Source: a bacterium BMS3Abin08 (GTDB lineage Bacteria; Nitrospirota; Thermodesulfovibrionia; Thermodesulfovibrionales; JdFR-85). Taken from it: a stretch of 43,035 nt of DNA. The stretch covers positions 1 to 43,035 of the forward strand of contig BDTA01000094.1 in the NCBI GenBank assembly GCA_002897935.1, read 5' to 3'. Position 1 is the first letter of the stretch, and the number at the start of each line of letters is the position of its first letter. This document shows positions 1 through 43,035 of the stretch, in pieces. The position numbers and the translations under genes were made by a program. The notes below the pieces were generated by a model. The model made no database searches and had not been told where the DNA came from. It worked only from the letters and a program-made list of their open reading frames with translations.

Positions 1-2
1 CG

Positions 3-284
3 ATCTACGCAAAGGCCCTCGATATACTGAATGAACGCTTCAGGTTTTCAGCAACAATAAAGGGCGATGAGATCTTCATTCCCGTCACCGGTGGGGAGGC
101 ATGCATCCCCGATCTGATCAGGGTGCTGGGAGAGATGGCGCTTTCCGTAAGGATGCAGAGACCTACACTTAATGATGTGTTCCTTAAGCTGACGGGAAAG
201 GGCATAAGGCATGGGGGACATGGTGATTCCAACGAGATAAAGGACGCAATAAGGGCATACAGGAGGCGTTTTGATAGAGGGTAG
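3..284 (+). CDS. ABC transporter ATP-binding protein, C-terminal part (cut by window edge)
   Basis: Open frame from the window edge to TAG at 282-284, about 93 residues visible. It ends with a small regulatory-type domain and the stretch MQRPTLNDVFLKLTG, which is typical of the C-terminus of DrrA/CcmA-like ATPases of ABC-2 exporters. Walker and signature motifs lie outside the window. The stop overlaps the start of the permease at 271 by 14 bases, and the AGGAGG used by the permease lies inside this gene, so the two are translationally coupled. The protein would energise the permease from the cytoplasmic side. Substrate cannot be told from this fragment. Confidence 0.85.
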   Translation: MYAKALDILNERFRFSATIKGDEIFIPVTGGEACIPDLIRVLGEMALSVRMQRPTLNDVFLKLTGKGIRHGGHGDSNEIKDAIRAYRRRFDRG

Positions 285-1041
285 GGTAGTCTATGTAATC
301 GTTGCAAGGGAGATGAAGAAATTCATCAGGGAGAGGAGCAGGCTCCTCTCAACCATAGCCAGGCCCCTTATATGGCTCTTCCTTGTGGGAGGGGGGATGA
401 CGAGGCTCGTTCCCGTTAATAAGGAGGGGATTACGTATCTCCAGTTCTTCTTTCCCGGCATAATAGGAATGACCATCCTTTTCAGCTCGATCTTTTCAGC
501 TATTTCAATCATATGGGACAAGGAGTTCGGATACATGAAGGAGATGCTCGTTGCTCCTGTATCAAGGACATCCATTGTTGTGGGAAAGGCACTGAGCGGT
601 ACCGTTGTATCTACCATTCAGGCGTTTATTATCCTGCTGCTGTTCCCCCTTGTCGGCCTGAAACTGGCCCTCTCGCAGATAATTCTTGCCCTGATTGCCG
701 GCGCCCTCCTTGCCTTTGCAATATCCTCCATAGGGATCGTGATAGCCACATTCTACGAAAGCTTTGAGAGCTTCTCCGTAATCATGAACTTTATTGTAAT
801 GCCCATGTTCTTTCTCTCCGGAGCAATGTACCCCGTAAAGGACCTCCCCGTTGTCCTTGGTATACTCGCCCGCATGAACCCCCTCACCTACGGAGTAGAC
901 GCCCTTAAAAACATTATCTTTCCCCTGGAGAAGGGTAACATGGGACCCGACTTCGGATTATTGTTTGATATAACGATAATCCTTCTTGTCTCCCTGCTGT
1001 TTATAGTGCTCGGTACCTTATTCTTCAGAAGAAGGGCATAG
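271..1041 (+). CDS. ABC-2 type transporter permease
   Basis: 256 residues with about six hydrophobic segments and the late motif FFLSGAMYPVKDLP followed by NPLTYGVDALK, which is characteristic of ABC-2 (DrrB/NodJ-like) permeases. It is the membrane partner of the ATPase that overlaps its start. The chosen start is TTG at 271, preceded four bases upstream by AGGAGG (261-266). An in-frame ATG at 313 is the alternative and would shorten the short cytoplasmic N-terminus. The pair would form a homodimeric-type exporter for drugs, polysaccharide or lipid. Substrate is not determinable. A minus-strand gene follows after 50 bases, so the operon ends here. Confidence 0.9.
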   Translation: MIEGRVVYVIVAREMKKFIRERSRLLSTIARPLIWLFLVGGGMTRLVPVNKEGITYLQFFFPGIIGMTILFSSIFSAISIIWDKEFGYMKEMLVAPVSRTSIVVGKALSGTVVSTIQAFIILLLFPLVGLKLALSQIILALIAGALLAFAISSIGIVIATFYESFESFSVIMNFIVMPMFFLSGAMYPVKDLPVVLGILARMNPLTYGVDALKNIIFPLEKGNMGPDFGLLFDITIILLVSLLFIVLGTLFFRRRA

Positions 1042-1091
1042 ACAACAACAGGCGATGGACGATGGATTACGGATCTAAAAACGGCTGTGTG

Positions 1092-1799
1092 TTATGGGTT
1101 GCGTTGATTCCTGAACCTGATAGTTTTTATGAAACTCACCAGTGAATATACCTGACTCTCGGTCAGGGGTCCGCCGGATGCTGTTGAGAATCCTGGCATC
1201 GAGGTATTTTCAATACCCCCGAGAATTATACTCTTCAGCATTACAGACTCTTCTGTTTTAAGGTTTTCAGGCTCCCTGTGGCAGACATAGCATACGGCAT
1301 TATAGAGAATCTCTCCCTGTTTTAGTGTAACATTCCTGCCCACATGGCATTCCCTGCATCCACCCCTGAAAATTACAGAGGGGTCAACACCCGGGACCGC
1401 TGAATGGCCCACCGAGCCACTTACCTTAATTGAAACGGGTTCAGGTGATATATTCGTATATACATCTATGGTCTTGGTAAAACGTCCGATCTTCCCTCTT
1501 GTATCAATGACGATCCTCAGCCTTCCCGTCTCCGAGGGCAGGAGCCTCTTTTTAACAAAATACGCCTCTGTACATCCACACGAGGGTTCAACGGAGACAA
1601 TGTCTATCACCCGTCCGGTTATATTCTTCAGGAACACCACCGCCTCCACATCGGACCCTCCCTCAAGCTCCCCAAGATCATACTTACTGATATCAAAGGG
1701 GTACTCTGCGGCATGAGCCCCAAAAGCGAGCGATAACAACAGAAGGGCAGGTATGTACCTTCCCATAATCTTCAGGATTTCTTTCTTGCCGTGAATCAT
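1092..1799 (-). CDS. DUF1573 domain protein fused to a c-type cytochrome with two CXXCH motifs
   Basis: 235 residues. An N-terminal hydrophobic stretch ending in AHA (about residue 31) looks like a Sec signal peptide, so the protein should be periplasmic. Residues about 35-130 match the DUF1573 type (Ig-like fold, with the hallmark EPSCGCTEA). The C-terminal third carries CRECH and CYVCH haem-binding motifs, and MPGF near the end could supply an axial methionine. DUF1573 occurs in cell-surface and periplasmic proteins of several phyla, and its fusion to a cytochrome suggests a redox or metal-sensing role, which is inferred. It stands alone, 165 bases downstream of the chemoreceptor stop on the same strand. 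A leaderless variant starting later is unlikely because it would lose the signal peptide. Confidence 0.85.
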   Translation of the reverse strand: MIHGKKEILKIMGRYIPALLLLSLAFGAHAAEYPFDISKYDLGELEGGSDVEAVVFLKNITGRVIDIVSVEPSCGCTEAYFVKKRLLPSETGRLRIVIDTRGKIGRFTKTIDVYTNISPEPVSIKVSGSVGHSAVPGVDPSVIFRGGCRECHVGRNVTLKQGEILYNAVCYVCHREPENLKTEESVMLKSIILGGIENTSMPGFSTASGGPLTESQVYSLVSFIKTIRFRNQRNP

Positions 1800-1894
1800 A
1801 AACGGTCCGGTCTACATTGAAAATACGGGATCCTGAAACAATACCCCGAAAGCCTTTGGGGCACAGGATTCAGAATGACATTGCAAGGATCGGG

Positions 1895-1928
1895 GAGCCT
1901 GTCCTCAAACCGATTGAGGAACAGGCTT
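1895..1928. repeat. Imperfect inverted repeat (hairpin) downstream of the chemoreceptor
   Basis: AGCCTGTCCTCAA and TTGAGGAACAGGCT can pair over about 13 bases with a single bulge and a short loop. It lies just past the MCP stop in the direction of transcription, but no T-run follows, so it is not a standard intrinsic terminator. It may still act as a 3' stabilising hairpin or be one of the dispersed palindromes. Confidence 0.5.
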
Positions 1929-1948
1929 CACGACGGTGACAACAACAC

Positions 1949-1967
1949 TGTTTATACACAGACTCTA
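1949..1967. repeat. Solo end of the TA-flanked TAGAGTCTG repeat; supplies the MCP stop codon
   Basis: Read on the minus strand this is TAGAGTCTGTGTATAAAC, the terminal inverted repeat of the family seen at 17866, 18015 and 25463. No second end is visible nearby, so it is a half element. Its first three bases are the TAG stop of the chemoreceptor gene. Confidence 0.75.
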
Positions 1968-3686
1968 TGTAAGGGTCAATTCCCGGGGAGCGACATCTTC
2001 CGGATCAGTCATCGCAACCGGAGCATCCACTTCACCGACAGCACACTCAACCGGACCGTTGCCGGTCCTGAAGCAGGAGATCTGGACGTTCAGCCGGTTT
2101 GCTATCTTAAGGAGTTCAGATGAAAGGTCGCGGAGTTCATCCGATTGTTTCGCCGTCTCATCCACCACATGCGAGACATGTTCCATGCTCTGACTTACCT
2201 CATCCGCAGCTGCCGACTGCTCCTCAGTGGCTGAAGCTATACGCTGCACCATATCCTGAGCAAGACCGGAGTGATGAACAATGGACTTCAGCGCCTCATC
2301 CGCCCTGTTTGTCGACTCTACAGCCCTCCGGGCTATATCCTTTCCATTCTCCATCCGGTCTATGCTGTGCTCTGTCTCCTCCTGTATCGTCTTTATCTTC
2401 TCAGCAATATCGTCCGTGGCTCCGGCGGTCTTTTCAGCAAGTTTTCTCACCTCGTCAGCCACTACGGCAAACCCCCGTCCCTGGTCTCCGGCCCTTGCCG
2501 CCTCAATAGCGGCATTGAGGGCAAGGAGATTGGTCTGGTCGGCAATATCCTGAATGACGGTCACTATATCTCCTATCTCCTTTGATCTCCGCCCGAGGGC
2601 CTCCACTGCCCTGGAACTCTCGGCAAAACTCTCTGAAAGCTCCTTAATCCCCGATATTGCCTCCTCCACGACCTCCCTGCCTGAGAGCGCCGTATCGTAG
2701 GATGTCTTTGATGCCTCTGACGCATCAGAGGTGTTTTTCGCCATATCCACTATGGTCTGGGACATCTCGGTGGCCGCCGCTGCAACCTGCTGGAGCTTTG
2801 AACTCTGCTGGCTGGTGCCGTCGCGGAGCTTGTCGGAAAATTGAGAGACACCCTCAGCCTGCCTGCTTATCATACCGATGTTTGAGGCAATGTTGGAGCA
2901 GGTTGCATTAAGCCTCTTTATCATATTGTTCAGCGAAGAGGCCATAATGCCCATCTCGTCAGATCCGCTCACCTTTACATTGCCTGTCAGTATCCCCTCG
3001 GAGACCTCCTTTACCGTTTCGAGCACCAGGTTTATCGGTCTTGAAACCGACCTTACGATTGTGAAGGAAAGGCCGATAAGGACGATGACCATGAAGACAG
3101 CAGTTGCTATCACTATCCTGTTCAGCCTTGTGATGCTTGTTTTTTTCTTAAGGTAAATCCTGTTTACTCCGTCCTTTACCTTCTTTGCGAGACTATCTAT
3201 CGACTTGAAGATCAGGGGCTTGAAATCAAGCCATCTGTTGTAGTAATCCTCAATCTTGCCGGTATCTTCATCAAAATATACATTGACGAGACCAGGGACC
3301 ATAACCCTGAAACCCGCAAGCCCCTTCTCAAACTCCTTGATCTCTTTACCGTAGGGGTTACCGTCCGTTTCGGAGAGAGAGGACTTCACCTTCTTCCAGG
3401 ACTTATCAATTGAGGAAAGGGCCAGCTTCAGGTGCTCACCCGCACCTGGAGAGGCAATCATGTCTGAAGCAACACCTGTCATTCTGAATTCAATCTCTCT
3501 GAACATCAGCTGGATGTTCCTGAGTTCATCGAGTGGAAGCACATTGTCTTTATATATGGTATCAAGGGTCTCAACCTGCCTTCCCCCCATTATATACGTG
3601 GTGAAGGTCAATCCGGCAAAGACCAGCAACACAGAGACCATCATAAAGGTCATCTTATGGGATATCTTTATATCTGAAAATCTCAT
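1965..3686 (-). CDS. Methyl-accepting chemotaxis protein
   Basis: 573 residues from the ATG at 3686, which has GGGAGG six bases upstream. An upstream in-frame GTG at 3719 lacks such a site. Order: TM1 (about 13-33), a helical periplasmic sensor of about 155 residues resembling four-helix-bundle sensors, TM2 (about 191-211), HAMP (about 212-264), and a long coiled-coil signalling domain. The receptor tip is unmistakable at about 380-410: [17 protein letters not shown] then [15 protein letters not shown]. No CheR-tethering pentapeptide is seen at the C-terminus. The gene follows the periplasmic rhodanese by 46 bases and shares its sigma-28 promoter. The last codon position is odd: the TAG stop belongs to a dispersed repeat end, so the original C-terminus may have been slightly different. 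The ligand is unknown. Confidence 0.95.
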
Positions 3687-3705
3687 TGTCCGCCTCCCTG
3701 GAGGA

Positions 3706-3725
3706 GGGGGTGTTGACACACCCCC
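3706..3725. other. Perfect 8-bp hairpin between the rhodanese and MCP genes
   Basis: GGGGGTGT and ACACCCCC face each other across a four-base loop, in the 46-base gap between the rhodanese stop and the MCP start. No T-run follows on the minus strand, so it is not a classical terminator. It ends about 19 bases before the MCP start codon, so it could tune MCP translation or mRNA ends within the operon. Confidence 0.55.
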
Positions 3726-3732
3726 CGTCCCG

Positions 3733-4185
3733 TTATTCAGTTGGATAGCTTTTTGATTTCCATTCAGGCCATCCGCCCCTGAACCAGTAGACGTTCTTGT
3801 AACCCGCCTTAATAAGCGTCACTGCCGCCTTGTAGGACTTCCAGCACCTCGGGCCGTTGCAGTGAACAATTACAGGAACGTTCCTGTTAGAGGGGAATTT
3901 GGCCAGATCAAATCTGTCCTTAGAGGCGTCAAAATCGGCTGTCTTCTTGCTCTTTTCGTGATACCATGCATTGATGGCACCGGGAATATGTCCATCAACA
4001 TACTCGGCCTTTTTGCGGACATCGTAGAGCTGGATCTTTCCCGCGTTTGCCTTTACCCAGTCCGCATCAACAATAGAAACACCGTCAAGTGATGAGGGGG
4101 CTACCGGTTTCTTGGCATCGGCCACCCCGACAGTCAGTCCGACAAAGATCATTACAATAAGTGTTTTTGATATACTCCTCCGCAT
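3733..4185 (-). CDS. Periplasmic rhodanese-like domain protein
   Basis: 150 residues. A signal peptide is clear ([19 protein letters not shown], then ADA), so the single rhodanese domain is exported. The domain shows the [20 protein letters not shown] segment (CH2A-like) and an active-site loop [10 protein letters not shown], with candidate catalytic Cys in VHCNGPRC. Family role: transfer of sulfane sulfur to thiophilic acceptors, or persulfide sensing. Start ATG has AGGAGG at the right distance. It is the first gene after a sigma-28 promoter (4244-4270) and leads directly into a chemoreceptor, an unusual pairing that hints at a role in taxis towards reduced sulfur or redox cues. That role is inferred only. 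Confidence 0.9.
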
Positions 4186-4243
4186 ACGTTACCTCCTGAT
4201 TTGATTTTTTTACCCTGACCAGGCAGGGGGATATCTAATATAT

Positions 4244-4270
4244 ATATCGACCTGATCTCAGAAAACTTTA
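4244..4270 (-). promoter_or_regulatory. Sigma-28 (FliA) promoter for rhodanese-MCP
   Basis: On the minus strand: TAAAGTTT (-35, at 4270-4263), 11 bases, then GTCGATAT (-10, at 4251-4244). This matches the enterobacterial FliA consensus TAAAGTTT-N11-GCCGATAA with the exact spacing. The predicted leader is about 50 bases. Confidence 0.85.
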
Positions 4271-4468
4271 GCCCGACTACAAAAACACTCAGGGGCGCAA
4301 GCCCGTTTCCGCTACATTTAAATGCGGAGCATCTCCAAAAGAAGCAGATGAAATCAGATGGATTCGATGTTAGGGGCTATGGGGGATAGGCTGATTTGAT
4401 CACTTCTCTCCGGCATGAGATAATCCCTGTCCTGACAGGCTGTTGCCCAAATAGGAAAAAGCCTTTCC

Positions 4469-4574
4469 TGTCATTCTGAATTTATTTCAGAATCTCGTAT
4501 TTTCAACATGTTACGTTTATAGAGATCCTGAAACGAATTCAGGGCCTGTCCTGAATTCATTTCAGGGATGACAG
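4469..4574. repeat. Dispersed repeat, TTCAG/CTGAA family
   Basis: Starts GTCATTCTGAATTTATTTCAG, continues with CTCGTATTTTCAACATGTTACG and TAGAGATCCTGAAAC, and ends with TTTCAGGGATGACA. Closely similar copies lie at 9076-9157 and 9483-9585, and looser ones at 5776-5871 and 8993-9075. The outer GTCAT/ATGAC ends are inverted. No coding potential. Confidence 0.7.
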
Positions 4575-4595
4575 CAAACAAATTCTGACTATAAA

Positions 4596-4729
4596 TAGTG
4601 TCTGTGTATAAACAACAGTCATTTGTCATTCCCGCAAGCGAAGCGAGTCGGGAATCCTTCTTAAAGACAGATTCCGGACAAGCCGGAATGACGGTAAAAC
4701 GACAACTGTTCGACTTTATACACATACTA
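4596..4729. repeat. TA-flanked inverted-repeat element (MITE-like), copy A
   Basis: Left end TAGTGTCTGTGTATAAAC, right end CTTTATACACATACTA, so the ends are inverted and flanked by TA. Inside are a GTCATTCCCG...CGGGAATC palindrome and GATTCCGG...CCGGAATGAC. Together with the preceding repeat it fills the 667-base gap 4186-4852, which otherwise holds only the FliA promoter. A partial TTCAG-family repeat follows at 4737-4772. Confidence 0.8.
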
Positions 4730-4852
4730 CAAATAAGTTCAGAGCCTGTCCGAATTTATTTCAGGGATGACAATTAGCGACTTTTTCAATCAGCCTGTTA
4801 TGATATGATAAACCATTGAAAAAAAAGAGGGCGAGGGAGGTAGAACAGGAAA

Positions 4853-5749
4853 ATGATATTTATTGCGGGAGCAACAGGGTTTGTGGGAAGGCACCTCATG
4901 AAGGCGCTGAAGGAGGAGGGGATGGATGTCCGCTGTCTCCTGAGGTCTGAAAGCAATGCCGGGCAATGCCGATCCCTTGGATTTGAGACGGTCTATGGTG
5001 ATATAACCGACAGGGAGAGTTTACGGGGGGCGCTTAAAGGGGTCAAAAAGGTGGTCCATCTTGCCGGGATCATCCAGGAAAGGGACGGCCTCACCTTTGA
5101 GAAGATCCATGTAGAGGGAACGGGGAACCTCGTTGACGAGGCACTCTCCGAGGAGATTGAACTCTTCTTCTACCAGTCCGCTCTCGGTGCGTCCCCTTCA
5201 TCATCCTTCAAGTACTCCAGGACAAAGGCCGAGGCAGAGGAGATAGTCAGGGAATCCGGTCTGCACTACATAGTCTTCCGTCCCTCCCTGATACTGGGTC
5301 CCGGCGACGGTTTTACGGAAAAGCTCATGGAGCTGCTCAGGATGGGGCCTGTAATCCCCGTGCCCGGTGACGGGAAGACCAGGTTTCAGCCTGTCTTCAT
5401 CGAAGACTGGGTCAGGTGCTTCATCAAGGCCATTGGAGACAGTGACATGAAAAACCGCATCTACGAGTTCGGCGGCCCCGAACATATAACTTACAACGAC
5501 CTCCTGAAGAAATACATGGAGGCGATGGGGCTTGACAAACCCCTTGTTCATATTCCTCCGGCACTGGTAAAGACCGGGATCGCCCTCTCCAGGATCGGAA
5601 GGTCCTTTGGGGTCAAGCTCCCCGAAGCAAGTATGGAGCAGATCGATATGCTGCAGGTTGACAACATCACCTCAACCGACTCGGTTGAGCAGCAGTTTGG
5701 CTTTTCGCCCCGGAGAATGGATGAATTTATCAAGAAAGTGATCCAATGA
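4853..5749 (+). CDS. NAD(P)-dependent epimerase/dehydratase, complex I NDUFA9-like atypical SDR
   Basis: 298 residues. A Rossmann dinucleotide-binding motif GATGFVG lies at residues 6-12, and YSRTK (Y121-K125) matches the SDR catalytic YxxxK. The overall layout (HLAGIIQE, then RPSLILGPGDGF, then PVFIEDWVRC) is that of the atypical short-chain dehydrogenases related to the 39-kDa subunit of complex I and to nucleoside-sugar epimerases. These use NAD(P)H and often act on sugars, quinones or lipids. The substrate is not recognisable. It is monocistronic: a repeat-filled gap lies upstream, and the convergent ruvC gene ends 176 bases downstream. The intergene gap 5750-5925 holds a TTCAG-type repeat at 5776-5871. 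Confidence 0.88.
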   Translation: MIFIAGATGFVGRHLMKALKEEGMDVRCLLRSESNAGQCRSLGFETVYGDITDRESLRGALKGVKKVVHLAGIIQERDGLTFEKIHVEGTGNLVDEALSEEIELFFYQSALGASPSSSFKYSRTKAEAEEIVRESGLHYIVFRPSLILGPGDGFTEKLMELLRMGPVIPVPGDGKTRFQPVFIEDWVRCFIKAIGDSDMKNRIYEFGGPEHITYNDLLKKYMEAMGLDKPLVHIPPALVKTGIALSRIGRSFGVKLPEASMEQIDMLQVDNITSTDSVEQQFGFSPRRMDEFIKKVIQ

Positions 5750-5775
5750 ACCTCCCTATCTTCAGCATCCCTCAA

Positions 5776-5871
5776 AGCTGTCACCCTGAACTCGTTTCAG
5801 GGTCTCAGGAGATGCTGCACCAGAGTTACATAACAATGGGAGAGATGCTGAAACAAGTTCAGCATGACAAG
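5776..5871. repeat. Dispersed repeat, TTCAG/CTGAA family, between convergent genes
   Basis: GTCACCCTGAACTCGTTTCAGGG at the left and CTGAAACAAGTTCAGCATGACA at the right form an imperfect inverted pair of the same kind as copies near 4469 and 9076. It lies in the gap between the stops of two convergent genes. Confidence 0.6.
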
Positions 5872-5925
5872 AATTCCTGTGATGAACCTCCCTGCTCCCT
5901 GCAGCAAAGACGGCCTGTATGGCCC

Positions 5926-6417
5926 TTAAACCGGAAGGCGACTGTTGAGGTGACATATTCCAAGGGCAAGGGCATCGGCACTGTCCGGAAGGGGGACCTC
6001 CCTTAACGAGAGTATCACCTTCACCATCTGCTGGACCTGCTCCTTTGTCGCCTTTCCATAACCCACAACCGCCTTCTTCATCTCGTTGGGGTTGTACTCT
6101 GAAAAAGCCACTCCCTCCTCTGCCAGTGCAAGAAGCACTACACCCCTGGCGTGTCCGAGATTCAGCGCTGCCTTTATGCCCTTTGCAAAAAAGACCTTTT
6201 CGACAGCGGCCTCCTCCGGCCTGTACTCCTTCAGTACAATGACAATCTCATGATAAAGCCGCAGCAACCGCTCATGCAGGGGGAGGTTTCGCGGAAGGTT
6301 TATAGTCCCGTAGGCAAGACAGACGAGATTCTTTCGTGAATCCCTCTCTATAACCCCGTAGCCACAGGCTATGGACCCGGGATCTATGCCGATTATACGA
6401 AAACCGCCTTTACTCAC
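5926..6417 (-). CDS. ruvC: Crossover junction endodeoxyribonuclease RuvC
   Basis: 163 residues from GTG at 6417. It resolves Holliday junctions as a dimer with RuvAB. The retroviral-integrase-like catalytic acidic residues are visible: IGIDPGS near the N-terminus, VEKVFFAKG in the middle, and DSADALALGICH near the end. AALNLGHARGV and YNPNEMKKAVVGYGKATKEQVQQMV are family hallmarks. The length is normal. The GTG overlaps the gmhA stop by eight bases, giving coupling. A TTG at 6450 would add 11 residues before the usual start and is less likely. It is the last gene of the argH-lptM-gmhA-ruvC run. ruvA and ruvB are not in the window. Confidence 0.95.
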   Translation of the reverse strand: MSKGGFRIIGIDPGSIACGYGVIERDSRKNLVCLAYGTINLPRNLPLHERLLRLYHEIVIVLKEYRPEEAAVEKVFFAKGIKAALNLGHARGVVLLALAEEGVAFSEYNPNEMKKAVVGYGKATKEQVQQMVKVILSLREVPLPDSADALALGICHLNSRLPV

Positions 6418-7012
6418 CTGAGGGCTGTCCCTGCGACCTCGGGAGTTCAAAGAGGATCTCTTCCACTACCTCACATATTATATGCCCGATCATGATATGG
6501 ACCTCCTGAATACGGGGGGTATCGGCAGAGGGTACCACAAAGGCATAATCCGATTTCGATGCCATCTTCCTGCCCTTTTCTCCTGTAAGGGATATCCGGA
6601 TAAGGCCCCGTTTCTTTGCTGCGTCAAGTGCCTTAAGGATATTTTTCGACAAACCACTGGTGCTTATGGCAAGTACAATGTCCCCCCCTTCAGAGAGGCT
6701 CCTGAGTTGACGGGCAAAGATCTCTGAATAATCATAATCATTGGCAATGGAGGTGATAACGGCCATATCGGTATTAAGTGCGATCGCAGGGAGGCCGGGT
6801 CTTTCCCTCTTGAAGCGGTTGACAAACTCCGCTGCTATATGGGAGGCATCAGAGGCAGAACCTCCGTTGCCGAAGAGGAGGAGCTTTTTCCCGTCATTAA
6901 AGGCATCGGCTATCACCTTTGAGACCTCCATAACAGCCTCGGTATTCTCCTCGAAGAACCTCTTTTTGACGGACAGGCTCTCCTCCACAGCCCTCTTGAT
7001 GGTCTCCTTCAT
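6410..7012 (-). CDS. gmhA: Phosphoheptose isomerase (sedoheptulose 7-phosphate isomerase), SIS domain
   Basis: 200 residues. It carries the SIS fold with LLLFGNGGSASDASHIAAEF, AISTSGLSKNILKAL and a C-terminal helix HIMIGHIICEVVE that holds the family His and Glu. GmhA makes D-glycero-D-manno-heptose 7-phosphate, the first step to ADP- or GDP-heptose for LPS core and other heptosides. GGGAGGG lies eight bases before the ATG. The start overlaps the lptM stop as ATGA, and its 3' end overlaps ruvC. A GT9 heptosyltransferase-like gene at 18197 could use the product. DiaA-type SIS proteins are the main alternative, but the context and motif set favour GmhA. Confidence 0.9.
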   Translation of the reverse strand: MKETIKRAVEESLSVKKRFFEENTEAVMEVSKVIADAFNDGKKLLLFGNGGSASDASHIAAEFVNRFKRERPGLPAIALNTDMAVITSIANDYDYSEIFARQLRSLSEGGDIVLAISTSGLSKNILKALDAAKKRGLIRISLTGEKGRKMASKSDYAFVVPSADTPRIQEVHIMIGHIICEVVEEILFELPRSQGQPSGE

Positions 7013-7155
7013 CTCGACCGCCCTCCCTGAAGAGATACCCCGGACCTCGGGTCCTTAAGCGTGGGGGGACCCTTTTTCCCGCACGAAGCAACGGAAAATG
7101 AAAACACAAGCGCTGTAAAAAATATCAGGATGATCCTGAACGCCTTCCCGGTCAT
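7009..7155 (-). CDS. lptM: Small LptM (YifL)-type lipoprotein
   Basis: 48 residues, short enough to be missed by default gene finders. Lipoprotein signal: FRIILIFFTALVFSFSVASC, with the lipobox Cys at residue 25. It is followed at once by GKKGPP, the hallmark CGxKGPL/P motif of LptM, which in E. coli assists assembly of the LptDE LPS translocon. Its start overlaps the argH stop (ATGA at 7152-7155) and its stop overlaps the gmhA start (ATGA at 7009-7012). The argH-lptM order is common in proteobacteria. The two exact ATGA overlaps and the motif make it a convincing gene despite its size. Confidence 0.88.
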   Translation of the reverse strand: MTGKAFRIILIFFTALVFSFSVASCGKKGPPTLKDPRSGVSLQGGRSR

Positions 7156-8522
7156 ATCGATTTCTCCAGCCTCTGTATCTGTCGTTTAACCTCATCCGGC
7201 GATGTACCGCCCCTTGACTTCCTCCTCCTGAGCGAATCTTCCACCCCGAGGACCTCAAAGACATCTTCATCGATGAGTGGAGAGAATCCCCTCATCTCCT
7301 CCAGTGAGAGTTCCCGGAGCGCCACACCCTTCTCAACGGCATGACGGACGATTCTGCCCGTTGCATCATGGGCATCACGGAAGGGCAATCCCCGCAGGAC
7401 AAGATACTCAGCAAGGTCCGTGGCAAGCATATACCCGCCATGGAGCGCCTTTTCAAGGCGGTCCTTCCTGACCTTTATCCTCGGAAACAAGGCAACAAGC
7501 ATAGCCAGCACACCCTTGAGTGTATCCACGGTATCAAAGAGGGGCTCTTTGTCTTCCTGCATATCCCTGTTGTAAGTAAGCGGAAGCCCCTTCATTATGG
7601 TGAGGAGGCTGACCAGGGAACCATAGACCCTTCCGGTTTTTCCCCTTATCAGTTCCGCCACATCGGGGTTCTTCTTCTGCGGCATGATACTTGACCCGGT
7701 GGTGTAGGCATCAGGAAGTTCAACAAAGGAAAACTCATCCGTCGACCACAAAACAAGCTCCTCCGCCATCCTGCTCAAATGCATCATCAGGATGGCCCCT
7801 GCGGAAAGAAACTCTATGACAAAGTCCCTGTCGGAAACCGCATCCATGCTGTTCTCTGCGATCCTCTCAAACTTCAGAAGCCCGGCAAGATACGTCCTGT
7901 CCGTAGGCAGCGTTGTCCCGGCAAGTGCACATGCCCCGAGGGGGAGTGTGTTAATCCTCTTCATGGCATCCTCCAGCCTCTCACGGTCCCGCTGCAGCAT
8001 CTCAACATAGGCAAGGAGGTGATGACTGAAACTCACGGGCTGGGCACGCTGAAGGTGGGTATATCCCGGCATGGCGGTATTTATATGTTTCTTTGCCAGT
8101 CTCAAAAGGACCTTCCCGAACTTTGTCACCAGCCTGGTTACAGCCCTGCTCTCCTCCCGGAGATACAGCCTTGTGTCAAGGGCAACCTGGTCGTTGCGGG
8201 ACCTTGCCGTATGGAGTTTCCCGCCGACGGCCCCCACCTTCCTTATCAGGGCCGTTTCAATATTCATGTGCACGTCTTCAAGCTTCCTGTCCCAGCGGAA
8301 CCTCCCTGAGGCTATCTCCCCGGCAATCTCCCTGAGGCCCTCGATTATGGTATTTGCCTCGTCCCTCTTTATGATACTCTGCCTTGCAAGCATTCTTGCG
8401 TGGGCGATGCTGCCCTCAACATCATACGGCCAGAGCCTCCAGTCAAACGAGACCGACTCGGTAAAATCCTCAACTATATCAGCAGTCTTCTCCTTAAACC
8501 TTCCTGCCCATGGCTTTTTCAT
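7152..8522 (-). CDS. argH: Argininosuccinate lyase
   Basis: 456 residues from ATG 8522, preceded by AGGAAGG at six bases. An upstream TTG at 8555 has no better site and would add 11 residues. It cleaves argininosuccinate to arginine and fumarate, the last step of arginine synthesis. The fumarase/aspartase superfamily signature SSIMPQKKNPD lies around residue 278, and TARSRNDQVALDTRLYLRE and PGYTHLQRAQPVSF hold the conserved substrate-binding residues. It starts the operon argH-lptM-gmhA-ruvC, each joint overlapping by 4-8 bases. argG is not present here. The upstream 1.1 kb is repeat-rich. Confidence 0.97.
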   Translation of the reverse strand: MKKPWAGRFKEKTADIVEDFTESVSFDWRLWPYDVEGSIAHARMLARQSIIKRDEANTIIEGLREIAGEIASGRFRWDRKLEDVHMNIETALIRKVGAVGGKLHTARSRNDQVALDTRLYLREESRAVTRLVTKFGKVLLRLAKKHINTAMPGYTHLQRAQPVSFSHHLLAYVEMLQRDRERLEDAMKRINTLPLGACALAGTTLPTDRTYLAGLLKFERIAENSMDAVSDRDFVIEFLSAGAILMMHLSRMAEELVLWSTDEFSFVELPDAYTTGSSIMPQKKNPDVAELIRGKTGRVYGSLVSLLTIMKGLPLTYNRDMQEDKEPLFDTVDTLKGVLAMLVALFPRIKVRKDRLEKALHGGYMLATDLAEYLVLRGLPFRDAHDATGRIVRHAVEKGVALRELSLEEMRGFSPLIDEDVFEVLGVEDSLRRRKSRGGTSPDEVKRQIQRLEKSI

Positions 8523-8650
8523 CTCTGCCTTCCTGTTCCGATATTTCTTCGGCAATTAAATACTGCAACCCTACTCTACAGTCAAGCCCGCCCCGGGTCA
8601 AGCCCGTGACAAACTATTTTCTTAGACTGACTTTTCACGACTTTTCTTTT

Positions 8651-8732
8651 AGACAGGATGTACAGGATAACAGATTAAACAACAGGATTCTTATCTACCC
8701 CGTCTTTTTATTTTATCCTGTTAATCCTGTCT
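8651..8732. repeat. Inverted-repeat element AGACAGGAT...ATCCTGTCT, copy 1
   Basis: 82 bases beginning AGACAGGATGTACAGGATAA and ending TTATCCTGTTAATCCTGTCT, with GATTAAACAACA inside. A second copy of equal length lies at 16941-17022. The ends are inverted, and no coding potential is seen. Confidence 0.75.
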
Positions 8733-8850
8733 GAATTCATCTTTATTGCCGGGTTAATAGGTTCCACAAGGCTGCTGTCTCCCAAATACGGCAACGATCT
8801 TGACCTCTATTTTATCTCTTTATCAGATCCTAAATCAAATAACACCCCAA
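8733..8850 (+). pseudogene. Possible nucleotidyltransferase remnant
   Basis: Directly after the repeat, an open stretch without a start codon reads GLIGSTRLLSPKYG then NDLDLYFISLSDP. The GSxxx...DLDL spacing resembles the active-site strand of small nucleotidyltransferases. It merges into a dispersed repeat at about 8850 and has neither start nor end. This is only a resemblance over about 35 residues and could be chance. Confidence 0.25.
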
Positions 8851-8951
8851 TCCCGCTCATTCGGGAGTCCGGAATCCTTCCTGAAAAACGATTCCGGACA
8901 AGCCGGAATGACGGAATAACGACAACTGTTCGACTTTATACACAGACACTA
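8848..8951. repeat. TA-flanked element, right part only (copy B)
   Basis: Contains a CCCGCTCATTCGGGAG palindrome, GATTCCGGACAAGCCGGAATGAC-like core, and the right end CTTTATACACAGACACTA. The left terminal repeat is missing, so this is a truncated copy. Confidence 0.7.
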
Positions 8952-8992
8952 ACTATGACAGTCTCGTAAAAAATCAGAAATACCCTATTCCG

Positions 8993-9222
8993 TCATTCTG
9001 AATCCCGAATCAAGTTCGGGAAATCTATATAAATCAAGAAGTTATGAGACCCTGAAACAAGTTCAGGGTGACACCTGTCATTCTGAATTCATTTCAGCAT
9101 CTCGTATTTTCAATATGTTACGTTTTATTAGAGATCCTGAAACAAGTTCAGGATGACAACAAACAAATCCTGACTATAAACAGGTTCAGAGCCTGCCCTG
9201 AATTTATTTCAGGGGTGACAAT
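8993..9222. repeat. Cluster of TTCAG/CTGAA family repeats
   Basis: At least two full units (8993-9075 and 9076-9157) and a part unit (9180-9222), sharing GTCATTCTGAA, CTCGTATTTTCAATATG, GATCCTGAAACAAGTTCAGG and TTTCAGGGGTGACA. Units lie head to tail, with their GTCA/TGAC ends touching. The whole gap 8523-9624 holds only repeats and one doubtful gene remnant. Confidence 0.65.
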
Positions 9223-9248
9223 CAGGACTTTTACCAGTGCATCAACTA

Positions 9249-9393
9249 TAGTCTGTGTATAAACTGTTGTTTTATATTTTTGTCATACCCGAAGTCTGTA
9301 GTCGGGTATCCAGAAGTTATTGAAAAGACTGGATTCCGGCTTAAGGACTGCCGGAATGACAGATAGAGAGACTGACTTTATACACAGACACTA
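9249..9393. repeat. TA-flanked inverted-repeat element, copy C
   Basis: Left end TAGTCTGTGTATAAAC, right end CTTTATACACAGACACTA. The inner part has GTCATACCCGAAG...CGGGTATCC and GGATTCCGGC...GCCGGAATGAC. An almost identical inner variant occurs at 42213-42359, and a reversed one at 17866-18012. Confidence 0.8.
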
Positions 9394-9482
9394 ACTAAGG
9401 GACTTGTTCTATAAACTTCGCGTCCCTGTGCCTCTGTGTTTAATTTTCTACAGAAATATTGGAAGAGCCTGAAAACACATTA

Positions 9483-9585
9483 ATGTCATTCAAATTTATT
9501 TTAGAATCTCGTATTCCCAATACGTTGCATTTATAGAGATCCTGAAACAAGTTCAGAGCTTGTCCTGAATTTATTTCAGAGATGA
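9483..9585. repeat. TTCAG/CTGAA family repeat
   Basis: GTCATTCAAATTTATTTTAG, CTCGTATTCCCAATACGTTG, GAGATCCTGAAACAAGTTCAG and a TTTCAGAGATGACA end. It is a diverged copy of the unit at 4469-4574 and ends 39 bases before the stop of the histidine kinase gene. Confidence 0.65.
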
Positions 9586-9624
9586 CAATTTATGGTTTGG
9601 GCAACAGCCCTTATAAGACCTGAA

Positions 9625-11586
9625 TCACTCCGACACCGGCCGGGTGCACGGATGAACCGAATCCTTCGAGGGTTTTCTCGCCAGGGGCAACTCAATATAG
9701 AAGGCCGTTCCTTCCCCGAGTGTGCTTTCAACCCAGAGATTGCCGCCGTTCTTCTTCACAATCCCGTGAGAGATCGAAAGCCCCAGCCCCGAGCCCTTAT
9801 TAACCGGTTTGGTCGTGAAGAAGGGATCGAAGATACGGGGGATTACATCCCCGGGAATTCCTATCCCGTTATCCGCCACCGATATCAGGATCCGTCCCTT
9901 TTCCTTATCATACCCGGTACAAAACCTTATAAACTTCCCGGGCTTGTCCACCTCTTCAATAGCATGCTCTGCATTTACGAGTATATTGAGGATAACCTGC
10001 TGAATCTGCTGTGGATCTATAAGGGCAAGGGGCAGCTCGCTGAACTCCCTGATCACGTCGATATTATTGGATCTTAACCAGTAAATCCTGAGTTCAACGG
10101 CACTGTCTATAATATCGTTTACCTGGGCATACGCCATTTCAGGCGGCTTCTGCCTTGAAAAGGCAAGAAGGTTCTCGACAATCCTCCTGCAGCGTTCGGC
10201 AGCATCGGCAATCTTCTGTAGTTCCTTCTTCAACATGCCGTCATCGGTCTTCAACTGGAGGAGTTCCGTATAACCTATAATACCGGTGAGGGGATTATTT
10301 ATCTCATGGGCAACGCCTGATACCAGGAGACCGAGAGAGGAGAGCTTATCAGCATGATACAGTTGAGCCCGCAGCCTGTTCATTTCAGTAATATCCTTGA
10401 AGATATTCACCATGGCACCGATGCCACCGGGGAGGACGGTCGGGAAACCACTTACAAGATAGGTTCTGTCCCGGTAAGACAGTTCTTCTATAAAAGATTC
10501 TCTCCTGTTCATCAGTTCTTCCCTGAGATAGAGATTAAGCAGGCCGCTCTCCGCTGAGACGTCCTTGATGTCCTTCCCTACTATCCCCTTTGGATGTATT
10601 CCACATGCATCGGCAAAGGCGGTGTTGCACTTATGAACCTTACCCCTTTCATCAACAACAAAGAGGATATCGGAGATTGCATCAAACGTATCCTGCCAGA
10701 GCTGCTGACTGTAAGAGACCATCTGAAAGAGCATGCTGTTTCTCAGGGCGGAACTGCTTGTATCGGCAAAGATCTCAAGGGTGCTTATATCGGACTCCTC
10801 CAGCTCCACTTCATCACGAAACATGATCTGGAGGACACCACGTTTGTTGGTCATGATATCCACGGGAACAGCAACGACCACCCTTATGTCTTCATCCTTA
10901 AGCCCCTCCCACAGACAGGAATGCCCGTCGTTCTGCCTGACCAAAGTCGTTCTTGCAACATCAAAATACAGGCTTTTAAACTCCCGGACATCGATACCCT
11001 CTGTTACGGCAGTGACTATGTCTCTCTCTCCGTCGACCACCATGAGGATCCCGGCATCGGCTGAGAGCAGTTTGATCCCCCTGCAAAGCACCCGGTTCAT
11101 GGTCTCTTTTTCATCAAGGCTCCTGTTGATTTCCTTGACTATGGAATTCATCATCAGGAGCCTCTCGTTAAAATCGTTTATCTTCTTGTGTATCCTCTTA
11201 AGCTCCATCCCGGCAAGAAACTCCTCCCTCACCTTCCTGTATACCTGGGGCAGTGCATTAAAGTAGCCTATATCCTTGATTACATAATCATAGGCGCCGG
11301 CCTTCATTGCCTCAACAGCTTTACGTTCATCTCCATGGGCCGTGATAATCACTGCCGGGACATTCACACATCCCCTGTTTAATTCCTTCAGAAACTGAAT
11401 GCCGTTCTTTCCGGTCAGGGCATAGTCAACGAATATGACATCGATATCCTCTTTCTCAAGCACTTTATACCCCTCGGACGGCGATCCTACAGTATAGACC
11501 TCCACTGAAGGTTCATACCTCTGGAATGCCTTCTTTACAAGGGCATGCTGCTCTATGCTGTCATCTATCAAAAGGACTTTGCCCAT
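9625..11586 (-). CDS. Sensor histidine kinase with N-terminal receiver (REC-GAF-PAS-HisKA-HATPase)
   Basis: 653 residues from ATG 11586. A GTG 12 bases upstream is possible, but AGGTG is then part of the codon. Order: receiver (about 1-120) with the Asp in VIFVDYALTGKNG and the Lys in DYVIKD; a GAF-like region (about 150-300); PAS (about 310-415, AISDILFVVDERGKV); HisKA with GVAHEINNPLTGI holding the phospho-His; and HATPase_c with DNGIGIPG and GSGLGLSISHGIV. NtrB/AtoS-like kinases have this H-box. A receiver at the N-terminus suggests it is itself controlled by another kinase. It lies 151 bases downstream of motB on the same strand. No dedicated regulator adjoins it, so its partner is unknown. 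Confidence 0.93.
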   Translation of the reverse strand: MGKVLLIDDSIEQHALVKKAFQRYEPSVEVYTVGSPSEGYKVLEKEDIDVIFVDYALTGKNGIQFLKELNRGCVNVPAVIITAHGDERKAVEAMKAGAYDYVIKDIGYFNALPQVYRKVREEFLAGMELKRIHKKINDFNERLLMMNSIVKEINRSLDEKETMNRVLCRGIKLLSADAGILMVVDGERDIVTAVTEGIDVREFKSLYFDVARTTLVRQNDGHSCLWEGLKDEDIRVVVAVPVDIMTNKRGVLQIMFRDEVELEESDISTLEIFADTSSSALRNSMLFQMVSYSQQLWQDTFDAISDILFVVDERGKVHKCNTAFADACGIHPKGIVGKDIKDVSAESGLLNLYLREELMNRRESFIEELSYRDRTYLVSGFPTVLPGGIGAMVNIFKDITEMNRLRAQLYHADKLSSLGLLVSGVAHEINNPLTGIIGYTELLQLKTDDGMLKKELQKIADAAERCRRIVENLLAFSRQKPPEMAYAQVNDIIDSAVELRIYWLRSNNIDVIREFSELPLALIDPQQIQQVILNILVNAEHAIEEVDKPGKFIRFCTGYDKEKGRILISVADNGIGIPGDVIPRIFDPFFTTKPVNKGSGLGLSISHGIVKKNGGNLWVESTLGEGTAFYIELPLARKPSKDSVHPCTRPVSE

Positions 11587-11737
11587 GGCATGTAACACCT
11601 ATCTTATGTATGCATCATTGCAATTGTCAACAATGCACAGAAACCGGGGAGAGATAAGCATAACGGCAAGGCATGCCCGGCAAGAATGAGCTGCAAGAGC
11701 CGGTGTACCCCTGCCCCTCCGGAGTAAAGCGGACTGA

Positions 11738-12406
11738 TTAAGAATCCCGGAGTATGACGATATCAACCCGGCGGTTCTTTGCCCGGCCTTCAGGTGTTGT
11801 ATTCTCGCGGACCGGCTTATACTCGCCGTATCCTGCCACAATGAGTCTTTCCGGGGGGATCCCGAAGCGCCCCACGAAGAGTCTGAGGATCCTTACCGCC
11901 CTGATAGTTGAGATCTCCCAGTTCGAGGTATATCTGCTGTTACGGACAGGTATATTGTCTGAATGCCCCTCTATCATAATCTGATTATCAATCCCCTTAA
12001 GGAACATTGCCAGTTCCCCCAGCACCCTCATGGAGGACTCCTTGATATCCGTTGAGCCTGAGGGGAAGAGGAAACTCTCTCCGATGGAAACAACCACGCC
12101 CCTCCTGTCGGTCCTTACCGATATATCCTTTTGTTCCCTCTCAATTATTCCCCGGATGCCTGAAACAATACGACCGTTTACCTCCTGTATGGGCGCTACC
12201 CGCCTGGAAGTAAGTGGAACATCCGATACACTACCCTGTCTCATTGCATCCCTGAGGGAGTTTGAGAACTCCTGAAGCTTCTCCGTATCAACGACACTGA
12301 GTGCGTACAGAATGGTAAAAAGGGCAAAGAGGAGCGTAATAAAATCCGCATAGGAAACTACCCAGCGGTCGGGGTTCTCATCATCCTCAATCCGGTGTCT
12401 CTTCAT
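11738..12406 (-). CDS. motB: Flagellar motor protein MotB (stator, OmpA-type peptidoglycan anchor)
   Basis: 222 residues from ATG 12406, one base after the motA stop. An earlier start at 12436 would overlap motA by 29 bases. A single N-terminal TM segment, WVVSYADFITLLFALFTILYAL, carries the proton/sodium-binding Asp of stators in YADF. The C-terminal OmpA/MotB domain is clear: MIEGHSDNIPV then SNWEISTIRAVRILR, and GYGEYKPVRENTTPEGRAKNRRVDI. It pairs with MotA to form the torque-generating ion channel fixed to peptidoglycan. It is the last gene of the FlgM-like/REC/HD-GYP/PilZ/motAB run. Confidence 0.94.
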   Translation of the reverse strand: MKRHRIEDDENPDRWVVSYADFITLLFALFTILYALSVVDTEKLQEFSNSLRDAMRQGSVSDVPLTSRRVAPIQEVNGRIVSGIRGIIEREQKDISVRTDRRGVVVSIGESFLFPSGSTDIKESSMRVLGELAMFLKGIDNQIMIEGHSDNIPVRNSRYTSNWEISTIRAVRILRLFVGRFGIPPERLIVAGYGEYKPVRENTTPEGRAKNRRVDIVILRDS

Positions 12407-12407
12407 A

Positions 12408-13169
12408 TCAGGCGATCCCGTCCCTGTCCTTCTCAATAAAGGAGAGGAGCCTCTCCTTCAGATATGCCGGATGCAGACCTGACTGGATACCGGAGACCCC
12501 CTCAAGAACGAGTCTCTTTATCAGGATCTCCCTGTTCATCCTGTTCCTTATCTTCTTTGAAATCGGCAGAAGGAAAAGGTTGGCAATGCCGACCCCGTAT
12601 ACAGTGGATACAAAGGCAACGGCTATCCCCTCTCCGAGCCTGGACGGTTCGGAGAGGTTCTGCATCACGTGAATCAGGCCTATCACGGCCCCTATAATTC
12701 CTATAGTGGGTGCAAACCCCCCTGCTGTCTCATAAACTCTCGACTGTTTTAACCTCCGGCCCTCATACGTAAATATCTCTTCCTCCACGGTCTCTCTCAG
12801 GAGCCTCTGTCCGATCCCATCCACGGCAAGGGCAAGGGTATTACGGAAGAAGGGGTCTTCAATCCCGGATAGATATGGCTCAATTGCCACAAGACCCTTC
12901 TTCCTTGAGATGTTGGAGAGATGTACCAGCTGGTTGATATAGTAATGGGAGTCGGCGTCCCGGTCAAAGAAGACATCCCCAAGTGAAAAAAAGGCCGTTT
13001 TTATATCCGGGAGGGAATAACTCAGGAGTGTAGCCCCGAGGGTCCCTCCAAACACTATTGCGGCCGCCGCCGGTTGCAGGATAAACCCGAGATCCCCTCC
13101 CTCCAGCAGCGTACCACCCGCAACAGCGGCTATACCAAGGAACAACCCTATCAGACTCGCCCTGTCCAT
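12408..13169 (-). CDS. motA: Flagellar motor protein MotA
   Basis: 253 residues with four TM segments: two near the N-terminus (SLIGLFLGIAAVAGGTLLEGG and PAAAAIVFGGTLGATLLSY) and two after the cytoplasmic loop (GFAPTIGIIGAVIGLIHVM and AVAFVSTVYGVGIANLFLLPI). The latter pair matches the most conserved MotA region. The cytoplasmic loop that contacts FliG lies between them. It is followed immediately by motB and preceded by the PilZ gene with a three-base gap, with AGGAAGAAG before the ATG. Whether it uses protons or sodium cannot be settled from the sequence alone. Confidence 0.95.
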   Translation of the reverse strand: MDRASLIGLFLGIAAVAGGTLLEGGDLGFILQPAAAAIVFGGTLGATLLSYSLPDIKTAFFSLGDVFFDRDADSHYYINQLVHLSNISRKKGLVAIEPYLSGIEDPFFRNTLALAVDGIGQRLLRETVEEEIFTYEGRRLKQSRVYETAGGFAPTIGIIGAVIGLIHVMQNLSEPSRLGEGIAVAFVSTVYGVGIANLFLLPISKKIRNRMNREILIKRLVLEGVSGIQSGLHPAYLKERLLSFIEKDRDGIA

Positions 13170-13172
13170 AAA

Positions 13173-13922
13173 TCATGCTTCTTCCTTTTTACCCTTTATG
13201 ACGTCCCGCTGCCTCTTGAGGGTATACTGGATTATCTCCTCCCTGACCTCTTCCGTCATCTCCGTAAACCTCACCGCCGTTTCATAGATGGTCCCATCGT
13301 CCTTCGGGACCTTGTTTGTCCTCACAACCTCTCCATACGTGAGTATTGCAACAGGGGGATAAGTGGGAAGAACCATCTTCATCTCTACGATGTCACCCGG
13401 CTTCATCTCTTCCCGAAACTTGAATCTCATCCCCGTTGCAGATATATTTACCGGTTTAGTATACTCATAATCAAGTCCTTCTTCTTTCAGCATCACTGTA
13501 TTAATCAGAAAATCAAGCTTTGAATTGATCGCCTTGAGAAGGTCTGTCAGTGGATCTTCCTGAGAGTCGAGACCCTTAAGGTCAACCCCCTCAGTTGTAA
13601 AGGAGGGGGAAAGGAAGCGCGATGAACACTTTGGGCTCTCCCCTGCCTTTCTGATCTTCAGGGGCATGACATCATCCACCCTGAAAAAGGACCTCGTGTC
13701 ATCATAAGAGGTATCGAGCAGTATCTCACCGTCCCTGTAATCCCTGACGAGCGCCCCTGTTGAGACATCATCCTGCCGGATAAAGACCCTTTTACCGATG
13801 AGTTCAGCGGGGAAATCTCCTGATTCAACAGCACAAATATTACCATTCGTCCGGAGGACCCTTCCTGTGCAGCCGGCCTTACCGTCCCCGGACCTGATCC
13901 GCACCATAGTGTCAGGTTTCAT
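13173..13922 (-). CDS. PilZ-domain c-di-GMP receptor, motor-linked
   Basis: 249 residues. An N-terminal beta-rich region (about 1-75) resembles the YcgR/FlgZ N-domain type. The PilZ signature is present: R77-SFF-R81 (RxxxR) and N159-I-S161-AT-G164 (the D/NxSxxG motif). The two motifs are separated by an unusually long stretch of about 75 residues that includes a helical linker (PLTDLLKAINSKLDFLI). Known YcgR-type proteins bind c-di-GMP and brake or bias the flagellar motor. Its position between an HD-GYP regulator and motA fits that job. GGAGGAG precedes the ATG, inside the 3' end of the HD-GYP gene. The mechanism here is inferred. Confidence 0.85.
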   Translation of the reverse strand: MKPDTMVRIRSGDGKAGCTGRVLRTNGNICAVESGDFPAELIGKRVFIRQDDVSTGALVRDYRDGEILLDTSYDDTRSFFRVDDVMPLKIRKAGESPKCSSRFLSPSFTTEGVDLKGLDSQEDPLTDLLKAINSKLDFLINTVMLKEEGLDYEYTKPVNISATGMRFKFREEMKPGDIVEMKMVLPTYPPVAILTYGEVVRTNKVPKDDGTIYETAVRFTEMTEEVREEIIQYTLKRQRDVIKGKKEEA

Positions 13923-13923
13923 A

Positions 13924-15399
13924 TTAATCTCCTCCTCCCTGCCCAGTGGGCGTCTGAATAAAAGCCCTTACTATTTCCGGATCGAACTGGGTCCCTGCAC
14001 ATCGTTTGATCTCGTCGATCGCCACATCGTGCCTCAGCCCCGTCCTGTAAGGTCTTGTCGATGTCATGGAATCATATGTATCTGCAACAGACAGAATCCT
14101 CGCTATCCTCGGGATATCCTCGCCTGCAAGACCGTCGGGGTAGCCCTTACCATCAAACCGTTCATGGTGATGCCTTATAAGAAGCCTCTCCATCGGGAAG
14201 GAACCCAAAGGAGAAACGATATTGTCCCCTATAACCGGGTGTTTCTTGATCTCCTCGAACTCTGCATCCGTAAGCCTTGAAGGTTTCAACAGGATCATGT
14301 CCCTGACCCCGATCTTCCCGATATCGTGTAAATAGCCGCCGAAACGTATGGCGTCCGTCTCCTCCGTGGTGCATTCAACCTCTCCTGCAATTTCGAGGGC
14401 TATCGACGTTACCCGTTCTGAATGCTTTTTTGTATAGGAGTCACGGGCTTCTATTGTAAGAACCAGCGTCTCAAGGGTATTTATGAGGTTACTGCAGGTA
14501 ACCTCATAAAGTGCATTGTTCTCAAGTCGTAACGATACCTTATGCATAAGTGTGGTGGCGAGGTTCACCTCATCATCGGTAAAGCTGTAGATTTCCGACT
14601 TGTCGGTAATACAGAGGAATCCAAGAGTCTCTTCACCGAGCAACAGGGGGATTATAAGGAAATCAGTCTTCAGAACCGTTCCATAAATGGGGCTCCTCTC
14701 GCCAACCTGTATGAGGCGGTGCATCCTCCTGTCAGCCACCTCACCGAAGACGCTCCCGGCTATGGGCATCTCGAAATCCAGAACCTCACCAATGCAATGG
14801 TCGGCAACAACAGAGTCATTTTCGGCACGCATCAGTATCACGGTCCTTGCCTTCAGGAGCCTTGCGACCATGGAGGGGAGACGTTCATAGACACTATTGT
14901 TGTCTCTGAGTTCATCAAGTTCGAGACTGATTGCGAAGAGGTTGTTTATCTCGTGAAGCTTTTTATAGAGCGCCGAATTCAGGGTTTTAATCAGCTTTCC
15001 CCTGTCACCGTCGTCGGAGATGCTCTTCAGGATGTCCCGTTCACGGCTGACCCTCTCAAGCACATACTTGATGTCACTGAAATTGAAGGGCTTGGTAATA
15101 AAGTCCGAAGCGCCCTCTCTCATTGCAGAAAGTGCAGTATCAAGATGGGAATGGGCTGTCACTACCACGACCGGGATGGCAGGGTTCAGCTCCCTGAGCC
15201 GTTCCATAAAGGCAATACCCCCCAGGTTCGGCATCTTAAGGTCAGTGAAGACTATGTCATAAGCCCCGCCACTGATCTTATCGAGACCATCCATACCATC
15301 GACGGCTGTTTCGGCCTTGTACGGCCCTGCTGTCTCCACCATCTCGGAAAGGACATCCCTCACAATATCTTCATCATCTACCACCAATACCCGTCGCAC
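13924..15399 (-). CDS. Response regulator with GAF and HD-GYP domains (c-di-GMP phosphodiesterase)
   Basis: 491 residues, GTG start with GGAGAGG upstream. Receiver at 1-120 with D53 (FTDLKMP) and K103 (ITKPF); GAF-like region at about 155-300; HD-GYP at about 315-485 with H326, H358-D359 (GYLHDIGKIG), the HHERFDGKGYPDG signature at 411-423, and ILSVADTYDSMTS. HD-GYP enzymes hydrolyse c-di-GMP to GMP or pGpG, so phosphorylation of the receiver could lower c-di-GMP. The next gene is a PilZ c-di-GMP receptor and then motAB, so signal breakdown, reading and motor are in one operon. Its start overlaps the preceding regulator by 26 bases. Confidence 0.94.
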   Translation of the reverse strand: MRRVLVVDDEDIVRDVLSEMVETAGPYKAETAVDGMDGLDKISGGAYDIVFTDLKMPNLGGIAFMERLRELNPAIPVVVVTAHSHLDTALSAMREGASDFITKPFNFSDIKYVLERVSRERDILKSISDDGDRGKLIKTLNSALYKKLHEINNLFAISLELDELRDNNSVYERLPSMVARLLKARTVILMRAENDSVVADHCIGEVLDFEMPIAGSVFGEVADRRMHRLIQVGERSPIYGTVLKTDFLIIPLLLGEETLGFLCITDKSEIYSFTDDEVNLATTLMHKVSLRLENNALYEVTCSNLINTLETLVLTIEARDSYTKKHSERVTSIALEIAGEVECTTEETDAIRFGGYLHDIGKIGVRDMILLKPSRLTDAEFEEIKKHPVIGDNIVSPLGSFPMERLLIRHHHERFDGKGYPDGLAGEDIPRIARILSVADTYDSMTSTRPYRTGLRHDVAIDEIKRCAGTQFDPEIVRAFIQTPTGQGGGD

Positions 15400-15976
15400 C
15401 GGCCTCTCCCTGTATCAGCTTCTTCTTCAAGACATCCACCTCAACGGCATCAATAATACCCATCTCTTTCAGCCTCAGTATCCTCTCGAGCATGTTTAAT
15501 GTAACCTCCGGGCCTTTTGAAGCCACTGTTGACTTCACCGCATCGAGATCCCTGTACGTCTCGCGGAGGTGCTTCCTCAATTCCTCGTTCTCCTCGATCA
15601 GGGCTGCCCTGTTTATTGCATTCTCAACAACAATCAACAGTTCCTGGAGTTTGAAGGGCTTGGTTATATAGTCGTATGCCCCAAGTTTCATCACCTCAAG
15701 GGCATTATCCAGGGTACCGTAAGCGGTAAGGATGACCACCGCTGCACCGGGATTCAGCTTTACAGCGGATTTAAGCACCTCGATACCATCTGCACCGGGC
15801 ATCTTGAGATCGGTAATAACAAGGTTGAAGTACTCCCTTCTGAGGGCGGATATACCCTCCAGCCCATCCTTTGCAGAATGAACTAAAAAGCCCTCTTTTG
15901 AAAGAAGACTCACAACCACGTCCCGCGCTATCTCATCATCATCTATAACCAGGATTCTAAAGCTCTCCCTTTGCAT
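15374..15976 (-). CDS. Response regulator with C-terminal SHOCT-like helix pair, no DNA-binding domain
   Basis: 200 residues. Receiver (about 6-125) with the acidic pocket IDDDE, phospho-acceptor D56 (VITDLKMP) and K106 (ITKPF). A coiled-coil stretch (about 128-160) follows, then ILRLKEMGIIDAVEVDVLKKKLI, which fits the SHOCT pattern of short C-terminal oligomerisation domains. No output enzyme or helix-turn-helix is seen, so it probably acts by protein contacts. It overlaps the FlgM-like gene upstream by 20 bases and the HD-GYP regulator downstream by 26 bases, so the three are coupled. The kinase at 9625 is a possible partner, which is a guess. Confidence 0.9.
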   Translation of the reverse strand: MQRESFRILVIDDDEIARDVVVSLLSKEGFLVHSAKDGLEGISALRREYFNLVITDLKMPGADGIEVLKSAVKLNPGAAVVILTAYGTLDNALEVMKLGAYDYITKPFKLQELLIVVENAINRAALIEENEELRKHLRETYRDLDAVKSTVASKGPEVTLNMLERILRLKEMGIIDAVEVDVLKKKLIQGEAGATGIGGR

Positions 15977-16181
15977 TTCCCACCGTCTCCTTTATCTTTT
16001 TTATTACCTCCATCTTTGTATCCTCATTTATCTGACGGCGCTTCGCCTCATTCGATATCTCCACGACATCATCCACCTCCTGCAAAGGAGAAGAGGTACT
16101 GTCAAGGAGAGAAGAATTAGACCTGGACAGTTTTGCATAGAGCTTCAGCATCGAGTTTATCTGAGACGGCAGAATCGTCAC
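15957..16181 (-). CDS. Small FlgM-like protein, candidate anti-sigma-28 factor
   Basis: 74 residues. The second half, VDDVVEISNEAKRRQ then a basic helix KMEVIKKIKETV, resembles the FlgM core (VxxSxEAxxLQ...). The N-terminus MTILPSQINSMLKLYAKL resembles other short flagellar-regulon proteins. FlgM binds FliA and holds back late flagellar genes until it is exported. Supporting context: it is the first gene after a FliA promoter (16270-16296), as flgM commonly is, and is coupled to the flagellar regulators downstream. The resemblance is weak at residue level, so the name is provisional, but the gene itself is well supported. Confidence 0.6.
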   Translation of the reverse strand: MTILPSQINSMLKLYAKLSRSNSSLLDSTSSPLQEVDDVVEISNEAKRRQINEDTKMEVIKKIKETVGNAKGEL

Positions 16182-16269
16182 TTCTGACTCCTTTCACTTA
16201 AACACCGGATATTGAAATCCAAAGAACCGCACACCACCTCTCTGTCTTTCAACACCCTGCCTACTGTAT

Positions 16270-16296
16270 GTATCGGACATTTTCCGGAAAACTTTA
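16270..16296 (-). promoter_or_regulatory. Sigma-28 (FliA) promoter for the FlgM-like/regulator/motAB operon
   Basis: Minus strand TAAAGTTT at 16296-16289, 11 bases, TCCGATAC at 16277-16270. It lies in the gap between the first fliS (stop 16294) and the FlgM-like start (16181), giving a leader of about 80 bases. The -35 box overlaps the end of the fliS coding region by three bases. Confidence 0.82.
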
Positions 16297-16710
16297 GGAT
16301 TCTCTTGAGACCCCCACCTCCCTCCAGGCATCACGGAGCGTAATAATAATATCCAAAGCCCTTCGGAGCCTTTCAACGTCGGACGTAAGGTCGACAATGG
16401 AGACCTCTTTCATCAGGAAACAATACAACTCGCCAAGATTCCCTGCCACTTGTCCCCCTGCCTCGGCATCGATGCTGCCGTAAAGTCCCTCGATTATGGC
16501 AATCACCCGAGAAAGGGAGCGCGATTTCTCCGTCATGGCCCCGTCATTTATCGCCTTAATCGCCCGCACAAGAAACTCCACCATACCATCATAGAGCATT
16601 AATACAATGTCGAGGGGATGCAGAGGCTCCTCCCGGGACACATCACCTGTGGACCCCCGTTCCCTGAGATCAAGCGTTATATCCATCCACTCATCCTTCA
16701 TGAAATTCAC
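16294..16710 (-). CDS. fliS: FliS-family flagellar export chaperone (paralogue 1)
   Basis: 138 residues from GTG 16710; ATG 16701 is an alternative, and neither has a strong ribosome site. The FliS core is recognisable: PLDIVLMLYDGMVEFLVRAIKAINDG, then a middle helix with SIDAEAGGQVAGNLGELYCFL, and a C-terminal helix TLRDAWREV. FliS keeps flagellin unpolymerised in the cytoplasm and hands it to the export gate. Unlike the second copy at 31959, it has about 25 extra polar N-terminal residues and is not next to fliD. It has its own FliA promoter 61 bases upstream. It may serve another late substrate, or share flagellin. Confidence 0.82.
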   Translation of the reverse strand: MNFMKDEWMDITLDLRERGSTGDVSREEPLHPLDIVLMLYDGMVEFLVRAIKAINDGAMTEKSRSLSRVIAIIEGLYGSIDAEAGGQVAGNLGELYCFLMKEVSIVDLTSDVERLRRALDIIITLRDAWREVGVSRES

Positions 16711-16770
16711 TGAAATACTTACAAAGGTCCGTTGATGAAAATCATCTAATCATTACCCCTTTTAAAAGCT

Positions 16771-16797
16771 ATATCGGCCATTCAAAGAAAAACTTTA
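16771..16797 (-). promoter_or_regulatory. Sigma-28 (FliA) promoter for fliS paralogue 1
   Basis: Minus strand TAAAGTTT at 16797-16790, 11 bases, GCCGATAT at 16778-16771. This is the closest of the five to the enterobacterial consensus. It gives a leader of about 55 bases. Confidence 0.88.
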
Positions 16798-16940
16798 GTT
16801 GAATGGATATAAGAGAGGCTATGGGAGGGTAAGAAAGCTGGCAGGCAGGCTAACAAGCTAACAGGCTTGCTGGCTTTACTCGCATAGCGCATAGGGCATA
16901 GCGTTACCTGCCGCAAGTACAAAACATACAAAACTTTTTT

Positions 16941-17022
16941 AGACAGGATGCACAGGATGTTTCAGGATGTACTGATTAAACAACAATTTTTATCTCTCTC
17001 TTTTATCCTGTTAATCCTGTCT
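16941..17022. repeat. Inverted-repeat element AGACAGGAT...ATCCTGTCT, copy 2
   Basis: Same length and ends as the element at 8651-8732, with GATTAAACAACA in the centre. The 16802-17280 gap contains this element, the GGTCGG palindromes below, and two versions of a GCAGGCTAAC...GGCTTGC stretch (16838-16877 and 17256-17277). No gene is seen. Confidence 0.75.
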
Positions 17023-17105
17023 AAAGATAAATTCTTTTTGTTTTTTTAAATCGTGAGGAATCGTGAAGCTTAAAAAACTTCTTCTTTCAGCCTCGCGATT
17101 ACAAT

Positions 17106-17209
17106 GCACCTTGCCGAAAGCCCCGACCTTTGGTCGGGATGAAGGCAAGGAATGTAATTAATCAAATTTTCCTTACATTGGCAAGCTCCGACCTTTGGTC
17201 GGAGAGCTT
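17106..17209. repeat. Pair of CCGACCTTTGGTCGG palindromes
   Basis: Two hairpins, CCCCGACCTTTGGTCGGG and CTCCGACCTTTGGTCGGAG, separated by an AT-rich stretch. The left arm begins CACCTTGCCGAAAGC. The same left arm and one hairpin recur at 22651-22690, so this is a small mobile or amplified repeat rather than a terminator. Confidence 0.7.
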
Positions 17210-17280
17210 GACTTCAAGATATAAGCGCAGAGCGCATGGCGTCACCTTAAAAAAAGCAGGCTAACTGGCTTGCCGTCTTG

Positions 17281-17724
17281 CTATGGTTCACAACGGTTGT
17301 CAAGGCCATCTCTTACGGCAACAAGACCCTGGCGACCCTCTTTCAGCAGTGGCCTTATTTCATACTCTATCATGTCGGATACAGACACCCAGTCCTCTGA
17401 TTCAAAACAGGCGAGCATCTCTTTAAAGAGACCCGCTGACCTTTCCCAGCAAGAGATACTGTCAACAGGCACTTCCTGCCCACAACCCTCCAAATGCTTC
17501 AGTCCGTTAGTGAGTTCGCCTATGTACTGCACCAGGTATTTAAGGCCGTCCAAACCCTGCGACAGGCGACCGAAGACCTCTTCATCCTGACCAATCCTTA
17601 ATGCAGCAGCAGTCCTGCCCAGACTGTCATCGAGTTCGTCTATTATCTCCGGGATATCATCGAGGCTTTTCATTATCGCCTCTTTCAACTCCAATTCCCT
17701 GTTGTTTGCTCCTCTTTCCACCAT
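17281..17724 (-). CDS. Hypothetical alpha-helical protein in flagellar context
   Basis: 147 residues, no family recognised. GGAG lies seven bases before the ATG. The sequence is acidic and almost wholly helical, with heptad-like stretches (DDIPEIIDELDDSLGRTAAALRI; GLDGLKYLVQYIGELTNGL). There is no signal peptide or TM segment. It contains four Cys (CGQ, SCW, ACF, NRC) without a metal-site pattern. It lies between fliS paralogue 1 and the glycosyltransferase island, on the same strand, flanked on both sides by repeats and without a visible FliA promoter. A small chaperone- or scaffold-like role would fit the fold, but nothing specific can be claimed. Confidence 0.75.
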   Translation of the reverse strand: MVERGANNRELELKEAIMKSLDDIPEIIDELDDSLGRTAAALRIGQDEEVFGRLSQGLDGLKYLVQYIGELTNGLKHLEGCGQEVPVDSISCWERSAGLFKEMLACFESEDWVSVSDMIEYEIRPLLKEGRQGLVAVRDGLDNRCEP

Positions 17725-17865
17725 ATCGTTACTCCTTTCACGATCTCATGTTTTCGGCCCGTTCACGTGCCTGTATGACTGCAAAGGGATTAACCCTGTT
17801 GGCTCTCCCGACATCCGTTTTCTCCGTGTCCCGAAAGCCTCCGGGACGGTTTATCCTGCATTATT

Positions 17866-18012
17866 TAGAGTCTGTGTATAAAGTCAACAATAGAGCCGTC
17901 ATTCCCGCGGTCTGTTGGGCGGGAATCCAGTCTTTTCAGTAACTTCTGGATACCCGACTACAGACTTCGGGTATGACAATAATATAAAACAGCAGTTTAT
18001 ACACAGACTCTA
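17866..18012. repeat. TA-flanked inverted-repeat element, copy D
   Basis: Left end TAGAGTCTGTGTATAAAG, right end GTTTATACACAGACTCTA, perfect inverted ends over about 16 bases. The interior has GTCATTCCCGCGG...GCGGGAATCC and GGATACCCGAC...CGGGTATGAC. Copy E follows after only two bases. Confidence 0.85.
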
Positions 18013-18014
18013 TT

Positions 18015-18139
18015 TAGAGTCTGTGTATAAACGTCATTCCCGCAAGCGAAGCGAGTCCGGAAGCCTTCTTAAAGAACGATTCCGGACAAGCCGGAATGAC
18101 GGAAAAACGACTACTGTTCTACTTTATACACGGACTCTA
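18015..18139. repeat. TA-flanked inverted-repeat element, copy E
   Basis: Left end TAGAGTCTGTGTATAAAC, right end CTTTATACACGGACTCTA, with the common CGCAAGCGAAGCGAG palindrome and a GATTCCGG...CCGGAATGAC core. Copies D and E in tandem fill most of the 17725-18196 gap. Confidence 0.85.
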
Positions 18140-18196
18140 TTTATTCTCCCATACACCTACCTGAAGAGACGCCTGTTATTGCCTGCCTGCTTTTTA

Positions 18197-19894
18197 TCAA
18201 CCGGATACCACATCTTCCGTCAACTGTGGTGTGCCGGCCAACAACTCCAGGGATTCCAGGAGGATCCGTGCATGTTTTCTCAGGTCATTATAAAGAACCT
18301 GAGCACCTCCTGCAAGTGCTGCAATATCATCGCCCTCAAGACTCTCCATACCGTACCTGAACATCAGCAGCAGGGCTTTCAGGGGCGGATGCGAGTAACA
18401 GAGCTTCTCAATCTCCCCGTCAATCAAGGAAATATTCTTCCACAGCTCCCTGATAAGCGAGCCGTCTGCCCCTTCCTTACCTGACTCCCTCGATATGACC
18501 CCTATAACCGAGGATGCTGCGTCAGAGAGGTCCAGAAGTCCCTTAAGCGCCTTCCTCTCAACCGCGGTAAAACCGGCTATCTCCTCAGGATCCACATCAT
18601 ACCAAGCGAGCATCTTCTTCATCAGGGGGCTTAAAAACTCATCGGTACTCTCAGTGTCCTTCCGATCCAGTACAAGCTGCCATGATTTCCTGAAGAGTAT
18701 TATATAAAAAATCTCCTTGGTAAGCCTCCTCCTGATCAGGGGTTTATACTCGATCAGACCGTCACGGTCAAACATGGAACGGTAAACCTGTATGTCATCA
18801 TGGAACACAGATGGTTCGATAAACTCCATATCACCTCCGTCCCTAACCATTCTCGCAAGCTCATAAACCATATCAGGAGAGACCAGCCTCTTGCAGACCG
18901 GGTCCTTGCAGCCTGTCTTAAACCCGCAGGGACTGCAGGGGATCTCCGCCCTGATTACATAATGTCCATCTCCATAGGGACCGGTCTCCCTGAAATGAAC
19001 CGAAGCGAGTGAGATATTGATCGTCTTTGTACCAACGGCGGTTGCAATATGGAGGGGCCCGGTATCATTGCTGATGAAGAGGTTGCAGCTCTTTATCAAT
19101 GCGGCAAGCTCCTTGAGATCGGTCTTGCCGATAAAGTTCAGGCAGTCCGTCCTTATCAGTGACTCAAAGCTCCTCCCCAGTTCCGCCTCCTCCTTTGAAC
19201 CGGTAAGAACCACCTTTGCACCGAGTCTTAAGGAGAGCATCTCCGCTGTCTTTACAAAGGATTCCACCGGCCATCTCTTGTCCCCGGCGCTTGCCCCGAG
19301 CTGCAGCCCCACGACAAAATCACCTTCCGACAAACCTTCATTTCCGAGAAGATGATCGACCCAGTCTTCAATGTCTCTCGGCACTTCCAGGTACAGGCCC
19401 TTCCTTTCAGGCATAACGCCGCTGACCTTAAGGTGCATATCGCAGAGGTGAAAGGGATTGTAGTCCCTTGCCGGGATCACATTAAAGAAGTACCTGATCC
19501 AGGGGTGTCTCTTTACATTGTGGCCCTGTGGATCAATGCTGATTCCCCTTATCTCCCCTGCCCTTATCAGGGATGTAAGGACGGCGCTGTCCATGGAATG
19601 GGTGAAGTTGATCGCAAGATCATAAAAGGTATCGTTGATCACGGAGATTACCCCTTCAATGTGTCTGTAACATTCAATTATCCCCCCTTCCCCGAGGGCA
19701 TTCACAATATCGTTAATCTTGAGCGTAAAGACCCTGTCGATCAATGGGATGTATTTGCATATCTCAACAAAAGTCTCACTCACAAGAAGGGTGATCCTTA
19801 CCCCCGGGTACCTCTCCTTAAGCCCCATGATCACGGGGGTGCTCTGTATCAGGTCTCCCATGCGGGTCAGGTTGATTATGATCACCTCTTTCAC
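18197..19894 (-). CDS. Glycosyltransferase family 9 (heptosyltransferase-like) with C-terminal extension
   Basis: 565 residues, GTG start. The first ~350 residues are a GT9 enzyme: NLTRMGDLIQSTPVIMGLKERYPG at the N-terminus, LQLGASAGDKRWPVESF for the nucleotide-sugar domain, and SNDTGPLHIATAVGTKTI, the family signature. GT9 enzymes move heptose from ADP-heptose to LPS core or to proteins. A further ~200 helical residues without known domain follow (after CSPCGFKTGCKDPVCK). It ends the leftward island and follows the GT17-CgeB gene by ten bases. gmhA at 6410 could feed ADP-heptose synthesis. Transfer to a flagellin glycan is likely from context but unproven; LPS core is the alternative. Confidence 0.88.
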   Translation of the reverse strand: MKEVIIINLTRMGDLIQSTPVIMGLKERYPGVRITLLVSETFVEICKYIPLIDRVFTLKINDIVNALGEGGIIECYRHIEGVISVINDTFYDLAINFTHSMDSAVLTSLIRAGEIRGISIDPQGHNVKRHPWIRYFFNVIPARDYNPFHLCDMHLKVSGVMPERKGLYLEVPRDIEDWVDHLLGNEGLSEGDFVVGLQLGASAGDKRWPVESFVKTAEMLSLRLGAKVVLTGSKEEAELGRSFESLIRTDCLNFIGKTDLKELAALIKSCNLFISNDTGPLHIATAVGTKTINISLASVHFRETGPYGDGHYVIRAEIPCSPCGFKTGCKDPVCKRLVSPDMVYELARMVRDGGDMEFIEPSVFHDDIQVYRSMFDRDGLIEYKPLIRRRLTKEIFYIILFRKSWQLVLDRKDTESTDEFLSPLMKKMLAWYDVDPEEIAGFTAVERKALKGLLDLSDAASSVIGVISRESGKEGADGSLIRELWKNISLIDGEIEKLCYSHPPLKALLLMFRYGMESLEGDDIAALAGGAQVLYNDLRKHARILLESLELLAGTPQLTEDVVSG

Positions 19895-19904
19895 AGGCAG
19901 GTCC

Positions 19905-22544
19905 TCATTGCTTTACAAGGTATTGGTTCTTCATCTGGTTCATAAGTATAAAAAGCTTCTCAACCCTGGAAAGGTCCCCTTCACCCTCATGTATTCCCTC
20001 CACGATATCCTCAATACTCACCTCTGCCCTGTCAGCCAACCTCATCAGATACCTGCCGAGCTCGGAATCCTTTCCAGCCTTCTCCACCAGTTCCCGGACA
20101 TCCTCTCTACCGGACCTCCGGAGCGGCGGCTCGAATCCCGTCTCAACGATAAAATCCATCATCTCCTCCATCCTGTGCTCATAGGTGTGTTCCTTCCTTA
20201 CACGATCGGAAGCCCTCTTTGCTATCTCCTCCCTTTCCGCAGGGTTGTCAAGGTAATGCCCGACCTTTTTCCTTAAGTCATCGAGGCCGTTAAAGCATAC
20301 AATCTCTTCTCCTATCTTAAACATCTCCGGGATATACCGGCGGTAATCAACAAGCTGGAATCTCCCGCATGCTGCGATCTCGAAGGTCCTGGGATTAACA
20401 AAGTCCCCATAGGGGTTGACACCGTCATGGTATGCCGAGGAATGGAGATTGATGTTTATCTTTGTTGCATTGAAAATCCTCACTGTCTCCTCAGTGCCTA
20501 TCCTTTCACCATCCCTCTGAAGCAGAGCACCCACGGGGCCGCCCGTGTCCCATTCATTTCCCCAAATCCTGAAGTCAAAATCAAGGAGCCCCTCAAAGAA
20601 TTTCCGCCTGTTTCTGTATCCGGCACCGACAAAGGAGATATCACTTCCGTACTCCCCGATATCCTCCTCCGTCAGGTCCATCCCCCTGTGCACATCAGGT
20701 GAAGCAGCCATGGGGAGGTAATGAACACCTTGCCCCTTACGACCACTGAGTTCCCGGAGTATCTCCTCTTTCTGGATCGTAAAAAAGTAGTCATAGGACT
20801 GCGCAGCCCCCCGCCAGTACTCCATGCATCTGAAGTCCTCGACAAACCAGAATGCGGTCTTCAATCCTGTACCCCTGAGCCTCTCGATGCCCTCAGCCTC
20901 AAGCGGCGCCTGTGCAAGGGCAAACAGGAGATCCGGCTTCCACTCATCACACCTTGCAAGCACTGCCTCTGAGGCAAACCTCACAAAGGCAGTCCTGAGT
21001 GCCCCCTGATGCACCCCTTTGGATGTTATGGCATTAATGGAGTGGAATATGTCCCTATAGGCGCTGTTGTCGATATAATCAACCCTGTGACCAAGCCTCC
21101 TCAGGGCCTTCACACAGTACTCCGTCACAGGAAGAGAGCCGCCGTAGATGGGACCGACCACTGCTATCCTCAAGCCCCGTCTTATCTTCTTGATTACATT
21201 CAGCCTGTCCCGGACCCTCTCGAAGTATTCAGGGCTCAGCCTTACCGACGGGGTGTGTTCAAGGATGTCAAAACCCTCCTTAACAACCGGCAGGTTCCCA
21301 CCTGTTATAAACCTGACCCTTCCTATGACCTCCCTCAGATCCCTGTGCCTGAAGGCCTCCTTCAGGACATCAAGACGCGGCTCGAAAACCACGATTTCAC
21401 TCTCCGTCATCCTGCATAACCTCTCAATGTGATAACCAAAGGCAAAACCGAACACGCAGAGCACCTGCGATCCGTCTACTGCATCCCTGTAATGAGCGGC
21501 CCATACACCGGCCTCCTCCGACGGCCTGTAGAGGCTGTGAAGGGTCAGGCCGACGACGCGCAACGTCTTCTCACCATTGCGCGCATCAAACACCCGGCAA
21601 TCGCCTGTTCCTATTGCCTCCTTAAGAAGCAAGACCAGTTCAGGATCCACCTCTTTCAGGGCCTCCATATTCCCGGTAAATATTGAGCCCGGTTCAATCT
21701 TCTCATCATCAAAACCGGGAGATAGTGCGCACTTGTCATTCCCCGACAGCCCCCTGTTCCGTGCAACAGGCATTTTACCCGAATCGCCGTCGGACTCTTT
21801 AATAAGATGTCTGAACTTAGCGAGGTTCTTAAGCAGGTAGCAGGGATAGACCTTGTCAAAACCAACAAACCGGTACGTGTACCCCCTGTCAAAGGGGTCC
21901 TTACCTCTTTCAATCTTTTCCTGAAGCCTGGTGATATCCTTATAATATGAATTATCAACCTCCGCATGGGAAAAGGATTCAATCTTTTCTATTATCTTTT
22001 TCACGCCCCCGAGATAGGAAAAATGCCAGCCCCCGCAATCTATTTCCGGAAGAGCCTCCCTCAGATCCCTTATATCCTGAGGGGTTGAAATATGCTTATA
22101 CCCGATCATAACCGTCCCGTTCCAGGAGACTTCCGCCTGACAGTTGAGATAGTAGTAGTAGAGTCTCTGTTTAAACACCTTTGCACCGCCGGACATGTTC
22201 CTGACCACCCCCTCCGGTGAGGGTATTTCATCGACATCCGATATCAGGATTGTGTCCCCCTGATCACAATCTTCAAGCCCCCTCATGATAGCGTTTCTCT
22301 GATATATCTCCCGCTGCCACCGATTCTCCGTAACCGGCATATCGTCCACTATTACATGTATTATCCTGTCCCGGAAGGCTTTAAACCGACCTTTGTTTTT
22401 CTGGTAACAGAGTTCCTTCTTCTTTCCGCTGAATGTCTCTGTGGACTCAACAAGTACAAAAAAGTCCACCACATCGCTCAGCTCATGAAGCCTGATCTCC
22501 AGGAGATCAAGCTCATCAAAAAATATAAAGGTATCGTATATCAT
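19905..22544 (-). CDS. Three-part glycosyltransferase: GT17 + MAF-like domain + CgeB-type GT
   Basis: 879 residues. Part 1 (about 1-280) is GT17-like, with FFVLVESTETFSG, the W-x-RE-x-x-QRNAI region and an ISDVDEIP metal motif (DxD). Family 17 includes eukaryotic beta-1,4-GlcNAc transferase III and many bacterial proteins. Part 2 (about 310-460) has LHSLYRPSEEAG, CVFGFAFGYHIERL and EIVVFEPRLD, like the N-part of MAF/DUF115 flagellin-modification proteins. Part 3 (about 470-790) is CgeB/GT1-like with the C-terminal NPRTFEIAACGRFQLVDYRR and REEIAKRASDRVRKEHTYEHR. Parts 2 and 3 are shared with the protein at 25606. A helical tail (790-879) ends it. The fusion implies two successive sugar transfers in one polypeptide. 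Confidence 0.88.
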   Translation of the reverse strand: MIYDTFIFFDELDLLEIRLHELSDVVDFFVLVESTETFSGKKKELCYQKNKGRFKAFRDRIIHVIVDDMPVTENRWQREIYQRNAIMRGLEDCDQGDTILISDVDEIPSPEGVVRNMSGGAKVFKQRLYYYYLNCQAEVSWNGTVMIGYKHISTPQDIRDLREALPEIDCGGWHFSYLGGVKKIIEKIESFSHAEVDNSYYKDITRLQEKIERGKDPFDRGYTYRFVGFDKVYPCYLLKNLAKFRHLIKESDGDSGKMPVARNRGLSGNDKCALSPGFDDEKIEPGSIFTGNMEALKEVDPELVLLLKEAIGTGDCRVFDARNGEKTLRVVGLTLHSLYRPSEEAGVWAAHYRDAVDGSQVLCVFGFAFGYHIERLCRMTESEIVVFEPRLDVLKEAFRHRDLREVIGRVRFITGGNLPVVKEGFDILEHTPSVRLSPEYFERVRDRLNVIKKIRRGLRIAVVGPIYGGSLPVTEYCVKALRRLGHRVDYIDNSAYRDIFHSINAITSKGVHQGALRTAFVRFASEAVLARCDEWKPDLLFALAQAPLEAEGIERLRGTGLKTAFWFVEDFRCMEYWRGAAQSYDYFFTIQKEEILRELSGRKGQGVHYLPMAASPDVHRGMDLTEEDIGEYGSDISFVGAGYRNRRKFFEGLLDFDFRIWGNEWDTGGPVGALLQRDGERIGTEETVRIFNATKININLHSSAYHDGVNPYGDFVNPRTFEIAACGRFQLVDYRRYIPEMFKIGEEIVCFNGLDDLRKKVGHYLDNPAEREEIAKRASDRVRKEHTYEHRMEEMMDFIVETGFEPPLRRSGREDVRELVEKAGKDSELGRYLMRLADRAEVSIEDIVEGIHEGEGDLSRVEKLFILMNQMKNQYLVKQ

Positions 22545-22650
22545 GACCTTACAGTCCCCGGCAACGGCATATCACCCATCTGAATCAGGCAGTTACCGGC
22601 CCGCAATATATACCGTGCATATAAATTATGCATACCGGGCGGTTTCAAAG

Positions 22651-22690
22651 CACCTTGCCGAAAGCCCCGACCTTTGGTCGGAGAGCTCGA
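22651..22690. repeat. GGTCGG palindrome repeat, second location
   Basis: CACCTTGCCGAAAGCCCCGACC and TTTGGTCGGAGAGC, the same unit as at 17106-17209, in the 162-base gap between the GT17-fusion start and the GT2 stop. Confidence 0.7.
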
Positions 22691-22706
22691 CTCCGTTTTT
22701 GCCCTC

Positions 22707-23546
22707 TTATACCCAGGCCTCCACGATGCCTCTCAACCCGCAGGCTTTCTCAGCAAAGCCGCTGTCAACGAGTATCCTGTAATAAAAGTTCATAAAATCT
22801 CCGATAAAAGGATACGTGTTTTTATCTTTCACTTCAGAGATGACGTCAAATGTCTTTTCAAATTGCGGCAGGGATTCTTCTATCCTGCCTGTTTCAAAAA
22901 GGGTCATTGCCAACTTATAATTTGCATATATATTGTCCGGATCGGATTCTATCCACTTTCGTAAAATTCCGATATTTCTTTCATGCTTACCTGTGGCATT
23001 GAAGGAGAGGTGTCCATAATGCCTTAGATGAATATCTACTACCTCAGGCTTATATCCCGGCCAGTTTCTATACACCGATTCACAAATACTTTCATGAACA
23101 TGGTTTCTAAATCTGATTCCGGGGTCGTTTCTGAATAATCTCATTACCTTAACCTGTCCGACACCACCATTATCATACAAGTTGTCCTGCCATATAATAT
23201 ACGCCGGTTTATTGTTTATCCTGCAAGCTTTCTCTATAAGCAGCTTCGCATTCTTATCATACAGAACCTCATCGCAATCAATATTCAGGATCCATTTGTA
23301 TCTTGCCTGTTCAACCCCAAAATTCTTGGCCTTTGAAAAGTCATCACACCATTGAAATTCAAAAGTCCTGCATCTGAATTTCCCGGCAATTTCGACGGTA
23401 TTATCATGAGACCCTGTATCAATAAAGACGATCTCGTCAGCAATGCCCGTTATATGTCTTAAGGTCCGGTTAAGAATATTCTCTTCGTTCTTAGCTATTA
23501 CAACAACCGATAATCCGTCTTTCAGTTTTGACATTTTTGCCTTCAT
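22707..23546 (-). CDS. Glycosyltransferase family 2 with C-terminal TPR-like helices
   Basis: 279 residues. GT2/WaaE-like: LSVVVIAKNEENILNRTL, EIVFIDTGSHDNTVEIA and LNIDCDEVL (DxD-type metal site). A late GHLSF...KHERNIGILRKWI segment is typical of the bacterial proteins that join GT2 to TPR units. The C-terminal YANYKLAMTLFETGRIEESLPQFEKT is one TPR. The start overlaps the stop of the sulfotransferase gene as ATGA (23543-23546), so it is translated with it. It probably adds a hexose or heptose to the same glycan; the donor is unknown. Confidence 0.9.
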   Translation of the reverse strand: MKAKMSKLKDGLSVVVIAKNEENILNRTLRHITGIADEIVFIDTGSHDNTVEIAGKFRCRTFEFQWCDDFSKAKNFGVEQARYKWILNIDCDEVLYDKNAKLLIEKACRINNKPAYIIWQDNLYDNGGVGQVKVMRLFRNDPGIRFRNHVHESICESVYRNWPGYKPEVVDIHLRHYGHLSFNATGKHERNIGILRKWIESDPDNIYANYKLAMTLFETGRIEESLPQFEKTFDVISEVKDKNTYPFIGDFMNFYYRILVDSGFAEKACGLRGIVEAWV

Positions 23547-25345
23547 TGTATCTTACAATCAAGAATCTTTTCTCTCAACTCCAGTGCATCTTCTCTATCA
23601 GGCTCAAATATAAGGATTTTTTCAAGATCCTCCATGGCCTTATCCAACAGGCCAAGCCCACAGCACACTTCCGCACGTTTTAAAAGGACATTGATATCAA
23701 CCGGGTGAAGAGCTAAATACTCTTCAAGCAACTTCTTTGCCTTGTCAAGATTCCCTGCTTCAATGGCGGTCGTTACAGCACCGTCCAATCTCCGAACCTC
23801 AACCCCCGCCTTCTGTGCCTTTAACAGATATTGAAATACAAAGAGGTCCTTTAACTCCTCGGGGGTAAGCCCCCTCAAAGAGACCCTGCCAAAGGATATC
23901 TCGCCTGAAAGGGGATCTTTTAATAAATTATATGCCGGATCAATATTGGCAGTCAGCCCTGTAAGCTCAAACCCGGCATCTGCAAAGAGCTCTTCCATAT
24001 CTTTTTTAGTAAAAAATCTCAGATGGGTCCTATCAAGGATGCCGGAGTCTTCATATTTCCAGTATCCTTCAACCAGCATATTTATAATGCTATAGAATCT
24101 GATATTTGGAATACTCGCCACAACAACACCTGAAGCAGAAAGACTCTTCCTGAGTTTTCTTAATGTGGATAGAGGGTCTTTCAGATGCTCCAGTATGTCC
24201 GCTAAAATTATGCAATCAAAATATCCCTCACTAAACGGAAGTTCAATTTCTTCTATATCTCCACATAAAACCCCTGTCAGATTTTTTTCAGCTCTTTCGC
24301 ACACATCCGGGAAAATATCTACGCCAACTACTTCACCTGCACCCTTCTCCAAAAGCCTTCTGCCAAGGTAACCCTCTCCAGAGCCCACATGCAGGATTCT
24401 CTTTGCATCTTCCGGGATTATAGCCTCTACATCCTTTAGTTCAGCATGAAGGTAGTCAGCAGCCATTGAGTCTGTAGATGATATAGTTGATGATGGATTT
24501 AACGGTTTTATCCGGGGATTCGGCTGTTCCTTTTGCAATTGCATCCTGATATCATCAAATGTCTTTGTGATTGATTCATCAACACTATCTCTTGTAGAAC
24601 ATTCATTAAAAAGATGGTTCAACACAGAAACTACAGGGGCAATGTTATTACCAATAAAGTTGCCGTCAAAGTTATGATGTTTCATCTCCGGGTCTATAAA
24701 AGATTCTATTTCTTCCTTTACCTCCGGAAACGATCTTGATAGCTTGATATCTAAAGTACAGGTAATTTTGTCTATAACCTGTTTTGCATCCTTTAGCAGA
24801 TCATCATACCTTGAGAAGGTCCTTGGATAACCTCTGCTATAGTATTCTGCATTCAACATATATTTCATCCATAAATGCATCGATTTTCCAATGGAAAATC
24901 CATTTCTTTTTTTTAATGAATCAGCAACTTCCAATGGATTTCTTACAGAAATAATATAATGAGGTTTTAGGTTTAGTTCTTCAAATATTTTTTTCCAGAA
25001 AGGGAGTAATATACATAGGCGTGAATCCTTTATACCAAAAACCTCCGGTTTTTTAAATTCTTTGGCTATATTCTCTATTATTTCTTTTTTATAAACATTT
25101 AAACACTTTTGATTCCACCAATCTTCTGAAAACGAAAACAGATCATGCCATGATGAATTTAAACTCCTCAATATCTTTTCATTTACCTGCACTATGCTAT
25201 TATTTTCAAAAAATCCTTTTGGATTATCTTTCGCAGGATTCATTAAGTTTGAACCCAACTTTACACCCAAAATATTCAATACACCCATAAGAGTTGACGT
25301 CCCACTTCTATGCATTCCCAAAACTATTATACAGTCTTGCTTCAT
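23543..25345 (-). CDS. Sulfotransferase - SAM methyltransferase - TPR fusion
   Basis: 600 residues, ATG with GAGAGGGG upstream. Domain 1 (about 1-250) is a P-loop sulfotransferase: GMHRSGTSTLMGVL at 10-23 (5'-phosphosulfate loop) and ISVRNPLEVADSLKKR (3'-phosphate region). Domain 2 (about 315-470) is a class I methyltransferase: ILHVGSGEGYLGRRLLEKG, VVGVDIFPDV, FDCIILADILEHLKDP. Domain 3 (about 525-600) has two TPR-like helix pairs. It would use PAPS and S-adenosylmethionine to add sulfate and methyl groups, plausibly to the flagellar glycan, with the TPRs holding the partner. The sulfotransferase half is clearly more AT-rich than its neighbours, suggesting separate acquisition. Confidence 0.9.
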   Translation of the reverse strand: MKQDCIIVLGMHRSGTSTLMGVLNILGVKLGSNLMNPAKDNPKGFFENNSIVQVNEKILRSLNSSWHDLFSFSEDWWNQKCLNVYKKEIIENIAKEFKKPEVFGIKDSRLCILLPFWKKIFEELNLKPHYIISVRNPLEVADSLKKRNGFSIGKSMHLWMKYMLNAEYYSRGYPRTFSRYDDLLKDAKQVIDKITCTLDIKLSRSFPEVKEEIESFIDPEMKHHNFDGNFIGNNIAPVVSVLNHLFNECSTRDSVDESITKTFDDIRMQLQKEQPNPRIKPLNPSSTISSTDSMAADYLHAELKDVEAIIPEDAKRILHVGSGEGYLGRRLLEKGAGEVVGVDIFPDVCERAEKNLTGVLCGDIEEIELPFSEGYFDCIILADILEHLKDPLSTLRKLRKSLSASGVVVASIPNIRFYSIINMLVEGYWKYEDSGILDRTHLRFFTKKDMEELFADAGFELTGLTANIDPAYNLLKDPLSGEISFGRVSLRGLTPEELKDLFVFQYLLKAQKAGVEVRRLDGAVTTAIEAGNLDKAKKLLEEYLALHPVDINVLLKRAEVCCGLGLLDKAMEDLEKILIFEPDREDALELREKILDCKIQ

Positions 25346-25462
25346 TTAGCCCCTCTCGAATTAAATATTTGGTATCTGTAGTTCCATACTAAAGTATTTT
25401 AGGCCTAACCTTGCAAATTATATAACGCATCAGGTCTATCAGCCTTGATAAGTTATTTTATT

Positions 25463-25608
25463 TAGAGTCTGTGTATAAATTACAGTCATTTGTCATTCCC
25501 GCAATCCCGAATGCATTCGGGAGCCGGGAATCGTTCTTTAAGAAGGATTCCGGACAAGCCGGAATGACGGAATAACGACAACTGTTCGACATTTATACAC
25601 AGACTCTA
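25463..25608. repeat. TA-flanked inverted-repeat element, copy F; overlaps a stop codon
   Basis: Left end TAGAGTCTGTGTATAAAT, right end ATTTATACACAGACTCTA. The interior holds CCCGAATGCATTCGGG and GGATTCCGG...CCGGAATGAC palindromes. On the minus strand its last three bases are the TAG of the MAF-CgeB gene. The remainder of 25346-25462 shows only the upstream region of the sulfotransferase gene, with no promoter I can assign. Confidence 0.85.
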
Positions 25609-27294
25609 TTTATACCTGTTTTTCATAAAGTGAATCATGCTGTTAAGCCTGTGTCTGTATGTGTGTTCCCTGAGAATCCTCTCTCTGCCCTTTCGGGCGA
25701 TTACTTCCCTTTCTTTTGGATTGCGGAGATAAAACCTCAATAGATCGGGAATCTCACCCCTGTCTCTGTAAGTGACAACCTCTTTCCCTACATCAAAGAG
25801 TTCCTCTATCGCCTCCTGGTGGTCTGTCAGGAGAAAACTACCACATGCCGGAACATCAAAGACCCTCTGGTTTACAGATCCCAACATCTGAAGGCTTGTG
25901 GCATTAAAGTTTATCTTACAGGCATTATAAAAGACGGGGAGTTCATTGTAATAGTGCAGAGGGGGCTCAAGCCCGTATCCATCAGGCAGCAACTCCTTCC
26001 ATTGTTTATCTCCATAGATAACAGGGCTGAACTCTCTCAAAGCCTTTATACAGGAGAGGCGATAAAGCAACGTCGCCCTCCAGAGGACAGCAGCCTCGAA
26101 ATCAAGCTTTTCTTGAACCAAGAGGGAATTAAACATACCCAAATCTTCCCTTTTCAGAGTTGCCAGTACCGCATCAAAAAAAACCCTCTCTGAACTCAGA
26201 AGCAGTGATATCTTCTCAATGAGGCAATGGAGCCCTCCCGGAACCTTCTTCATGCTCTCCATTGCCGGGACCACCATGGAGTTGCCCACAAAAGCAACAT
26301 CGCACTGACTGCAACCGGGGCCTATCCTCCTGCCCCTTGCAGGCCTGAAGACCCTGTCGTCTGTGGCAAGCGGGAGGTATCGGACTGACTCAAAACCCAT
26401 TGCCTCCATATCCTGTATATACGCCCTGTCCCATAAAAAGAGGGAGACATAAGGGGATACATTTCTGTCAAAGGCCCTGACAATAAGGTTGGGACTGTCT
26501 ACGTACCATGATGCCAACGGCATATCTATTGATTTCAGGAAGGAGGTCAATACCCCATCCTCATCAAGACCTAAATGATTTATGGCAAGAATAAAATCAG
26601 GCTTAAACCTCAGTATCCCGTCAATCAACATAGAGACAACAACCTCACCGCTGTCTCCCTTGCTTACCGGCACCTTTATAACCTTATGGCCGAGGCGTAC
26701 AAGTGCACGCTCTATCTCACGGGTCAGGAAATAGCCAAAGTCAATCATTACAACACTGATGACATCTTCCCTGAACTTGGGATACCGCAATCTATCCCAC
26801 AGTTTTACAGCGATTGTGTTCTTCAATGAGGCAAAAACGGAATTATAGTAACCAGGGAAGGCAGACATGGCTGAGGACAGTGGAAAAACCTCTAACGGGA
26901 CCATCCCGAGCCTTACCTGATGTCTCGTGATCTCTTTAATCGCCTCTTTTAAAGGAAGACCAACCATGAATGTAATTCTTCCAGCAAGCCCGGATATCAC
27001 CCCATGCTCCTTTGCAAGCTCATATATCCCCGGCATTGCCTCGACCACCAGAATCTCCGCCTCAGGGAACCGCTGCACCAACTCCTTCAGATGATAACCA
27101 AGCCCCAGACCCAGGACCACCAGAATCCCCCTGCCGTCAAACCGAAAGGCATCAACAACGGCCGTTGCCTCGGCCTCCGGGTCATAGAGGCTGTGGAGGG
27201 TCTTTATTGATCCGTTATCACAGGTAACCCTTAATGAAAACTTACCGCTTTTTGTCGTCACCATAGATATATTATGAGATACAGATACCGGCAC
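25606..27294 (-). CDS. MAF-like domain + CgeB-type glycosyltransferase
   Basis: 562 residues, GTG start one base after the GT4 stop, with AAGGA eight bases upstream. The N-terminal part has LHSLYDPEAEA, VVLGLGLGYHLKELV and EILVVEAMPG, a pattern shared with part 2 of the protein at 19905 and with DUF115/MAF flagellin-modification proteins. The C-terminal part is CgeB/GT1-like: NQRVFDVPACGSFLLTDHQEA and REVIARKGRERILREHTYRHRL. MAF proteins attach nonulosonic acids to flagellin in other bacteria. Here the role could be recognition of the acceptor plus sugar transfer, which is inferred. The stop codon lies in the end of a dispersed repeat. Confidence 0.87.
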   Translation of the reverse strand: MPVSVSHNISMVTTKSGKFSLRVTCDNGSIKTLHSLYDPEAEATAVVDAFRFDGRGILVVLGLGLGYHLKELVQRFPEAEILVVEAMPGIYELAKEHGVISGLAGRITFMVGLPLKEAIKEITRHQVRLGMVPLEVFPLSSAMSAFPGYYNSVFASLKNTIAVKLWDRLRYPKFREDVISVVMIDFGYFLTREIERALVRLGHKVIKVPVSKGDSGEVVVSMLIDGILRFKPDFILAINHLGLDEDGVLTSFLKSIDMPLASWYVDSPNLIVRAFDRNVSPYVSLFLWDRAYIQDMEAMGFESVRYLPLATDDRVFRPARGRRIGPGCSQCDVAFVGNSMVVPAMESMKKVPGGLHCLIEKISLLLSSERVFFDAVLATLKREDLGMFNSLLVQEKLDFEAAVLWRATLLYRLSCIKALREFSPVIYGDKQWKELLPDGYGLEPPLHYYNELPVFYNACKINFNATSLQMLGSVNQRVFDVPACGSFLLTDHQEAIEELFDVGKEVVTYRDRGEIPDLLRFYLRNPKEREVIARKGRERILREHTYRHRLNSMIHFMKNRYK

Positions 27295-28542
27295 TTAGCT
27301 GTTCCTTTGCTGGTTTGCATAGATGGATTTATATTCTTTCTCATAAACATACGCCTCCTGTTCCACAGTCGGTATTATGTAGTTTTTTATATTATTTTTC
27401 AGCACATTTAGTATCTCCGGGTTGTTTATCAACATCTCAAGAGTTTCTTTCAAATGCCCGGATTTGCCTAATTGAAAAGTAAAACCATTGATCCCGTTTT
27501 TTATTTTTTCAGCCATCCCTCCAACATTAGAAGCTATTACCGGCACATTACAGGCAAGTGATTCATGCAATACCAGCGGATAATTTTCATACCAGAGTGA
27601 AGGTACGATAACAACGTCGACATTAGCAAGGATGTCCCCGATCTGGTTCTCGGAAAACACACTACAGAACTCGATCCTCTTATCATCCTTAGCCACATCC
27701 TTGATTGCATCGACATACAGCTGGTCGGTCCCTGAACCATACACTTTAAGAGAAACACCGTCTGCAGTTACCCTTTTAAAGGCGTCTATAAGAACATGAA
27801 CACCTTTATGATGATTAAACGACCCACCGTAAAAAAAAGTAAGCCTATCCTGTTTTTTATAAACTTTTTTGTTCTTTTTAATTTTCCCGTAGCTCATACC
27901 GTGATTTACAATGCCTACATTAAGATCTCTGATTTCTCTTCTAAACATGCTTGAAACGAACCTGGATGGAGATACAACCCTTTTTGCATCAAACAAAACA
28001 CCTCTTGCCGACTTTATTCTTTGAACAACTAATTCCCCTGGAATTTCAGGACAGAGTTTCCGACAGGCATCTCCATTCTCTGCACCTGCACATAAATCGC
28101 CTTCAGAAGTAAATAAAACAGCCTTGGGGCAAAGCAGCCAAAAATCCGTAAGTGTTGCGATATAGGGTATCCCGAACGACCTTACAACCTTTACAAATTC
28201 GCCTACTCTCATAGAATGCCCAACATGGACTATGTCCGGTTTTTCATTTGAAATTAAACTCTCCGCTGCCTCGGCCATGTCTTTATTTTGTAAACCATAC
28301 CCCAAATCCCCGGGAATTTCCTTATGCCTCAAAGCCACCACCGGGATTCCTTTATATAAAAATTCCTTAATCAGGATACTTCCATCACTCCGATCATAAA
28401 ACGAGTCCCCGTAAAAACTGTACGTGACAACCTTTACCTTATGTCCCAGCATTTGCATCATCATCGCCATGTTTAATACAAACTTCTCCGTCCCGGTATA
28501 ATACTCAGGATAAAACTGATGCACCAAATAAAGGACCTTCAT
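27295..28542 (-). CDS. Glycosyltransferase family 4
   Basis: 415 residues. The N-domain shows HQFYPEYYTGTEKFVLNMAMMM, typical of GT4/GT1 GT-B enzymes. The C-domain has LTFFYGGSFNHHKGVHVLIDAF, VVIVPSLWYENYPLVLHESLACNVPV (with the EX7E-like pair) and ASNVGGMAEKIKNG. A cysteine-bearing insert (CAGAENGDACRKLC) is seen in the relatives that carry LLCPKA just before it. It uses an unknown nucleotide sugar, retaining mechanism. It lies two bases downstream of the methyltransferase-GT2 gene and abuts the next gene, so it is part of one transcript. Confidence 0.92.
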   Translation of the reverse strand: MKVLYLVHQFYPEYYTGTEKFVLNMAMMMQMLGHKVKVVTYSFYGDSFYDRSDGSILIKEFLYKGIPVVALRHKEIPGDLGYGLQNKDMAEAAESLISNEKPDIVHVGHSMRVGEFVKVVRSFGIPYIATLTDFWLLCPKAVLFTSEGDLCAGAENGDACRKLCPEIPGELVVQRIKSARGVLFDAKRVVSPSRFVSSMFRREIRDLNVGIVNHGMSYGKIKKNKKVYKKQDRLTFFYGGSFNHHKGVHVLIDAFKRVTADGVSLKVYGSGTDQLYVDAIKDVAKDDKRIEFCSVFSENQIGDILANVDVVIVPSLWYENYPLVLHESLACNVPVIASNVGGMAEKIKNGINGFTFQLGKSGHLKETLEMLINNPEILNVLKNNIKNYIIPTVEQEAYVYEKEYKSIYANQQRNS

Positions 28543-28544
28543 AT

Positions 28545-31070
28545 TTAAACCCCCACGGTCAACTCTCTGTTGAAATCTTTTAATATTTCCTTTCTTTTGC
28601 TGTCAGGAGTTTTCAGATAACAGTATGCTGAATGTGCTCCCACCTGATATGCAAACGCCTTATAAATGCACGACTTGAAATCCTCAAGCAGATGGTCATC
28701 TATTAAATCATAGGTGTTTCTCATATACTCAAAGGCCGAACCGATAAAACCCTGCATCGCTTGAACAAGAATACTGTTAGAGGACCATTGATTTCTTTTG
28801 CTCTCATACCGGGAACAGATCCTGCCCAAAAAAGACCTGAATTCATTATCAACATATTGATTGTCAGCTACGCCGGCAGAGGCAGGATATCCATACTTCA
28901 CGGCCCTCTCAAATCTTTGAATAAAGATACCGGTAAAGGCCCCCATATTACAAGGGATATTTATAGCGCTTAGTTCTTCAGTTATAAGAGAACTTACAGC
29001 ATTGTACGTAAAAATAATATCCCTCATAAAATTCTCTATCCCAAGGGATACAGACGGCATTGGAAGGTCCGGGAAAATAGTCGCCAGGGACAAAGTGTCT
29101 ACGTACGCCCTCTTCAGGTGATAATATGCCGGTCTATTGTGAGAATGAATAACAGATGTAGAACCGAGAAAAGCAATTTTGAGGCCATCTCTTATAAGCC
29201 TTATCCCGAGATCCAGATCCTCTGCATAGTCGCGCCTGAACTTATACTTCTCAAAAACACTCCTCAATATAAGACAGGCTATATCAGATAACTGCCCGTT
29301 CTTTCTTAACGTTACGTAATTCTCCACCTCTGGTCGTGATAAAAGCCTGTCCCTTACATCCACCTCTAAAAATCTATAATGGTTCCGGGAGATAATCCTG
29401 TAGAACAAATCCGCATCCTCCCGTGGTGATTCCATACATGAAACAGCAACAGCTTCATTATTCTGTAATGCATTCAACATCTCATAAAGCCAGAAATCAG
29501 ATGACGGTAAGGCATCCTGAGTCATGAAAAGTATATACTTTCCAGAGGCTAACCCGGCTCCAAGGTTTCTTGCATAAGAATGGGAAAACCTCTCAGGGGT
29601 GATTTCCACTAACCTTGCATCGTGTTCTTTCACAAGTTCAAGGGTCTCATCGGTACTCCCCGAATCTACTACAATAACCTCTATATCCTTAATTCCTTTC
29701 TGGTTCCTGAGCATGGGCAGAAGAGTTACCAGGTCATTACCCGCATTTAATGTTGGTATTATAATAGAGACGGTCGCATCATCTGTGGGTTCTATTCTTT
29801 TCTCTTCGACATCCATCAAAGATATCTGTGGAACTTTAATATCTTTTTCACCTGTCAGGACCTTCAGCGTCTCAGACAACATTGCAAGGTTTGCCTTGGC
29901 CTCTTCATTGTCAGGATCAATTTCAAGTGCTTTTATAAAACAACCTCTGGCAGCATCATAATCTCCGGATTGAAAACCCAATACTCCGAGGTTGTTCAAT
30001 GCATCGGTGTTTTCGGGGTTTAACGACAGGGCTTTCTCAAAGAAACTTCCGGCACTCTCTATTAATCCGAGAGCGAAGCATAACTCACCTGTCTCCACTG
30101 ATAGTTTTGATGAACCCGCTTCCTTTTCAAGCCGCTTCAGTACCTTTCCCAGCGCCGGCAACACACCTTGTATTTTTTGTATCGAGCCCGACATCTCTTG
30201 TATGGTTGCTTCGAGGCCGGCGATTTGATCATTCTTATCCTGGATAACTGATTCAAAGCCGGCGATTTGATCGGTCTTATCCTTGATAACTGCTTCAAGG
30301 TCGGTGATTTGATCATCTTTATAGCAAATGAGGGTGTTGGAGATGTCTACAAGATGAGAGTTCCCTATGGCCCTGTCATGTTCCAAGACACAATCCGAGA
30401 CAACTGCTATAAAATACCTCGCCATCTTCTTTTCAGGTGACAAAAAATAAAACCCTTCATCACCTTTCTTTATCATAAAGTCTCTTGAAATCGTTGCGCC
30501 TTTATAAAGGGGGAACATATTTGAAGAAGAATAAACATTCTGACCATAAAAGAGGATATTCTTGAAGTTAGCGGTTAGGAGATTCTCAAACTCATCAAAA
30601 CCGAGTTCTTTAACATGGAATGGATTCTCGTATCCCGGTTCATCAGAATATACAGTCTTGTTAGGCGTTGAAACTATAAAGACACCCTCTTTTTTAAGCA
30701 ACCTCTTTGTCTGCTTCATTAATTCATCGTGTCCGGCTATATGCTCTAATGCCTCAAAGCAGACTATGACGTCAAACAGGCCCTCTCCCTCTACCGGCAC
30801 TTCCATCATAGAGCCTTTAATGAACTGAAGATTACCCCTTATATACTTGGAAGTGGCATGTCTTATAGCTGCATCATCTATGTCCACACCTAATACGGAA
30901 CCGGCATCCTCAGAGAGCATGAAACTCCCGTATCCCTCTCCGCATGCTAAATCCAGGACCTTTTTGTCTTTTACTAATTCCTCAGCAAACCTGTACCTGT
31001 GCAGGTGTTCATAATTTATTACCGGGTCTTTCTCCCACGGTACAAACCTCTCTCCCGTCGATTCAAGCAT
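28545..31070 (-). CDS. Methyltransferase - coiled coil - TPR - GT2 fusion
   Basis: 841 residues from ATG 31070 with AGGAG eight bases upstream; ATG 31091 is the longer option. Order: class I methyltransferase (about 30-200; VLDLACGEGYGSFML, LGVDIDDAAIRHA, FDVIVCFEALEHI); a coiled coil (about 245-290) made of three 14-residue repeats DQIxxLExxIxDK; TPRs (about 320-410; NTDALNNLGVLGFQSGDYDAA); and GT2 (about 430-680; VSIIIPTLNAGNDL, EVIVVDSGSTDETLEL), followed by a ~150-residue helical tail. It could methylate and extend the same glycan while the TPR binds a partner. It is the first large gene of the island, 53 bases after the TPR fragment. Confidence 0.9.
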   Translation of the reverse strand: MLESTGERFVPWEKDPVINYEHLHRYRFAEELVKDKKVLDLACGEGYGSFMLSEDAGSVLGVDIDDAAIRHATSKYIRGNLQFIKGSMMEVPVEGEGLFDVIVCFEALEHIAGHDELMKQTKRLLKKEGVFIVSTPNKTVYSDEPGYENPFHVKELGFDEFENLLTANFKNILFYGQNVYSSSNMFPLYKGATISRDFMIKKGDEGFYFLSPEKKMARYFIAVVSDCVLEHDRAIGNSHLVDISNTLICYKDDQITDLEAVIKDKTDQIAGFESVIQDKNDQIAGLEATIQEMSGSIQKIQGVLPALGKVLKRLEKEAGSSKLSVETGELCFALGLIESAGSFFEKALSLNPENTDALNNLGVLGFQSGDYDAARGCFIKALEIDPDNEEAKANLAMLSETLKVLTGEKDIKVPQISLMDVEEKRIEPTDDATVSIIIPTLNAGNDLVTLLPMLRNQKGIKDIEVIVVDSGSTDETLELVKEHDARLVEITPERFSHSYARNLGAGLASGKYILFMTQDALPSSDFWLYEMLNALQNNEAVAVSCMESPREDADLFYRIISRNHYRFLEVDVRDRLLSRPEVENYVTLRKNGQLSDIACLILRSVFEKYKFRRDYAEDLDLGIRLIRDGLKIAFLGSTSVIHSHNRPAYYHLKRAYVDTLSLATIFPDLPMPSVSLGIENFMRDIIFTYNAVSSLITEELSAINIPCNMGAFTGIFIQRFERAVKYGYPASAGVADNQYVDNEFRSFLGRICSRYESKRNQWSSNSILVQAMQGFIGSAFEYMRNTYDLIDDHLLEDFKSCIYKAFAYQVGAHSAYCYLKTPDSKRKEILKDFNRELTVGV
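30205..30330. repeat. Three tandem 42-bp units inside the methyltransferase-GT2 gene
   Basis: Units 30205-30246, 30247-30288 and 30289-30330 share the core CCGGCGATTTGATC..TCTTATCC. Each encodes 14 residues (two heptads) with DQI/GLE/VIQDK spacing, so copy-number change would lengthen the coiled coil by whole turns without a frameshift. Confidence 0.85.
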
Positions 31071-31123
31071 GGTTCTTTCTCCTGACAACATACCCGGCCG
31101 TTTTCCAACCCGGTCGATTACGA

Positions 31124-31348
31124 TTACTCCGGATTTGTTCTGCTTTGTCTGAAATCCGCACTCTTTAACTCTGAAAGCTTCCTCAAGTTTTCCAGCGCCT
31201 CGGTGAAATCGCTCTTCAATGAAACAGCGATCTTAAAGCAATTCTCCGCCTCAGCAAGCATCCCCATAGAAAACAATACGACACCCAGATTATTCCAGTT
31301 CTCATAGTTCGGAGTGCAGTTCGGAAGGAGAGACAGATAGAATTTCAA
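31124..31348 (-). CDS. Short TPR-repeat protein or gene fragment
   Basis: 74 residues from TTG 31348 with no ribosome site. The reading frame stays open upstream only to a TGA at about 31394. It has one clear TPR, NYENWNNLGVVLFSMGMLAEAENCFKIAVSLK, then a polar tail. It resembles the TPR segments found between methyltransferase and GT2 domains in the next gene. Its poor start and isolated single TPR suggest the 3' remnant of a longer gene, perhaps with a frameshift near 31395, where an ATG in another frame is present. The gap 31349-31563 shows nothing else recognisable. Confidence 0.4.
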   Translation of the reverse strand: MKFYLSLLPNCTPNYENWNNLGVVLFSMGMLAEAENCFKIAVSLKSDFTEALENLRKLSELKSADFRQSRTNPE

Positions 31349-31563
31349 TTCCGGACTTGCTGTTCTCCAATATTTGCGGCCTCCCTCTTCTCAACATATC
31401 TTCGATTTTACCCGCTTTCTCTTTCTATCCCTGCACTGCGCTAAGACGTGTATAATTTTCACATAAACCTATAAAGCAAATACCTTGCCACCTGAAGGTA
31501 TCTTGATATGAGTGGTTACGGCAGGGATTGAAGCAGAGGCAGGTTTTTGAAGATTCAGGGTTC

Positions 31564-31962
31564 TCAGATGCTAACTGATACTCTTTTACCTGTTTTATCC
31601 CAGGAGAGCGGCTTGCAAAAGCCCTTCTTTAGCTTATTTACCGCACTTAGCTTCCCGAGGGTTGAATCCATTTCCCCCCTGATGGCAGCCGTTATCTCTC
31701 TGTCGACAGAGAGGATTTCGGTCAGCAGGTCTCTTATGTTGCAGGAAATATTTTCCGCAGTATCTGATATCTTTTCCCCTGAATTGTCAAAAAGTCCGCC
31801 CTTAAGACTTGAAATGTCAACTTTTTGAATCCGATCTGCTACAGCCCTCCTCTTTTCCTGCAAATCAAGGGCATCCTCTACCCTTTCGTTTCTGAGCGCC
31901 TCCCTCTGGCATTTTGCAAGGTCGAGGAGTTCCTTTAAAAAACCCAAGACAGCGTTTTTCAT
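31564..31962 (-). CDS. FliT-like flagellar chaperone
   Basis: 132 residues from ATG 31962, which overlaps the fliS stop as ATGA. Entirely helical, with LGFLKELLDLAKCQREALRNERVEDALDLQEKRRAVADRIQKV, the pattern of FliT/FlgN-type export chaperones, and a basic C-terminus. FliT binds FliD and, in enterics, FlhDC. FlgN, which serves FlgK/FlgL, is the alternative, but the position right after fliD-fliS favours FliT. The similarity is of fold type and place rather than clear sequence, so no symbol is given. Confidence 0.7.
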   Translation of the reverse strand: MKNAVLGFLKELLDLAKCQREALRNERVEDALDLQEKRRAVADRIQKVDISSLKGGLFDNSGEKISDTAENISCNIRDLLTEILSVDREITAAIRGEMDSTLGKLSAVNKLKKGFCKPLSWDKTGKRVSVSI

Positions 31963-32375
31963 ACCCTGACCCCCATCCCTAAAGGCCGGCCTTCCACAGC
32001 AGGCCTGCAATGCTGATTCTTTTCAATATCCTTCCATGCATCCCTCAGGACATCGAGGACCTTTATTGCAACATCCATTGCATCCCTGTCATTCCTCATA
32101 TTTGCATGAAAGAGCCTGTCAAGGATAAAGTCATACAGCCTCTTGAGATTCGGGGAGATCTCCCCACCTGTCTCCATGTCGAGCGAACTTGAAAGCTCAC
32201 CGACTATGGAAGTAGCCTTCCCGATATACAGCCCCTTCGAGACAATATCCCCATCCTCAATACCCTGCAATGCCATCCGCATGAAGCTGATTGCTCCGTC
32301 ATAGAGCAAAGAGACTATCCTCACCTTGTCGGAAGTATTGATCTCCACCCTTCTGTACTCCATCGCACTGTTCAT
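31959..32375 (-). CDS. fliS: Flagellar export chaperone FliS (paralogue 2)
   Basis: 138 residues. VRIVSLLYDGAISFMRMALQGIEDGD, the SIVGELSSSLDMETGGEISPNLKRLYDFI segment and the final helix VLDVLRDAWKDI are classic FliS. It binds flagellin in the cytoplasm and prevents early polymerisation. AAGGAGGT lies eight bases before the ATG. It follows fliD by 20 bases and overlaps the FliT-like gene, the usual fliD-fliS-fliT order. It is the canonical copy, against the divergent one at 16294. Confidence 0.93.
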   Translation of the reverse strand: MNSAMEYRRVEINTSDKVRIVSLLYDGAISFMRMALQGIEDGDIVSKGLYIGKATSIVGELSSSLDMETGGEISPNLKRLYDFILDRLFHANMRNDRDAMDVAIKVLDVLRDAWKDIEKNQHCRPAVEGRPLGMGVRV

Positions 32376-32395
32376 CCTCTGTACCTCCTTGGTTT

Positions 32396-33769
32396 TTATG
32401 TCATCCTGCTTGTAAGATTTGACAGAAAAGCACTCTGGGAACTCATCCCCGTAAGCATTGCCTCCAGCGATGCAAACCGTTTTCTAAGGTCCTCCTCCAC
32501 GAGAGTCAAGCGGGCCTCGAGGTCGGTAATATCATCTGCAATACCGGTTACATTTGACTGCAGGCCCTTTGTCCTGATCGTAACCGTTCCGTCGATGGAG
32601 TTGGTTACACTGTCTGTATAGTCATAGACTTTATTCCCTATACCCGATGTCGAATCCGTAAAGAGATTTGCAACATCATCGAGTCTGGTTGTAAGTTTAT
32701 CATTAAGGGTGGCGGAGTCGATAGAGAGATGACCCGTATGGTAATCGGTAGAAATTCCGATCTGGGCAAGGGTCCTGAGATCCTGAGGAAGACCCGCAAC
32801 CCTGCTCGTAACGATGTTGCTGAGCCTGCTCTTTATAGCACGGGCGGTTGACTCTCCATTCAGTGGCCCGCCCGTATGGGTCTTTGTGTCATACTGTGAG
32901 TTGTTTGAAATATTGTCCACCACCTCGTTATATGCATTCACAAAGTCCTCGATATGCTGCCTGATGGTATCCGTATCATTGTTGACCGTGACGGTCACTG
33001 CGCTTGCAGACTCCGCCTTCAGGGTTAAGGTCACACCAGGTATCACATCCGACACGGTATTTGAACTCTTTGTTATATCCACACCACCGATCCTGAACTT
33101 TGCATCCTGAGCCGTGCTTGCGGTAAAGTCACTATCCGAGAAGCCTGTAATTGTTGTATTGGCTGTTACGGCGACAGTATTGGAGGAACCTGTATTCCGA
33201 CCTGTCAGCACCAGCCTGTAGTCACTGGTACCCACGTTTATGACGGTTGCTGTAACTCCGGGGTTGCCTGTATCGTTGTTGATAGCATCACGAAGGCCTT
33301 CGAGTGTCGTCTGATCGGCAATCGTAAGGGTACTTGTCGTACCTGCATAGGTATATTCAAAGGTCTGAGAAGCACCGGTGTTATTTACCACATCCGTAGT
33401 TGATGTAAAGGATGTGGTGCCCGTCCTTCTGTCGACTGCTGCAAGTTGAATCTTCCCCGCCACTGAATGTGGGTCAATGGTGTATATACCCGAAGAGGCG
33501 GAGTTGCTTGTGGCGGCATCCAACACCGTACTGTTGCTTACGGATGCAGTCTTGGCATAAAAGTTAGCCGTATTTCTCAAGTTATCGGCAGCACTCTGGA
33601 ATGAGGAGAGCTTTGACGATAATGTACTGTACGCACTGATCTTATTATTGTAGTCGGACTGTCTGCTCTGAAGCCTGTAAACAGGCTGCCTTTGCAGCTC
33701 GATGAGACTGGATATCAACTTGTTATAATCAATACCCGATGTTAGCCCTATTCCGCTGATAACCGACAT
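32396..33769 (-). CDS. fliD: Flagellar filament cap protein FliD
   Basis: 457 residues. N-terminal D0 region: SGIGLTSGIDYNKLISSLIELQRQPV, then a long coiled coil with SAYSTLSSKLSSFQSAADNLRN. The central beta-rich region is Thr/Ser-rich. The C-terminal coiled coil ends IADDITDLEARLTLVEEDLRKRFASLEAMLTGM, which pairs with the N-terminal helix. It caps the growing filament and guides flagellin folding. AAGGAGG before the ATG overlaps the flaG stop. Its length is typical of short FliDs. Confidence 0.95.
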   Translation of the reverse strand: MSVISGIGLTSGIDYNKLISSLIELQRQPVYRLQSRQSDYNNKISAYSTLSSKLSSFQSAADNLRNTANFYAKTASVSNSTVLDAATSNSASSGIYTIDPHSVAGKIQLAAVDRRTGTTSFTSTTDVVNNTGASQTFEYTYAGTTSTLTIADQTTLEGLRDAINNDTGNPGVTATVINVGTSDYRLVLTGRNTGSSNTVAVTANTTITGFSDSDFTASTAQDAKFRIGGVDITKSSNTVSDVIPGVTLTLKAESASAVTVTVNNDTDTIRQHIEDFVNAYNEVVDNISNNSQYDTKTHTGGPLNGESTARAIKSRLSNIVTSRVAGLPQDLRTLAQIGISTDYHTGHLSIDSATLNDKLTTRLDDVANLFTDSTSGIGNKVYDYTDSVTNSIDGTVTIRTKGLQSNVTGIADDITDLEARLTLVEEDLRKRFASLEAMLTGMSSQSAFLSNLTSRMT

Positions 33770-33771
33770 AG

Positions 33772-34131
33772 TTAAGCCTCCTTGTCCAGGAATGCCCCCT
33801 CAATATCCTGCAGCCGCCTCATGATCTCGAGATACTCCTCCGGGGGTATCTGTCTTACAACCTCCCCGTTTTCCTTATCGACCACCTTGACAATCACCTC
33901 GTTAAGCTCCTTGTCGATCTCGAATCTGATGGATCTGCCCAGGAGCCTCTCTACAAGGGTCTCCTTCTTCCGGGTCTCCTGAGGAGGGTCTTCCCTCAAC
34001 TTGCGACTTACGGAGGAATCCTCTTCCTGAGCGTTCCGGCCGGCAGGTTCTGCCCTGTCCTGAGGATTGATGCCCTTCCGGGTCTGTTGCGGCAGTTCCT
34101 GGGCTGCCATGTTTTTTTCATTCACTATCAT
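33772..34131 (-). CDS. flaG: FlaG-family flagellar protein
   Basis: 119 residues from ATG 34131, which has GGAG six bases upstream; an ATG at 34143 has no site and would add four residues. The polar N-terminal half (many Gln, Glu, Arg) is disordered-looking. The C-terminal half is the FlaG domain: IRFEIDKELNEVIVKVVDKENGEVVRQIPPEEYL. FlaG proteins influence filament length in several genera. It lies between fliC and fliD, the usual place. A 13-bp hairpin between fliC and flaG may lower readthrough from fliC. Confidence 0.9.
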   Translation of the reverse strand: MIVNEKNMAAQELPQQTRKGINPQDRAEPAGRNAQEEDSSVSRKLREDPPQETRKKETLVERLLGRSIRFEIDKELNEVIVKVVDKENGEVVRQIPPEEYLEIMRRLQDIEGAFLDKEA

Positions 34132-34150
34132 CGATCTCTCCATCTAAAGG

Positions 34151-34182
34151 CGGAGGCGGTTTCATCCAAGAAACCGCCTCCG
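34151..34182. terminator. Strong hairpin after fliC
   Basis: CGGAGGCGGTTTC and GAAACCGCCTCCG form a perfect 13-bp stem with a six-base loop, immediately after the fliC stop and before flaG. On the minus strand it is followed by GCCTTTAG, only a weak T-run, so it may be a leaky terminator or an mRNA-stabilising 3' hairpin that keeps fliC transcripts above those of flaG-fliD. Confidence 0.65.
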
Positions 34183-34191
34183 TGAAATCCG

Positions 34192-35034
34192 TTACTTCAA
34201 GAGAGACAGGGCAGTCTGTGGAATAACGTTTGCCTGAGCAAGTATGGCGGTAGATGCCTGCACCATAATCTGGTTCTTGGTAAAGACCGCTGTCTCAAAT
34301 GCAAAGTCGGCATCCCTGATCCGGGAGTCCGCAGCCGAGAGGTTCTCAGAGGCGACCCTCAGGTTTGAAATGGTATTGTCAAGCCTGTTCTGGACAGCGC
34401 CGAGTGTACCCCTCCGTTCTGCTACCGTTGCTATTGCCGAGTCTATCTGGGTCAGAGCGGACTGGGCGTTACCGGCGGAAGATATGGTGCCGAATGTTCC
34501 CGTAATACCGAGATCATCGGTCTTTGTTGCTCCAACTCCGGAGAAGAACGTGATCCTGTCGTTAACGGTATTCTGGAAGCCGACCTGCAATGTTACACCG
34601 GCTCCACTCTTCGAACCATCGAGCATTTTGGTACCGTTAAACTCCGTAACATCTGCAATCCTGTCGATTTCGGACTTGAGCTGCTGATACTCATTATCAA
34701 GTGCTGAACGTTCAGTAGATCCAAGGGTTCCATTGGCAGACTCTTCCGACAGCTCCCTCATCCTGGCAAGAAGTCCTCCGATCTGGTCAAGACCGCCCTC
34801 CGCCACCTGTGCAAGGCTTATGCCGTCCTGGGCATTCCTGGTTGCAACGTTTATACTTCTAATGTGTGCCCTTAACTTCTCAGAGATCGCAAGACCTGCT
34901 GCATCATCCTTTGCACTGTTTATCCTGAGACCTGAAGACAGCCGCTGGACCGAGACAGAGAGTTTGTTTATGTTTGCTGCAAGGTTCCTCTGAGCATTCA
35001 GAGACATTACGTTTGTGTTAATTACCAGAGACAT
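34192..35034 (-). CDS. fliC: Flagellin
   Basis: 280 residues. N-terminus SLVINTNVMSLNAQRNL and KLSVSVQRLSSGLRINSAKDDAAGLAI; C-terminus ASENLSAADSRIRDADFA and MVQASTAILAQANVIPQTALSLL. These D0/D1 regions are near the textbook consensus. The middle is short (about 90 residues) and Ser/Thr/Gly-rich, offering O-glycosylation sites. There is no Cys. It has an AAGGAGG ribosome site, a FliA promoter about 140 bases upstream and a hairpin in the leader. It is the likely acceptor for the sugars made by the downstream island. Confidence 0.97.
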   Translation of the reverse strand: MSLVINTNVMSLNAQRNLAANINKLSVSVQRLSSGLRINSAKDDAAGLAISEKLRAHIRSINVATRNAQDGISLAQVAEGGLDQIGGLLARMRELSEESANGTLGSTERSALDNEYQQLKSEIDRIADVTEFNGTKMLDGSKSGAGVTLQVGFQNTVNDRITFFSGVGATKTDDLGITGTFGTISSAGNAQSALTQIDSAIATVAERRGTLGAVQNRLDNTISNLRVASENLSAADSRIRDADFAFETAVFTKNQIMVQASTAILAQANVIPQTALSLLK

Positions 35035-35065
35035 TCTTTTTTACCTCCTTGTATTTCAGTTTTGT

Positions 35066-35084
35066 GGACAGCATCCGGCTGTCC
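35066..35084. promoter_or_regulatory. Hairpin in the fliC 5' leader
   Basis: GGACAGC and GCTGTCC pair perfectly around ATCCG, about 15 bases upstream of the fliC ribosome site within a leader of about 130 bases. It could protect the mRNA or gate translation. No CsrA or FliW gene lies in the window. Confidence 0.5.
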
Positions 35085-35175
35085 GTGCCGAGGTCTGTGA
35101 TCCTTCCCCTTATGAAACCGTTTGATTACAACCTCACCTCCTCTCCGGGTCTGATCCTCAAACCTTCTAACCTCT

Positions 35176-35202
35176 CTATCGGACATTTCCTGAAAAACTT
35201 TA
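35176..35202 (-). promoter_or_regulatory. Sigma-28 (FliA) promoter for fliC
   Basis: Minus strand TAAAGTTT at 35202-35195, 11 bases, TCCGATAG at 35183-35176. The site and the next 20 bases closely resemble the FlgM-like promoter at 16270 (both have GAAAATGTCCGATA or near it). Confidence 0.88.
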
Positions 35203-35307
35203 ACACCGGGCCGGCCGGCTGGATAAGGCGTTCGAGGTTCAGGTTCGTTTCGGCTTGTGTCAGCCTGTTTACCACTGGATTCCGGGAGTATTTCAGGACC
35301 CCTTCCT

Positions 35308-35334
35308 AAAGTTTTCTACGTTACGGACGATAAA
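35308..35334 (+). promoter_or_regulatory. Sigma-28 (FliA) promoter for cheW-cheZ
   Basis: Plus strand TAAAGTTT at 35308-35315, 11 bases, GACGATAA at 35327-35334, giving a leader of about 45 bases. It is divergent from the fliC promoter, with 105 bases between the two -35 boxes and no other gene in the 350-base gap. Confidence 0.88.
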
Positions 35335-35384
35335 TATATATCTGCAATGTCTCACAATATTCAATTAATACAGGAGGCTAAATC

Positions 35385-36644
35385 ATGTCCGACACACAAC
35401 ATATCGCTTTCAGGCTCGGCAGAGAGGAGTTCGCTCTTCCGATTCTTAACGTTCAGGAAATCATCAGGCCAAGGGAAAACACGAGAATCCCCGAGTCACC
35501 GGAATATATCCTGGGTGTAATCAACCTCAGAGGAAGGGTGATTCCCGTTGTAGACCTGAAAAAACGTATGAAGCTGGAAGGCAACGGTAACGGCACCGGT
35601 GAGAACAAAGTGATTGTCCTTTCCCTCGGCAAACTCAACTTCGGGGGTGTTGTCGACAGTATTACGGGGGTTGTTAATATCAGCGAGCAGGAGATAGGGG
35701 ACAGTGTAAGCACATTATCCTCCTCATCCTGTGACTATATAAAAGGAATTGCAACACTTAATAACGGAAGGATGATACAGATACTCCAGCCGTCCGGGCT
35801 GATGTCACTCCAGGATATGGAGTTACTCCAGGATGAAATAGTGGATGAAACCCAAACGGAAGACGGGACAATAGTCGTTACCAAAAAGGTCAGCGGCATG
35901 GGGGGCGAGTATCTAATCAAGGAGGTCAAGGAGAAAATCATAACCGATGCCGAGTCCCTGGGGGTTGGCAGGGAGGTTGTGGTATCAATAATGGAGAAGA
36001 TCCAGGGCCTGCTTAACGCCCTCTCCAAAGGCGATATTGAAGGAGCAGAAGGAATGCTGATGGAGATATCGACCATCGGCGACAAAGAACTCTTTTCGGA
36101 GGTTGGAAAGATAACAAGAAATCTTCATAACGCCATATCCGAGTTCAAGACCATGATCGATCCGACACTCAAGAACATGGCCCTTGAAGATATGCCGGAT
36201 GCCGCCGACAAACTCAACTGGGTAATATCAAAGACAGAGGAGGCAGCGGAAAAGACGATTTCCCTCGTGGAAAAGAACCTCTCCCTCCAGGGAGGGATAG
36301 TCAAGAGACTCGACATCCTTGACGATGCCCTGAAGAATCCGGAAGGGGACAATGAGAGGGAGAAGGAGGCAATAACCTTCTTAAGAAGGACTACCGAGGA
36401 GATAAACGTCGACCTTATGGACGTCCTCCTCACACAGGAATACCAGGACCTTACAGGACAGATCATCAGGAAGGTCATCTCCCTGGTCAGCAAACTTGAG
36501 ATAGACCTTGTTCAGTTGATAAAGGCATTCGGGGTCAGGGTGGAACATCAAAAACATGGAAGCACTGCTGACTCGGAGCCCCCCGAAGAGACCTTCTCAA
36601 GCCAGGAGGATGTTGACACCCTGCTTACGGAGTTGGGCTTTTAA
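35385..36644 (+). CDS. CheW-CheZ fusion: coupling domain joined to a CheY-P phosphatase
   Basis: 419 residues, ATG with AGGAGG upstream. Residues 1-140 are CheW: FALPILNVQEIIRP, then YILGVINLRGRVIPVVDLKKR. Residues about 185-419 are CheZ: a long helical hairpin with MPDAADKLNWVISKTEEAAEKT and LLTQEYQDLTGQIIRKV, in which D355 and Q359 match the catalytic DxxxQ (D143/Q147 in E. coli CheZ). It ends QEDVDTLLTELGF, matching the CheY-binding C-terminal helix of CheZ (DDLLDSLGF in E. coli). The fusion would place CheY-P dephosphorylation at receptor-kinase arrays. CheV (CheW-REC) is excluded because there is no receiver. It has its own FliA promoter, divergent from fliC. Confidence 0.93.
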   Translation: MSDTQHIAFRLGREEFALPILNVQEIIRPRENTRIPESPEYILGVINLRGRVIPVVDLKKRMKLEGNGNGTGENKVIVLSLGKLNFGGVVDSITGVVNISEQEIGDSVSTLSSSSCDYIKGIATLNNGRMIQILQPSGLMSLQDMELLQDEIVDETQTEDGTIVVTKKVSGMGGEYLIKEVKEKIITDAESLGVGREVVVSIMEKIQGLLNALSKGDIEGAEGMLMEISTIGDKELFSEVGKITRNLHNAISEFKTMIDPTLKNMALEDMPDAADKLNWVISKTEEAAEKTISLVEKNLSLQGGIVKRLDILDDALKNPEGDNEREKEAITFLRRTTEEINVDLMDVLLTQEYQDLTGQIIRKVISLVSKLEIDLVQLIKAFGVRVEHQKHGSTADSEPPEETFSSQEDVDTLLTELGF

Positions 36645-36763
36645 GCACCTAATATTATTAAGGAAGATTTGCTCACCATCTCCACGGCGGTATATAAGCC
36701 GGCCTTGACCTCTGCATAACGGCAACCGCGGGACCACTACGGGCATGACAGTGCGGCCCTTAC

Positions 36764-38860
36764 TTACTCCTTATCACCTTCCTTTTCCGCCTTCCTCTGC
36801 TCGACCAGCTTCTGTGCAAGGTGGGACGGCACCTCTTCATAATGGAGAAACTCCATTGAATAGAGCCCCCTTCCCGACGTCAGGCTCTGGAGCTGATTGG
36901 CATAGGTAAGCATCTCCGACATTGGAACAAGTGCTATAATCTTCTGGTTTCCCCCGGCCTGGGGCTCCACCCCCTGTACTTTTCCCCTTTTTGCATTGAG
37001 GTCTCCAATGACTGAACCAAGGGCATCATCAGGGGTGATAACTTCAACCTTCATGATCGGTTCAAGGAGGACGGGCTTTGCCTCGACAGTGGCCTTTTTA
37101 AAGGCAAGCGAGCCCGCAATCTTAAATGCCATTTCCGATGAATCAACGGAGTGGTATGAACCATCGTAGAGTGTGACCTTTAAATCCACCACGGGATAAC
37201 CGGCCACAATTCCTTCCTTCAGGGTCTCAACAATCCCCTTCTCAACCGCGGGGATATACTGTTTGGGTATCACACCACCGACTACTTTATCCACAAACTC
37301 AAACCCCTCCCCTCTTGGCAGGGGCTCAATCTCTATCCAGCAGTCACCGTACTGTCCTCTTCCCCCGGACTGCTTCTTGTATTTGCCCTGGACCTTGGTC
37401 CTTCCCCTTATGGTCTCACGATAGGGAATCTTCGGGGTCTTCATTTCCACGTCAACACCGAACTTCCTCTTCAGCTTCTGGAGTGCAACCTCAATATGTA
37501 CCTGGCCCATGCCCGAGATTATCATCTCCTTTGTATCCTTATCCCTGTGAAAGCTCAATGTCGGATCCTCATCGAGTATCCTCTGGAGCCCCGAACTCAC
37601 CTTCTCTTCATCACCCTTACTCTTCGGCTCAATGGCATAAGAGATTATAGGCTCTGCAAACTCAACCCGCTTATACACGATCGGTTCAGACTCGGCACAG
37701 AGGGTATCCCCTGTACTGGTAACCTTCAGCTTGGCCACGACCCCGATCTCGCCGGGCCCGATCACATGTACAGGTACCTGTTTCTTGCCGAGGAGATAAA
37801 ATATCTGGCCGACTCTCTCACGTGTTTCAGCCGATGAATTGTAAACATTGGAGTCGGCATTGAGGGTTCCGGAGTATACGCGCATCAGGGTCAACTTGCC
37901 TGCAAAGGGGTCGGCAATGGTCTTGAAAACATATGCAGAAAAAGGCTGATCCTCTTTAGGCTCCCTTAAAACATCGGACCCGTCCCGGGGATTGGTCCCG
38001 CTGATCGGGCTTATACGCGCCATCTCTTCAGGAGAAGGCAGACAGAGTTTAACCGCTTCCATAAGCAATGCTATACCTATGTTACCTGTTGCCGAACCGC
38101 ATATCACGGGAATGAATCTCCTGGTTATCGACCCCTCCTTTATCCCCCTGAAAATCTCCTCTTCCGTCAGGTCTTCACCTTCAAGATAGCGCTCAAGGAG
38201 TTCATCATCAGCCTCCGCCACCTTCTCGATCAGCTTCTGCCTGTACTTCTGTATCTCCTCATTCAAATCGGCGGGCAGATCAATCTCACGGCGTTTCCCC
38301 TCTTCATACTGATACGCCTTCATATGGAGTATATCGACAATCCCCTCAAAGGATGTCCCCTCCCCGATCGGTATATTCAGGGGAATGGCCTCTGCCTCAA
38401 AGGACTCCTCTATATCACTTATGGCCCTTGAAAAACTGGCGTTCTCCCTATCCATTTTGTTTACGAACGCTATGCGTGGGAGTTCATACTCGCATGCATA
38501 TTTCCAGATCTTCTCGGTTTCAGCCTTCACACCTGAGATTGCGCTCACGAGAACTACGGCGCCATCGGACACCCTCAAACAACCCCTTGTATCCTCGATA
38601 AAATTTATGAACCCAGGGGTATCGATAATATTGAAGCGAAGTCCATCCCAGTCACAGTGTGCAACCGCAGAGGATATGGTGATCTTTCTGTCCACCTCTT
38701 CCGGGTCAAAGTCCGTCACGGTATTGCCGCCCTCAACGGTCCCCATTCTGTCGATAGCACCTGCGTTAAACAGTATCGCTTCCACCAGGGAAGTCTTTCC
38801 TGCCCCACCGTGGGCAACCACTGAAAAGTTCCTGATCTTTGCTACTTCCATCCTGGCCAT
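36764..38860 (-). CDS. Elongation factor G-like GTPase (EF-G2 type)
   Basis: 698 residues, start after AAGGGGG. Five-domain EF-G layout: GTPase G1 is GGAGKTSL (residues 18-25) preceded by VVAH, where canonical EF-G has HIDAGKTT; DTPG and NKMD motifs are normal; the effector stretch is RKITISS rather than RGITIQ. Domains II-V follow (GQYGDCWIEIEPLPRGEGFEF, VIGDLNAKRGKVQGVEPQAGG). These departures mark the paralogous EF-G-like group rather than the main translocase, some of which act in translocation without GTPase-driven release or in stress. The exact role is not known. It stands alone between repeats and the CheW-CheZ gene. Confidence 0.92.
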   Translation of the reverse strand: MARMEVAKIRNFSVVAHGGAGKTSLVEAILFNAGAIDRMGTVEGGNTVTDFDPEEVDRKITISSAVAHCDWDGLRFNIIDTPGFINFIEDTRGCLRVSDGAVVLVSAISGVKAETEKIWKYACEYELPRIAFVNKMDRENASFSRAISDIEESFEAEAIPLNIPIGEGTSFEGIVDILHMKAYQYEEGKRREIDLPADLNEEIQKYRQKLIEKVAEADDELLERYLEGEDLTEEEIFRGIKEGSITRRFIPVICGSATGNIGIALLMEAVKLCLPSPEEMARISPISGTNPRDGSDVLREPKEDQPFSAYVFKTIADPFAGKLTLMRVYSGTLNADSNVYNSSAETRERVGQIFYLLGKKQVPVHVIGPGEIGVVAKLKVTSTGDTLCAESEPIVYKRVEFAEPIISYAIEPKSKGDEEKVSSGLQRILDEDPTLSFHRDKDTKEMIISGMGQVHIEVALQKLKRKFGVDVEMKTPKIPYRETIRGRTKVQGKYKKQSGGRGQYGDCWIEIEPLPRGEGFEFVDKVVGGVIPKQYIPAVEKGIVETLKEGIVAGYPVVDLKVTLYDGSYHSVDSSEMAFKIAGSLAFKKATVEAKPVLLEPIMKVEVITPDDALGSVIGDLNAKRGKVQGVEPQAGGNQKIIALVPMSEMLTYANQLQSLTSGRGLYSMEFLHYEEVPSHLAQKLVEQRKAEKEGDKE

Positions 38861-38880
38861 ATAACCCCCTTGTATTTAAT

Positions 38881-39012
38881 TAAAGTCTGTGTATTAACTG
38901 CAGTAATTTGTCATTCCCGCAAGCGAAGCGAGTCGGGAATCCTTTTTAAAGACAGATTCCGGACAAGCCGGAATGACGGAATAACGGCAACTGTTCGACT
39001 TTATACACAGAC
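38881..39012. repeat. TA-flanked inverted-repeat element, copy G
   Basis: Left end slightly changed (TAAAGTCTGTGTATTAAC), right end CTTTATACACAGAC, with CGCAAGCGAAGCGAG and GATTCCGG...CCGGAATGAC inside. Its right end runs directly into copy H. Confidence 0.8.
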
Positions 39013-39150
39013 GTGTATAAAGTCAGTCTCTCTATCTGTCATTCCGGCAGTCCATAAGCCGGAATCTATTCCTTTCGATAAGTTCCGGATGCCCCGAATG
39101 CTTTCGGGACATGACAAAAATAAAAAATGGCAATTTATACAGAGACTCTA
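39013..39150. repeat. TA-flanked inverted-repeat element, copy H
   Basis: Left end truncated to GTGTATAAAGTC where it joins copy G; right end ATTTATACAGAGACTCTA. The interior is GTCATTCCGGC...GCCGGAATC and CCCGAATGCTTTCGGG, related in reverse to copies C and J. Confidence 0.8.
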
Positions 39151-39153
39151 ATC

Positions 39154-39250
39154 AGTGTCTGTGTATAAACTCAACAATAGAGCCGTCATTCCCCGAAAGC
39201 GTTAGGGGAATCGTTCCCGGAAGAAAGATTCCCGACGAGCGGGAATGACA
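39154..39250. repeat. TA-flanked element, left part (copy I)
   Basis: Left end GTGTCTGTGTATAAAC, then GTCATTCCCCGAAAGCG and GATTCCCGACGAGCGGGAATGACA. The right terminal repeat is missing; a different repeat follows. Confidence 0.7.
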
Positions 39251-39278
39251 CAACATGCGCAATAATTTATGACGCTAT

Positions 39279-39400
39279 TGTCGTGTCAACTATGAATTGT
39301 CATTTCGATAGAAGTGAGAAACCTAAGATTTCTCAGTCGCATACTCCTTCGAAATGACAAACAGGAACATCGTTTATGACGATACAAATGTGACACGACA
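39279..39400. repeat. Second type of inverted-repeat element
   Basis: Outer ends TGTCGTGTCA (39279-39288) and TGACACGACA (39391-39400) are perfect inverted repeats. Inside are TTGTCATTTCGA...TCGAAATGACAA, and GAGAAACCTAAGATTTCTC at the centre. It differs from the other families and occurs once in the window. With copies G-I it fills the gap 38861-39520. Confidence 0.75.
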
Positions 39401-39520
39401 CTATGTGTAAATTACTCGTCACGACTAAAGGGCAAAACGGTTAGATCTGAACTGCTCAGACCCCGGAAAAGTCCCGGACTTCTTGGGGTAAAAGATGTAA
39501 TCAATCGATGCCTGCTTAAC

Positions 39521-39946
39521 TCACTCCAGTATCTCTTCCACTACCGGTTTGTACTCGATCTTTTTTTCCATCCTCCGGGAAACAAGCCTTGAGGCTATAT
39601 AAAAAATTATGAACATCCCGAAACCGCCTATGGCAGACAGGAGGTCGGGGTCCAGCACCTTTACAAACCTGCTGATGAGTTCCTTCCCGATAACGGCGCC
39701 TACGATAAGTCCCAGCGCGGGGACGCCATAGACCAGGGCTGACCCTTTGAGGTAGGCATAGGGTTTGAAAACGACCCTGACCGTCTGTCCTTCCCTGGCC
39801 TTAACGGAATTAAGCGCCTCGATAATGGTCTCCCCATCCGTAAGCAGACATTTACTCTCGGTGCACTTTTCACAGATACTCTTCTTCTCGACAAGCACTT
39901 TGGCAATAACACCGTCAACCGCTTTTACAACCCCTATCTCTTCCAT
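39521..39946 (-). CDS. RseC/MucC-family inner-membrane protein (SoxR reducing system component)
   Basis: 141 residues. Cysteine-bearing cytoplasmic N-terminus with C25, C28 and C33 (CEKCTESKC), then EGQTVRVVFKPYAYLKGSALVYGVPALGLIVGAVIG and a second TM segment GGFGMFIIFYIASRLV. This is the RseC layout. Members belong to the Rsx/Rnf-linked system that keeps SoxR reduced, or tune the sigma-E response in E. coli. No rnf or rsx genes are in the window, so its partner here is unknown. It is transcribed alone. Confidence 0.88.
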   Translation of the reverse strand: MEEIGVVKAVDGVIAKVLVEKKSICEKCTESKCLLTDGETIIEALNSVKAREGQTVRVVFKPYAYLKGSALVYGVPALGLIVGAVIGKELISRFVKVLDPDLLSAIGGFGMFIIFYIASRLVSRRMEKKIEYKPVVEEILE

Positions 39947-40024
39947 AACAAATGCATTTTAACATAAACCCATTATGGGCTTCCATATCGGAATCGAGGT
40001 AGCCCCGGCTCCAGGACAGGTATG

Positions 40025-40303
40025 TCCATGAAATGGGATGGTGAGTGGCAGATCACCTACGAGGTCTTCCGTGACCTCGGTATTGCCTTCGCCGCGGTCC
40101 TTGTCCTGATATACATTCTCGTTGTAGCGTGGTTCAGAAACTTCATCACACCCCTTATAACAATGGCACCGATCCCCCTGACGCTGGAGGGAATACTCCC
40201 CGGGCACTGGATGTTCGGGGCCACCGCCTCAACCGTCCTGACACTTATCGTGGTTCCCCTGTTGTATTACCAGCTCTTCAAAAACAGAAAGCCTCCTGAA
40301 TAA
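40025..40303 (+). pseudogene. RND efflux pump remnant with internal deletion
   Basis: About 93 residues. KWDGEWQITYEVFRDLGIAFAA then ITPLITMAPIPLTLEGILPGHWMFGA matches the late transmembrane region of RND pumps of the CzcA/HME type. It then jumps directly to TASTVLTLIVVPLLYYQLFKNR, which in intact pumps lies about 100 residues further on. The missing block would include the last TM helices. There is no N-terminal part upstream and no promoter. It is therefore a decayed relic, not a working pump. Confidence 0.75.
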
Positions 40304-40330
40304 TCCCGTGATATAAGGTTATAATATCGG

Positions 40331-42103
40331 ATGTTGAGGAGGCTCTTTATTGCGTGCATACTGGGAATACTTGCCGGCGTCGTATCCGGATTCCTCTTCT
40401 GGAGCCTCTCCGACCTCCCGAGGATAGAGTCCCTTGAAGAGTACTCACCACTTGAGGCCTCCAGGGTCTACTCATCAGATGACAAACTGATAGCCGAGTA
40501 TTATGTCGAGAGGCGCACCTTTGTACCCTACTACAAAATCCCGGATTATGTAAAGCATGCCTTCGTGGCCATAGAGGACGAACGTTTTTACCGTCACCAC
40601 GGCATAGACTTTATAGGAATAGCACGCGCCCTTTATCAGGATATCAGGGCCGGACGTATTGTTCAGGGCGGCAGCACCATTACGCAGCAGCTTGCAAAAC
40701 TGCTTTTTCTGAAACCTGAAAGGAGCCTCTCCAGGAAGATTAAGGAGGCAGCTCTCTCGATACAGATAGAGAAGAGATATACCAAGGACGAGATCATCGG
40801 TCTGTACCTGAACCAGGCATACTTCGGCACCAACGCCTACGGGATTGAGGCAGCATCCCGCACCTACTTCGACAAGCCTGTTGAAGATCTCGACATTTCA
40901 GAGGCTGCACTCCTTGCAGCCATCCCAAGGGCCCCGTCCTATTATTCACCTTTCAGGAATCCTGAAAAGGCACTCCGGAGAAGGAACCTGGTACTTAAAA
41001 AGATGCTCGGCCTTGGCTATATAACAGAGGATCAATACAGGGAAGCCCGGGAAGAGCCGTTACCTGAGAAGCCTCACAGAAGGCACTACAGCGCCCCTTA
41101 CTTTGTTGAACTCATAAGGACCAAACTGGAAGAGGAATACTCAAACAACCTCTACACCACCGGCCTCAAGATACATACAACCCTGGATATGGGGATGCAG
41201 AAGACAGCGGAAAAGGCAGTGCTTCACGGGATAGCGTCCATTGAAAAAAGGGTTCAGCCAGGCGTACAGGCCGCCCTTATAGCAGTGGACTTAAAGACCG
41301 GGGGCATCAAGGCCATGGTGGGTGGAACCGACTTCTGGCAGACCCAGTTCAACCGTGCCACGCAGGCCCTCAGGCAGCCCGGGTCCGCATTCAAACCGGT
41401 GGTTTACCTTGCAGCATTAAATGATGGGTTTATCCCTGAGGACACCATCCTTGACGAAGAAGTCGGCTATCCCACCCCGGACAACAAAGAAGTCTGGATA
41501 CCCGAAAACTACGAAAAACTCTACAACGGAAAAGTAACCCTCACAGCGGCCCTTGCCCACAGCCTCAATTCAGCAACCGTCTGCCTTGCGGATATGATCG
41601 GCATAAGAGATATTGTAAAAACCGCAAGGACTCTCGGAATCACAAACACAATCCACCCCTACCTGTCTTCTGCAATCGGTGCCTCGGAGGTCACCCCCCT
41701 TGAGATGACCTATGCCTATGCGGCACTCTCTGAGGGGTATAGGATAAAACCCCTTTACATCGAGAAGATCCAGGACAGGGACGGCCTCACTCTCAGGGAG
41801 AACTACCCCGAATTCAAACGGGTGATCGATGAAGGTGTGGTAGACGAGATCAGATACATGCTCCGTTCAGTGATCCTTGAAGGTACGGGACGGAAGGCAC
41901 GCATAATCCAGAGGCCGGTTTACGGAAAAACAGGCACCACCAACGACTACACCGATGCCTGGTTTGTTGGCTTTGACGACCAGCTTGCGGTTGGGGTATG
42001 GGTCGGCAGGGACGACCACACACCCATCGGGAAGAAGGAGACAGGCTCCCGCGCCGCCCTTCCCATATGGATAGAGTTCATGCAGAACTACCAGAGGAGT
42101 TAA
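40331..42103 (+). CDS. Penicillin-binding protein 1A (bifunctional transglycosylase/transpeptidase)
   Basis: 590 residues. N-terminal TM anchor ([19 protein letters not shown]). GT51 domain: [15 protein letters not shown] and [12 protein letters not shown] with the catalytic Glu in the first. Transpeptidase: GSAFKP (SxxK Ser), HSLNSATV (SxN) and [18 protein letters not shown] (KTG). It polymerises glycan strands and cross-links peptidoglycan. It is shorter than the E. coli enzyme (~850 residues), lacking the extra OB/linker regions, as in many non-proteobacterial PBP1s. It begins 27 bases after the RND relic and is followed by repeats, so it is monocistronic. Confidence 0.95.
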
Positions 42104-42212
42104 ACCCCGGGGACCATCTCCTGAGGAACCGGGGGAACGAGGAGGCTCAAGGCACTGATCAAACCCCTGACAGCCCGCTGAACCTTGAATCTCTTTATAT
42201 TGCCGACCTATT

Positions 42213-42359
42213 TAGTGTCTGTGTATAAATTGCCATTTTTTATTTTTGTCATGCCCGAAGTCTGTAATCGGGCATCCGGAACTTATTGAAAAGAATAGAT
42301 TCCGGCTTAAGGACTACCGGAATGACAGATAGAGAGACTGACTTTATACACAGACTCCA
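42213..42359. repeat. TA-flanked inverted-repeat element, copy J
   Basis: Left end TAGTGTCTGTGTATAAAT, right end CTTTATACACAGACTCCA. The interior (GTCATGCCCGAAG...CGGGCATCC, GATTCCGGC...CCGGAATGAC, AGATAGAGAGACTG) closely matches copy C at 9249. Confidence 0.82.
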
Positions 42360-42361
42360 TT

Positions 42362-42596
42362 TAGAATCTGTGTATAAAGTCGGACGGTTGTCGTTTTTAC
42401 GTCATTTCCCGAAAGCGTCCGGGGAATCGCTCTTTCAGATTCCCGACGTGCTTCGCTTGCGGGAATGACAAATAATTGTAGTTGTCGTTTTTCTGTCATT
42501 CCGGCTTGTCCGGAATCGTTCTACAGGATTCCCGACTCCCGAAGGCGTTCGGGATTGCGGGAATGACAAATAACCGCAGTTTATACACGGGCTCTG
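42362..42596. repeat. TA-flanked inverted-repeat element, long composite copy K
   Basis: Left end TAGAATCTGTGTATAAAG, right end GTTTATACACGGGCTCTG. It is longer than the others (235 bases) because it holds two GTCATTCC...GGAATGAC modules in succession. With copy J it fills the 42104-42622 gap. Confidence 0.8.
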
Positions 42597-42622
42597 ATTA
42601 TCCTCAAACGCACAACAGCCTC

Positions 42623-43035
42623 TTATCCATGTGCATCGGCCCAGTTATCCGCAACGCCGATATCCACCCTGAGGGGCACTGAAAGTTCTGCTGCTGCCTC
42701 CATCCCCTCCCTGACGATCTCCCTCACCACTTCCAGTTCATCCACCTTCACCTCAAAGAGGAGTTCATCATGGACCTGGAGGATCATCCTGCTCTCAACC
42801 GAGCCCTCCTTAAGCCTCCCGGAGATCCCTATCATGGCCCTCTTGATTATGTCTGCAGCAGACCCCTGTATCGGGGTATTCATTGCAAGACGCTCCCCGA
42901 GGGCCTGCTTCTGTTTGTTAGGATTCCCCAGCTCGGGGATCTCCCTCTTGCGCCCGAAGAGGGTCCTGACATAGCCGAGTTTTTTCGCCTCATCTATTAT
43001 CCTGTCGAAGTACTCCCTCACGCCCCTGTATTTTT
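42623..43035 (-). CDS. polA: DNA polymerase I, C-terminal part (cut by window edge)
   Basis: About 137 residues visible, frame open to the window end. The polymerase palm/fingers end is clear: GYVRTLFGRKREIPEL, then NTPIQGSAADIIKRAM, and motif C QVHDELLFEV with the catalytic Asp/Glu. The 3'-5' and 5'-3' nuclease parts lie outside. It replicates short gaps and removes RNA primers. Stop at 42623, 27 bases from repeat copy K. Confidence 0.95.
   Translation of the reverse strand, partial: KYRGVREYFDRIIDEAKKLGYVRTLFGRKREIPELGNPNKQKQALGERLAMNTPIQGSAADIIKRAMIGISGRLKEGSVESRMILQVHDELLFEVKVDELEVVREIVREGMEAAAELSVPLRVDIGVADNWADAHG

Follow-up and report, generated by a model that had tools for sequence, protein, structure and literature searches.

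The block of glycan genes beside the flagellin gene in the 43,035-nucleotide stretch analysed here (the window) consists of two layers: a core (g562, a methyltransferase-TPR unit, the C-terminal part of g879, g565 and w147) that is conserved across phyla, and variable cassettes of low GC content that have been exchanged. This is very probably a cytoplasmic, nonulosonate-independent locus for O-glycosylation of flagellin with species-specific decoration, in which we infer flagellin to be the acceptor. A sequence-only reading of the window had proposed a flagellin-glycan island lacking pseudaminic and legionaminic acid (Pse/Leg) genes and possibly making a heptose-based, sulfated glycan; synteny, co-occurrence and the lack of a true NeuB anywhere in the genome give good support to the Pse/Leg-free island, and less can be said for heptose and sulfation. 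The division into two layers was invisible to that reading, and it is the conserved core, rather than the sulfate, that is of more interest.

The host is a deep-branching bacterium known as an assembled genome alone (123 contigs, 96% complete). In order of transcription, and all on the minus strand, the window carries fliC, flaG, fliD, fliS, fliT, g848, g415, g562, g600, g279, g879, g565, w147, fliS2 and genes for a response regulator, an HD-GYP regulator, a PilZ protein, motA and motB, the island genes lying on one strand between fliT and the mot genes (features given below are on the minus strand unless otherwise stated). The flagellin encoded by fliC (34192–35034) is 280 aa long and has D0/D1 domains only (PF00669/PF00700), with a central stretch of ~54 residues containing 14 Ser/Thr. 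The names of flaG (33772–34143), fliD (filament cap, 32396–33769) and fliS (flagellin chaperone, 31959–32375) follow the earlier reading, gene position and homology to genes of relatives, in which flaG homologs also come after fliC; FliS is in addition homologous to the Pfam-confirmed second FliS-type chaperone, fliS2 (16294–16710; PF02561 90.2 bits, TIGR00208 74 bits, above cut-off), which is encoded downstream of w147. The fliT-like gene (31564–32010) matches PF05400 at 23 bits, below the cut-off of 29.5, and as listed begins at a TTG inside fliS, with an ATG at about 31962. Genomes G110, G233 and G347 likewise have a FliS-like gene downstream, either of the core or of the methyltransferase. 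Elsewhere in the window, a CheW-CheZ fusion protein (35385–36644, plus strand) adjoins fliC, and an SIS-domain protein of the GmhA/DiaA type (6410–7012), below the GmhA cut-off, overlaps ruvC.

The island had been described as seven large genes next to fliC-flaG-fliD-fliS-fliT at 18197–31348. Seven such ORFs were indeed found after fliT, all on the minus strand, at 18197–31091, the remaining 31092–31348 holding only a short TPR-coding remnant (31140–31348, between fliT and g848) with no intact reading frame when the sequence was read by eye, which may be what is left of a cassette that was replaced. At least six sugar-transfer domains had been counted; seven score above the Pfam gathering threshold, namely, from g565 to g848, GT9, GT17 plus DUF3880/Glyco_trans_1_2, GT2-TPR, DUF3880/Glyco_trans_1_2, GT4 and GT2. 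The two methyltransferases of the earlier reading correspond to Pfam methyltransferase domains in g600 and g848, and TPRs are present in g279, g600 and g848. The Pfam scan of the seven proteins detected no lipid-carrier export or oligosaccharyltransferase family, and no sugar-nucleotide genes.

We compared the islands of ten relatives, selected because their flagellin shares roughly 70% identity or more with that of the window. Their 3' half is mostly ordered g562, MTase-TPR (the methyltransferase-TPR unit), g879core, g565, while the 5' half differs. The exceptions concern MTase-TPR, which was not seen in the pieces fetched from G110 nor between g562 and g879core in G008, and is divergent in G086; the contig of G113 ends before that region. 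The N-terminal fusion partner of MTase-TPR is a sulfotransferase in the window, GT2 and GT4 domains in G019 and a CgeB-type GT in G078 and G011, and the fusion of GT17 to g879 was found in the window and G110 among the relatives compared. GC content is 0.38–0.42 in g848, g415, g600 and g279, and 0.48–0.51 in g562, g879 and g565, the latter being similar to the flagellar genes. Since the fusions vary and the GC content of the cassettes lies below that of the core, the cassettes seem to be insertions around a core that was already in place. The island of G089 (L079 6623–15861) includes an APS kinase, radical-SAM proteins, a DegT aminotransferase and an E1/transketolase pair, a gene set that would fit unusual sugar chemistry; no sulfotransferase was found in it.

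The conserved layer begins with g562 (25606–27294), which combines a Maf-N-like part with a DUF3880/Glyco_trans_1_2 (CgeB-type) GT and aligns with its homologs at 46–72% identity. The same Pfam architecture is seen in g879core (19905–21698; ~600 aa, 48–56% identity), the conserved part of g879 (19905–22544), whose N-terminal part (21699–22544; GT17, PF04724) is a variable fusion. The Maf-like parts that the sequence-only reading noted in two proteins fall short of threshold singly (22.5 and 21.5 bits against 23.5, PF20157) and are recurrent in homologs, with 9/9 homologs of each protein matching the PF20157 Maf N-domain at E<=0.01 (best E 5e-11 and 1e-5 for the two proteins). A structural model of g879core built from 39 rows (pLDDT 90.8) places a GT-B domain at residues ~171–525, for which the best fold match is BshA (GT-B; Z 26.1, rmsd 3.1, 316 aligned); Maf structures are absent from the fold matches listed, which span residues 171–525. 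Searches against PDB sequences gave 0 matches for g879core and no GT match for g562. Two g562-like pieces lie at contig ends elsewhere in the same genome (L189 2–2113, L191 2–907), one of them adjoining a radical-SAM/B12-binding/TPR protein, and are perhaps a single paralog split by assembly.

The remaining core proteins are g565 (18197–19894), comprising a GT9 catalytic part (PF01075, 97.4 bits against a cut-off of 22) and a C-terminal extension of ~200 aa, and w147 (17281–17724), encoded downstream of g565. Cysteines at positions 320, 323, 329 and 334 of g565 are invariant in 10 aligned sequences, and the nearest PDB sequences are those of a GT9 of known structure, 3tov (E 1e-34), and WaaF/WaaC. 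Neither Pfam nor NCBIfam matches the uncharacterised w147, which is modelled as a four-helix bundle (pLDDT 92.6) and for which a fold search returned generic helical bundles only; its alignment shows a conserved C-terminal stretch, DW...DLIEYEL.P, and its homologs have the GT core on one side and fliC or motility genes on the other. The w147 homologs in L112, L117, L119, L120, L132 and L139 carry an extra N-terminal ~80 residues of unknown fold.

The core is widespread in the phylum Nitrospirota. Among 395 genomes of this phylum, 129 match the g879core profile at E<=1e-60 and 132 the g565 profile at E<=1e-50; both are found in 126, with g565 within 1 kb downstream on the same strand in 124 of these and on a different contig from g879core in the remaining two. 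Relatives of the core are also found in about ten other phyla, several of them adjoining fliC. A wider scan of named genomes confirmed 95 loci, of which the best 80 come from records titled Nitrospirota/Nitrospirae, Nitrospinota, Desulfobacterales, other deltaproteobacteria, Calditrichaeota, LCP-89, Zixiibacteriota, Latescibacterota, Electryonea, Hydrogenedentota, Cloacimonadota and others. An ORF scan of these best 80 loci gave a core match above 300 bits in 76 and, downstream of it, a g565-like gene in 66; a w147-like gene turned up in 38, and the flank that was fetched included a flagellar gene in 33, the last figure being low partly because contigs are short. Some long core loci, from records titled Nitrospinota and Hydrogenedentota, also have no flagellar gene in the flank, and the family may therefore have other acceptors.

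Within Nitrospirota the association with flagellin is close. Counting co-occurrence from the genome listings of both searches (129 core-positive genomes, 395 in total), we found flagellin at E<=1e-24 in 204 genomes, 127 with the core and 77 without; among the other 191 the core was present only in G203 and G213, both times near a contig end. In 42 of the 51 core-positive genomes with a listed flagellin position, the flagellin is on the same contig as the core, always on the same strand, and the 6/6 loci fetched from family f29 are ordered GT9, g879core, g565, w147, fliC. These data bear on the alternative that LPS, capsule or exopolysaccharide is the product of the island, its adjacency to fliC reflecting chance or co-regulation and g565 being an LPS heptosyltransferase. 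That GT9 is the LPS heptosyltransferase family, that the genome encodes HldE and seven other GT9 matches besides g565, and that some distant core loci are without a flagellar gene all speak for it. We nevertheless consider it highly improbable, as flagellin is present in 127/129 core-positive genomes, mostly on a shared contig and strand; the core is missing from genomes of the same family with long flagellins; the NCBIfam scores of g565 stay far under all equivalog cut-offs for LPS heptosyltransferases (at best 94.7 bits against 170.2); and the other GT9 genes could serve LPS. LPS or capsule as the main target was rejected on these grounds.

The flagellins that accompany the core are short. 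All 51 core-positive genomes with a listed flagellin, from 21/21 genera, have flagellin frames of 276–319 aa, compared to 5 of 53 core-negative genomes listed with a short flagellin; the corresponding Fisher test (2.5e-24, uncorrected) covers listed genomes only, 51 of the 129 that are core-positive, and left out five core-negative genomes with short flagellins in family f4 (G038, G058, G077, G085 and G093). A recount within the order found short flagellins in 10/10 core-positive and 7/43 core-negative genomes (Fisher 1e-6, uncorrected), omitting ten genomes with only weak, FlgL-like matches; one of the seven is G113, whose contig ends before the core could show, and G064 was scored by its 637-aa frame, a divergent 270-aa frame also being present. 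Within family f1, the long-flagellin genomes G006, G030 and G070 are without the core, while seven with short flagellins carry it. Mapped onto a tree of 52 flagellins, the core label requires 4 changes, and after dropping G113 there are only 2 independent pairs on starred branches and 3 on all branches. Core and flagellin type are inherited together, so that the association with size lacks phylogenetic independence; the idea of repeated co-evolution, drawn from the core always accompanying a short flagellin, was rejected because changes and independent pairs on this tree are few. Speaking against the flagellin reading, short flagellins also occur without the core, and that of B. subtilis is likewise described as having no outer domains (PMC8306008).

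G233 and G347 have short flagellins and no GT core, and keep the methyltransferase domain directly after fliS. FliB methylates flagellin side chains in Salmonella, and it could be proposed that here too the flagellin protein itself is the main target, with MTase-TPR methylating its side chains and the GT genes having a partly separate function. The arrangement in G233 and G347 and the place of MTase-TPR in the conserved set both favour this proposal. However, the methyltransferase of G233 is itself fused to a GT4 domain, and because methyltransferases are fused to GT domains in several relatives a sugar substrate is likelier; we regard side-chain methylation as the main function as quite unlikely. 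The methylation suggested earlier is plausible, and MTase-TPR belongs to the conserved part.

The variable layer includes g848 (28545–31091; methyltransferase, TPR and GT2, GC 0.42), g415 (27295–28542; GT4, GC 0.40) and, among the low-GC genes, g279 (22707–23546; GT2 and TPR), which weakly resembles the SunS peptide S-glycosyltransferase family (TIGR04195, E 1.3e-14, 53.9 bits against a cut-off of 350). In g600 (23543–25345) the two layers meet: the C-terminal part (23543–24487) is the MTase-TPR unit conserved in most relatives, while the N-terminal part (24488–25345, GC 0.33) is a variable sulfotransferase-type domain. The latter corresponds to the sulfotransferase noted from the sequence: it reaches 17.4 bits against PF17784 (cut-off 22.8) and is supported by its motifs and by a G008 island protein that is 38% identical over 203 residues (E 2e-38) and matches Sulfotransfer_3 at 1e-16. 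Homologs in L077 and L063 score above the Pfam cut-off, the window copy below. In three aligned sulfotransferase-type sequences RSGTS is invariant and RNPxEVA conserved, which we take to be the P-loop and the 3'-phosphate motif of PAPS-dependent sulfotransferases. As a single sequence this part had 0 matches among PDB sequences, and a profile of the three rows weakly matched solved sulfotransferases (E 3e-4). Among the 11 islands compared, clear sulfotransferase domains are present in the window, G008 and G110, with weaker candidates in G102 (E 9e-7) and G086 (E 4e-5); in G110 (L063 591–2804) two tandem domains together with TPRs lie directly after fliT. This sporadic occurrence ruled out sulfation as a hallmark of the island.

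A sulfated glycan, as suggested previously, is plausible given the domain and an APS kinase in the genome, although as a variable add-on. The APS kinase lies outside the island, beside ManC (GDP-mannose genes) and a NusG paralog (L188 285–3357), which suggests another sulfated polysaccharide locus. Heptose may be considered on the basis of the GT9 family label, and HldE is present in the genome, but the LPS equivalog scores of g565 lie below cut-off, and HldE is absent (E<=1e-30) from 8/129 core-positive genomes, four of which are 96–98% complete. One alternative is that a glycan does exist but is unremarkable, with no sulfate and no heptose, the sulfotransferase-type domain being inactive or acting elsewhere. 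This is compatible with our best explanation, and we put its likelihood a little below even. In its favour are the restriction of clear sulfotransferase domains to 3/11 islands, the divergent, low-GC and sub-cut-off window copy, the neighbours of the APS kinase, and the lack of HldE in some core-positive genomes; against it are the intact RSGTS and RNPxEVA motifs, the tandem domains of G110 and the strong APS kinase on the island contig of G089.

The absence of a Pse/Leg pathway appears to extend from the island to the whole genome. There is no true NeuB in it, the best matches being partial (E 4e-13 and 3e-10) and apparently of the DAHP-synthase type, and the Pse/Leg route thus appears absent. 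Strong NeuB matches occur only in relatives G086 and G040 (E 1e-71 and 4e-84 for the two). PF01973, the MAF/MptE-like catalytic domain, was found in 0/12 genomes, and among 14 control genomes in four archaea only. A canonical Maf system was ruled out on these grounds, namely the lack of a true NeuB in the host's genome and of PF01973 in the 12.

As the simplest account, we propose that soluble cytoplasmic enzymes would glycosylate newly made 280-aa flagellin stepwise, ahead of its export. g279, g848 and g600 probably hold the flagellin through their TPR parts, by analogy with a known system discussed below, while g562 and g879core (Maf-N-like/GT-B) together with the GT9 g565 would build a conserved inner glycan that the species-specific GTs, the two methyltransferases and the sulfotransferase-type domain would extend and cap; w147, modelled as a small helical bundle and encoded close to the GT core, could serve as a chaperone or adaptor. 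The sugars and their linkage, the sequence of the steps and the roles of the TPRs and w147 are all inferred. A bolder version, which we hold tentatively and at somewhat less than even probability, is that g562, MTase-TPR, g879core, g565 and w147 form a machine for flagellin glycosylation that has gone unrecognised, needs neither nonulosonic acids nor canonical Maf and is spread over ~10 phyla, and which travels with flagellins that have lost the outer D2/D3 domains and supplies a sugar coat (sulfated in some species) in their place, with w147 as its dedicated adaptor or chaperone. Among the papers searched, none mentions flagellin glycosylation together with CgeB, or DUF3880 together with flagella or flagellin. 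The position of the core beside unusually small flagellins in several phyla suggests a widespread, little-studied form of flagellar sugar-coating; if the core does modify flagellin, it would represent a second widespread system in Nitrospirota and other environmental phyla, and outer-domain size would be linked to glycosylation.

Well-studied flagellin glycosylation often uses pseudaminic or legionaminic acid and Maf enzymes. The window shares with this system a Maf-N-like domain, in two enzymes, and a step that is likely to be cytoplasmic and to precede export, as described for Maf1 in Aeromonas, where flagellin is glycosylated in the cytoplasm before export (PMC4065374); it differs in lacking PF01973 and a true NeuB, and in having a catalytic part of the GT-B, DUF3880/CgeB type. 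In Caulobacter FlmG, which adds pseudaminic acid, a TPR part binds flagellin (PMC7591256). A TPR joined to a transferase is likewise seen here, and the window TPRs may also bind flagellin; unlike in FlmG, they are carried by GT2 and methyltransferase proteins. The BAHT/TibC protein heptosyltransferases contain a four-cysteine cluster, with a spacing of 2-15-11 in TibC (PMC4358343). As a heptosyltransferase-type GT with a four-cysteine cluster, g565 is similar, and a protein acceptor is plausible, but its spacing is 2-5-4 and TibC is absent among its PDB sequence matches at E<=1.

Precedents for acidic sulfur groups come from flagellin, in the sulfonated, taurine-containing glycan of C. difficile type B (PMC5207245), and from surface glycoproteins, in the sulfated N-glycans of Halobacterium (PMC11980604), although the former involves taurine and no sulfate ester, and the latter is archaeal N-glycosylation, unlike what is proposed for the window. 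The authors of a study on C. jejuni link its sulphation genes to proteins or glycans, capsule and LOS among them (PMC8743553). Flagellin glycosylation islands are described for a-type P. aeruginosa, between flgL and fliC, and for Campylobacter (PMC8306008). Like these, the island in the window groups numerous glycan genes together, next to those for flagellin; unlike them, it has no sugar-nucleotide genes, in a genome with no true NeuB, and instead contains a Maf-N-like/GT-B pair together with a GT9, a combination that recurs across phyla.

Follow-up and report, generated by a model that had tools for sequence, protein, structure and literature searches.

The window, that is, the entire stretch of 43,035 nucleotides that we analyzed, contains a gene that starts with ATG and continues as a single uninterrupted frame (Table 1). 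Judged by sequence, its product belongs to both the CheW and the CheZ families. The original prediction was that a full CheW domain is followed by a CheZ phosphatase with the catalytic pair D355/Q359 and a CheY-binding tail, TLLTELGF, and all of these parts were recovered. The protein scores 127.2 bits against Pfam family PF01584 (CheW; cut-off 23.5, E 4e−37) and 138.2 bits against PF04344 (CheZ; cut-off 30.7, E 4e−40), so its C-terminal half is far above the CheZ threshold; D355 and Q359 both lie in the motif QEYQDLTGQ, and the protein ends in DVDTLLTELGF, which agrees with the tail of CheZ. Sequence matches in the PDB include CheW structures, the CheW-like domain of CheA, and E. coli CheZ (1kmi_Z, E 3e−12).

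Table 1. Positions in the window of the cheW-cheZ fusion gene, the parts of its product, and the adjacent flagellin gene and promoters.
Feature	Position	Strand	Basis or remark
fliC (flagellin)	34192..35034	-	sequence inspection; flaG, fliD, fliS after it
sigma-28-type promoter of divergent flagellin gene	35176..35202	-	two mismatches
sigma-28 (FliA)-type promoter, TAAAGTTT-N11-GACGATAA	35307..35333	+	5′ of fusion; one mismatch to E. coli consensus
Shine-Dalgarno, AGGAGG	35372-35377	+	read from sequence; 5′ of fusion ATG
cheW-cheZ fusion gene	35385..36644	+	419 aa; open frame and both Pfam domains
CheW domain, residues 6-141	35400..35807	+	Pfam PF01584 and 2qdl fold match
linker, residues 142-234	35808..36086	+	low-confidence segment about 150-180, helices after
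conserved linker segment, residues 161-180	35865-35924	+	GGExxVKE-like
CheZ domain, residues 235-419	36087..36641	+	Pfam PF04344 and 1kmi_Z sequence match
catalytic Asp355	36447..36449	+	= E. coli CheZ D143; invariant 82/82
catalytic Gln359	36459..36461	+	= E. coli CheZ Q147; invariant 82/82
C-terminal CheY-binding helix, residues 407-419	36603..36641	+	predicted helix 407-416

The predicted structure of the whole protein is of moderate quality (pLDDT 73, pTM 0.44), and the mutual placement of the CheW and CheZ domains in it is undefined. The model contains a CheW barrel, a poorly defined linker (150–180), a CheZ hairpin, and a tail helix; in the CheZ part, the predicted helices 271–316, 324–382, and 407–416 correspond to the long hairpin and the separate C-terminal CheY helix. 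The CheW part matches the fold of 2qdl (Z 20.6, rmsd 1.9 over 145), the CheZ part gives a weak fold match with 1kmi_Z (Z 8.8, rmsd 11.4 over 150), and the significant PDB matches found by Foldseek cover the CheW fold alone.

We aligned 82 complete fusion proteins (the window protein and 81 others), all of which match both Pfam families, CheZ at an E-value of 1e−3 or better. Residues E25 and R49 in the CheW part, the equivalents of the E38–R62 salt-bridge pair that is needed for signaling by E. coli CheW (PMC3828127), are invariant (82/82), as are Q354, D355, G358, and Q359 in the CheZ part; in the CheY-binding tail, Q407 and L414 are invariant, and G418 and F419 are found in 81 of the 82. E. 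coli CheZ is docked on CheA-short by its apical aromatics F97/W98 (PMC7750401); the apical loop of the CheZ part contains no Phe or Trp in 77 of the 82 fusions, the window protein included. The CheZ proteins of alphaproteobacteria and deltaproteobacteria reportedly also lack this dock, so its absence is not unique to the fusions; the docking aromatics are not universal in CheZ and, hence, are not a defining feature of it.

Around the fusion gene, a cheA gene of the same orientation and at most 400 bp away is found in 61 of 80 loci (one extra match, an overlapping-frame artefact, was left out of this count), and among relatives the order cheY-[cheW.Z]-cheA is seen repeatedly in a block that includes cheR and cheB. 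The usual arrangements are HEAT-cheR-REC-cheY-[cheW.Z]-cheA-cheB and REC-cheY-cheA-[cheW.Z], with gene names assigned by inspection and profile. In one family relative, the che block with the fusion sits after fliM-flhA-fliA. In the family of the window genome the fusion gene has been relocated: in the window it is solitary and divergent from fliC; among the genes that follow fliC, FlaG and FliS were assigned by Pfam and FliD by inspection of the sequence.

Sigma-28-type promoters were scored against the E. coli consensus. With this consensus, the window contains six sites with three or fewer mismatches (0.29 expected), and when 2000 segments of 250 bases were drawn at random from the fetched loci, 2 contained a site that equals the quality of the one upstream of the fusion gene; also, three relatives with a detached fusion gene have a similar upstream site (two to three mismatches). 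Four more sigma-28-like sites in the window are at 3053–3079 (+), 4244–4270 (−), 16270–16296 (−), and 16771–16797 (−); the second of these is immediately 5′ of a rhodanese-like gene and a chemoreceptor gene. Glycosyltransferase-like and methyltransferase-like genes, identified by inspection, adjoin the flagellin genes (18197–31091, −); perhaps this run serves flagellin glycosylation.

We consider it likely that the protein is a natural CheW–CheZ fusion whose CheW domain keeps the CheY-P phosphatase within the receptor array. The CheW domain would occupy a CheW position in the receptor–CheA–CheW array, and the CheZ part, carried on a partly flexible linker of roughly 90 residues, would pair as the usual four-helix bundle of CheZ; the C-terminal helix would first grip CheY, and D355 and Q359 would then strip the phosphate from CheY-P, so that the phosphatase would stay at the kinase with no need to dock on CheA-short (here we infer array binding, dimerization, catalysis, and the effect on signaling). 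The original prediction also had fusion take the place of CheA-short as the anchor at the kinase. That the CheW part replaces CheA-short fits the evidence, that is, the invariant E25/R49 pair, the conserved CheZ active site and CheY tail, the missing apical Phe/Trp (77/82), and the adjacent cheA in most relatives. Against a tether to the array, the CheZ part occurs without CheW at locus L091, and at locus L082 the two are encoded in different frames.

A different role for the CheW part is conceivable, that is, a mainly regulated adaptor, as in CheV, through which the state or crowding of the array controls the phosphatase, so that the fusion would be an allosteric switch and not a plain anchor. 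The conserved GGExxVKE-like segment between the domains, which has no Pfam match and is found in the main fusion clade only, is consistent with such control, as is a model that argues for higher affinity and activity of cluster-bound E. coli CheZ (PMC2673030); however, a second clade of fusions (family f22, described below) has a different, unconserved linker, and we regard this role as possible but the less probable one.

Anchoring by the CheW domain, the reading we prefer, raises the question of the partner system in the window's own genome. The fusion is the sole CheZ above the cut-off in that genome; no second CheZ was found there (with the caveat of a CheZ-like receptor on contig C106, described below), and neither CheC nor CheX was found. 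The genome encodes three CheA proteins, none of which is orthologous to the fusion-linked CheA of relatives: their best identities to it are 36–41%, compared with 57–73% between most of the family relatives that hold it. No orthologue of the fusion-linked CheY was found in the genome, which is 96% complete. Without these CheA and CheY orthologues, both the partner system of the fusion and the 'at the kinase' part of the original prediction are uncertain in this genome. On contig C29 (locus L176), the flagellar genes fliM to fliA are intact (fliA at 9187–9927), and the che block that is found 3′ of fliA in relatives G122 and G372 (loci L172 and L173) is absent after fliA; it may therefore have been lost or moved, with an assembly gap elsewhere being possible. 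These absences could mean that the fusion is a leftover with little or no role in its own genome, its system having lost the CheA, CheY, and CheB that the operon encodes, and the che cluster on contig C106 has its own CheZ-like candidate; but the key residues of the fusion are all intact, a near-consensus sigma-28-type site lies 5′ of its gene, and the absent genes could sit in an assembly gap, so we judge a leftover to be unlikely.

The che cluster on C106 (receptor, cheY, STAS, cheA, cheR, cheD, and cheB) resembles the F7 type in its gene composition. In gammaproteobacteria, F7 systems displace F6 systems in flagellar control and the F6 cheY/cheZ pair is retained (PMC7184735); the situation in this genome may parallel such a takeover. 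Directly upstream of cheY on C106 (L048, 7381–8553, +) is the gene for a chemoreceptor-like protein of 390 aa in which an MCP signaling domain is followed by a CheZ-like helix, SMQFQDITRQRIEHV, with DxxxQ. The CheZ-like part scores 21.7 bits against Pfam CheZ, below the cut-off of 30.7, and an alignment of 23 proteins of the order (orthologues among L180–L207) shows no variation in its QFQDITRQR core; this protein may be a receptor that carries its own CheY-P phosphatase.

The original description of CheZ as best known in beta- and gammaproteobacteria is inexact: CheZ is not confined to these groups, and 234 of 396 genomes surveyed in the host phylum have a match. In the family, order, and class of the window genome, nearly all of the CheZ matches listed sit in frames of ~390–480 codons. 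Besides the window, we opened 80 CheZ loci in these groups (all but a handful of the matches there), and 78 of them encode CheW–CheZ fusions (two cut by contig ends); the join of CheW and CheZ is conserved across a bacterial class. Locus L082 has CheW and CheZ in adjacent frames, and the lone CheZ of L091 retains part of the fusion linker; both are probably broken fusions. An error of assembly or a frameshift between neighboring cheW and cheZ genes, a concern raised with the original prediction and one that the separate frames of L082 would suit, is refuted as the cause of the join because the same joined frame is conserved across species in about 80 independent assemblies, including the single-contig genomes G079, G083, G014, and G312.

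A fusion of the same type is found in a different part of the host phylum (genome G058), another in a genome drawn from a named-contig collection (G400), and three more in family f22 of the host phylum; the CheZ genes opened elsewhere in the phylum are mostly stand-alone (about 200–280 aa). In a sample of Pseudomonadota, CheZ is present in 152 of 398 genomes; the long CheZ frames in this sample were considered as further fusions and rejected, with no CheW in the 10 that were opened, nor in the one opened frame of ordinary length. In the CheZ tree, the f22 fusions join a stand-alone CheZ of family f22, away from the main fusion clade, and a single-clade constraint on all fusions is rejected (p-AU 3e−5, in a quick tree with long branches present); also, the f22 linkers are unrelated in sequence to those of the main clade. 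Thus, the CheW–CheZ fusion probably arose twice.

Given a join that is real, class-wide, and probably twice-evolved, the fusion looks like a natural means of attaching CheZ, the off-switch of the change-of-direction signal, to the sensor array, of which CheW is a scaffold part. It has long been asked why cells put the CheY-P phosphatase at the kinase; a natural covalent anchor with this distribution and history points to selection on placement itself, and the fusion is a ready-made construct for testing phosphatase placement. More tentatively, the union of a CheZ-type phosphatase with a core array protein may be a repeated solution (CheW–CheZ at least twice in the phylum), and the fusion described here may have persisted after the loss of its CheA/CheY operon and now serve a different che system, a course of events parallel to the F6-to-F7 takeover (PMC7184735), in a genome that also has a chemoreceptor with a CheZ-like helix.

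The anchors of CheZ are known to differ: CheA-short in E. coli, ChePep in H. pylori, and neither in Azorhizobium (PMC7750401). We found no earlier description of a CheW–CheZ fusion in the open-access literature, a search that does not establish priority. With stand-alone CheZ (PF04344; E. coli 1kmi), the fusion shares the active-site DxxxQ, the long hairpin, and the C-terminal CheY-binding helix, but it adds an N-terminal CheW domain and a linker and lacks the aromatics that dock on CheA-short; with CheW (PF01584), it shares the whole domain and the invariant E/R pair, but it bears a phosphatase. CheV (CheW plus a receiver domain; PMC4742279) also joins a CheW domain to a second chemotaxis module; in the fusion, however, that module is CheZ and not the C-terminal receiver of CheV (no Pfam match to Response_reg). 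In the CheA–CheC/CheX fusions of Leptospirae (PMC10782961), a CheY phosphatase is likewise joined to a core array protein, but the phosphatase is of an unrelated family and is joined to the kinase, whereas here it is joined to the coupler. The CheW–CheZ architecture stands next to CheV and the CheA–CheC/CheX fusions as a further variant.
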